A DNA stretch of 39,160 nucleotides from an uncultured Eubacteriales bacterium (lineage in GTDB: Bacteria > Bacillota > Clostridia > Lachnospirales > Bianqueaceae), in NCBI GenBank assembly GCA_900315265.1, contig OMYN01000018.1, positions 1 to 39,160 on the forward strand, in the 5' to 3' direction. This document shows positions 1-39,160 of the stretch, one piece after another. Position 1 is the first letter of the stretch. Each line of letters starts with the position of its first letter. A program made the position numbers and the translations under genes. Under the pieces are notes generated by a model that saw nothing but the letters and a program-made list of their open reading frames with translations, had not been told where the DNA came from and did no database searches.

Positions 1-118
1 CATGGTGACAGACAGGCGCTTTCAGGCAGCACCGGGACGAAAACTATGATAACAGGCGGGAACAGATCATCAAAACAATATCGGAAATGGATTCCCGACG
101 CTTAAGTCCTTAAACGAC

Positions 119-582
119 GCAGATAAGAAAAATGATGTAAGCGCAGAGGCTCCCGCCAAAGCCGAAGCTGCTGTAAGGCGCCGGCGGAAACCAAGACTGA
201 ACCCGTCGATTTCTCCAAGGTGGAGATCGAGCCGCTCTTTAAGGATTACGTCGATTTCGATACCTTCAGCAAGTCCGATTTCCGCGCGGTCAAGGTAAAG
301 GTCTGCGAAGCGGTGCCGAAGTCAAAGAAGCTTCTCAAGTTCACGCTGGACGACGGAACCGGCACAGACAGGATCATTCTTTCCGGCATCCACGCCTGGT
401 ATGAGCCGGAAGAGCTGGTCGGCAAGACTTGCCTGGCCATCCTCAACCTTCCGCCCCGAAAGATGATGGGCATCGATTCCTGCGGCATGCTGATTTCCGC
501 CGTTCATACAGAAGAGGGAGAAGAAAAGCTGCATCTGATCATGCTCGACAATGCCATCCCGGCCGGCGCAAAGATGTACTGA
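119..582 (+). pseudogene. metG: C-terminal tRNA-binding domain of methionyl-tRNA synthetase (relic)
   Basis: From about position 184 the frame encodes an OB-fold tRNA-binding domain with motifs usual at the C-terminus of clostridial MetG: KKLLKFTLDDGTG, ILSGIHAWY, NLPPRKMMGIDSCGM and a final PAGAKMY. In the intact enzyme this domain helps dimerise MetG and hold tRNA. The catalytic domain is missing. An Ala/Lys-rich linker is readable in frame 2 up to about 173, and the domain continues in frame 1, so a one-base deletion lies near 172-175. Further upstream all frames hit stops (47-52, 103-105) and nothing MetG-like is seen. A GTG at 220 could start a free-standing domain of 120 residues, but no good ribosome binding site precedes it. 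I read this as a remnant; a stand-alone tRNA-binding protein is the alternative. Confidence 0.6.
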
Positions 583-721
583 TTTTCCAAAGAAAACGGT
601 ATGACTTGAACGCCCAATAGACGGTAGCAAATCGGGTATACACTGAAAAATCTGCGGCTGAGTCGGAAATTTACGCAGAAACATAAAAATCGCACATTTG
701 AAATTTTTTCAATGCGGTATT

Positions 722-755
722 AAGGGCGATGGCATAACAGTCACCGCCCTTTTTT
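722..755 (+). terminator. Intrinsic terminator after the metG relic
   Basis: AAGGGCG (722-728) pairs with CGCCCTT (745-751) around a 16-base loop, and a run of T follows to 755. It would close transcription from the left before the gene at 846. Confidence 0.6.
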
Positions 756-845
756 CGACCGGATGCGGATAATAGAAAGAATTGGAATCCTCCTGACAAA
801 TTTTCTAATGGAAGAAGAATAAAATTTCAGTTTTCGAGGTGAAAA

Positions 846-1175
846 ATGGCGATCACAGTGAATCTGTATTATTCGGGATATGACGGCAGCGCGAGAGCAT
901 TTGCCGACGAGATGATTTCATCGGGAACAGTCGCGGCGATCCGCGCTGAAACCGGGAATCTGAGATATGAGTATTTCCAGCCGCTGGATGATCCGGAAAC
1001 AATCCTTCTGATTGACAGCTGGGAAGACCAGGAGGCAATCGACCGGCATCATATATCGCCGATGATGAAGAAGATTGCCGAGCTCCGCGATAAATATGAC
1101 CTTCACATGAAGGCGGAGCGGTATGTGTCAGATGATTCCATCCCGGAAGCTGACCGGAAATTCATCAGGAAGTAA
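846..1175 (+). CDS. ABM-domain putative quinol monooxygenase-like protein
   Basis: This 109-residue protein has the ferredoxin-like fold signature of antibiotic biosynthesis monooxygenase (ABM/YgiN-type) proteins: a short first strand (MAITVNLYYSGYDGS), a helix with FADEM, the strand pair YEYFQPLDDPETILLIDSWED, and the helix HHISPMMKKIAEL. Family members are small cofactor-free oxygenases or dimeric stress proteins, and the substrate cannot be told from sequence. The start is supported by GAGGTG at 836-841, five bases before the ATG. The GNAT gene follows after 35 bases and may share the transcript. The family call is fairly secure; the reaction is not. Confidence 0.72.
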   Translation: MAITVNLYYSGYDGSARAFADEMISSGTVAAIRAETGNLRYEYFQPLDDPETILLIDSWEDQEAIDRHHISPMMKKIAELRDKYDLHMKAERYVSDDSIPEADRKFIRK

Positions 1176-1210
1176 TATTGGGGCAAATCAAAATTTCAGT
1201 AGGTGAGAGC

Positions 1211-1741
1211 ATGAATGAAATAACACTTATTTCTCTGACCGATGATGATCGGGAGCAGTTTATATTGGACAATCAGGAGGCATTTAATTATGGTGCGCTG
1301 GAAGAATTCGGTTTGCGGGATGATCATTTTGAAACAGAGAATCAGATCATCTCCCGTGAAACAATAGAGCGGTCAATTGATGATGGGCAGGCGTACCGTA
1401 TTATGCAAGATGGCAAACCGGTCGGAGGTGTTGTGATAAAAGTGACAGGTCAACGCGGCAATCTTGATCTGTTATTCGTTTCTCCGAAAGTTCACAACAA
1501 AGGCATCGGCTATGCTGCGTGGCGCGAGATTGAGAAGTTGCATCCGGAGGTAACTGTCTGGGAAACGGTCACTCCATATTTTGAAAAGAGAAATATTCAT
1601 TTTTATGTGAATCGCTGTGGATTTCACATCGTGGAGTTCTACAACAGGCATCATCCTGACCCTAATGATCCGGAAATGACAGATCAGATAGACGAACAAT
1701 CCCTGGACGGGATGTTTCGGTTTGAGAAGATAATGAATTAG
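1211..1741 (+). CDS. GNAT-family N-acetyltransferase
   Basis: The 176-residue product shows the GNAT core: a strand ending in GKPVGGVVIK, the central strand LDLLFVSPKVHNKGIGYAAW, where the HNKGIG stretch is the acetyl-CoA pyrophosphate loop, and the late strand plus helix FYVNRCGFHIVEFY. It should transfer an acetyl group from acetyl-CoA to an unknown amine. A TTG at 1178 would extend it by 11 residues, but AGGTGAG at 1201-1207 directly before the ATG at 1211 decides the start. A tail of about 25 acidic residues after the core is unremarkable. A bidirectional terminator at 1989-2014 separates it from the convergent ATPase gene. Confidence 0.75.
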   Translation: MNEITLISLTDDDREQFILDNQEAFNYGALEEFGLRDDHFETENQIISRETIERSIDDGQAYRIMQDGKPVGGVVIKVTGQRGNLDLLFVSPKVHNKGIGYAAWREIEKLHPEVTVWETVTPYFEKRNIHFYVNRCGFHIVEFYNRHHPDPNDPEMTDQIDEQSLDGMFRFEKIMN

Positions 1742-1988
1742 TGAAATCCTCAATCATCCGGCAAATTAAAATCGAGTTGGGCTTGCTCGAAAATCGTATG
1801 ATGAAAATAATCGTGCAGGTTTTCGATTTTTTTTACACGATTCGGCGAATAATAAAAAACCGATTTGACAATACAGTGCATATTTATTAGATGTATTTAT
1901 TCCCCAAAAGCAAAAGGCTGCTGTTATTGGGGAACAGCATTTAAGTACTAACTGACCAGGAATGCGTTATTAAAAACTGATCGAAGAA

Positions 1989-2014
1989 AAAAGCCGGTGA
2001 GCGATCCGGCTTTT
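1989..2014. terminator. Bidirectional intrinsic terminator
   Basis: AAAAGCCGG (1989-1997) pairs with CCGGCTTTT (2006-2014) over an 8-base loop. A seven-T run follows on the plus strand and an A-run precedes it, so it can serve both the GNAT gene and the convergent ATPase gene. The preceding stretch 1742-1988 has no gene I can support. Confidence 0.8.
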
Positions 2015-2049
2015 TTTATGAGAAATTTTCGCTTGACAGAAAACATGAA

Positions 2050-3393
2050 TCAGCTTCGCTGTTCCCAGACCAGCCGGATATATTCCGGCAGCCTGAACAT
2101 ACAGTACAGCGGGATACTCCAGACCTTTGTTGCCCCATCCATGTTATCGGCGATATTTTTAAGGGAAAATCGGTAAGCCTGCGCCGGTTCATATCGATGG
2201 CAGAATAAATGCAGACTTTTTGCTTTTGTATTGTCGGCAGATTTCACTTCAATCGGAGAGATTGTACCTTCGTAATCGGTAATAAAATCGACTTCAGCCT
2301 CTGACTTTGATCTCCAGAAGCTTGGTTGGATGCCAAGCGAAATCAATTCCGTCAGAACAAAATTCTCTGTCAGGGCTCCTTTGAAATGTATGAAATCCGC
2401 ATCGCCCATTAAAATTGTGCGGTAGTTTATTTTTGATTTTCTGCGGAGAAGTCCGATATCCGACATATATACTTTGTAATAGGTTGCGTCTTCTTCACCG
2501 CTTAGAGGCAGTTCCGGATTTCTCACGAGATGGACCTGGATAAGGAGGCCGGCGTTCACAAGCCACTGCATCGCGTCTTCCAGATCTTTGGCGCGATTCC
2601 CGGCTTTTACGTGGGAAAAAACAAATTTATTGTTTTCTTTTGCAAGCTGAATGGGGACAGAGTCCCAGATCTGACGCAGTTTTAGTATATCGTTTACCGG
2701 GGCGTGCTTGCCAAAGTCCGCCGAATAGTCATCAAGGATATGGTCCTGGATCTTTTCAACCTCCGACAGATCATGGGTATTGATCCAGCACTGAACAGCT
2801 TCCGGCATCCCGCCGATAACATAGTAGAGTTTCAGGTCCGCCTCCATCTGCCGGGTATAGATCTCAGATAAAGGCTGATTCAGTGGCTGTTTGGTGATTC
2901 CCTCAATAAAATTTCCGTCTCCAATCGCCTCGGCAAACTCCATGAAAGACATGGGAGACATTTTAAGCCTGTCCACCTTGCCGACTGGGAAAGAAATCGA
3001 TTCGTTATTGACAGTGACTTCGAAAAGAGAGCTCGCGCCAATGATATGTAGCTCAGGCAGATCCTCGCAAAAGTATTTAAGCGATGTGATGGCTCTCGGG
3101 CACGCCTGGATTTCATCCAGGATAACAAGCGTTTTTCCGGGCTCAATTGGCTTGCTGCGATGCAGAGAACCAAGTTCGAACAGTATCCTGTTCACATTGA
3201 AATCATGATCGAAGACGCTTTTAAGCGTGTCGTCAGCTTCCAAATTAAAATAGGCAGTATCCGGGAAATATTCTCCTCCGAATTCTTTAAGAAGATATGT
3301 CTTTCCGCACTGCCTGACACCCGTTACAAGAAGAGGTTTTCGGTTCGGTCGGTCTTTCCATTTCACAAGCTCTGCTTTGGCTGTACGTTTCAT
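2050..3393 (-). CDS. AAA-family ATPase with DUF4143 domain
   Basis: The 447-residue protein starts with an AAA_14 ATPase domain. The Walker A motif GVRQCGKT is near residue 27, the Walker B-like strand LVILDEIQACP near 90, and the sensor-type segment LHIIGASSLFEV near 120. The C-terminal half is a DUF4143 region with a nuclease-like core: FWRSKSEAEVDFI, then an E-V-K stretch (ISPIEVKSADNTKAKSL), as in PD-(D/E)XK-type folds. These proteins are common and mobile in anaerobes; their cellular role is poorly known. The longer frame from 3465 was shortened because GGAGG (3403-3407 on the opposite strand) sits seven bases before the ATG at 3393. It is next to decayed toxin-antitoxin genes, which fits an accessory island. 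Confidence 0.8.
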   Translation of the reverse strand: MKRTAKAELVKWKDRPNRKPLLVTGVRQCGKTYLLKEFGGEYFPDTAYFNLEADDTLKSVFDHDFNVNRILFELGSLHRSKPIEPGKTLVILDEIQACPRAITSLKYFCEDLPELHIIGASSLFEVTVNNESISFPVGKVDRLKMSPMSFMEFAEAIGDGNFIEGITKQPLNQPLSEIYTRQMEADLKLYYVIGGMPEAVQCWINTHDLSEVEKIQDHILDDYSADFGKHAPVNDILKLRQIWDSVPIQLAKENNKFVFSHVKAGNRAKDLEDAMQWLVNAGLLIQVHLVRNPELPLSGEEDATYYKVYMSDIGLLRRKSKINYRTILMGDADFIHFKGALTENFVLTELISLGIQPSFWRSKSEAEVDFITDYEGTISPIEVKSADNTKAKSLHLFCHRYEPAQAYRFSLKNIADNMDGATKVWSIPLYCMFRLPEYIRLVWEQRS

Positions 3394-3720
3394 TACTGTT
3401 AACCTCCAGTGGCAGGTTATATATTCCTGTGAGGTTATTTTACAAAAAAACGCGGAAAAATACAATCACGAGCACATTTTTAGGACGAATATATGCAAAA
3501 CAGACTGCGTTTTCGGAATGAATTGGAAGCACTTTGATGTTAGTGTTCAGCTGAAGGAAATCGAATTACTCGTAAAATAGAATCCTGTGAATTTAAGACC
3601 AATTATGAGCGATTATTTACCATCAATCAATTGTGAGAGAAGGCACTGCCTGGAAAACAGCGCTGTTTGATAGCTGTGATATTTTCGGATACCATATTAG
3701 CACAAAAGAAGGTGACTGGG
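3394..3720. other. AT-rich intergenic region, no gene seen
   Basis: Between the divergent ATPase and abiEi relic lie about 330 bases with only short frames. The ATPase ribosome binding site is at its left edge and AAGGTG (3709-3714) at its right edge precedes the abiEi start. Base composition is clearly more AT-rich than in the operons further right. Confidence 0.5.
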
Positions 3721-4310
3721 ATGACAACAGAAGATAAGATCAGAAGCATTGAAATGGAAAATAAGGTTTTAACAACCGGAACCGTTCTTTCATACGGAAT
3801 TTCAAAACGGAGTTCTATCATTTTCTAAAAGAAAACGGATATGAGAGAATTGCTCAGGGAGTATATTTAAGACCGGATGAGCTTATTGATGAATCCTATC
3901 TGTTACATATACGCTGTCCAAAAGCCGTCTTTTCACATGACGAGGGCCTTTATTACTATGGCCTGGTTGACAGAGAGCCAATGCAGCAGACAATCACGAT
4001 ATATACCGGATACAACACAAAGCGCTTAACGGAATCAGGTGTAAAAGCATTTACAGTCAAAAAAGAACTTCTGGATATCGGAAGAATCGAGGTGGTCGAT
4101 TCCTATGGTTACATTGTTCCAATGTATGACCTTGAAAGGACAATCTGCGATCTCATCCGCAGCCGCAGCTGGTTTGAGATACAGGATTTCCGAACGGCTC
4201 TGAAGACGTATGTTAAAAGACAAGATAAAGATTTGAACCGGCTGATGCGATACGCGGAATCATTTCACGTCGAAAATATTATGAGAAAATACATGAAGGT
4301 GCTTCTGTAA
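3721..4310 (+). pseudogene. abiEi: AbiEi-type antitoxin (type IV toxin-antitoxin), frameshifted
   Basis: The ATG at 3721 with AAGGTG upstream opens a frame that reads VLTTGTVLSYGIS and then stops at 3829. Shifting frame near 3808-3810 restores FYHFLKENGYERIAQGVYL, a winged-helix N-terminal domain. It is followed by the hallmark FSHDEGLYYYGLVDREP and the AbiEi core containing YDLERTICDLIRSRS. The product would be a transcriptional repressor and antitoxin that counters the AbiEii nucleotidyltransferase. One base is missing (or two were gained) near 3808, so the full protein cannot be made. The longest intact piece is 3981-4310. A sequencing error is the alternative, but the partner gene next door is also broken, which favours real decay. 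Confidence 0.72.
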
Positions 4311-4341
4311 TGGCTTTGACACCGGAGCAGAGATGAAATCG

Positions 4342-4470
4342 GCAATGGATATTGATAAAAGCATCAGAAATCAGAAACTATCCATGGGAAATGTGAAGAT
4401 ATGATTCAGGAAATAGCTTTAATACAATTAGAGAATGGCGTTTCGTTTAGAGTGTTTACCGAAATTTGTT
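4342..4470 (+). pseudogene. abiEii: Fragment of AbiEii-type nucleotidyltransferase toxin
   Basis: Right after abiEi the sequence reads MDIDKSIRNQKLSM in one frame (from 4345). After a one-base shift near 4388 it reads DMIQEIALIQLENGVSFRV. This matches the part of the AbiEii toxin around its nucleotidyltransferase D-x-D motif, usually written TMDIDATI. The protein's start and whole C-terminal domain are absent, leaving about 43 codons. It confirms that the abiE pair once stood here and was lost. No functional toxin can come from it. Confidence 0.6.
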
Positions 4471-4560
4471 TTGAGGCTTTCTCCCAGATTCTTGCTAAAA
4501 TTCCCAAATTATACATAATATTGGGAAAAAGGTAATTGCCTTGGGAGAAAGGGATTGTCG

Positions 4561-4794
4561 ATGAGAACTTTTGAATATTCAAACTTGAAGGACAGGACAT
4601 GGGATACGGAGATTTTGTCCTATGTCGCCCAGATTCATGAATACAAGGGAAGGCAGGAACTTTTTCTGCGGCAGAAGCCCGCTACACTGCACCGGCTGAT
4701 TGAGATTGCCAAGGTACAGAGTACAGAAAGCTCCAATCAGATCGAAGGTATCGTGACGACAGAGCTTCCGTTCCGAGGGGAAAGGGAGCCGTGA
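4561..4794 (+). pseudogene. N-terminal fragment of a Fic-family protein
   Basis: The frame from ATG 4561 (GGGAGAAAGG upstream) encodes 77 residues that look like the N-terminal Fic_N region of bacterial Fic proteins, ending in IAKVQSTESSNQIEGIVTTE. The SSNQIEGI stretch is close to the (S/T)xxxE(G/N) inhibitory helix of Fic AMP-transferases, which blocks ATP binding. The frame leaves the family pattern after that point and stops at 4794. The Fic core with HPFxxGNG is nowhere in the following 400 bases. A full protein is usually 350-400 residues, so this is a truncation. Confidence 0.65.
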
Positions 4795-5174
4795 TCTGTA
4801 TGTATCCGTCTGTCAGTGCGATCGACCGTGACAATTATATCGTTCCAGTCTGGACGATTTGAAATCTGAGAGAGTGGAACAGCACATTTGTGCGGGAAGC
4901 AAATCCTGCATATAAAGAAGCAGACAGGGACAGATAAATTAAGTATCTGTCGATGTAGAGAGGGCATATATGATCAAATAGATACATCCTTATGATTTCA
5001 TCGTAAATCGATAACCGCACAAATGAGTAATTGTCGGCCTGTCAATTCAAAAGTTGAGAATAAGATTATTACATATTTGCCAACATACATGTAGCATAAT
5101 GGTTGGATGTATAATAAAATAAAGACAAGGTAGCAGCTTGTATATAGTTTTTTTTGGAAAGTTACCTGGAAAGA
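4795..5174. other. Non-coding stretch before the fumC-hdr operon
   Basis: About 380 AT-rich bases contain only short spurious frames. They probably hold decayed remains downstream of the fic fragment; no recognisable motif was found. The operon promoter begins at 5175. Confidence 0.5.
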
Positions 5175-5203
5175 TTGACAAAGAATTAACTAAGTAATAT
5201 AAT
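5175..5203 (+). promoter_or_regulatory. Consensus sigma-A promoter of the fumC-hdr-frd-mdh operon
   Basis: TTGACA (5175-5180) and TATAAT (5198-5203) are both perfect hexamers with a 17-base spacer. Transcription should start near 5210, giving a leader of about 60 bases. It is the best promoter in the window and lies before an operon of eleven genes, which suggests strong expression. Confidence 0.88.
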
Positions 5204-5222
5204 CACGTCGATGTAGTCAACA

Positions 5223-5238
5223 AGCCGGTTTACCGGCT
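5223..5238 (+). promoter_or_regulatory. Leader hairpin in the fumC mRNA
   Basis: AGCCGG (5223-5228) and CCGGCT (5233-5238) form a perfect stem with loop TTTA. With one bulged A the stem can extend by about three pairs. It lies in the predicted 5' leader, 32 bases before the fumC start, and has no T-run, so it is more likely an mRNA-stabilising or regulatory hairpin than a terminator. Confidence 0.5.
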
Positions 5239-5270
5239 GTTCATAATATAAGCCTGCCTGGGAGGTAAAT

Positions 5271-6647
5271 ATGGAATATCGGATCGAACATGATTCTATG
5301 GGCGAAGTCAAGGTCCCGGCTGATCACTACTGGGGCGCACAGACAGAAAGAAGTCACGAGAATTTTCAGATCGGTGTTGGCATCGAGACCATGCCGAAAG
5401 AGATCATCCATGCTTTCGGTATCCTGAAGAAGGCAGCTGCTGAGGCCAATCATGAGCTGAAGCCGGAGAAAATGACAGACCGCAAGCTGGCCGTCATCGA
5501 GCAGGCTGCCGATAAGGTGATAAGCGGTGAGCTGAACAGCGAATTTCCGCTTGTCGTATGGCAGACCGGTTCCGGCACTCAGTCCAATATGAACACCAAT
5601 GAAGTTATCGCCAATGTCGCCAACTCGCTGGCGGGTGAAAAGCTCTGCCATCCCAATGATGATATCAACATGAGTCAGTCGTCCAACGATACCTTTCCGA
5701 CGGCCATGCATATTTCAGCGGTGCTTGCTCTGGAGGAAAAACTGATCCCTGCGGCTCAGGAGCTGATCGAAACATTTAAAAAACTCGAAAAAGAAAATGA
5801 GGGGATCGTGAAGTCCGGAAGGACCCATCTTCAGGACGCGGTTCCGATCGCGTTCTCACAGGAAATCAGCGGATGGAGGAGTTCCCTCGAAAAAGATGTT
5901 GAACTGGTGAAGCTTGCTGCTGAACCGCTCAAATGCCTTGCGTTGGGTGGAACTGCCGTAGGGACGGGACTGAACGCACCCAAGGGCTTTGACAGTCTTG
6001 TAGCGGAGAAGGTTTCCGCTTTAACGGGAGTTGCGTTTACGACGGCTCCGAACAAATTCCACGCCCTTACTTCGAAAGATGAAATTGTTTTTGCCCATGG
6101 TGCTGTAAAAGCCATGGCGTGTGATATGATGAAAATAGCCAACGACGTGCGCTGGCTTGCTTCGGGACCCAGAGACGGACTGGGTGAGATCACGATCCCG
6201 GCCAATGAACCCGGATCTTCCATCATGCCCGGCAAGGTGAATCCGACCCAGTGTGAGCAGGTCACGATGGTTGCCGTTCAGATCATCGGAAATGACACGG
6301 CCATCGGCATGGCCGCCACTCAGGGAAATTTTGAACTGAATGTTTTCATGCCGGTCATCGCCTACAATTTCCAGCAGTCTGTACGGATCCTTTCGGAATC
6401 GATCCGTTCATTCAATAAAAACTGCGCAGTCGGGATCAAGGCAAATAAAGAAAAAATGCACGACAATCTCTACAATTCTCTGATGCTTGTGACGGCGCTG
6501 AATCCGTATATCGGTTATGAAAACGCGGCCAAGACGTCCCAGCTGGCTTTCAGAGAAAACATTTCGCTGAAGGAAGCTTGTGTCAGACTTGGCTTCCTGA
6601 CAGCTGAAGAATTCGACAAGGTCTTTCATCCGGAACAGATGGTCTGA
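5271..6647 (+). CDS. fumC: Class II fumarate hydratase
   Basis: This 458-residue enzyme interconverts malate and fumarate without a metal cluster, in the cytoplasm. Full-length class II fumarase motifs are present in order: SGTQSNMNTNEVIAN (about 104), SSNDTFPTAMH (about 138), SGRTHLQDAVP with the catalytic His (about 185), and the superfamily signature GSSIMPGKVNPTQCE (about 315) with the catalytic Ser. GGAGG at 5261-5265 sets the start. It is the first gene of the operon, 17 bases before hdrB. Its presence together with fumarate reductase and a malate-type dehydrogenase indicates the reductive direction, malate to fumarate to succinate. A plain class II enzyme in a strict anaerobe is mildly notable because many Clostridia use the Fe-S class I type. 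Confidence 0.95.
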   Translation: MEYRIEHDSMGEVKVPADHYWGAQTERSHENFQIGVGIETMPKEIIHAFGILKKAAAEANHELKPEKMTDRKLAVIEQAADKVISGELNSEFPLVVWQTGSGTQSNMNTNEVIANVANSLAGEKLCHPNDDINMSQSSNDTFPTAMHISAVLALEEKLIPAAQELIETFKKLEKENEGIVKSGRTHLQDAVPIAFSQEISGWRSSLEKDVELVKLAAEPLKCLALGGTAVGTGLNAPKGFDSLVAEKVSALTGVAFTTAPNKFHALTSKDEIVFAHGAVKAMACDMMKIANDVRWLASGPRDGLGEITIPANEPGSSIMPGKVNPTQCEQVTMVAVQIIGNDTAIGMAATQGNFELNVFMPVIAYNFQQSVRILSESIRSFNKNCAVGIKANKEKMHDNLYNSLMLVTALNPYIGYENAAKTSQLAFRENISLKEACVRLGFLTAEEFDKVFHPEQMV

Positions 6648-6664
6648 CAAGAAAGGGCTGACAG

Positions 6665-7456
6665 ATGGTTTACAACTATTTTCCAGGCTGTACATTAAAG
6701 GAAAAAGCCAAAGACTTCGACAAATGGGGAAGAGACTGTGCTTCGGCTCTCGGAGTCCCTCTTACTGAAATCGAAGACTGGCAGTGCTGCGGCGGCGTGT
6801 ATCCGCTTTCTAAGGATGAGATCGCTGTCCGTCTTTCTTCGATCCGCGCATTGGCCTATGCCCAGGCCCATGGAGGCGTGCTTGTGACGCTGTGCGCGGC
6901 CTGCCACAATGTACTGAAACAAACGAACTATGATATCGCCAATGATGAGAACTTTGCGCTGAAGGCCAATAATTATCTGGCTGCCGACGGTATCTCCTAT
7001 CACGGCGAAGCGAAGGTCATACACTATCTTGAACTATTGCGGGATGAGGTTGGATTTGATGCAGTCAAAAAAGCTGTGAAGAAGCCGCTTGCCGGGCAGA
7101 AGATCGGGGCCTACTACGGGTGCCTTCTTCTGCGTCCCGGCTACAAGATGGACATGGACAACCCCGAGAATCCCAGTATCATGGAGGATCTGATCCGTGC
7201 TCTCGGTGCGCAGCCGGTCGTATACGCGCAGCGTAATGAATGCTGCGGCGGATACCTGGCCATGGAAGACAGTGAACTGCCCAAGAAGCGGGTAACCAGG
7301 ATCCTTGGCAATGCAGCTGCGCAGGGCGCTGACACAGTCATTACGGCCTGCCCTTTGTGCTATTACAACTTGAAGAAGTATAGTCAGGACAGCGGCGTTA
7401 AGGTGCGGTATCTGACCGATGTGCTGGCGGAAGCGCTGGACGTGAAGGAGGGATAA
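6665..7456 (+). CDS. hdrB: Heterodisulfide reductase subunit B-like (HdrB)
   Basis: The 263-residue protein contains two complete CCG domains, each binding a noncubane [4Fe-4S] cluster in characterised HdrB. The first has Cys9, the pair Cys41-Cys42 (QCCGG) and LCAACHN; the second has YYGCLLL, NECCGGYLAME and ACPLCYYNL. In methanogens this subunit cleaves the CoM-S-S-CoB disulfide; in bacteria without those thiols the acceptor differs by operon. Here the fumarate reductase subunits are in the same transcript, so HdrB may pass electrons to them (inference). AAAGGG upstream supports the start; hdrC begins after one base. Confidence 0.9.
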   Translation: MVYNYFPGCTLKEKAKDFDKWGRDCASALGVPLTEIEDWQCCGGVYPLSKDEIAVRLSSIRALAYAQAHGGVLVTLCAACHNVLKQTNYDIANDENFALKANNYLAADGISYHGEAKVIHYLELLRDEVGFDAVKKAVKKPLAGQKIGAYYGCLLLRPGYKMDMDNPENPSIMEDLIRALGAQPVVYAQRNECCGGYLAMEDSELPKKRVTRILGNAAAQGADTVITACPLCYYNLKKYSQDSGVKVRYLTDVLAEALDVKEG

Positions 7457-7457
7457 A

Positions 7458-7850
7458 ATGGCTGTCAATTATACCGTAACACCGGAAGAGATCCTTGCCA
7501 TCAGCGGCGTGAATCCCCGCAAGTGTATGAAATGCGGACGCTGCACGGCAACGTGCCCGGCGTTCGATGAGATGGAATATCATCCCCACCAGTTTGTGGC
7601 CATGGTGGAAGAGGGCCGCATAGAAGAGCTGATGAACAGCCGCTCGATATACCGCTGCCTGTCCTGTATGGCGTGCATCGAAAGGTGTCCGCGGCAGGTC
7701 GAGCCGGCAAAGTTGATTGAAGCTGTCCGTCTTGCCGTGACCCGTCAGCAGGGCGGAAGCCATCTGATCCCTGATCAGGTACCGGAAAGACTGGATCCGG
7801 ATATGCCGCAGCAGGCGATCGTCTCTGCTTACCGCAAGTACACGAAGTAA
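7458..7850 (+). CDS. hdrC: Heterodisulfide reductase subunit C-like (HdrC)
   Basis: This is a 130-residue ferredoxin-like subunit with two 4Fe-4S motifs, CMKCGRCTATCP and CLSCMACIERCPRQVEP. HdrC conducts electrons between HdrA and HdrB. Length and motif spacing match stand-alone HdrC. GGAGGG precedes the ATG, and hdrA follows after 11 bases. It is almost certainly part of a soluble HdrABC core. Confidence 0.9.
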   Translation: MAVNYTVTPEEILAISGVNPRKCMKCGRCTATCPAFDEMEYHPHQFVAMVEEGRIEELMNSRSIYRCLSCMACIERCPRQVEPAKLIEAVRLAVTRQQGGSHLIPDQVPERLDPDMPQQAIVSAYRKYTK

Positions 7851-7861
7851 AGGAGCGAAAA

Positions 7862-9856
7862 ATGCAGAAAATTGGTGTTTTTGTCTGCCATTGCGGGACA
7901 AATATCGCGGCCACTGTCGATGTAGAGGCGGTCGCAGAAGCAGCCCGTCATGTTCCGGGCGTCGTATACGCGCAGGATTATACGTATATGTGTTCGCAGA
8001 GTGGACAGGATCTGATCAAGGATGCTGTGAAAAAATACGGCCTCACCGGTGTCGTTATCTGCTCCTGCTCTCCGAGAATGCATGAAAAGACCTTCCGCAA
8101 GGCCGTGTCAAGTGTCGGCCTGAATCCGTACCTGCTTGAGATCGCCAATATCCGTGAACAGTGTTCATGGGTCCACAAAGATAAAGAAATCGGAACACAG
8201 AAAGCGATCGCCCTTATGAAGGCGGCGGTTGCCAAAGTCGAACTGGATGCACCGCTTACTGCCGGTGAGACACCGGTCGTAAAAAGAGCGCTTGTCATCG
8301 GCGGCGGAATTGCCGGCATGCAGACAGCCCTTGACATTGCGGACGCCGGCTATGATGTCGATATCGTAGAAAAGAATCCCACGATCGGCGGAAAGATGGC
8401 ACAGCTGGATAAGACATTCCCAACACTGGACTGCTCTTCCTGTATCGTCACGCCGAAGATGGTTGATGTAGGGCAGAATGATCGGATCCACATTTACTCC
8501 TACAGCGAAGTGAAGGATGTAAAGGGATTCGTAGGAAATTTCCACGTAACGATTCGGCGCAAAGCCAGATATGTCGATGAGACAAAGTGCACCGGCTGTG
8601 GTCTGTGCATGGAAAAATGCCCGATGAAGAAGGTGCCGAACGAATTCAATCTGGGCCTGGATAAGCGTTCAGCCGTTTATATCCCATTTGCCCAGGCGGT
8701 TCCCAAGGTCGCGACGATCGATCCGAATTACTGTCTTATGCTGAACAAGGGCGTATGCGGTCTCTGCTCCAAGGTCTGCGGTGCCGGCGCTATCAATTAC
8801 AAAGATACCGATAAGGATATCGAAGTCGATTACGGCGCGATCGTGGTAGCGACGGGCTACGAGATCATGGATGTCAGCAAGTATGATGAATATGCCTATT
8901 CGCAGAGTCCGGATGTCGTGACTTCTCTTGAATATGAGCGTCTGATGAATGCGGCAGGACCCACCGGCGGGGATCTGCGCAGACCGTCCGACGGGAAGCA
9001 TCCCAAGACGATCGTATTCGTTCAGTGTGTCGGATCCCGTGAGTGTGATTCGAAGCGCGGCGGAAAGCCATACTGTTCTAAGATCTGCTGTATGTATACC
9101 GCCAAGCACGCCATGCTTACCAAGGATCATTATCCGGATACCGATATTTACGTCTTCTATATCGACGTCCGCACACCGGGTAAGAACTTCGATGAATTTT
9201 ACCGTAGAGCTGTTGAACAATACGGCGTTCATTATATCAAAGGTGCTGTCGGCAAGGTCACTCCGGAGAACGGGAAGCTGGTCGTACAGGCTTCGGATCT
9301 GCTGATGAATGAGCAGATGACGATCAAGGCAGATATGGTCGTTCTGGCAGCTGCCATTGAACCCAGCCACAGTGCACGCCATCTTGCAACGCTTTTGACG
9401 GCTTCGATGGATACCAACGACTGGTTCACGGAGGCACACCCCAAGCTGCGTCCGGTTGAGAGCCCGACGGCCGGCGTGTTCCTTTCAGGCGTATGCCAGG
9501 GACCTAAGGATATACCGGAGACGGTAGCACAGGCGGGAGCGGCAGCCAGCAAGGTGATCGGTCTGCTTTCCAAGGATAAACTTACCGGAAATCCCTGTGT
9601 TGCCCATTCTGATGAAATGATGTGCACCGGCTGCTCTCAGTGCGCGGATGTCTGCCCGTACGGAGCTATCACTTATGTTGATAAAGAGTTCAGGATGCCC
9701 GACCGCACAACGAAGATCCGGAGAGTGGCTCAGGTCAATCCGGCTGTCTGCCAGGGCTGCGGTGCCTGCACCGTTACCTGCCCGAGCGGAGCCATGGACC
9801 TGAACGGATTCAGCAACAGTGAGATCATGGCGGAGGTAGATGCATTATGCAGATGA
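7862..9856 (+). CDS. hdrA: Heterodisulfide reductase subunit A-like, bifurcating flavoprotein (HdrA)
   Basis: The 664-residue protein has the HdrA plan. The N-terminal domain (1-130) begins MQKIGVFVCHCGTN and contains ICSCSPRMHE. The FAD-binding domain has GGGIAGMQTALDIADAGYD (about 145) and the Cys pair TLDCSSCIVTPKM. A ferredoxin insert has CTGCGLCMEKCP and CGLCSKVCG. The C-terminal ferredoxin domain has CTGCSQCADVCP and CQGCGACTVTCP. In characterised HdrA this FAD splits electron pairs between a low-potential ferredoxin and a high-potential acceptor. AAGGAG supports the start, and mvhD overlaps its end by ten bases. It is the likely bifurcation site of the whole operon. Confidence 0.93.
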   Translation: MQKIGVFVCHCGTNIAATVDVEAVAEAARHVPGVVYAQDYTYMCSQSGQDLIKDAVKKYGLTGVVICSCSPRMHEKTFRKAVSSVGLNPYLLEIANIREQCSWVHKDKEIGTQKAIALMKAAVAKVELDAPLTAGETPVVKRALVIGGGIAGMQTALDIADAGYDVDIVEKNPTIGGKMAQLDKTFPTLDCSSCIVTPKMVDVGQNDRIHIYSYSEVKDVKGFVGNFHVTIRRKARYVDETKCTGCGLCMEKCPMKKVPNEFNLGLDKRSAVYIPFAQAVPKVATIDPNYCLMLNKGVCGLCSKVCGAGAINYKDTDKDIEVDYGAIVVATGYEIMDVSKYDEYAYSQSPDVVTSLEYERLMNAAGPTGGDLRRPSDGKHPKTIVFVQCVGSRECDSKRGGKPYCSKICCMYTAKHAMLTKDHYPDTDIYVFYIDVRTPGKNFDEFYRRAVEQYGVHYIKGAVGKVTPENGKLVVQASDLLMNEQMTIKADMVVLAAAIEPSHSARHLATLLTASMDTNDWFTEAHPKLRPVESPTAGVFLSGVCQGPKDIPETVAQAGAAASKVIGLLSKDKLTGNPCVAHSDEMMCTGCSQCADVCPYGAITYVDKEFRMPDRTTKIRRVAQVNPAVCQGCGACTVTCPSGAMDLNGFSNSEIMAEVDALCR

Positions 9857-10299
9857 CAAAACAGACGGAAGAAAAATGGGAGCCCAAGATCATCGCGTTC
9901 TGCTGCAACTGGTGCTCTTATTCCGGGGCTGACCTTGCGGGAACGAACAGACTGACCTATCCGGCTAATGTCAAGATCATCCGTGTTCCCTGCTCATGCC
10001 GTATCAACCCGAGTTTTGTGCTCCGGGCATTTCAGCGCGGCGCAGACGGTGTGATCATCTGCGGCTGCCATCCCGGTGACTGCCACTATTCAACCGGCAA
10101 TTATCACACAAGACGCCGCATGACGCTTCTGTTTTCACTGCTTGACTATCTGGGCATTGAAAAAGAGAGGACGAGAGTGGAGTGGGTCTCCGCGGCGGAA
10201 GGCCAGAGATTTGTCGATGTCATGGATGACTTTGTCGCACAGGTGACCAAACTTGGTCCCTGCAGAAGACTGGAGGATTTACGATGCAGGACGAACTGA
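9847..10299 (+). CDS. flxD: MvhD/FlxD-type [2Fe-2S] electron-transfer subunit
   Basis: This 150-residue protein has the MvhD signature: FCCNWCSYSGADLAGTNR at the N-terminus, VPCSCRINP, and GCHPGDCHYSTGN. MvhD connects HdrA to its electron-donating partner: a hydrogenase in methanogens, a formate dehydrogenase or the NADH-oxidising Flx module in bacteria. It overlaps hdrA by ten bases and the next gene by sixteen, a tight translational coupling. The ATG at 9847 is preferred over 9853 because GGAGG (9832-9836) is ten bases before it. No [NiFe] hydrogenase is nearby; the partner is the NADH module that follows. Confidence 0.9.
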   Translation: MQMTKQTEEKWEPKIIAFCCNWCSYSGADLAGTNRLTYPANVKIIRVPCSCRINPSFVLRAFQRGADGVIICGCHPGDCHYSTGNYHTRRRMTLLFSLLDYLGIEKERTRVEWVSAAEGQRFVDVMDDFVAQVTKLGPCRRLEDLRCRTN

Positions 10300-11258
10300 T
10301 AAAACGCGCCTGTGAGCTGCTGGAAGACGGGACGGTCGATCGGGTCCTCGGATGGTCGTCCGGCGATTTCTTCTATGATATTACGCCGACTGTCTTTACA
10401 AGTGCAGACGAGGTACGCAAACGTTTTGTTTACAATGATTTCTGCGGCGCCAATCTTTCCAAATATCTGATCGCTGAGTCGCAGAAAGACGGAAAGATCG
10501 CAGCCTTCCTGAAGCCTTGTGATACGTACAGCTTTAACCAGCTGCTTACGGAACACCGGATCAACAGAGAAAAAGTCTATGTGATCGGCATCCCCTGTGA
10601 TGGAAAAGTCAGTGTCGGAACACTGAACGACGCGGGCATTGACGGCATCCTGTCAACAGAAAGAGACGGTGGGGATCTGGTGTGCACGACCGTGTACGGT
10701 GAAAAGCGGATCCCGTTTGCCGAAGCGCAGGATGAGCGCTGCATAAACTGCAAGAGCAGAAAACATGTCGTTTATGATGAACTGATCGGAGAAGAAGGAG
10801 AGGTCCTTGATTCACACCGTTTCGACGAGGTGGAAAAGCTGGAGGCGATGACGCCGGAAGAGCGGTTCGCCTTCTGGCAGGGAGAGCTTTCCCGCTGCAT
10901 CCGCTGCAACGCGTGCCGGAATGTATGCCCGGCCTGCAACTGTGATCTGTGTGTGTTTGACAACCCCAAGTCCGGCGTCTTTTCTAAGGCGGCATCCAAT
11001 GATTTTGAGGATGCGAACTTTCATATCATCCGCGCCTTTCATGTAGCCGGCCGGTGCACGGACTGCGGAGAATGCTCCCGTGTATGCCCGGAACATATCC
11101 CGCTTCATCTGCTGAACCGTAAGCTGATCAAGGATATCAACACCCTGTACGGAACTTATCAGGCCGGTGAAACGGAGGGGCAGATGAGCCCGCTGTCCGC
11201 TTTCACGGAAGACGGTGACGCTGAGCCTTCGATCGTGCAGAAAGGAGGTATCCGCTGA
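10284..11258 (+). CDS. Flx-type 4Fe-4S protein (FlxC-like)
   Basis: The 324-residue protein combines an N-terminal region like F420-dehydrogenase/FrhB-type beta subunits (LKPCDTYSF near 75, IGIPCDGKVS near 100) with several cysteine clusters. These are CINCKSRK near 150, CIRCNACRNVCPACNCDLC near 210 and CTDCGECSRVCP near 255. The last two are typical 4Fe-4S motifs. Position between mvhD and the AsrA-like protein matches the floxABCD-hdrABC gene sets described in anaerobic bacteria, where these subunits carry electrons from an NADH dehydrogenase to HdrA. Which Flx letter it deserves is uncertain. GGAGG (10271-10275) fixes the start; its stop overlaps the next ATG (TGATG). Confidence 0.75.
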   Translation: MQDELIKRACELLEDGTVDRVLGWSSGDFFYDITPTVFTSADEVRKRFVYNDFCGANLSKYLIAESQKDGKIAAFLKPCDTYSFNQLLTEHRINREKVYVIGIPCDGKVSVGTLNDAGIDGILSTERDGGDLVCTTVYGEKRIPFAEAQDERCINCKSRKHVVYDELIGEEGEVLDSHRFDEVEKLEAMTPEERFAFWQGELSRCIRCNACRNVCPACNCDLCVFDNPKSGVFSKAASNDFEDANFHIIRAFHVAGRCTDCGECSRVCPEHIPLHLLNRKLIKDINTLYGTYQAGETEGQMSPLSAFTEDGDAEPSIVQKGGIR

Positions 11259-12316
11259 TGATTGTCAAAGTAGCTGAGCAAAAACTTCCGGAGCTGCTGA
11301 CCGCAGCAGCCGGTGTTGAAAAGCTCTACATCCCTGTCGACAAGTCGGATAAGGTGTCTGTATTCGAGGAATACGCGCCAGGAAAGACATTGTCCCGGAA
11401 ATTGAACACGCTCCGCAGTGCGAAGGATTTCTTTTTCCCACAGGTCCAGCCGATGGCAAAGTTCCGGATGGAGGGGAAAAAGATCGAAGTCATCGACACA
11501 AGGGAAGAGCCCCAGGATTTTATCATCTTCGGGGTCCGCGCGTGTGATGTCCGTTCCTTTGATATTTTGGACCGTGTTTTCCTGGCGGATCCCGTCGACA
11601 CCTATTATGAAAGCAGAAGGAAACACGCGACCATCGTCAGCTGGGCATGCGCCGAGCCTTCCGAGACCTGCTTCTGTCATAGTTTTGGGATCGATGCGGC
11701 AGCGCCGGAAGGTGACGCGCGGATGTGGATCGCCGGGGGCTGGATCTATTTGGAGGATCTCACAGAGAAAGGCGCTGAGCTCTTAAAAGCGTTGGATCTG
11801 CCTGCGCTTGGTGCGGATACTTCGGATGAAGACGCAGAGAAAGAAGTGAAGGCGGAGCAGGACCGGATCCACTCGATCCAGGAAAAATTACCTTTGTACA
11901 GCCTGAAGCCGGCGGACAACAGACAGAAGGAACTGGAGATTTTCAACTCACCGGTTTGGAAAGAATTTTCCGACAAGTGCCTTGGCTGCGGTTCCTGTAC
12001 GTTTGTTTGTCCCACCTGCCAGTGTTTTGACATCGAAGATTTTAACGACGGACATACTATTGAGCGGTACCGCTGCTGGGACAGCTGTATGTATAAGGAT
12101 TTCACCATGATGGCAGCCGGTACGCCACGCAAGACGCAGTTGGAGCGTTTCCGGCAGAGGTTTATGCATAAGCTGGTTTACTATCCGATAAAAAACGATG
12201 GTATTTACAGCTGTGTCGGATGCGGGCGCTGTCTGAGACGCTGCCCGATCCACATGAATATCGTAAAAGTCATGAAGGCCTTGGAGGAGGACGCGCAATG
12301 CGAAAAGAAGAACTGA
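11258..12316 (+). CDS. Flx/AsrA-type 4Fe-4S dicluster protein (FlxB-like)
   Basis: This 352-residue protein resembles the A subunit of anaerobic sulfite reductase and the beta subunit of sulfhydrogenase. An N-terminal half has DFIIFGVRACDVRSFDILDR and the Cys-rich CAEPSETCFCHSFG. The ferredoxin half has CLGCGSCTFVCPTCQCFD near 245 and CVGCGRCLRRCP near 325. It is expected to relay electrons from the NADH-oxidising flavoprotein encoded next. AAAGGAGG precedes the start, and the stop lies 19 bases inside the downstream gene. No sulfite-reductase catalytic subunit (AsrC) is present, so sulfite reduction is not supported. Confidence 0.78.
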   Translation: MIVKVAEQKLPELLTAAAGVEKLYIPVDKSDKVSVFEEYAPGKTLSRKLNTLRSAKDFFFPQVQPMAKFRMEGKKIEVIDTREEPQDFIIFGVRACDVRSFDILDRVFLADPVDTYYESRRKHATIVSWACAEPSETCFCHSFGIDAAAPEGDARMWIAGGWIYLEDLTEKGAELLKALDLPALGADTSDEDAEKEVKAEQDRIHSIQEKLPLYSLKPADNRQKELEIFNSPVWKEFSDKCLGCGSCTFVCPTCQCFDIEDFNDGHTIERYRCWDSCMYKDFTMMAAGTPRKTQLERFRQRFMHKLVYYPIKNDGIYSCVGCGRCLRRCPIHMNIVKVMKALEEDAQCEKKN

Positions 12317-13125
12317 TCCCGCAGGTCGGCGTCGTAACGGATATCCGCCAGGAGACCGGGGATGTGAAGACCTTCCGGGTCGTGGGGACGGACGGTAAAA
12401 AGCTGTTCGAACATATCCCCGGACAATGTGCCATGCTCAGTGTGCCCGGTGTCGGTGAAGCCATGATTTCCATTACTTCCAGCCCGACGATCAAGGAATA
12501 TATGGAATTTGCCGTCAAGAAGGTCGGTGTGCTTACAAGCTGGCTGCACGGCATGGAAGTCGGACAGGAAATTCTGATCCGCGGACCGTACGGGAATGGA
12601 TTCCCGGTCGAATCTACTTTCCGTGGAAAAGATTTGCTGTTCATTGCAGGCGGCATCGGACTGGCTCCGCTTCATTCGGTAATCAATTACTGCCGGGCCA
12701 ACCGGGCTAATTACGGTCATATCGATGTCGTTTACGGTTCCCGCACGAAAGAAGATCTGGTCGATCTTGCCGAGATGCAGGACGAGTGGATGAACGAAAA
12801 AGATATGAATGTCTATCTGACGATCGACCGGGAAGAAGAAGGATGGGACGGCCATGTCGGGTTTGTACCGAACTATGTGAAGGAATTGCAGTTCCCGACG
12901 ACGGAAACGGCTGTCATCTGCGGCCCTCCGGTTATGATCCACTTTACGCTGCAGGGGCTGAAGAGCCTTGGTTTTAAAGACTCGCAGGTCTTCACGACGA
13001 TGGAGATGCGCATGAAGTGCGGCATCGGCAAATGCGGACGCTGCAATATCGGTGATAAATATGTCTGCAAAGACGGACCGGTTTTCAGTTTTGACCAACT
13101 GGGCGAGCTTCCGGACGAATACTGA
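12298..13125 (+). CDS. flxA: FAD/NAD(P)H-binding reductase subunit (FlxA/AsrB-like)
   Basis: The 275-residue protein is of the ferredoxin-NADP reductase superfamily. An FAD domain has DVKTFRVVG, HIPGQCAMLSVPG and ISITSSP. A nucleotide domain has AGGIGLAPLHSVINYC and VYGSRTKEDL. The C-terminal Cys motif CGIGKCGRCNIGDKYVC binds a [2Fe-2S] cluster as in PyrK and AsrB. It is the probable entry point for NADH. GGAGGAGG at 12283-12290 shows the start is the ATG at 12298, not the longer frame from 12220. The FAD motif shows ISITSSP where RPYS-type motifs are usual, as in the Asr/Flx branch. NADH rather than NADPH is inferred from the Flx family. Confidence 0.82.
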   Translation: MRKEELIPQVGVVTDIRQETGDVKTFRVVGTDGKKLFEHIPGQCAMLSVPGVGEAMISITSSPTIKEYMEFAVKKVGVLTSWLHGMEVGQEILIRGPYGNGFPVESTFRGKDLLFIAGGIGLAPLHSVINYCRANRANYGHIDVVYGSRTKEDLVDLAEMQDEWMNEKDMNVYLTIDREEEGWDGHVGFVPNYVKELQFPTTETAVICGPPVMIHFTLQGLKSLGFKDSQVFTTMEMRMKCGIGKCGRCNIGDKYVCKDGPVFSFDQLGELPDEY

Positions 13126-13142
13126 TCCGAGTGGAGGAAAAT

Positions 13143-13820
13143 ATGGACAACAAGATGGTTAACGTCTACCTGTTCGGGAAAAAATATGAAGTTCCGGACA
13201 ATCTGACGATCATGACGGCGTTTGAATATGCCGGCTACCAGCTGAAAAGAGGCTGCGGATGCCGTAACGGTTTCTGCGGTGCCTGTGCGACGATCTACCG
13301 GATCGCCGGCCAGCAGGAACTGAAGATGTGCCTTGCCTGTCAGACCAAGGTCGAAAACAACATGTATGTGGCGACCCTTCCGTTCTTCCCGCTCGTCAAG
13401 CAGATCTACGATATCAATACGGTAAAGCCCGAGCAGCAGCTGATGATGCAGCTGTATCCGGAGATCTATTCCTGCATCGGCTGCAACGCTTGTACGAGAG
13501 CTTGTCCGCAGGGATTGAATACCATGCAGTACATCGCTTACGCACAGCGCGGTGATTTTAAAAAGGTTGCTGAACTGTCCTTTGACTGTGTTATGTGCGG
13601 GATCTGTTCGTCCCGCTGTCCGGCCGGGATCTCTCATCCGCAGGTCGCGATGCTTGCCAGAAGGCTGAACGGGCGCTATTTAAGCCCTGAGTCCGAGCAT
13701 CTTGACAAACGTGTGAAGGAAATCTGGAACGGCGACTATGAACAGGCCATGAAAGATCTGATGAACAAATCCGATGACGAGCTGAAGGAAATGTACAACA
13801 GCCGGGTGATCGAGAAGTGA
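13143..13820 (+). CDS. frdB: Fumarate reductase/succinate dehydrogenase-type iron-sulfur subunit
   Basis: The 225-residue protein has a plant-type [2Fe-2S] domain with Cys38, Cys40, Cys45, Cys48 and the later CLAC, then two ferredoxin motifs, CIGCNACTRACP (111-121) and CVMCGICSSRCP (149-159). Both are full four-Cys 4Fe-4S patterns. Ordinary FrdB/SdhB has a [3Fe-4S] centre in the second place, so this resembles the N-terminal part of TfrB of methanogen thiol:fumarate reductase, but without its CCG domain. The operon carries that domain separately as hdrB. GGAGG at 13133-13137 sets the ATG at 13143. It should feed electrons to the flavoprotein encoded next. No quinone-binding partner is encoded. 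Confidence 0.87.
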   Translation: MDNKMVNVYLFGKKYEVPDNLTIMTAFEYAGYQLKRGCGCRNGFCGACATIYRIAGQQELKMCLACQTKVENNMYVATLPFFPLVKQIYDINTVKPEQQLMMQLYPEIYSCIGCNACTRACPQGLNTMQYIAYAQRGDFKKVAELSFDCVMCGICSSRCPAGISHPQVAMLARRLNGRYLSPESEHLDKRVKEIWNGDYEQAMKDLMNKSDDELKEMYNSRVIEK

Positions 13821-13830
13821 GGTGAGCCGA

Positions 13831-15453
13831 ATGTATCCGGAAAAATTTCAGGAATCAATCCGAAAAGTAGAAGCCAGACGTGCGGAAAACGCGGCCATGG
13901 AACCGGTCCGCATGACTGCTGACGAAAAGGATGCGCTGCTTCGCGCCTATCATCCGGACTACCGCGAGAATCAGTTTGAAAAGCTGAAGATCGGAGTCAA
14001 CGCAGGTGATAAAGCACCGCACGAGTTAGCAGATATGCTGCAGGCACACGCAAGGATCCATGAAGGCGATGTCGATCTGGAACATCCGGATTATGAGACG
14101 GATGTCCTGATCATTGGCGGAGGCGGTGCCGGCTGTGCAGCCGCCATCGAGGCTGATGAAGCCGAAGCCCGTGTCATGATCTGCACGAAACTGCGTCCGG
14201 GTGACGCCAACACGATGATGGCAGAAGGCGGTATCCAGGCGGCAGACAAAGAGGGCGACAGCCCCATGCAGCATTTCCTTGATGCCTACGGCGGTGGTCA
14301 TTTCGCGGCGAAGAAGGAGTTGGTCGCTAAGCTTGTTACAGAAGCTCCGGAGGATATTCAGTGGCTGAATCAGCTGGGCGTTGAATTTGACAAGACCGAT
14401 GACGGAACTATGATCACCACGCACGGCGGCGGTACTTCCCGCAAGAGAATGCATGCGTGCCGCGACTACACCGGTATGGAAATCATGCGTACGCTGCGCG
14501 ATGAAGTCTTGAACCGAAAGATACCGATCCTCGACTTTACAGCGGCGATCGAGATCATCAAGGATGAAGAGGGACGCGCGGCCGGTGCGGTTTTCCTGAA
14601 TATGGAGACGGAAGAGCTGATCGTCATCCAGGCAAAAGCTGTGATCCTGGCAACCGGAGGAGCTGGACGCATGCACTATCAGGGCTTCCCGACCAGCAAC
14701 CATTACGGGGCGACCGCTGACGGCCTGGTACTTGGCTATCGTGCAGGAGCAAAGCTTCTGTATGAAGATACGCTTCAATATCATCCGACCGGCGCGGCTT
14801 ATCCTGAGCAGATCTTCGGTGCGCTTGTGACCGAAAAGGTACGTTCGCTGGGGGCTAAACTCGTAAATATCGATGGTGAAGTCTTCGTTCATCCGCTTGA
14901 GACGCGCGATGTGGAAGCGGCCGCGATCATCCGCGAGACCGGGGAACGCGGTAAAGGTGTCGATACCGGACACGGCAAAGCTGTCTGGCTGGATACACCC
15001 ATGATCGAACTGATCGGCGGACCTGGTACGATCCAGGCAAGGATCCCCGCCATGTACCGGATGTACGAAAAACGCGGAATTGATATGCGCAAAGAGCCGA
15101 TCCTGGTTTATCCGACCCTTCATTATCAGAACGGCGGCCTGGAGATCAATACAGACTGCATGACGACGGTAGAAAACCTGTATGCGGCCGGTGAGGTTAC
15201 CGGAGGCGTGCATGGCCGCAACCGTCTGATGGGAAACTCTCTTCTGGATGTAATCGTGTTCGGAAGAGATGCCGGCAAAGCTGCCGGACAGAAAGTAAAA
15301 GAAATAAAGACCGGAAAGCTGACCCTTTCTCATGTCACTGCTTTTGAGAAACTGATCGCAGATGCGGGTATCAGCACCGATAAGGTGTCACCGAAGCTGC
15401 TCCCGAATTATCTTAGAAACAGAAATGTATATGACGGCCCAATGATTCAGTAG
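13831..15453 (+). CDS. frdA: Fumarate reductase-type flavoprotein subunit
   Basis: The 540-residue protein carries the FAD-binding motif DVLIIGGGGAGCAAAIEA at about 91-108 and the active-site stretches THGGGTSRKRMHACRD, YHPTGAAYPEQIF, LHYQNGGLEI and GGVHGRNRLMGNSLLD. It should reduce fumarate to succinate. The first 90 residues before the FAD domain are a charged, mostly helical extension not found in usual FrdA and may dock to the Hdr/Flx proteins (inference). AGTGAGGTGAG before 13831 supports that ATG over a GTG at 13822. With fumC and the malate-type dehydrogenase in the operon, the fumarate-reducing direction is favoured. Aspartate oxidase was considered but the gene has an FrdB partner. 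Confidence 0.88.
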   Translation: MYPEKFQESIRKVEARRAENAAMEPVRMTADEKDALLRAYHPDYRENQFEKLKIGVNAGDKAPHELADMLQAHARIHEGDVDLEHPDYETDVLIIGGGGAGCAAAIEADEAEARVMICTKLRPGDANTMMAEGGIQAADKEGDSPMQHFLDAYGGGHFAAKKELVAKLVTEAPEDIQWLNQLGVEFDKTDDGTMITTHGGGTSRKRMHACRDYTGMEIMRTLRDEVLNRKIPILDFTAAIEIIKDEEGRAAGAVFLNMETEELIVIQAKAVILATGGAGRMHYQGFPTSNHYGATADGLVLGYRAGAKLLYEDTLQYHPTGAAYPEQIFGALVTEKVRSLGAKLVNIDGEVFVHPLETRDVEAAAIIRETGERGKGVDTGHGKAVWLDTPMIELIGGPGTIQARIPAMYRMYEKRGIDMRKEPILVYPTLHYQNGGLEINTDCMTTVENLYAAGEVTGGVHGRNRLMGNSLLDVIVFGRDAGKAAGQKVKEIKTGKLTLSHVTAFEKLIADAGISTDKVSPKLLPNYLRNRNVYDGPMIQ

Positions 15454-15466
15454 GAGGAAACTGATT

Positions 15467-16426
15467 ATGGACAAGAAAATCGGAAGAAAGATTACGATCA
15501 TCGGAGCCGGTGCGGTCGGCTCAACGATTGCGTATTCTCTGTCACAGAGGAGCCATGCATCGGAGATCGTGCTGATCGATGTGAACACGGCAAGAGCGAT
15601 GGGGGAAGCTCTTGATATTGCACAGGCGACAAGTTTCCGCGACCCGATCCTGATTGATTCCGGTGATTACAGTGCTGCGAAAAATTCCGATATCGTCATC
15701 ATTACGTCGGGAATTGCCAGAAAACCGGGCCAGACAAGATTGGAACTCACAAAGACCAACGTCGGGATCATCAAGGATATTGCCCCGCAGATCGCAAAGG
15801 TAGCACCGAACGCCCTTTATATCATTGTCAGCAACCCGGTCGACATCCTCACCTATGTGTTCACCAAGGTTTCCGGGATCCCGGAGGAGCAGATCATCGG
15901 GACCGGCACGATCCTCGATTTCTCACGTCTCAAGTGTATCCTGGCGCAGAAGCTGAACGTCGCTCAGAAAAATGTTCATTCCTACGTATTCGGTGAGCAT
16001 GGGGACACTTCGTTCATCCCTTGGTCGACAGTCCGTATTTCCGGTGTGAGCATCGATGAGTATATCAGTCTTGTCAAGCATAAGCATCTTCCGATCGAAT
16101 CGATCGATAAAGATGAGATCCTCAATTATGTTCAGAAGTCAGGCGGTACGATCATCAAGGAAAAGGGAGCGACCTTCTACGGCATTGCCGCTTCGGTCAT
16201 GAACCTTGTCAGTATGCTTACCAGCGCTTATGATTCCATTACCTGCTGCTCGACCCTGATGCACGGTGAGTATGGCGTCGATGATGTTTGTCTGAGCTGC
16301 CTTACGATCATCGGGCCCAACGGAGTGCGCGGAAAGATCCCGGTGCCGATGACCAATGAAGAAGTCGACAAAATGCAGCATTCGGAAAGAGTTCTTAAAG
16401 AAGTGATCTCCCAACTCGATCTGTAA
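15467..16426 (+). CDS. mdh: LDH-fold 2-hydroxyacid dehydrogenase, probably malate dehydrogenase
   Basis: The 319-residue protein is an L-lactate/malate dehydrogenase: Rossmann motif GAGAVGS (13-19), Asp38 for NAD preference, Asp151/Arg154 in LDFSR, and the catalytic His178 in GEHGD. By overall sequence it belongs with L-lactate dehydrogenases. However, the substrate-selecting residue is Arg85 (GIARKPGQTR), where lactate dehydrogenases have Gln (QKPGETR). In the classical LDH work this Gln102-to-Arg change alone converts specificity to oxaloacetate/malate. Position as the last gene in an operon with fumarase and fumarate reductase agrees. An automatic label of L-lactate dehydrogenase would therefore likely be wrong. 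AGGAGGAAA precedes the ATG and a strong terminator follows. Confidence 0.82.
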   Translation: MDKKIGRKITIIGAGAVGSTIAYSLSQRSHASEIVLIDVNTARAMGEALDIAQATSFRDPILIDSGDYSAAKNSDIVIITSGIARKPGQTRLELTKTNVGIIKDIAPQIAKVAPNALYIIVSNPVDILTYVFTKVSGIPEEQIIGTGTILDFSRLKCILAQKLNVAQKNVHSYVFGEHGDTSFIPWSTVRISGVSIDEYISLVKHKHLPIESIDKDEILNYVQKSGGTIIKEKGATFYGIAASVMNLVSMLTSAYDSITCCSTLMHGEYGVDDVCLSCLTIIGPNGVRGKIPVPMTNEEVDKMQHSERVLKEVISQLDL

Positions 16427-16458
16427 GAGTTTTCCCCGCTTGTAAAGCTGTAAAAAAG

Positions 16459-16504
16459 AAGAGCTGTAAAGGATGTCCAATGAGGCATTCTTTGCAGCTC
16501 TTTT
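16459..16504 (+). terminator. Strong terminator of the fumC-mdh operon
   Basis: A 17-pair stem with two G-T pairs (16459-16475 with 16486-16502) is followed by TTTT. It is nested inside a second inverted repeat, CTTGTAAA (16439-16446) with TTTACAAG (16507-16514). It ends the operon that begins at 5175. Confidence 0.88.
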
Positions 16505-16556
16505 ATTTTACAAGCAGGATCCACCCAAAGAGAGAATGGATAGATATTTCACAGGT

Positions 16557-16815
16557 TCAGACTTCGGCAAGAACGCGGCAGGGAAGGCCGGTATACATGG
16601 CATAGTTGATGGGGAAGGTATAGATCGTCACATCCTTGTTTAGGAAACTGAGGGTGATCCGTAAAGTAGACCTTTGTCCCATATGGTTCCAGATCCATGA
16701 ATCCGGAATAAAAGGCAACGAACATATCCGGCCATTCCGGATGATGACTGCCGATCGGTCGATCGATCCTGCCGCTGACGGTCCTTCCGATCACCCCAGG
16801 GTAGTCTTTTTTCAT
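16557..16815 (-). pseudogene. Degenerate small gene, N-terminus like inorganic pyrophosphatase
   Basis: ATG 16815 is preceded by GAGGTGAT. The first 33 residues contain GRIDRPIGSHHPEW, which recalls the N-terminus of family I inorganic pyrophosphatase-like proteins (VDRPLGS-HP). The sequence then leaves the family pattern. In a second frame the 3' part reads DVTIYTFPINYAMYTGLPC and ends LAEV-stop at 16557, which looks like coding sequence. The two parts need a frameshift near 16640-16700. I read this as a broken gene of uncertain identity; a genuine 88-residue orphan in the first frame (16549-16815) is possible. Confidence 0.35.
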
Positions 16816-16962
16816 TGTTAACATCACCTCTTGATCGAACGATCTGATTCTATCATGGATTACATTAACACAAGTCTGTACAACTGAATAAAAATTGATC
16901 GAGATGGATATCTTTTTTTTATTCAATTAATACAATATATAGAATCATAAGCTGCCGACTTG

Positions 16963-16971
16963 TGATATAAT
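16963..16971 (+). promoter_or_regulatory. Extended -10 promoter of the hydrogenase operon
   Basis: TG (16963-16964), one base, then TATAAT (16966-16971) form an extended -10 element. No good -35 hexamer is seen at the right distance, which is usual for extended -10 promoters. It lies 31 bases before the start at 17002. Confidence 0.65.
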
Positions 16972-17001
16972 AGTTGCAATTATTTAGGAGGTATTTGGTC
17001 A

Positions 17002-18888
17002 ATGAGCAGACTTAGTATTGTTACCAGCAATAATGCTCAGAAGACGGTTGAAGGTCTGTACAAGGATCTTGAACGGCGTATCCAGGCTTCCCAGCCCGGG
17101 CTGTGTCCGGTTGACCTCGCGGAGGCATTTCTGCACCTGTGCCATGCGCAGTCCTGCGGTAAATGTGTTCCCTGCCGGGTCGGATTGGGCCAGATGGAAT
17201 CGCTGATCGAGTCCGTACTGCAGGGCAATGCCGACATGAGCACGATCGATCTGATCGAAGAGACAGCGGAATCCATCTATGTTTCTGCAGACTGCGCGAT
17301 CGGTTCGGAAGCCGCCCTGATGGTCCTTAAAGGTGTCAGAGGCTTCAGAGACGATTATGAGGAGCATGTACGGCACGGACGCTGCAGCGCGCTGCAGAAT
17401 CAGCCGGTTCCGTGTGTATCGCAGTGCCCGGCGCATGTGGATATCCCCGGTTATATTTCTCTGATCCATGAAGGCCGCAATGCCGATGCGGTCAAATTAA
17501 TCCGCAAGGACAATCCCTTTCCGGCTGTCTGCGGACTTATCTGTGAGCATCCTTGCGAGATCCGCTGCCGTCGTACGATGGTCGATGACGCGATCAACAT
17601 CCGCGGACTGAAACGCTATGCCGTGGAGCATGAGGTACAGGAACTGGAAAAGAACGGAGTTCTGGAAGGCCAGGGACATACGGAAGCAGACGTTCCTGCT
17701 CCGGAGCGTATGGATCATACCGGTAAAAAAGTTGCCATTATCGGCGGTGGACCATCAGGACTCAGCGCGGCTTATTATCTGAGTATCATGGGACACGATG
17801 TGACCGTTTACGAGCAGCGTCATAAACTGGGCGGTATGCTGCGGTACGGTATCCCGGCTTACAGGCTTCCCAGAGAGGTCCTGGATCACGAGATCGAGTA
17901 TCTGAAACAGACCGGTTTTACGGTAAAAACCGACGTATCCATCGGCAAGGATATTTCCATTGAAGAGATCCGCGACCAGTATGATGCTATGTACGTATGC
18001 ATCGGTGCCCACACAGACCGCAAGATCGGTATCGAAGGGGAGGACTCCAAGGGTGTCATTTCAGCCGTGGAATTGCTCCGTGCGATCGGCGACGATCAGT
18101 ATCCGGACTTCACCGGCCTGGACATTGTTGTGGTCGGAGGCGGAAATGTTGCCATGGATGTGGCAAGGACAGCGATCCGTCTCGGTGCCAAATCCGTGAA
18201 GATCGCTTACCGGAGAAGAAAGCAGGATATGACGGCTCTTCCGGAAGAGGTGGAAGGTGCGATCGCAGACGGATGTGAGATCCTGGAGATGTCTGCACCC
18301 GTCCGCATCGAGAAGGACGAAAACGGGAACTGCAAGGCTCTTATCGTGCAGCCGGAGATCGTAGGTCCCATCGTTAACGGACGCCCGTCGCCTGTAAAGG
18401 CAGATCTGCCTGAAAAAGCCGTTCACGCGGATCGTGTGCTTGTTGCTATAGGCCAGGGCATCGACACACGTAAAGTCAGTGAACTTTCCGGCATTTCCAT
18501 TCAAAGAGGCCGGATCAGCGCGCTTGATACTTCAGCGCTTGAAAACGTGGCAGGAATTTTTGCCGGCGGAGACTGCGTAACCGGTCCTGCAACGGTCATC
18601 AAGGCCATTGCCGCAGGCAAAGTTGCCGCTGCCAATATCGACGACTATCTGGGTTATCATCATGAGATCGAGGCCGGTGTCAAGATCCCGCCGGTACGCT
18701 TCGACGACCATAAGCCGACCGGCCGTGTCAACATGAAAGAACGCCCGGCTTCGGAGCGTAAACATGACTTTAAGCTGATGGAGTGCGGTATGACAGAGGA
18801 GGAAGCTTGTCAGGAATCCGGACGCTGCCTGCACTGCGATCACTTCGGATATGGAATATTCAAGGGAGGCCGTGAAGCAAAATGGTGA
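17002..18888 (+). CDS. NuoF C-terminal/GltD-like fusion NAD(P)H oxidoreductase
   Basis: The 628-residue protein is a natural fusion. Residues 1-115 are the 4Fe-4S domain of NuoF (SCGKCVPCRVGLGQ and CAIGSEAALMVLKG), without the FMN/NADH-binding part. Residues 130-215 form a dihydropyrimidine-dehydrogenase domain II with QCPAHVDIPGYI and CEHPCEIRCRR. The rest is a GltD-type flavin reductase with IIGGGPSGLSAAYYL, VVVGGGNVAMDVARTA, YRRRKQDMTALPEE and FAGGDCVTGPATVIKA. A final Cys-x2-Cys lies in SGRCLHCDHFG. It should shuttle electrons between NAD(P)H and the hydrogenase encoded next, with which it overlaps by seven bases. AGGAGG at 16986-16991 sets the start. No glutamate synthase large subunit is present, so a role in glutamate synthesis is not supported here. 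Confidence 0.85.
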   Translation: MSRLSIVTSNNAQKTVEGLYKDLERRIQASQPGLCPVDLAEAFLHLCHAQSCGKCVPCRVGLGQMESLIESVLQGNADMSTIDLIEETAESIYVSADCAIGSEAALMVLKGVRGFRDDYEEHVRHGRCSALQNQPVPCVSQCPAHVDIPGYISLIHEGRNADAVKLIRKDNPFPAVCGLICEHPCEIRCRRTMVDDAINIRGLKRYAVEHEVQELEKNGVLEGQGHTEADVPAPERMDHTGKKVAIIGGGPSGLSAAYYLSIMGHDVTVYEQRHKLGGMLRYGIPAYRLPREVLDHEIEYLKQTGFTVKTDVSIGKDISIEEIRDQYDAMYVCIGAHTDRKIGIEGEDSKGVISAVELLRAIGDDQYPDFTGLDIVVVGGGNVAMDVARTAIRLGAKSVKIAYRRRKQDMTALPEEVEGAIADGCEILEMSAPVRIEKDENGNCKALIVQPEIVGPIVNGRPSPVKADLPEKAVHADRVLVAIGQGIDTRKVSELSGISIQRGRISALDTSALENVAGIFAGGDCVTGPATVIKAIAAGKVAAANIDDYLGYHHEIEAGVKIPPVRFDDHKPTGRVNMKERPASERKHDFKLMECGMTEEEACQESGRCLHCDHFGYGIFKGGREAKW

Positions 18889-20630
18889 CAGAGAATCTGG
18901 TGAATTGTACGATCGACGGAAAGAGCATCACCGTGCCGGAACGGACAACGATCCTGGACGCTGCCAAAATGGCCGGGATCAAGATCCCAACGCTCTGTTT
19001 TCTGAAAGACATCAATGAGATCGGCGCCTGCCGGGTCTGCGTGGTGGAAGTGGAAGGCTATGACCGCCTGCTGACAGCCTGCAACAACTCGGTAAAAGAA
19101 GGAATGGTCATCCGTACCAATTCCAAGAAAGCCCGTGATGCGCGCAAGACCAACGTCGAGTTGATCTTGTCGGAGCATAACACCAACTGCGCCATCTGCG
19201 TGCGGTCCGGTAACTGCACTCTGCAAAGGGTCGCAAATGATCTGAATATTGTCGGCGTCCCCTATGAAAAGAAACTGCCCAAGCAGAAGGGCTCACGCCA
19301 GTTCCCGCTGATCCGCGACTACGACAAATGCATCAAGTGTATGCGCTGCGTCCAGGTCTGCGATCATATCCAGGCTTCCAATATCTGGGATGTGGTCAAT
19401 ACCGGAGCTAAGACAACAGTCGATGTGAGGGATGTGTACAGCCTGGAAGACAGCCGCTGCACCCTGTGCGGACAGTGCATCACCCATTGCCCGACCGGTG
19501 CCCTGCATGAGCGGGACGATACGGATAAAGTCCTTGAAGCACTGGAAGATCCGGATAAGATCGTCGTTGCTCAGATCGCGCCTTCCATTCGTACTGCCTG
19601 GGGCGAACCTTTCGGCCTGCCTCCGGAAGAGGCGACGGTCAAACGTCTGGCGTCAGCCCTTAGGATCATGGGTTTCGACTACATTTTTGATACCGATTTT
19701 TCAGCGGATCTGACCATCATGGAAGAGGCCAGCGAGCTTCTGGAAAAACTGAAGGAACCGGACAAAAATAAATTCCCCATGTTTACTTCCTGCTGCCCGG
19801 GATGGGTACGTTTTGTAAAAGGACATTATCCCGAATTCGTACCTCAGGTCAGCACTTCCAAGTCGCCGCAGCAGATGTTCGGCGCGATCGTCAAGAGCTA
19901 TTACGCGGATCTTCTTAAGGTAAGTCCGGACAAGATCTTCTGCGTATCCATCATGCCCTGCGTTGCCAAGAAAGCGGAATGTGCGTATCCGACCATGACC
20001 TATGACGGGGTCCATCCGGAAGTGGATGTGGCGCTGACGACCCGGGAAGTTGTCCGCCTGATCCGTTCGGAGCATATTCAGGTCGCGCAGATCTCGGACA
20101 GCGAACTGGATGCTCCCTTGGGAGTAGGTTCCGGCGCAGGCAACATTTTCGGTGCTACCGGCGGTGTCATGGAAGCGGCCTTGCGCACGGCTTACTACTT
20201 TGTGACCGGTAAAAATCCGGACCCGGATACCTTCCGCGATGTGCGCGGTATGAGGGGCTGGAAAGAAGCTACCTTTGACATGGACGGAATTCCCTTAAGA
20301 GTAGCGGTCGTCAATGGCCTGGCCAATGCGGCAAATCTTCTGGAAGAGCTTAAGAAAGGGCATGTACAGTATGAATTTGTCGAAGTCATGGCTTGTCCCG
20401 GCGGCTGTGTGGGCGGAGGCGGCCAGCCTATTCATGAGAATCGGGAAATGGCGGCGCTTCGCGCTCCTGTCCTGTATACACAGGATCGCAATACGACTCT
20501 GCGTTTCTGCCATGAGAATCCTTCGATCAGGGCTGTCTACCGGGATTATCTGGGCAGTCCGCTTTCGGAAAGAGCGGAGAAGCTTCTCCACACAAGACAG
20601 GACGGCTGGAAAATGCCGAGTGAAACATAA
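18882..20630 (+). CDS. hydA: Modular [FeFe] hydrogenase, group A type
   Basis: This 582-residue enzyme makes or uses H2. From the N-terminus it has a [2Fe-2S] domain (GACRVCVVEVEG), a His-Cys3 cluster (HNTNCAICVRSGNC), two 4Fe-4S motifs (CIKCMRCVQVCD, CTLCGQCITHCP) and the three H-cluster motifs: TSCCPGWVRF, IMPCVAKKAE and EVMACPGGCVGGGGQP. It ends with the small-subunit-like tail containing YRDYLGSPLSERAEKLLH. All catalytic Cys are present. It overlaps the NuoF/GltD fusion gene, which implies a two-protein NAD(P)H-linked hydrogenase. A separate NuoE-like subunit is absent. The maturases HydE, HydF and HydG are not in the window. Confidence 0.95.
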   Translation: MVTENLVNCTIDGKSITVPERTTILDAAKMAGIKIPTLCFLKDINEIGACRVCVVEVEGYDRLLTACNNSVKEGMVIRTNSKKARDARKTNVELILSEHNTNCAICVRSGNCTLQRVANDLNIVGVPYEKKLPKQKGSRQFPLIRDYDKCIKCMRCVQVCDHIQASNIWDVVNTGAKTTVDVRDVYSLEDSRCTLCGQCITHCPTGALHERDDTDKVLEALEDPDKIVVAQIAPSIRTAWGEPFGLPPEEATVKRLASALRIMGFDYIFDTDFSADLTIMEEASELLEKLKEPDKNKFPMFTSCCPGWVRFVKGHYPEFVPQVSTSKSPQQMFGAIVKSYYADLLKVSPDKIFCVSIMPCVAKKAECAYPTMTYDGVHPEVDVALTTREVVRLIRSEHIQVAQISDSELDAPLGVGSGAGNIFGATGGVMEAALRTAYYFVTGKNPDPDTFRDVRGMRGWKEATFDMDGIPLRVAVVNGLANAANLLEELKKGHVQYEFVEVMACPGGCVGGGGQPIHENREMAALRAPVLYTQDRNTTLRFCHENPSIRAVYRDYLGSPLSERAEKLLHTRQDGWKMPSET

Positions 20631-20641
20631 CCAATACAATA

Positions 20642-20678
20642 AAAGACCTCCGGTCCGCTGCACGAACCGGAGGTCTTT
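20642..20678 (+). terminator. Hairpin terminator after hydA
   Basis: AAAGACCTCCGGT (20642-20654) pairs perfectly with ACCGGAGGTCTTT (20666-20678) around an 11-base loop. The T-run is short (three) before ACATGG, so termination may be partial. The stem abuts the -35 element of the next promoter. Confidence 0.75.
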
Positions 20679-20703
20679 ACATGGCTTTTTTATATGTTAT
20701 AAT
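20676..20703 (+). promoter_or_regulatory. Promoter of the second [FeFe] hydrogenase gene
   Basis: TTTACA (20676-20681) and TATAAT (20698-20703) are separated by 16 bases. The -35 hexamer reuses the last bases of the terminator stem, so the hydrogenase genes are separate transcription units packed end to end. Confidence 0.7.
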
Positions 20704-20752
20704 TATGACGATTTTTTATACGGAAGGTAGAGAAAGGGGAGTAATAGCCAAC

Positions 20753-22327
20753 ATGCGAGGAGTCAAAACCACTAAAACAGACCTAAGACGGCGTATTTTT
20801 ACCGAAATCGCCCGCATGGCTTATAACAATGACGGCCCGGAAGCGCTGGAAAACCTTCCCTACGAAATCATTCCCGGTGAGATCGCCTCGCTGCGCTCGG
20901 ACATTTTTCTGGAGCGGGAGATCGTACGCGAAAGGCTTCGAGTCGCCATGGGACTTTCCATCCGTAAGATCACGGAACACCATAAAGTCTCCGAGGGCGT
21001 CGATGAGAGCATGATCGCGGACAAATATTATGAACCGCCTCTTATCGATATCATAAAATTTGCCTGCAATTCCTGCGTTGAAAATAAGGTGTTCGTTTCA
21101 AACGGATGCCAGGGATGCATTGAGCACCCGTGCGTCGAAGTATGCCCCAAGTCTGCTGTGTCCATGGTCAACCGCCATTCGGTCATCGATCAGAGCAAGT
21201 GCATCAAGTGCGGACGCTGTGTCGAGGCGTGTCCTTATCACGCCATCATCCACCAGGAGCGGCCCTGCGCCAAAGCATGCGGCACCGGAGCCATCAAATC
21301 CGACCAATACGGCCGGGCCGAGATCGACCAGTCCAAATGTGTCGCCTGCGGCATGTGCCTGGTATCCTGTCCCTTTGCCGCCATTGTCGATAAAAGCCAG
21401 ATCTTCCAGCTGATCAAAGCCATTCAGTCGGATAAACCGGTCTATGCCATCGTGGCGCCGGCCATAGCCGGACAGTTCGGACCCAAGTTCACACAGAAAA
21501 AGATCCGCTCTGCTTTTAAGGCTCTTGGATTTGCCGATGTCGCCGAGGTAGCCGTTGGCGCGGACCTTTGCACCATTGAAGAGGCTAAGGATTTCCTCAA
21601 GGAAGTACCTGACAAGCTCTCCTGGATGGGGACCAGCTGCTGTCCTGCCTGGGCTATGCTGGCCAAGAAAAATTTCCCGGACGCTGCAAAAAACATTTCT
21701 ATGGCGCTCACTCCCATGGTCCTGACTGCCCGCCTGCTAAAAGAGCAGCATCCGGACAGCAGGATCGCCTTCATCGGCCCTTGCCTGTCCAAAAAGCAGG
21801 AGGCAAGCCGGCGTTCTGTCAAAAGTTATGTGGATTTCTGCCTGACATTCGAGGAATTGCAAGGTATGTTTGAGGCAAAGGAAATCGATTTTGATAAACT
21901 GCCGGATGATCTGCCTTTACGGGAGGCCAGTGCGGATGGACGAGGATTTGCCAAGAGCGGAGGCGTCGCACAGGCTGTCGTCAATTACATCAAAAAGATC
22001 GAACCGGACCGCGAAGTCAAAGTCATGAACGCGGACGGCCTTGCCGACTGTAAAAAAATGCTTACTGTCGCGACAAAAACGCACAAATACGACGGATATC
22101 TGCTGGAAGGCATGGCTTGTCCGGGCGGCTGCATCGCCGGTGCGGGCGTGATCGTCCCGGTCGACAAATCCCGGAAAAATTTGGAAGCCTCCATGGCGGA
22201 CACGGAGTTCGCCCAGGCGGCCGAAACTACCTACGCCGATTGGATCCCGTCTCTCGAAAATATCGAAGAGACCTTCCACGACGTGGTTGATGATTTTGAT
22301 ACCAATGATAAAACGAAAAGAAAGTAA
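20753..22327 (+). CDS. [FeFe] hydrogenase, group B-like
   Basis: The 524-residue protein has an N-terminal helical domain (DLRRRIFTEIARMAYN) of the kind seen in group B enzymes. Ferredoxin motifs follow (GCQGCIEHPCVEVCP, CIKCGRCVEACP, CVACGMCLVSCP), then the H-cluster motifs GTSCCPAWAMLAKK, IGPCLSKKQEA and EGMACPGGCIAGAG. The Pro-Ala variant in the first motif and the IGPC variant in the second differ from the group A enzyme at 18882 and fit group B, whose physiological role is still unsettled; a ferredoxin-linked role is usual in proposals. ATG 20753 after GAAAGGGGAG is preferred to the longer frame from 20681, which would start inside the promoter. The last 40 residues are acidic. Confidence 0.88.
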   Translation: MRGVKTTKTDLRRRIFTEIARMAYNNDGPEALENLPYEIIPGEIASLRSDIFLEREIVRERLRVAMGLSIRKITEHHKVSEGVDESMIADKYYEPPLIDIIKFACNSCVENKVFVSNGCQGCIEHPCVEVCPKSAVSMVNRHSVIDQSKCIKCGRCVEACPYHAIIHQERPCAKACGTGAIKSDQYGRAEIDQSKCVACGMCLVSCPFAAIVDKSQIFQLIKAIQSDKPVYAIVAPAIAGQFGPKFTQKKIRSAFKALGFADVAEVAVGADLCTIEEAKDFLKEVPDKLSWMGTSCCPAWAMLAKKNFPDAAKNISMALTPMVLTARLLKEQHPDSRIAFIGPCLSKKQEASRRSVKSYVDFCLTFEELQGMFEAKEIDFDKLPDDLPLREASADGRGFAKSGGVAQAVVNYIKKIEPDREVKVMNADGLADCKKMLTVATKTHKYDGYLLEGMACPGGCIAGAGVIVPVDKSRKNLEASMADTEFAQAAETTYADWIPSLENIEETFHDVVDDFDTNDKTKRK

Positions 22328-22352
22328 AATTATATGAAAGGTCGTGTAACCT

Positions 22353-22901
22353 ATGAAAACACGTACTAAAAAGTTGGTCGTTGCCGCTCTGATGCTGGCT
22401 ATTGCCGTTGCCAGTATGTTTTTGAAAAACACCAGTGTCTTTATCACCGGTCCGATCGTCAACACCTGCCTTATGCTGACAGCACTCTTCTCAGGGCTTG
22501 TATACGGTCTGATCCTTTCTGTTGTAACGCCTTTATTTTCTTTCCTGATCACCGGAAGCCCTATCATGGCGGCTGTTCCCATGATCATGCCCATGATCAT
22601 GATCGGAAATGCGATCCTGGTATTTTTCACCTGGCTTTTTGCCAGCCGGATTCACAAACCGAATAAGGAAATCATCCGTATCGCTATCGGCGGGGTAGTC
22701 GGCGCCGTCGTAAAAGCCGCCTTTATGTGGGTCACCATCAGCAAATGGCTGCTTCCCGCTTATCTGCCGGAAGCTATGACCAAGAAACTTCCTATCCTTC
22801 AGGCGCAGTTTTCCACGACCCAGCTGATCACCGCCCTGATCGGAACGGCTCTGACAATGATCATCTGGCCGGCACTCAGAAAAGCACGTCTTACCAAGTG
22901 A
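22353..22901 (+). CDS. ECF transporter S component-like membrane protein
   Basis: The 182-residue hydrophobic protein has about five or six membrane helices: LVVAALMLAIAVASMFL, CLMLTALFSGLVYGLILSVV, a Met/Pro-rich helix around IMAAVPMIMPMIM, AILVFFTWLFA, and a C-terminal ALIGTALTMIIWPAL. Size and the start KKLVVAALMLAIA fit substrate-binding S components of ECF vitamin or metal transporters, which borrow a shared ATPase module encoded elsewhere. The substrate is unknown. It follows the group B hydrogenase after 25 bases and ends at a strong terminator, so the two may be cotranscribed. Whether the substrate serves hydrogenase function is speculation. Confidence 0.65.
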   Translation: MKTRTKKLVVAALMLAIAVASMFLKNTSVFITGPIVNTCLMLTALFSGLVYGLILSVVTPLFSFLITGSPIMAAVPMIMPMIMIGNAILVFFTWLFASRIHKPNKEIIRIAIGGVVGAVVKAAFMWVTISKWLLPAYLPEAMTKKLPILQAQFSTTQLITALIGTALTMIIWPALRKARLTK

Positions 22902-22947
22902 TCGGGCGAAGGCTGAGGGCCGCGCAATACATAGAAAGATAATCATC

Positions 22948-22981
22948 AAAAAGGGGAAGGCATTATGGCCTTCCCCTTTTT
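22948..22981. terminator. Strong bidirectional terminator
   Basis: AAAAAGGGGAAGGC (22948-22961) pairs perfectly with GCCTTCCCCTTTTT (22968-22981) over a six-base loop. It lies between convergent genes and has T-runs on both strands, so it ends both the ECF gene and rubrerythrin. Confidence 0.9.
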
Positions 22982-23001
22982 ACTTTGTAAATATCAAAAA
23001 A

Positions 23002-23541
23002 TCAGTAGTTCACCTTTCTCCTTTCAAAATAGCTCTGCGGATGCGCGCAGACCGGGCATACGCTGGGTGCTTCGGGACCGGCATAGATATACCCGCAGTT
23101 TCGGCAGACCCAGACGGTTTCCGGGCCGTCCTTAAAGACGATATCCTTTTCGATGTTGGAGAGTAGGGTCAGATAGCGCTCTTCATGCGATTTCTCGATG
23201 GCAGCCACCATTCTCATCTTGGCCGCGATCTCGTGGAAGCCCTCTTGGTCGGCCGTGTCTGCAAAATTCTTGTACATCTCGGTCCATTCATAGTTCTCGC
23301 CGGAAGCCGCGTCCTTCAGATTTTCAGGTGTCGCGGGAACAGCGCCGCCGTGAAGGATCTTGAACCAAATCTTGGCGTGCTCCTTCTCGTTGGCCGCCGT
23401 TTCAGCAAAAAATGCGCTGATCTGCTCATAACCGTTCTTTTTAGCCATGCTGGCGTAATAACCGTATTTGGTATAGGCCTGGCTTTCACCCGCGAAAGCG
23501 GCTTTCAAATTCGCTTCTGTCTTTGATCCTTTCAGTTCCAT
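23002..23541 (-). CDS. rbr: Rubrerythrin
   Basis: This 179-residue peroxide-scavenging protein has the diiron four-helix domain with its Glu/His ligands ([38 protein letters not shown]). It ends in a rubredoxin-like domain with CRNCGYIY and [14 protein letters not shown]. It reduces hydrogen peroxide to water with electrons from NADH through a redox partner, a usual oxygen defence in strict anaerobes and useful next to oxygen-sensitive hydrogenases. GGAGC lies before the start. Its own promoter is at 23605-23633. Confidence 0.95.
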
Positions 23542-23604
23542 TTGTGCTCCTTTCTTTCTGATAATCCATCCGCAGGAAAAGGGTGTTTCCGTAAATTTAT
23601 CGTC

Positions 23605-23633
23605 ATTGTAGCAAAAAGGATGGGAGCCGTCAA
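23605..23633 (-). promoter_or_regulatory. Rubrerythrin promoter
   Basis: On the minus strand TTGACG (23633-23628) and TACAAT (23610-23605) are separated by 17 bases. It lies about 65 bases before the rubrerythrin start. No PerR-type inverted repeat was evident. Confidence 0.75.
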
Positions 23634-23668
23634 ACGGTAGATGGCAAAGGGGCGTCAGATCGGATGGT

Positions 23669-24475
23669 TTATTTGTTTAGCTTCATACGGACGACCATGG
23701 TTCTTTTCCATTTATCCGCGAAATACATAAAGACGCGGGTCTTCAGACTAAGTTTCTTCCCGAGCTTCAGGGCATCACCGAAAAAGCCGCTCACCGCAAG
23801 CAGCCGCGTTCCGCATTTTTCGGCAAAGCCGGCAGGATCATCCAGCCCGAAATACATCATGGCATCCGTATTGCCGGTCCTTTGAACATATTTGTTTGTG
23901 TATTTAAGACCGGCGGAATCGGTGGTGTCAAAGGCGAGTTCTCCGTTCGGGAAAAGCTTTTTCATTGTCCGGATCATTTGGACGATCTCATCTTCATGGA
24001 AATACTCATAAACACCTGAAACGACAAGCAGGGTCGGAAGTGTGGTATCCATTTTTTCTGCCCACTCCATTTTGAACATGTCGCCGGCTATCAGTTTTTC
24101 GTTTTCTCCAATACCCAGGACCCTCTGCCTTGCCTCAATGACCTCGGGCAGGTCGATTTCATAGAAATGCGCTTTTTTATTTCCGATCCGGTAATAAGTT
24201 GTTTCAAGACCTGCACCGAGAAAGACAACATTTGAGTCCGGATGATCATTCAGAAAGCTTTTTACGATACAGTCGATCACATTGGATCTTGCTACGGATG
24301 CCATACATTCATATTCCGAAGAATTTTTCCGGATCGTGTCTCCGGGAATGTACGGTTCCAGTGACAAAGCTTTCTCGTCATAAAAGTATTCCGGAAATCT
24401 CCTGGATACATAGATGCGAGCCGTCAGCGGAATGTACAAGGTATCGGCTACGCCCTCAAGTTTGTATTCCATCAT
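23669..24475 (-). CDS. Leucine carboxyl methyltransferase-family SAM methyltransferase
   Basis: The 268-residue protein looks like the LCM/PPM family of class I SAM-dependent methyltransferases. [14 protein letters not shown] leads to the SAM-binding strand [14 protein letters not shown]. The acidic residue after the second strand is in [14 protein letters not shown], and [11 protein letters not shown] is the later motif. In bacteria such enzymes methylate carboxyl or hydroxyl groups of small molecules or polyketides. The start at 24475 (or 24472) follows AGGAGG at 24485-24491. It lies 195 bases after the metallo-beta-lactamase/methyltransferase fusion and may be on the same minus-strand transcript. 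The substrate is unknown. Confidence 0.75.
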
Positions 24476-24670
24476 AACTAGGTTCCTCCTTTTAGTAATA
24501 GCTTGTTTATTTCAGGCAGCGCCCGGTAACGTATTTTTACAATGGCTTTTCCACGGGGCTGTTCATAAATTCGTCAATAGCTTTCAGTACCGCTTCTTTC
24601 CACTTGCTTTCACATATGCCTCCGATTTCCTGTCTTCTTATATTCATATAGTCTTTTAAACCGAGCCTTT

Positions 24671-26335
24671 TTATTTCCGTCCAACGAGCAGCGTTGACCC
24701 CGTCAGCATCAGTCTGCGCGACTCCGCCCTGGTCATGAACTTACCATCGGTCGTATCGATCAATCTGACTTCTTCATATCCCATATCTTTCAGCTTCCGG
24801 CAGAACGCCTCCATATCGCCATACCTGCTTTTGCTCATCAGATCGTGTATGGCAAATGTGCCTCCCTTTTTCAATACCCTCAGTGTTTCAAGAAGAAGCT
24901 GCTGCTTATTCTGTCCAACGATGTTGTGATAAACATAGTTGCTGGTTACCGCATCAAATGTTTCATCCGGAAAATCCAGATGGATCGCATTCCCTTTGCG
25001 GAAGCTGACGTTTGTGACGCCCTCTGCTCTTGCATTCTTTTCGCACAGTGTTTTTGAATACTCAGCGTATTCAGGCCCCCAGTGATCGATTCCGATCATT
25101 TCCGCCTCCTGATTTCGCTTCGCGCAGGCTATTGTCAGCGCGCCGCTGCCGCAACCCACATCCAGCCCTTTGCCGCCTTTGGGCAATATTACATATTCGG
25201 CCGTTCCTTCTACAATTTTTTTTGAAAGCCGGCGGCTTCCATCATAAGAGAAGGCCTTCCTGGCATATATGCACCATACAGTAAACGCTGCCATTACTGC
25301 GGTTCCAATGCCGAATGCGGTACCGATAGCTGCTCTTTTCTTCCCATTTACACCCAGGCCGCATATCCCGAACGCCAGGAATCCCGCCGCAGCCGCGGCG
25401 GTTCCGGCAGTCATGCCTGGGATCATGACGTCCGGTATCCAGTTTGCGTAATCTGGCTTATTCCAACCGGGTCTGTCTGCTTTGGGGAGAAGATTTGATT
25501 TAGTGCCTTCTTCCGTGTCATCCCGCTCATCATATCCGTCATACGGTGCTGTCGGATCATGCGGTTTCTGACGTACCCACGCATTGCAAACCTCATCCGT
25601 ATGAGCAAAGGCAAAATCAATGTCATCTGTCCATCCGGTGTGTCCGGTAATAATCTTTAAAGGCAGATCTCTTGTCCGCAGTTTATTTTCAAGAGACTTC
25701 AGGGACTTTATGCTGACCGGATTGCTCTCCGCCAGCATATTGATGAAGCTCTTTCCGCCATCTGCTCCGAGCCAGATCGTATCTCCTGTAAACAGATAAG
25801 AGTCATCAATAAGGTATACCATGTGTCCCCATGTATGCCCCGGAACCAGAAAGCATTCCACCTTGATTCCTTCAATCGAGAAGACTTGTCCATCCTGAAC
25901 CAGGATTTTCCGGTTCTCAATCGTTACCTTCGGAAGTGTGTACAGTCCGTAACATACCTTTCTCCGGGCCTCACCGGTCAGGTAGCGGTTCTCGACATCG
26001 CCGATATACAGCACAGCATTGCGGAACAGGCCGTCTGAATCTTCCTCCACTGCGCCGACATGGTCTGTATCCTGATGTGTGATCAGGATATTGCGGATGC
26101 TCTCCGGGTCAACGCCGATCCATCCCATCTTCTCTTTCAGCCGTGGGTAGTTGTACCCGGCATCAATCATGATGGTGACACCATTTTTCGTATAGAAGAA
26201 AACATTCGCCACATATTCCCTTACATAGGCTGCATGTCCGTCGATCCATCCGGTGTTAAGCGGTTTGAAAATCTCTTTTCCCCGGTAGATTGCCGACATG
26301 GCTTTCTCCTGAAATTCAGATGCTTTTTTTGACAT
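24671..26335 (-). CDS. Metallo-beta-lactamase / transmembrane / SAM methyltransferase fusion
   Basis: The 554-residue protein joins three parts. Residues 1-270 are a metallo-beta-lactamase fold: ILITHQDTDHVGAVEE with an H-x-D-x-D-H metal motif in place of the usual H-x-H-x-D-H, then VPGHTWGHMVYLID, FTGDTIWLGADGG and IITGHTGW. Around 325-380 are two membrane helices, the first rich in Ala and Gly. From about 400 there is a class I methyltransferase with GLDVGCGSGALTIACA, MIGIDHWGPEY, FDAVTSNYVYHNIVG and the motif ALHD-like FAIHDLM. The start at 26335 follows GGAGGAAA; the longer frame to 26368 lacks a binding site. The frame is clean throughout, so this is a true fusion, with both enzymes probably facing the same side of the membrane. 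The reaction is unknown. Confidence 0.8.
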   Translation of the reverse strand: MSKKASEFQEKAMSAIYRGKEIFKPLNTGWIDGHAAYVREYVANVFFYTKNGVTIMIDAGYNYPRLKEKMGWIGVDPESIRNILITHQDTDHVGAVEEDSDGLFRNAVLYIGDVENRYLTGEARRKVCYGLYTLPKVTIENRKILVQDGQVFSIEGIKVECFLVPGHTWGHMVYLIDDSYLFTGDTIWLGADGGKSFINMLAESNPVSIKSLKSLENKLRTRDLPLKIITGHTGWTDDIDFAFAHTDEVCNAWVRQKPHDPTAPYDGYDERDDTEEGTKSNLLPKADRPGWNKPDYANWIPDVMIPGMTAGTAAAAAGFLAFGICGLGVNGKKRAAIGTAFGIGTAVMAAFTVWCIYARKAFSYDGSRRLSKKIVEGTAEYVILPKGGKGLDVGCGSGALTIACAKRNQEAEMIGIDHWGPEYAEYSKTLCEKNARAEGVTNVSFRKGNAIHLDFPDETFDAVTSNYVYHNIVGQNKQQLLLETLRVLKKGGTFAIHDLMSKSRYGDMEAFCRKLKDMGYEEVRLIDTTDGKFMTRAESRRLMLTGSTLLVGRK

Positions 26336-26364
26336 AGGCTTTCCTCCTTCAGAAATTGACCCTT

Positions 26365-26657
26365 TCATGATGCGGCTGTTTGGATCAGATGATTTTTACT
26401 GTTGAACCCGAACAGGGACGGCCCGACAACGGATTTTGTCTTCGGATAAAAATGCGGATAGAAATTCGAATGGCAGAGAAGTATCCATCCAAGTGCATGT
26501 GCTCCGGGCAAGCGTTCTTTTTAGGCTGTATGACTTTCTGCACTTCCTCAGGGGCAGAAGTAAAAAGTCGATTGTCCTGAATAAGGCACACATTGGCCAG
26601 AAGCATCAAAACCATCCCAGCCATTACAATTACGGACAATAAAACGGTCAGGAACAT
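26365..26657 (-). pseudogene. Decayed membrane-protein gene with internal deletion and frameshift
   Basis: The frame from ATG 26657 gives a membrane helix (VLLSVIVMAGMVLMLLANVC) and LIQDNRLFTSAPEEVQKVIQ, then degenerates. In another frame the 3' part reads GWILLCHSNFYPHFYPKTKS and VVGPSLFGFNSK and ends at 26365. These two segments resemble the beginning and the end of a longer family of small clostridial membrane proteins, as I recall it. The central membrane region is missing at the GWILL/CHSNF join and the frame shifts near 26500. The open frame of 90 residues is therefore probably not a real protein. The start overlaps the preceding small gene's stop closely, as in an operon. Confidence 0.5.
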
Positions 26658-26659
26658 TG

Positions 26660-26776
26660 TCAGCTTCCTTTATGAAGTATTTTTCCGATGATCCATTTAA
26701 GAGCAGAAATAATCATGATCAAAACGAACGATGAGATCAGTCCGTAAAATAAAGATGTCAGAGCATTTGCCTGCAT
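26660..26776 (-). CDS. Small single-helix membrane protein
   Basis: This 38-residue product begins MQANALTSLFYGLISS and has one membrane helix (FVLIMIISALKWII) followed by a basic end, GKILHKGS. AAGAGG lies about nine bases before the ATG. Its stop is two bases from the next ATG (26657) and it follows the ATC-hydrolase gene by 25 bases, so the spacing suits an operon. It could be a partner of the membrane protein that has decayed downstream. No family was recognised. Confidence 0.45.
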   Translation of the reverse strand: MQANALTSLFYGLISSFVLIMIISALKWIIGKILHKGS

Positions 26777-26801
26777 ATCGGTTTGCCTCTTTTGTTGTTT
26801 A

Positions 26802-27437
26802 TTATATAGATTTGGATCTGACGAATTTTTCTCCTTTTGGATACCGGACGAAACGGAAGTTACAGTCCCTTCCGGTCTGGCAAAGGGTCTCTGTACGGAT
26901 AAAGTCTATATTCTGCAGTTCTCCGTAATTGATCACATCGGCATGACAGAAAATACTTCCCAGGTGGGAAGCATTGTATTTTGGCAGGATCTGTGCATAA
27001 ATGCAGGCATTGCATTCAAACCGCAGCAGGTCCTTGGGATCGTCACGGTGCCAGGTATATTTCCATCCGTATCCACTACCATTTGCAAACATGGTTGGAA
27101 GAAATTTTTTCATAAAAGGCAGAAAGAATCCGTAACCGGAGAATTTTATCATCTTAGGCTTGGAGAAGGTTTCTTCATGCTTCCACATAGCTTCTCCCAC
27201 TTCCCGGTATGCCTTATCCTCGCTGAGGCCTTGTTTCTGCAGTTCTTCATACAATGCCAGAGCCGTAAAAATATTGGACAAGTGCTTGTAATTTCCTTTA
27301 TCACAGTACTGTTTTTCATGTGCCACCAGATCATCGATCCTTGCAAGAACATTTTTACGGGTCGTCTCGTCCAGCTTCAGCCAGTATTCTGTGAACCTGG
27401 AATTTTTTGCCATCTCCGCTGCCGTATAGCTTTTCAT
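26802..27437 (-). CDS. L-2-amino-thiazoline-4-carboxylic acid hydrolase-like protein
   Basis: The 211-residue protein matches the ATC-hydrolase family in its C-terminal part: FECNACIYAQILPKY, then GSIFCHADVINYGEL, then IDFIRTETLCQTGRDCNFRF. The conserved Cys residues and the final CNFRF block are typical. The founding enzymes open a thiazoline ring on the way to cysteine, but most clostridial relatives are uncharacterised and may act on other rings. GGAGG before ATG 27437 (27447-27451) shows that the longer frame from 27494 is not used. It is the first gene of the minus-strand cluster with methyltransferases and the metallo-beta-lactamase fusion, and lies right behind a palindromic operator. 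Confidence 0.75.
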   Translation of the reverse strand: MKSYTAAEMAKNSRFTEYWLKLDETTRKNVLARIDDLVAHEKQYCDKGNYKHLSNIFTALALYEELQKQGLSEDKAYREVGEAMWKHEETFSKPKMIKFSGYGFFLPFMKKFLPTMFANGSGYGWKYTWHRDDPKDLLRFECNACIYAQILPKYNASHLGSIFCHADVINYGELQNIDFIRTETLCQTGRDCNFRFVRYPKGEKFVRSKSI

Positions 27438-27496
27438 AAGTCTGCCTCCGTTTGTATTTTTAAGACCGCAAAAGATATATCTTATAACACTCAAAC

Positions 27497-27522
27497 AGTT
27501 AGCTATATCTAACTATATTATA
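27497..27522 (-). promoter_or_regulatory. -10 element overlapping a palindromic operator
   Basis: AGTTAGCTATATCTAACT (27497-27514) is an 18-base inverted repeat with 16 matching positions. It abuts TATAAT on the minus strand (27522-27517), so it covers the expected start of transcription for the ATC-hydrolase operon. Another copy of the half-site, ACTAACT, lies just upstream near 27548-27554. This layout suits a repressor. No regulator gene is adjacent. Confidence 0.55.
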
Positions 27523-27687
27523 CTATTCTGTTTTTAAGTTTGGTAGTACTAACTCTCATAATGGCAAATTTTTTCAACCTCAGCGGTATATTATTTCAAA
27601 TGAATATGCTGCAAGATGAGCATGCGGCAATGCCATGATAATGATATATTATGTACAGGGTATCTGTTAAAAGGAGGGTGGCTGATC

Positions 27688-29322
27688 ATGATCGATTTTG
27701 AACATAAGCTTCCGTCTATGAACATCGATGGAAAACATAATGGGACCTACAATAATACCGAACTGGCCTTCCCGTCGGTGCTTACCACTACCGACTATAA
27801 ATTAGGTTCCTTTATGCATAAGCTCCGGTCCAGTATTTACGCGGAAAGGCGGGTGGTTTTGATTGATGGGAAGTTCATCGCCTGCAATTTGAACTGGATC
27901 CGGGACCATGTGCATATCATGAAAGCCAGCTGCCACTGGGATTATCATCTGGATCAGTTTTTGAATTTCATTATCGACACGCAAAGGGAGGACGGCCAGT
28001 TCTACGAGCTTATCAAGCAGTATGATGATTACCACTGGAAATACGTTAATAAAGACTGCTGCATCATGTATCCCGAGGACAATCTTGTCCTGACCAGACT
28101 TGAGATCGAGGCGGACATCGAATATCTGGTGGTGGAGGGTGCTGTCAATTTGTATCGTACGACCGGCGATAATGAGTGGCTGAAAAAAGTACTGCCGCGT
28201 CTGGAAAAGGGCATTGATTACATGACATCAGATGAAAAACGCTGGGATAAGGAACATGGACTGGTAAAAAGAGCCTTTACCATTGATACCTGGGATTTTG
28301 CCTATCAACAGCCTGCCAGCGACCGGCGGATCGAACCGGATACTCCCATGTCGATCATGCACGGCGATAACTCTGGTGTCTATCAGGCTATGAAGCAGCT
28401 TGCCTGGTTCAACCGAAGGCTGAATAATGATGAAAAGGCCCGGGAGTGGGAGCAGCGGGCCGAGAGCATTAAACAAAATATGTTCAAATATCTGTGGAAC
28501 GGGAAATTCTTTATCCATCAGCTCCATCTTAATCATCCGGGAGCAGACGACCTGGAAAACGAGCGGCTTTCTTTATCGAATCCCTATGATATAAACCGGG
28601 GCGTGACCACCGTCGACCAGTCACGCCGAATCATTGAAGAATACATGGCAAGACGCCAAACGACCGATTGTTTTGCGGAATGGTTCAGCATCGATCCTCC
28701 CTACAGTAAGGAGGCTGATTTTAACGGCCTTGCGCCCGGACACTATGTCAATGGCGCGATTTCCCCCTTTACGGCGGGTGAGCTTGCCAAAGCTGCTTTT
28801 AATAACGGGTATGAAGAATACGGCTGGGACATTCTTCAACGGTTTATGAAACTCATCGAACGGGACGGTGTAGCATATTTCCTTTATGACCGGGATTCCG
28901 CTCCTCAGCCCCAGGGAGGACCCAGCGCCTGGGGGGCTGCCGCCCTGATCAGTGCCGTTGACCAGGGACTGGCGGGGGTAAATGACATGGGCGTCAACTA
29001 TGACCAAATATACTTCACTCCCAGATTTCCTGTTACCTATTACACAGAACTGCGGTATATAACGGGTTATGAAGTTACAGAGACCCTTGTCGACGTGCGT
29101 TATATTTTGAAGGACCAGGGTATGCGTTATGATCTTTACTCTCCTGCAAAGCATATAAAGTCGCACATTCTTTTGCCCAAAGGCAGAAAATGCTCGAAAC
29201 TCCTGGTCAACTCTGCGGAAACAGAATATACCTTGAACAAAGTCGGCGATTCAGTGTATGTGGATTTTGATATTACCGATATTGATTCCGGGTATGTCTC
29301 GATGGAGATATATTTTAATTAA
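27688..29322 (+). CDS. Six-hairpin glycosidase-like protein
   Basis: The 544-residue protein looks like an alpha/alpha-barrel glycoside hydrolase: NWIRDHVHIMKASCHWDYH near 65, repeated helices with YLVVEGAVNLYRTTGDNEWL, AFTIDTWDFAY near 200, and GGPSAWGAAALISAVDQGLAG near 425, followed by a C-terminal beta domain. Acidic residues in RDHVH, DTWD and near 335 (CFAEWFSID) could be catalytic, as in amylo-glucosidase and rhamnosidase-type folds. It has no signal peptide, so it should act on sugars in the cytoplasm. GGAGGGTGG before ATG 27688 fixes the start over the longer frame from 27616. The GH family and substrate cannot be named with confidence. Confidence 0.72.
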   Translation: MIDFEHKLPSMNIDGKHNGTYNNTELAFPSVLTTTDYKLGSFMHKLRSSIYAERRVVLIDGKFIACNLNWIRDHVHIMKASCHWDYHLDQFLNFIIDTQREDGQFYELIKQYDDYHWKYVNKDCCIMYPEDNLVLTRLEIEADIEYLVVEGAVNLYRTTGDNEWLKKVLPRLEKGIDYMTSDEKRWDKEHGLVKRAFTIDTWDFAYQQPASDRRIEPDTPMSIMHGDNSGVYQAMKQLAWFNRRLNNDEKAREWEQRAESIKQNMFKYLWNGKFFIHQLHLNHPGADDLENERLSLSNPYDINRGVTTVDQSRRIIEEYMARRQTTDCFAEWFSIDPPYSKEADFNGLAPGHYVNGAISPFTAGELAKAAFNNGYEEYGWDILQRFMKLIERDGVAYFLYDRDSAPQPQGGPSAWGAAALISAVDQGLAGVNDMGVNYDQIYFTPRFPVTYYTELRYITGYEVTETLVDVRYILKDQGMRYDLYSPAKHIKSHILLPKGRKCSKLLVNSAETEYTLNKVGDSVYVDFDITDIDSGYVSMEIYFN

Positions 29323-29368
29323 ATATACAAGGGTGTTTGATAAAGAAGGATAATTACGCGGAATCCTG

Positions 29369-30091
29369 TTATTCTATCTCCTCGTATTCTTCGTAGCCTG
29401 ATGTTTCATCCACCGGCATGGAGAATACGAGGCCTTTGGCTGGCGTAGACATACCGAAAGCACTGGAGATAGCAAGCAGAATATCGTTTTTACGATCGGC
29501 TGCGACGATCATCATGAGGACTTCCTTTTCTTCTTCCGGATCCAGTCCGAATATAGCAGTCATACTCTGATCGGAAACACGGAAGGAATGAAGGACAGTA
29601 CCTCCGTGGGCTCCTGCCTGTCTGGCTGTCTGAACGACATCCTGTATATATCCGCGATTGGTAATACTGACGATCAAGGAATGTTCTGCATTCATCGATT
29701 CTTTCTCCTTCTGACTGCTATGTACCTGGATATTGTTTAGAGAGGTCGGATCCATCTGCCGAGCGATCTTGAGCATGGACTGACTGGCGGCGTCCAGTGG
29801 GACCGTGCAGGCGATACCGTTCGCTCCTTTTCCCATATGCAGCCGCAGACGGATCTTTCTCATAAGCACATGGGCCTTTCTGCCTGTAAGATACGAGCAG
29901 TAAAGGATACGGTCGCTGCTGTCCAGTCCTAATGTCTTCAGGATACGGCTGCTGGCCGTTCCTTCGGCGTTGAAACGGTAATATACAGAGATGCCTTCCT
30001 GCTGAAAGAGTCCGCGGATGGAAGGATCCATATCCGGCATAGCTACCAGCATCATCAGGCGCAGGGATATTTTTTCTTTTTTGACGGTCAT
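29369..30091 (-). CDS. Tandem P-II-like regulatory protein
   Basis: The 240-residue protein has a C-terminal P-II-type domain (about 145-235): SLIVSITNRGYIQDVVQTAR, AGAHGGTVLHSFRV and GMSTPAKGLVFSMPVDETSG, as in nitrogen regulatory P-II proteins. The N-terminal half (10-110) appears to be a second, more diverged copy: LMMLVAMPDMDPSIRGLF and ANGIACTVPLDAAS. P-II proteins sense nucleotides and 2-oxoglutarate and often control membrane transporters. Its start codon overlaps the stop of the DUF1538 membrane protein by four bases, so the two are translationally coupled and presumably interact. The T-loop Tyr of classical GlnB is not recognisable. Confidence 0.72.
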   Translation of the reverse strand: MTVKKEKISLRLMMLVAMPDMDPSIRGLFQQEGISVYYRFNAEGTASSRILKTLGLDSSDRILYCSYLTGRKAHVLMRKIRLRLHMGKGANGIACTVPLDAASQSMLKIARQMDPTSLNNIQVHSSQKEKESMNAEHSLIVSITNRGYIQDVVQTARQAGAHGGTVLHSFRVSDQSMTAIFGLDPEEEKEVLMMIVAADRKNDILLAISSAFGMSTPAKGLVFSMPVDETSGYEEYEEIE

Positions 30092-31620
30092 CAGCCTTCC
30101 ACCTCGCTATCTTCAGAAAAATCGATAATAATCTCATCATCCTCCCGGCAAAGGACAGACTGCTTTGCCTTTTTCGTTCGGTATTGATATTTTAGGCCCA
30201 TGAGCTGAATGGCAATGAGGGGAGTCAGCGCAACCAGGGAAACTAGGCCGAAAGCATCCGTCATGATATTGCCTCCGCGTGCCTGGCAGGCGCCGATACA
30301 CAAAGGAAGCAGGAAAGTAGAGGTCATAGGGCCGGAGGCAACACCGCCGGAGTCAAAAGCAATGCCGACAAAGAGCTTGGAAACAAAACGAGTCAGGACC
30401 AGAGCCAGGGCATAACCGGGAAGGACAAACCACATGAGGTTGATATGGTAAAGGATCCGGACCGTTGCAAGACCGACAGATAGGGATACGCCGACGGACA
30501 AGGCCAGGTCCATGTCTTTGGGAGGGATGGTACCGTTGGTTACGGAGGCGACTTGCTTGTGGAGGGTCTGAATGGCAGGTTCGGCTTTGACGGTATAATA
30601 GCCCATTGCCATTCCGAGCGGGATCAAGATCCAGGAATGCGAAAGCTGCCCAAGCTGGTAGCCCAGCTGCCTGCCCAAGGGAGAGAAACCTTCGTTTACA
30701 CCGCAGAGGAACAGGGAAAGACCGATCCAGGTGTAGCCGAAACCGATCAGGATCGGAAGCCTTTCATGGCTGCGGTATCGTCCTGTCAGGATTTGAAGAA
30801 AACCATAGATGCCCAGCAGGGGGAGGATCGTTATGCCGACTTCTTTGATGTATAACAGCAGACGGTCGGCAAACACAGAAAAGGCATCCTGCATGGTGAC
30901 GATCTCAGAAGAGGCAGCTTCCGTGACCGTCGCGTTTTCCGGTGCGAAAATAGTGCCGAGGATCATGACAGCGATGATGGGGCCGCCGCTGGCCAAGGCG
31001 ATCAGGCCAAAGGAATCGTTCGAAGAATCCTTGTCCAGGCGAAGTTCCGACAGACCGACTCCGAAGGACATGATGAATGGGACCGTAATAGGACCGGTCG
31101 TTACTCCGCCAGAATCATAGGCAACTCCGAGGAATTGATCCGGTATCAAAAAGGAAAGGACAAGGATCAGACTGTAAAGGATCATCAGGATAAGGGACAG
31201 AGAAAGACCGTTTAGGATCCTAATGACGGCAAGCATCAGAAAAAGGCCGACACCGGTGGCAACCGTCAGGATCAGGATCTTATCCGGAATGGCAGGCACC
31301 TGCTGAGCCAGGACCTTAAGGTCCGGTTCCGCGATCGTGACAAGAAACCCCATTAGAAAAGCCGTAAAAAGGATCAGCCATCGTTTCCCCGTGCCGGCAA
31401 GCTCGATACCCATGCCCTCGCCGATCTTATTCATGGCAAGGTCCGCCCCGATATCAAATAAGGCCATCCCGACGATCAGAAAAAGACTTCCCAAAAAGAA
31501 GAGCATCATGGTCCCCACAGTGACCGGTACTACAAAAATGCTCAGCAGGAAGACAATAAAAATGATTGGTATAATGGATCCCAGGGAGATTTTGAGCTGC
31601 GTTTTGATTTTTGAATTCAA
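30091..31620 (-). CDS. DUF1538-family multi-pass membrane protein
   Basis: The protein of about 509 residues is an internal duplication. Each half carries the DUF1538 signature: first AYDSGGVTTGPITVPFIMS with SFGLIALASGGPIIAV, then AFDSGGVASGPMTSTFLL with AFGLVSLVALTPLIAI. Roughly 10-12 membrane helices are visible, and the C-terminus is acidic and cytoplasmic in type. The repeated architecture suggests a transporter or channel; the substrate is unknown. The start is probably TTG 31620, because GGAG lies eight bases before it; the longer frame from TTG 31638 would begin inside that binding site. It is coupled to the P-II-like gene downstream, similar to the amtB-glnK arrangement. Confidence 0.8.
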   Translation of the reverse strand: MNSKIKTQLKISLGSIIPIIFIVFLLSIFVVPVTVGTMMLFFLGSLFLIVGMALFDIGADLAMNKIGEGMGIELAGTGKRWLILFTAFLMGFLVTIAEPDLKVLAQQVPAIPDKILILTVATGVGLFLMLAVIRILNGLSLSLILMILYSLILVLSFLIPDQFLGVAYDSGGVTTGPITVPFIMSFGVGLSELRLDKDSSNDSFGLIALASGGPIIAVMILGTIFAPENATVTEAASSEIVTMQDAFSVFADRLLLYIKEVGITILPLLGIYGFLQILTGRYRSHERLPILIGFGYTWIGLSLFLCGVNEGFSPLGRQLGYQLGQLSHSWILIPLGMAMGYYTVKAEPAIQTLHKQVASVTNGTIPPKDMDLALSVGVSLSVGLATVRILYHINLMWFVLPGYALALVLTRFVSKLFVGIAFDSGGVASGPMTSTFLLPLCIGACQARGGNIMTDAFGLVSLVALTPLIAIQLMGLKYQYRTKKAKQSVLCREDDEIIIDFSEDSEVEG

Positions 31621-31793
31621 CAGAGTACTCCTTTTCAAGACTTATATGCTTATTTTAACATGATTTGCTTCGGATTCGGGGCAGAGAGGACGATTCCATC
31701 AAAAAATAAGAAGGCAATCAGATAGGCAGGTACCGGCATCAGCCGTCCGGCAGCCGGTCCGGTCGTTTCGGTGCATCCTCATCCGGGTAACCC

Positions 31794-31821
31794 TTGACAC
31801 CGCCCAGGACTTTACTATAAT
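31794..31821 (+). promoter_or_regulatory. Promoter of the tetR operon
   Basis: TTGACA (31794-31799) and TATAAT (31816-31821) are both perfect hexamers with a 16-base spacer, 48 bases before the tetR start. Confidence 0.85.
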
Positions 31822-31826
31822 TTTAA

Positions 31827-31842
31827 TATGAACATGCTCATA
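31827..31842 (+). promoter_or_regulatory. Probable TetR operator
   Basis: TATGAACATGCTCATA is an inverted repeat with seven of eight pairs matching. It lies five bases after the -10 element and covers the transcription start, so the TetR-family product encoded next most likely represses its own operon here. Confidence 0.65.
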
Positions 31843-31868
31843 AAAAACGCGAAAGAAAGGAAAGGCAG

Positions 31869-32387
31869 ATGCCGAAGCTGATACCGGAACTGCGTGAGCG
31901 GATCATCGCGGCAGCCAAAGTGCGGGTGCTGCAAAGTGAGGATCATGATTTCACGACCCGTCAGATCGCGGAAGACTGCGGGATCGCAGCGGGGACTGTA
32001 TATAATTATTTTCACAATAAAGAAGAGCTGCTGGCTAACGTGATGCTGGAGGACTGGAAACAGTGTGTCGAACGCATGAAAACAGTCGGGAAAGAGGCTG
32101 AAGACGTAAGCAGCGGTCTGCGGAAGGAAGAGAGGGAACTGCGTGTGTTCTCGGATCGCTTTCAGCCGGTTTGGAAGGGATACGGGAAACAGCCATCGGT
32201 ATCTGTCTTTCACCCGCGGCTCGTCCGGCAGATCATGGAACCGGTCGCAAGGCTTGCTGAAAGGTTCGGACTGAGTCCGGATGAAACAGAAGTTCAGGTA
32301 GCGGCAGAGCTGCTGCTGGCAGCTTCGCAGCGGGAAACAGGGACGCTGGAAAGGATCCTTCCTGTAATACGAAAGATCCTCGCATGA
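31869..32387 (+). CDS. TetR-family transcriptional regulator
   Basis: This 172-residue repressor has an N-terminal helix-turn-helix with TRQIAEDCGIAAGTVYNYF and the following NKEELLANVM, both hallmarks of TetR. The C-terminal ligand-binding domain is short and unclassified. AAGGAAAGG sits before the ATG. It is the first gene of an operon with redox enzymes, and the palindrome at 31827-31842 is its likely site. The inducing ligand is probably a substrate or product of those enzymes (inference). Confidence 0.85.
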   Translation: MPKLIPELRERIIAAAKVRVLQSEDHDFTTRQIAEDCGIAAGTVYNYFHNKEELLANVMLEDWKQCVERMKTVGKEAEDVSSGLRKEERELRVFSDRFQPVWKGYGKQPSVSVFHPRLVRQIMEPVARLAERFGLSPDETEVQVAAELLLAASQRETGTLERILPVIRKILA

Positions 32388-32440
32388 AGGGGAATTGTTT
32401 GATTGATATCATAAGGATGAAATATAAGGAGGAAACGAAA

Positions 32441-33307
32441 ATGAAAGTGGTACTGGCAGGTGCGTTCGGAAATTTAGGCGCGGAAATCCTTAAGGTCCTG
32501 TGTGCGGACGGTCACCAGGTGGTAGCGGCCGATCTAAAGGAACGGCCGATCGAGGGAACGGAGGGAAAGTACACGTTCCAGTCGATCGATGCGACGGATC
32601 CGAAGACGCTCAAGGGGTTGTGCGACGGAGCGGATGTGGCCATTACGACCATGGGACTTACGACGGCTTCAAAGAAGTTTACGTCATATGATATCGATTA
32701 TCACGGCAACGGCAATCTTCTTTCAGAGGCTAAAAAGGCCGGCGTCAAGAAATTCAATTACATTTCCGTCATTTCCTGCGAAAAACCAGGAGCGGAAAAG
32801 GTTCCTATGCTGCATGCAAAGTATCTGTTTGAGCAGGATCTTCAGAAGAGCGGCCTTTCGTACGTGATCTACCGCCCGACCGGCTATTTTTATGATATAG
32901 CCAAGGTTTTCCGCCCCTATGTAGAAAGGGGTGAAATGCAGCTTTTAAAGAACTACGGCGATGTGAAAGCCAATGTCGTTGACTGCCCGGATTTTGCCCG
33001 CTTTATTGTCGACCATATGGAGGATTCAGATCAGGTATATTCCATCGGCGGCAAAGAGACCTACACGTACGTAGAGATGGCAAAGATGTGCATGAACGCG
33101 GCAGACAAGCCTTGTATCATCAAATGGTCCCCCTACTGGATGTTCGGCCTGCTTGCCAACATGCCCTTTATCAAGAAGGCAGGAAAACACGACATCATTC
33201 TGTTTTCTCAATGGACGCTGAGTCATGATCTTGTCGGGGACACGATCGTCGGAGACCATTCGTTCAAAGACTACATTCAGAATTATTTTAAAGATTTGAG
33301 AAAGTAA
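32441..33307 (+). CDS. NAD(P)-binding SDR/NmrA-like protein
   Basis: The 288-residue protein begins with the Rossmann motif LAGAFGNLGAEILKVL, then VVAADLKERP, and contains FNYISVISCEK and VIYRPTGYFYD, as in atypical short-chain dehydrogenases of the NmrA/UDP-glucose-epimerase-like group. The canonical YxxxK is not clear, so it may be a reductase of the isoflavone-reductase kind or a redox sensor. GGAGGAAACG before ATG 32441 corrects the longer frame from 32384. It lies 53 bases after tetR and 14 before the DUF1295 gene. Confidence 0.75.
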   Translation: MKVVLAGAFGNLGAEILKVLCADGHQVVAADLKERPIEGTEGKYTFQSIDATDPKTLKGLCDGADVAITTMGLTTASKKFTSYDIDYHGNGNLLSEAKKAGVKKFNYISVISCEKPGAEKVPMLHAKYLFEQDLQKSGLSYVIYRPTGYFYDIAKVFRPYVERGEMQLLKNYGDVKANVVDCPDFARFIVDHMEDSDQVYSIGGKETYTYVEMAKMCMNAADKPCIIKWSPYWMFGLLANMPFIKKAGKHDIILFSQWTLSHDLVGDTIVGDHSFKDYIQNYFKDLRK

Positions 33308-33321
33308 ACAGGGAGAGGTAC

Positions 33322-34131
33322 ATGTCGAAAGCTAGTATATGGATCATCATTGCAGTCGGACTGGCAGGCTGCTGTATCGGATTTAAAGAATTTGTCTGGT
33401 TTATGGCGGTCGGATACGGCCTGGCGATCAGCGCCATTGCGGTCACTCTGTGCATCATGGGGATCGTGACCGGAGCGGCAGGGATCCCTTTTCTACTCAT
33501 GTGTGCCGTACTCTTCATATACGGACTGCGCCTGGGACTGTTCCTGCTGATCAGGGAAAAGAAGAGTGATTCATACCGGAAAACACTGGCTTCGACCGGC
33601 AGCGTTACAAAAATGTCTCTGCCCATCAGCATTTCCATGTGGATCATGTGCAGTGTCCTGTATATGATGATGACGTCTCCGCTCTATTTCCGGATCGAGA
33701 ATCTTTCAGGGGGACTTGCAGGAAGCGGGAACGTCTGCATGTGGATCGGGGCAGTGATCAGCGCTTTGGGTGTTATTACGGAAGCGGTCTCGGATGCCCA
33801 AAAATCCGCCCAGAAGAAAGAAAATCCGCAGATGGTAGCGACAAAGGGACTGTTCAGTCTGTGCCGCTGTCCCAATTATTTCGGGGAGATCACTGTCTGG
33901 ACAGGTGTGCTGATTTCCGGCCTGCCGATTCTGAGAGGCTTCTGGCAGTGGTTCCTGGCCATCATCGGCTATATCTGCATCGTTGCGATCATGTTCAGCG
34001 GGGCTAAACGGCTGGAACTGAGGCAGACCAAACGCTGCTGGAAGATGAAGGAATATGTCGACTATGCGAACCATACACCGCTGATCATTCCATTTCTGCC
34101 CATTTACCATATGATCGACTGGAGGCAGTAA
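33322..34131 (+). CDS. DUF1295 (steroid 5-alpha-reductase-like) membrane protein
   Basis: The 269-residue protein has about six or seven membrane helices and the DUF1295 hallmark CRCPNYFGEITVWTGVLISG (close to the usual SRHPNYFGE), followed by a C-terminal LPIYHMIDW end. The family is related to 3-oxo-5-alpha-steroid 4-dehydrogenase and isoprenylcysteine methyltransferase. Members use NADPH or SAM on lipophilic substrates, and most bacterial ones are uncharacterised. Here the neighbours are an NAD(P)-binding protein and a flavin-reductase-like protein, so reduction of a hydrophobic compound is a reasonable guess. The HPNY block reads CPNY here, replacing a residue that is usually His. Confidence 0.78.
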   Translation: MSKASIWIIIAVGLAGCCIGFKEFVWFMAVGYGLAISAIAVTLCIMGIVTGAAGIPFLLMCAVLFIYGLRLGLFLLIREKKSDSYRKTLASTGSVTKMSLPISISMWIMCSVLYMMMTSPLYFRIENLSGGLAGSGNVCMWIGAVISALGVITEAVSDAQKSAQKKENPQMVATKGLFSLCRCPNYFGEITVWTGVLISGLPILRGFWQWFLAIIGYICIVAIMFSGAKRLELRQTKRCWKMKEYVDYANHTPLIIPFLPIYHMIDWRQ

Positions 34132-34152
34132 GGAATGGGAGGCAGTGTCCGC

Positions 34153-34365
34153 ATGACTTCTCTGATCATTAATCCCTTTTACCGGGACGCGCCGACCCTT
34201 TCCTGCAATCGCATGCAGATGAAGGGGAAGGACAGTTTAAGGATCGAAATGTTTGATACGGATTTCGTGAAGGCTGGATATGACGTCCGCCAGATCGTCC
34301 ATTCGAAGAGAAAGGCTGAAAAGAAGGAGAAAAAATGTCGAATTTTAAGGATCTTCGGATCGTAG
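34153..34365 (+). CDS. Possible small basic protein
   Basis: The frame from ATG 34153 (GGAGG at 34139-34143) encodes 70 residues with a Lys/Arg-rich end (HSKRKAEKKEKK) and runs 31 bases into the next gene, whose own binding site it covers. It fills a 200-base gap between two well-spaced genes. No family was recognised. It could equally be the decayed remains of a gene or an untranslated spacer. Confidence 0.3.
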   Translation: MTSLIINPFYRDAPTLSCNRMQMKGKDSLRIEMFDTDFVKAGYDVRQIVHSKRKAEKKEKKCRILRIFGS

Positions 34366-35267
34366 ATAATTTTTACCAGACGTCGCTGTTTTTTCCTATG
34401 CCGGTTGTACTGATCAGTACGATCGCGGATGACGGATCGACGACCTGCGGCCCCTATTCTCTGGTGTCCCCGTTCTACGTTGCAGGCAAATCCTACTATG
34501 CTATGATGCTGGAAGCGCGCAATACGAGCAATACGGCACAGAATCTGATCAAACGCAAGAAATGCGTCATCAATTTTCTGCCGGATGACAGAAAATATTT
34601 CAAAGAAGAAGTCCGCCTCGGATGGCCAGGGGATACGCCGGCCGAGAAGATGAAGGATTTCAACCTGACTCTGCAGGACGGTCTGCGTAAAAAGGAAGAC
34701 CCGGACGGGGCCTATCCGCAGGTGATCGCAGAGGCTGTGCAGGCCCTTGAGTGTACCTGGGACGACAGCCTGGAAAACGCTCAGGATACGCAGCCCATTG
34801 CGGAAGGAATGGATCACTATGTCCTGGACCATTATCAGGATTTCAACGGGATCACGACTCCGTACGGAGCGCATTTTGTACTAAAAATCGATAAGATCCT
34901 TATGAAAGAAAAGTATTATAATGCTATCGTAAACGGAGTAAAAGCATCGGATTTCCCGCATCTTCCGGTGGACTACGGCTACCGTGATTCGAAGAATTTC
35001 TGGTATCATAAACACAGAAGGCTGATTCCGGAATTGCTGCCTGTCCGTTCGACAACGGTCAGCTCGGTACGGTACGCAGCCAACCGGCTTCAGACAGATG
35101 TGCAGTTTACGGATGAAGCCCTGGCTATGCTGGTCAATGTACCGCGGGTATTCCTTCCGACAGCGCTCAAAGGCTGCGTAAAGTGGGCGGAGGAAAACCA
35201 TGTGAAGGTAATCGATGTCCCGCAGATGAAGATCATCAACGATAAACGGGCAAAGGAAAAGAAATAA
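34335..35267 (+). CDS. Flavin reductase-like (FMN-binding split barrel) protein
   Basis: The 310-residue protein has the flavin-reductase-like domain at its start: FYQTSLFFPMPVVLISTIAD, CGPYSLVSPFYVAG, and SNTAQNLIKRKKCVINFLPD, as in the FMN-binding split-barrel family. The region after about 200 is a family-specific C-terminal extension ending in a basic tail. It probably moves electrons from NAD(P)H through FMN to another protein or small molecule. GAAGGAG supports the start. It is in the TetR operon with two other likely reductases, and the next gene starts one base after its stop. Confidence 0.75.
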   Translation: MSNFKDLRIVDNFYQTSLFFPMPVVLISTIADDGSTTCGPYSLVSPFYVAGKSYYAMMLEARNTSNTAQNLIKRKKCVINFLPDDRKYFKEEVRLGWPGDTPAEKMKDFNLTLQDGLRKKEDPDGAYPQVIAEAVQALECTWDDSLENAQDTQPIAEGMDHYVLDHYQDFNGITTPYGAHFVLKIDKILMKEKYYNAIVNGVKASDFPHLPVDYGYRDSKNFWYHKHRRLIPELLPVRSTTVSSVRYAANRLQTDVQFTDEALAMLVNVPRVFLPTALKGCVKWAEENHVKVIDVPQMKIINDKRAKEKK

Positions 35268-35268
35268 G

Positions 35269-35904
35269 ATGGAAATGCTGATCGCTTACCTTGACCTTGT
35301 ACCCACCGCGATCTTTATCTGGGCAACGATCATCCTGCTGCGCGACATGTATCACATGATGGGCCGTACCGCTGTGTCTTTGTTCGCGGCGGGCAACGCT
35401 ATGGTCATTGTCGCGGGAATCTATAAATGCTTGTGGAAGATCCTGATGTATGTGAAGATCTGCGATTTTGCTGCATTAAACACCAGTTTCTTCCCCATGC
35501 AGTCTACCGGATTCCTTCTGGCCGGGATCGGGATCCTGCTGATGTTCAGAAAGGGAAAAAACGGTGTGAAGCTGATTGCCGCGGCGGTTCCCGTTTACAC
35601 ATCCAGCCTGATCTTTGTCATTTTTCAGGTCATGGGATTGATCGTGATGCGGCTGGGTATCGTTGTTCTGGCAAAGAAAATGGGGAGGATCGCGTCGGTC
35701 GTGGCCTTACTGATGTCGTTGGCTGCCATGATGGTGATGGGATATCTGTCGGCGAAAGATTTCAGTGAACCGATCTACAACCTGTACGCGGAACTTGTCA
35801 ACACGCTGGGACAGACTTTGTATCTGGTGGCTGCCTGCGATATGCACCGCAGTGGGCTGGCAGATTTTCAACTGGAAGATAAAGAGCAGGAGCGTATTTC
35901 GTAA
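35269..35904 (+). CDS. Multi-pass membrane protein of unknown function
   Basis: This 211-residue protein has about six membrane helices, for example TAIFIWATIILLRDMYHMMG, FLLAGIGILLMF, LIFVIFQVMGLIVMRLGIVVL and VALLMSLAAMMVMGYLSA, and a charged C-terminal tail (LEDKEQERIS). I do not recognise the family. AAAGGAAAAG within the previous gene serves as its binding site, so it is translationally coupled to the flavin-reductase-like protein and may anchor it or transport its substrate. Confidence 0.6.
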   Translation: MEMLIAYLDLVPTAIFIWATIILLRDMYHMMGRTAVSLFAAGNAMVIVAGIYKCLWKILMYVKICDFAALNTSFFPMQSTGFLLAGIGILLMFRKGKNGVKLIAAAVPVYTSSLIFVIFQVMGLIVMRLGIVVLAKKMGRIASVVALLMSLAAMMVMGYLSAKDFSEPIYNLYAELVNTLGQTLYLVAACDMHRSGLADFQLEDKEQERIS

Positions 35905-35915
35905 AGAGGAGAACC

Positions 35916-36617
35916 ATGCTGGAAGAATTCAGGGAAATCGTACTGAAAAGAATCAGGGACAGCTTTAAAGGGGTAAAAGAACTTGACTGCGGACCGTATA
36001 CGCTGATGAAATACCCCAAGCTGATCCCTCTGATAAAGTTTCATACGGAACGATATGAGATCCCGGATTTCGGGCATCTTTTTATCATGAAGACGGATGC
36101 TATGGGGAAAATGCTTCTGATAACGGCATCTTTTATGCCGGATTCCGGAAAGGAAGTCCCCTATCTGCTGATCGATCTGATGGAAATGGGACAAAAGCGG
36201 ACGGTTTTTGTCGAATACTACAATTGCACAGGTAAAGAGCTGGATTCCGGACCCTTGGAACAAGTCGCTGCCGGATTTTCCGATATTCCGGATTATGCGG
36301 AAAAACCGGCCTGGTATGTTGACAGAAGGATGAAGGGATCCCTGATCAAAGCCGGAGAGCAAAGCCGGGAAGACAGGCTGCTGGCTATGATCCGGGATTC
36401 CCTGGAAGCTTATCTATCCATGATTTCTGCAGCTGGAAAGGATCCTGCCTGCCTTGAAGGTCTGGCGTCTTTCAGGGATGAAATGCTCAGCAAGGGGAAT
36501 CCGTCCAGCGGGACGCTGAACAGGGTCCTGGGCAAAGAAAAGGCTGAGGAATTTTTCCGCACGATGGTTATGCCGCTTGCAGACGGTTCGAAGTCCCAAC
36601 TTTGTTTGTACCAATGA
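35916..36617 (+). CDS. Soluble protein of unknown function in the TetR operon
   Basis: The 233-residue protein is soluble with mixed alpha/beta character. Notable stretches are YEIPDFGHLFIMKTDAMGK, VPYLLIDLMEMGQKRTVFVE followed by YYNCTG, and RDEMLSKGNPSSGTL. GAGGAG before the ATG and an 11-base gap to the previous gene make it the last member of the operon, and a strong terminator follows. No catalytic motif or family was recognised. Confidence 0.6.
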   Translation: MLEEFREIVLKRIRDSFKGVKELDCGPYTLMKYPKLIPLIKFHTERYEIPDFGHLFIMKTDAMGKMLLITASFMPDSGKEVPYLLIDLMEMGQKRTVFVEYYNCTGKELDSGPLEQVAAGFSDIPDYAEKPAWYVDRRMKGSLIKAGEQSREDRLLAMIRDSLEAYLSMISAAGKDPACLEGLASFRDEMLSKGNPSSGTLNRVLGKEKAEEFFRTMVMPLADGSKSQLCLYQ

Positions 36618-36673
36618 AAAATCCCTGCCGGGTCACAGGTTTTTACGAACCTGCAGATCCGGCAGGGATTTTT
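36617..36673. terminator. Long bidirectional terminator
   Basis: AAAAATCCCTGCCGG (36617-36631) pairs perfectly with CCGGCAGGGATTTTT (36659-36673). The loop carries its own small hairpin (CAGGTTTTTACGAACCTG). T-runs occur on both strands, and it lies between the convergent TetR operon and the radical SAM gene. Confidence 0.9.
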
Positions 36674-36734
36674 GCTTTGCCGTCATAGACGTTTTTTTTT
36701 TACAAAATCGGAAAGTCTTTGCCAGCCGCCTTGA

Positions 36735-38204
36735 TCAATTGACAGCTTTTTCATCCGGCTGTTCGAAAGCGGCCAGTTCCGGATGGTCACGGTGAAGTTT
36801 GGTATAGTTCTCGTAGGTTGCTTCTTTATGGGTTTCCTCAGACCAGATCTTTTCGGCCATCGGTTTCCACTTTGCCGCGTAATCATCGCACTTAGCGCAG
36901 AGTTCTTCTACCGACTCGGGAGCCTCTTCATTGGTCTGATGAGCACCGGTCTCTTTGACCATCTTCCGCAGAAGCTCCGGATTTTCAAGCATCGGACACG
37001 GACGCAGATGATTGCGGTTGAAGGGCTGGCCCTCGTGGTACATCATAAACAGGGGACTCTTGAGGATCTCCAGGACGCTCTGATCATGAATGTTGGCATT
37101 GGAGAAGTGGATGAATACGCAGGGCTCCGCGTCGCCGCTGGAATTGATATGGAAGTAGTTTCTTCCTCCGGCGATGCAGCCGCCTACATACTCGCCATCG
37201 TTCTGGAAGTCCATGGGATAGAACTGGATATCGCTCTTATCGCTGCGGATATAGCGGATCCGGTCGATCATGTACTTTCTCTGCTCAGGTGTCGGCATAA
37301 GGGCGGGAACCGCGTTCTTTCCGATCGGCATATAGTGGAAATAGAAACCGAACTTGGCGCCTTTTTCCTCCAGCAGATGGAAGAAATCATCGCTGGTTAC
37401 CGCTTCCACGTTCTGGCTGGTGTAGCATACCGAAGTTCCGAACAGGATCCCGTACTTTTTCAAAAGATCCATAGCACGCATAACTTCTGCATAATGACCG
37501 GTGCCGCGGCGGGCATCGTTGGTATCCGGCGTGCCTTCGATCGAAAGCAGGAAGGTCATGTTTCCCAGACGAACAAGCTCCTTGCAGAAATCTTCATCGA
37601 TCAGCGTCGAGTTGGAGAAAGCTGCGAAATAGCAGTCATGATGCTTTTCGATCAGACGGAGCAGATCCTTTTTGCGGACCATGGGCTCGCCGCCCGTCAT
37701 CAGATAAAGGTAAACGCCCAGTTTTTTACCTTCCGTTACGATTTTGTCCATGTCTTCGAAAGACAGGTTGTTTTTGTGGCCGTAGGTACCGGACCAGCAG
37801 CCGACGCAGTGCATGTTGCAAGCCGATGTCGGATCGAACAGGATCAGCCACGGAATGTTGCAGTTATATTTTTCACGGTTTTCACGGATCATCTTGGTGC
37901 CGCGAAGGAAGGCTTCGTAACCAAGGTTCAGAAGCGTCATCTTTGCGAAATTCGGATTGATCTCATCGATCGTCCGGTTGATGAACTTCATCCAGCGGTT
38001 GTCCGGATCGGAAACGTCCTTCTTAACTTTTTCAACTTTTTCCGGCGTAAAAGCCTTTCCGAAATACTTCTGGGCAAGTCCGACTATCTTTAAATAGGTT
38101 TTTGTCCTGTCATCGGAATTCTTAAGGTTTTTGATCAGACCGTCGATCATAACACCGACAGCCTGACGCTCTGCCGCATGCTTAACTTCTTCTATTGATG
38201 GCAT
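36735..38204 (-). CDS. Radical SAM protein
   Basis: The 489-residue enzyme has the radical SAM cluster motif CNMHCVGC (C-x3-C-x2-C) near 132 in LILFDPTSACNMHCVGCW, then the GGEP motif in LYLMTGGEPMVRKKDLL. Later Cys-containing segments (YVGGCIAGGRNYFHINSSG, AEPCVFIHFSN, RPCPML and CAKCDDYAAKW) suggest auxiliary Fe-S binding as in SPASM-like proteins. About 115 residues precede the radical domain. It is not HydE or HydG and not a standard ribonucleotide reductase activase. GGAGGG before ATG 38204 corrects the longer frame from 38246. It is a single gene; the substrate is unknown. Confidence 0.82.
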   Translation of the reverse strand: MPSIEEVKHAAERQAVGVMIDGLIKNLKNSDDRTKTYLKIVGLAQKYFGKAFTPEKVEKVKKDVSDPDNRWMKFINRTIDEINPNFAKMTLLNLGYEAFLRGTKMIRENREKYNCNIPWLILFDPTSACNMHCVGCWSGTYGHKNNLSFEDMDKIVTEGKKLGVYLYLMTGGEPMVRKKDLLRLIEKHHDCYFAAFSNSTLIDEDFCKELVRLGNMTFLLSIEGTPDTNDARRGTGHYAEVMRAMDLLKKYGILFGTSVCYTSQNVEAVTSDDFFHLLEEKGAKFGFYFHYMPIGKNAVPALMPTPEQRKYMIDRIRYIRSDKSDIQFYPMDFQNDGEYVGGCIAGGRNYFHINSSGDAEPCVFIHFSNANIHDQSVLEILKSPLFMMYHEGQPFNRNHLRPCPMLENPELLRKMVKETGAHQTNEEAPESVEELCAKCDDYAAKWKPMAEKIWSEETHKEATYENYTKLHRDHPELAAFEQPDEKAVN

Positions 38205-38328
38205 AGTATCCCTCCGAAAAAGATAATTCTGCATATACTTTAGCATTTTTACGTTTAACTGTCATTATACATATTCTGGATTTTGTCGTTTGAAATGGGC
38301 TTCTTAAGAATGGTTTTATAATTCGTCA

Positions 38329-38357
38329 TTGCTACGGATCAGGCGCGGATATATAAT
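38329..38357 (+). promoter_or_regulatory. Promoter of the methyltransferase gene
   Basis: TTGCTA (38329-38334) and TATAAT (38352-38357) are separated by 17 bases and lie 58 bases before the ATG at 38416. Confidence 0.65.
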
Positions 38358-38415
38358 TGCCAGAAAGATGAAATCAGTCATGGTCGGACAGATATAGAAG
38401 AAAGAGGAACATACC

Positions 38416-39099
38416 ATGCTGGAAAAAATGGATGAGTTCTTTAACAGAAGGGTGGACGGCTACGAAGACCATCAACTGGGTATTGGGCTTGCCCATATAT
38501 TCTATCCCTTTACAGCTGATCAGCTGCCCTCTGACCAAAACGCAGTTATTCTGGATCTGGGATGCGGGACGGGTCTGGAGCTTGATTATTATTTTAAAAA
38601 GAATCCGACAGCTAAAGTCGTCGGGATCGATCTAGCCGCAGATATGCTGGACCGCCTGAAACAAAAATTTCCTGATAAACAGCTGGAGCTGATCCAGGGG
38701 TCTTATTTTGACATTCCTTTTGATAATGACCATTATGACGCTGTCGTTTCCGTAGAATCGCTGCACCATTTTACGCAGGCTGAAAAAATCCCCCTGTACC
38801 GTAAAGTATTCGATGCTTTAAAACAAGGTGGGTATTTGATCCTGACGGATTATTTTTCGTCTTCGGATGAGGAAGAGCAGTTTTTCAGAAAAGAACTGCT
38901 GCGGCTGAAAAAAGAACAGGGGATAAGTGACAATGAGTTTTATCACTATGACACTCCTTTGACAGTAGAGCATGAAACGCAGGCTTTACAGGAAGCCGGT
39001 TTTTCGTCCGTTGAAGTCCTCGGGCATTGGGAAACGACCACTTCATTAAAGGCAAGCAAATTGTCAACGACCCACCCCCTAAAGGGAGTGGGCTTGTGA
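38416..39099 (+). CDS. Class I SAM methyltransferase, 3' end replaced by an insertion
   Basis: The 227-residue product has a full methyltransferase core: ILDLGCGTGLELDYYF near 47, VVGIDLAADMLDRL near 75, FDIPFDNDHYDAVVSVESLHH near 108 and GGYLILTDYF near 140. AGAGGAA before the ATG sets the start. The natural protein appears to end near WETTTSLKASK (about 39060). The last codons, LSTTHPLKGVGL, are read from the start of the element that follows at about 39061. The enzyme is therefore probably still functional with a swapped tail of about 12 residues. The substrate is unknown. Confidence 0.78.
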   Translation: MLEKMDEFFNRRVDGYEDHQLGIGLAHIFYPFTADQLPSDQNAVILDLGCGTGLELDYYFKKNPTAKVVGIDLAADMLDRLKQKFPDKQLELIQGSYFDIPFDNDHYDAVVSVESLHHFTQAEKIPLYRKVFDALKQGGYLILTDYFSSSDEEEQFFRKELLRLKKEQGISDNEFYHYDTPLTVEHETQALQEAGFSSVEVLGHWETTTSLKASKLSTTHPLKGVGL

Positions 39100-39160
39100 C
39101 TGCCCGGCAGTGATAGCGGCTTACGCCTCCTGCCTTTGACCCCGACGGGCATTTCTGTCC
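39063..39160 (+). ncRNA. 5' part of a HEARO/omega RNA of an IscB-type IS200/IS605 element
   Basis: From 39063 the DNA can fold into stacked hairpins. GTCA (39063) pairs with TGAC, enclosing CCCAC/GTGGG and CCC/GGG. TGCCCG pairs with CGGGCA, enclosing GGCAG/CTGCC, with a GCGGCTTACGCC inner stem. The order of these helices and the end CCCGACGGGCATTTCTGTCC resemble the conserved start of HEARO RNAs, the guide-carrying RNAs of the transposon-encoded nuclease IscB, as I remember them. The window ends inside the RNA; an iscB gene should follow on the plus strand. By the family's logic the guide would be the bases just upstream (about 39045-39062), taken from the methyltransferase gene. Confidence 0.68.

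Follow-up and report, generated by a model that had tools for sequence, protein, structure and literature searches.

An anchorless fumarate reductase operon of Clostridia with probable Flx-Hdr coupling to NADH and ferredoxin

In this study, we analyzed a 39,160-nucleotide stretch of DNA (the window) from an uncultured Eubacteriales bacterium with a Clostridia genome of gut/rumen type, contig C41 of an assembly of 2.16 Mb (97% complete, not closed), and found that fumC, hdr, flx and frdBA genes lie within one operon that lacks a membrane anchor. A soluble, NADH-dependent fumarate reductase that also reduces ferredoxin, that is, a bifurcating enzyme, is the best explanation of this operon, and we consider it probable.

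The operon comprises 11 genes on the + strand at 5271-16426, in the order fumC-hdrBCA-flxD-flxCBA-frdBA-mdh, which overlap or are separated by gaps of at most 17 bp. Its features are as follows.

5175-5203, + strand: candidate promoter TTGACA-17-TATAAT, 12 of 12 consensus positions, 67 bp upstream of fumC (consensus match only)
5271-6647, + strand: fumC, class II fumarase (TIGR00979, 693 bits, above the cut-off of 665)
6665-7456, + strand: HdrB/SdhE-like subunit with two CCG motifs (PF02754; HdrB in the PDB, E 4e-35)
7458-7850, + strand: HdrC with two [4Fe-4S] motifs, Cys conserved (TIGR03290, 56 bits, under the cut-off of 160)
7862-9856, + strand: HdrA, FAD bifurcation subunit with extra ferredoxin domains (NF040770 HdrA2, 809 bits, under the cut-off of 1100)
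9847-10299, + strand: MvhD/FlxD-like electron-transfer subunit (PF02662 FlpD, E 4e-56)
10284-11258, + strand: FlxC-like 4Fe-4S dicluster subunit (Fer4_8, Fer4_17; operon position)
11258-12316, + strand: FlxB-like subunit of the AsrA/ShyB family, Fer4_22 (NF040829, 196 bits; PF17179)
12298-13125, + strand: FlxA-like FAD/NAD-binding subunit, predicted NADH entry (PF00175, PF10418; conservation)
13131-13820, + strand: FrdB with [2Fe-2S] and two [4Fe-4S] motifs, without a CCG domain
13822-15453, + strand: FrdA, FAD-binding fumarate reductase flavoprotein (PF00890, 254 bits)
15467-16426, + strand: LDH/MDH-family dehydrogenase with Arg102 (ARKPGQTR), probable malate dehydrogenase, 13 bp 3' of frdA
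16458-16503, + strand: candidate intrinsic terminator, 20-pair stem and T tail, at the operon end (consensus match only)

HdrA falls under its cut-off because the C-terminal MvhD part of the model is encoded here by a separate gene. The ORF of the FlxA-like protein opens at 12220, and conservation sets in near the Met at 12298; the FrdB start noted earlier, 13143, is an in-frame Met inside the ORF. The positions of promoter and terminator fit a single transcript from fumC to mdh, in agreement with the preliminary description, in which FrdB and HdrB were separate genes of one transcript.

The predicted electron path is modeled on HdrABC-MvhAGD, whose structure has been described (PMC5861303), and homology to HdrABC suggests bifurcation. 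In the putative complex, NADH would be oxidized at FlxA, and the electrons would reach HdrA via FlxB, FlxC and the MvhD-like protein. The FAD of HdrA would split each pair, with one electron passing to low-potential ferredoxin and the other to HdrC. HdrC, probably together with the CCG subunit HdrB, would then hand electrons directly to the clusters of FrdB (two [4Fe-4S] and one [2Fe-2S]), and these would supply a non-covalently bound FAD in FrdA, where fumarate would be reduced to succinate. The net reaction would be 2 NADH + oxidized ferredoxin + fumarate -> 2 NAD+ + reduced ferredoxin + succinate. Under standard-state conditions, the energetics with bifurcation amount to -18 to -49 kJ/mol (ferredoxin at -420 to -500 mV, NADH at -320 to -280 mV). 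Flx and Hdr might also deliver the electrons of NADH to FrdAB with no reduction of ferredoxin, a path that would be strongly downhill at about -68 kJ/mol. Yet such a plain path needs no HdrA, whereas HdrA, the MvhD-like protein and their cluster cysteines are strictly conserved (97-100% for the cluster Cys of the MvhD-like protein, HdrA, HdrB and HdrC), and we regard this non-bifurcating alternative as unlikely.

A scan of contigs across genomes revealed at least 585 relatives, and the best 80 of these were used for locus comparison. The order HdrB-HdrC-HdrA-MvhD-FlxC-FlxB-FlxA-FrdB-FrdA was kept in essentially all of these best 80 loci with enough flank, and fumC nearly always preceded this set. 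The LDH/MDH-family gene is located 3' of frdA in the nearest relatives and 5' of fumC in most others. Loci of Ruminococcus flavefaciens FD-1 (L075) and Eubacterium coprostanoligenes (L036) are among those related. Such uniform gene content and order indicate that the arrangement is not due to chance. Furthermore, in a set of 148 genomes from the class, 22 carried this FrdA and 22 this HdrB, with both present in 21 (Fisher p ~3e-23, kinship not corrected); a 37% match in G349, which represents another protein, was left out of the FrdA count. The two genomes with only one of the two proteins were 75 and 62% complete. Sixteen of the FrdA-HdrB pairs shared one contig, 7.1-7.3 kb apart. The distribution is patchy, and five other genomes from the taxonomic order of the source genome do not carry the set.

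As the preliminary description had stated, no membrane gene, whether cytochrome b or FrdC/FrdD-like, is present among the genes of the operon. It had also left room for a co-varying anchor encoded elsewhere, and none came to light in the search for Sdh_cyt. PF01127 (Sdh_cyt) had no match in the genome itself and was present in 7 of 14 control genomes, PF02300 (FrdC) and PF02313 (FrdD) being outside the search; across the 148 class genomes it was above cut-off in none, and its four weak matches all fell in genomes other than those with this FrdA. In addition, PF01040 (UbiA, which includes MenA) had no match in the genome and was present in all 14 controls. A menaquinone route is very unlikely in this genome because neither an Sdh_cyt anchor nor a UbiA-family prenyltransferase was found.

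FrdB, of 229 aa, carries a [2Fe-2S] site (C44, C49, C52 and C70, plus C42 and C67) followed by C115xxC118xxC121xxxC125P and C153xxC156xxC159xxxC163P, and it ends without a CCG domain. The two full 4Fe-4S motifs reported earlier are thus complete, and their eight cysteines were retained in 75 of 75 relatives. The second motif of E. coli FrdB reads CTFVGYCSEVCP, with Val at the position of the second Cys, and therefore the [3Fe-4S] site of that enzyme corresponds to a full [4Fe-4S] site in this FrdB. Against SdhB/FrdB models the protein gave a partial match of 37 bits (cut-off 88), its structure model was poor (pLDDT 63), and the best hit of the fold search had an E value of 0.02.

FrdA retains the residues equivalent to H232, T244, E245, R287, H355 and R390 of the E. 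coli protein, as do 79 of 79 relatives. At its N terminus it carries an extension of about 90 aa that is conserved. The stretch that starts at R390 spans only about 70 residues, versus about 190 in the TfrA-like and SdhA proteins compared, which shows that the C-terminal domain is missing. In its structure model the protein resembles E. coli FrdA (E 3e-27), which adds little to the case made from sequence. The FAD-linking His (His44 in E. coli) is replaced by Asn in 78 of 79 relatives, and this residue is Asn130 here. Loss of this His in the E. coli and yeast enzymes led to non-covalent FAD and abolished succinate oxidation, and the Wolinella MFR likewise does without it (reviewed in PMC2680327). 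The substitution argues against the complex running in reverse, with succinate oxidized at the help of reduced ferredoxin (confurcation). Flavin-based bifurcation is reversible in principle, but the energetics also favor fumarate reduction, and we judge this direction to be most improbable.

The affiliation of FrdA was examined in a tree of 64 proteins, no archaeal TfrA among them. The phylogeny, which the preliminary description had envisaged, was firm on one point: the FrdA proteins of this cassette form a single clade (support 100/100), with 2.67 changes per column along its stem. Their position beside TfrA-like Bacillota proteins had a support of just 63/43, in a tree without archaeal TfrA and with this very long stem, and neither a join to the quinone-linked group (p-AU 0.19) nor one to NadB (p-AU 0.53) was rejected. 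FrdA of this subfamily also stays under the cut-off of every curated fumarate reductase model. Such a distant clade, together with the p-AU of the NadB join, would suit a reductase of another enoate or a relative of L-aspartate oxidase. Against this, the operon holds fumC and a probable malate dehydrogenase, FrdA has an FrdB partner, and all tested catalytic residues of fumarate reductases are kept, though these are common to NadB; we think there is only a slight chance that FrdA has such a function. A second FrdA-like match, on contig C4 (G000; also L084), was rejected as another fumarate reductase: it is a distant, SdhA-like flavoprotein of 663 aa lacking the NRLxxNS motif, in place of which it reads VNKLGESL.

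Two known systems resemble the reductase part of this operon. First, TfrAB of methanogens likewise has no anchor, and FrdB-like and CCG parts serve fumarate reduction there too. Unlike in the window, where the parts are separate genes, the CCG part is fused in TfrB. FrdA reached 354 bits against the TfrA model (cut-off 718) and FrdB 42 bits against the TfrB model (cut-off 385). The best model for HdrB was SdhE (149 bits), and with the HdrB profile of the cassette, partial SdhE proteins of Bacillota SdhABE loci reached as much as 142 bits but a fused TfrB only 23. That TfrB belongs to a locus of a Bacillota genome (L095, 1215-4433), in which a TfrA-like protein is followed by TfrB with its CCG half fused, near the curated cut-off; the locus ends inside TfrB. 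Because both subunits score far under the Tfr models, HdrB is nearer to SdhE and the C-terminal domain is absent from FrdA, comparison of these protein families makes an unfused TfrAB only an analogy. Of the earlier proposal, a soluble FrdAB tied to HdrABC in the same operon without an anchor has held, and the unfused counterpart of TfrAB has not found support. To our knowledge, CoM and CoB are not to be expected in Clostridia.

Second, the 8-methylmenaquinol:fumarate reductase SdhABE, or class-E SQR, shares with this enzyme a second [4Fe-4S] cluster in place of [3Fe-4S] in the B subunit, the lack of the FAD-linking His and a 10-cysteine (CCG) partner (PMC2680327). The second FrdB motif, the absent His and the CCG partner are, at the level of motifs, class-E features. 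However, SdhABE is membrane-bound, quinol-linked and exported (Tat) (PMC2680327), whereas no quinone genes were found here and the CCG subunit is part of HdrABC; scores were also low against the MFR models, with 218 bits for FrdA (SdhA, cut-off 1100) and 23 for FrdB (SdhB, cut-off 600). HdrB would stand in the position that SdhE holds in class-E enzymes.

HdrB has a gene of its own, and both of its CCG motifs are complete, their 10 cysteines being kept in all relatives. All cysteines of a disulfide-reducing site are present, so that a disulfide may still be a substrate of HdrB. A thiol shuttle of the Tfr kind could build on this, with HdrB reducing a small or protein disulfide and the resulting thiols feeding FrdAB. 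Such a role is in line with FlxABCD-HdrABC of Desulfovibrio vulgaris, as far as described where Ramos 2015 is cited (PMC4759654): it too joins an NADH dehydrogenase to a heterodisulfide reductase set through an MvhD-like link and is thought to feed, and reduce, DsrC. In contrast, the operon here contains FrdAB, and DsrC was not found in the genome. Moreover, the thiols are oxidized in Tfr at a CCG domain that forms one chain with the FrdB part. This FrdB lacks such a domain, and no second CCG protein was found in the genome; since HdrB is the only one, no second thiol site of that kind is available. A thiol shuttle is accordingly rated as improbable. Instead, we lean toward a dual use of HdrB, for which the chances seem a little better than even: the subunit would wire HdrABC straight into the C-terminally truncated FrdA/FrdB, with no heterodisulfide reduction, giving a quinone-free bifurcating enzyme that, with malate dehydrogenase and fumarase, would be the means by which many Clostridia of gut and rumen make succinate.

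The last gene of the operon bears on this route. Its product scores above the cut-off of the L-LDH model (317 versus 304 bits). In the LDH/MDH family, Arg versus Gln at position 102 sets the preference for oxaloacetate versus pyruvate. The product has Arg there, as do relatives with a readable motif, whereas a second gene of the genome, on C12, encodes Gln (GQKPGETR), as in true LDH. The gene is thus probably a malate dehydrogenase rather than an L-lactate dehydrogenase, and the latter name is likely a misnaming in databases. A PEP carboxykinase gene is located on C30, and PEP carboxykinase, malate dehydrogenase, fumarase and FrdAB would, from their annotations, complete a path from PEP to succinate. 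The operon would then act as a unit that converts oxaloacetate derived from PEP carboxykinase to succinate and saves part of the energy of fumarate as reduced ferredoxin.

Downstream of the operon, the window encodes an NAD(P)-binding GltD-like protein (17002-18888), an NADH-dependent [FeFe]-hydrogenase A6 (18882-20630) and a monomeric [FeFe]-hydrogenase B1 (20681-22327); the neighboring hydrogenases (18882-22327) could be users of reduced ferredoxin. Further along, one ORF (30091-31638) matches both UmpA and UmpB antiporter subunits under their cut-offs, apparently a natural fusion, and a radical SAM protein (36735-38246) has a weak mycofactocin maturase match, under cut-off.

The idea of an Flx-Hdr-coupled fumarate reductase is not new, having been proposed in 2019-2020. 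The succinate operon of Pseudoclostridium thermosuccinogenes opens with a fumarase gene, followed by seven genes for Flx-Hdr and then a pair for Frd, is jointly regulated and was up about 4-fold under CO2 limitation, and a link of fumarate reduction to ferredoxin reduction was proposed, as a proposal only (PMC7282089), with credit to a 2019 preprint by Koendjbiharie and van Kranenburg as cited there (10.20944/preprints201912.0288.v1). Compared by gene order, that operon shows the same succession and the same proposed coupling as ours, but ends in a hypothetical protein (possible transporter) where ours ends in the MDH-like gene with Arg102. Our operon is a further, widely conserved member of this proposed kind, and biochemical proof of such an enzyme was not found in the literature searched. 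As far as that literature shows, what is new is how broadly and strictly FrdA and HdrB co-occur, that neither quinone nor anchor genes were found, that FrdA is truncated and has no FAD-linking His, and that the last gene probably encodes a malate dehydrogenase.

If the proposed coupling is true, many Clostridia of gut and rumen would, in making succinate, save energy as reduced ferredoxin and not via a quinone chain. The reduced ferredoxin would serve H2 formation, Rnf or biosynthesis, and the redox and H2 balances of fermentation models would change. Moreover, a soluble enzyme would become available for the direct study of how HdrABC is linked to a carboxylate reductase.
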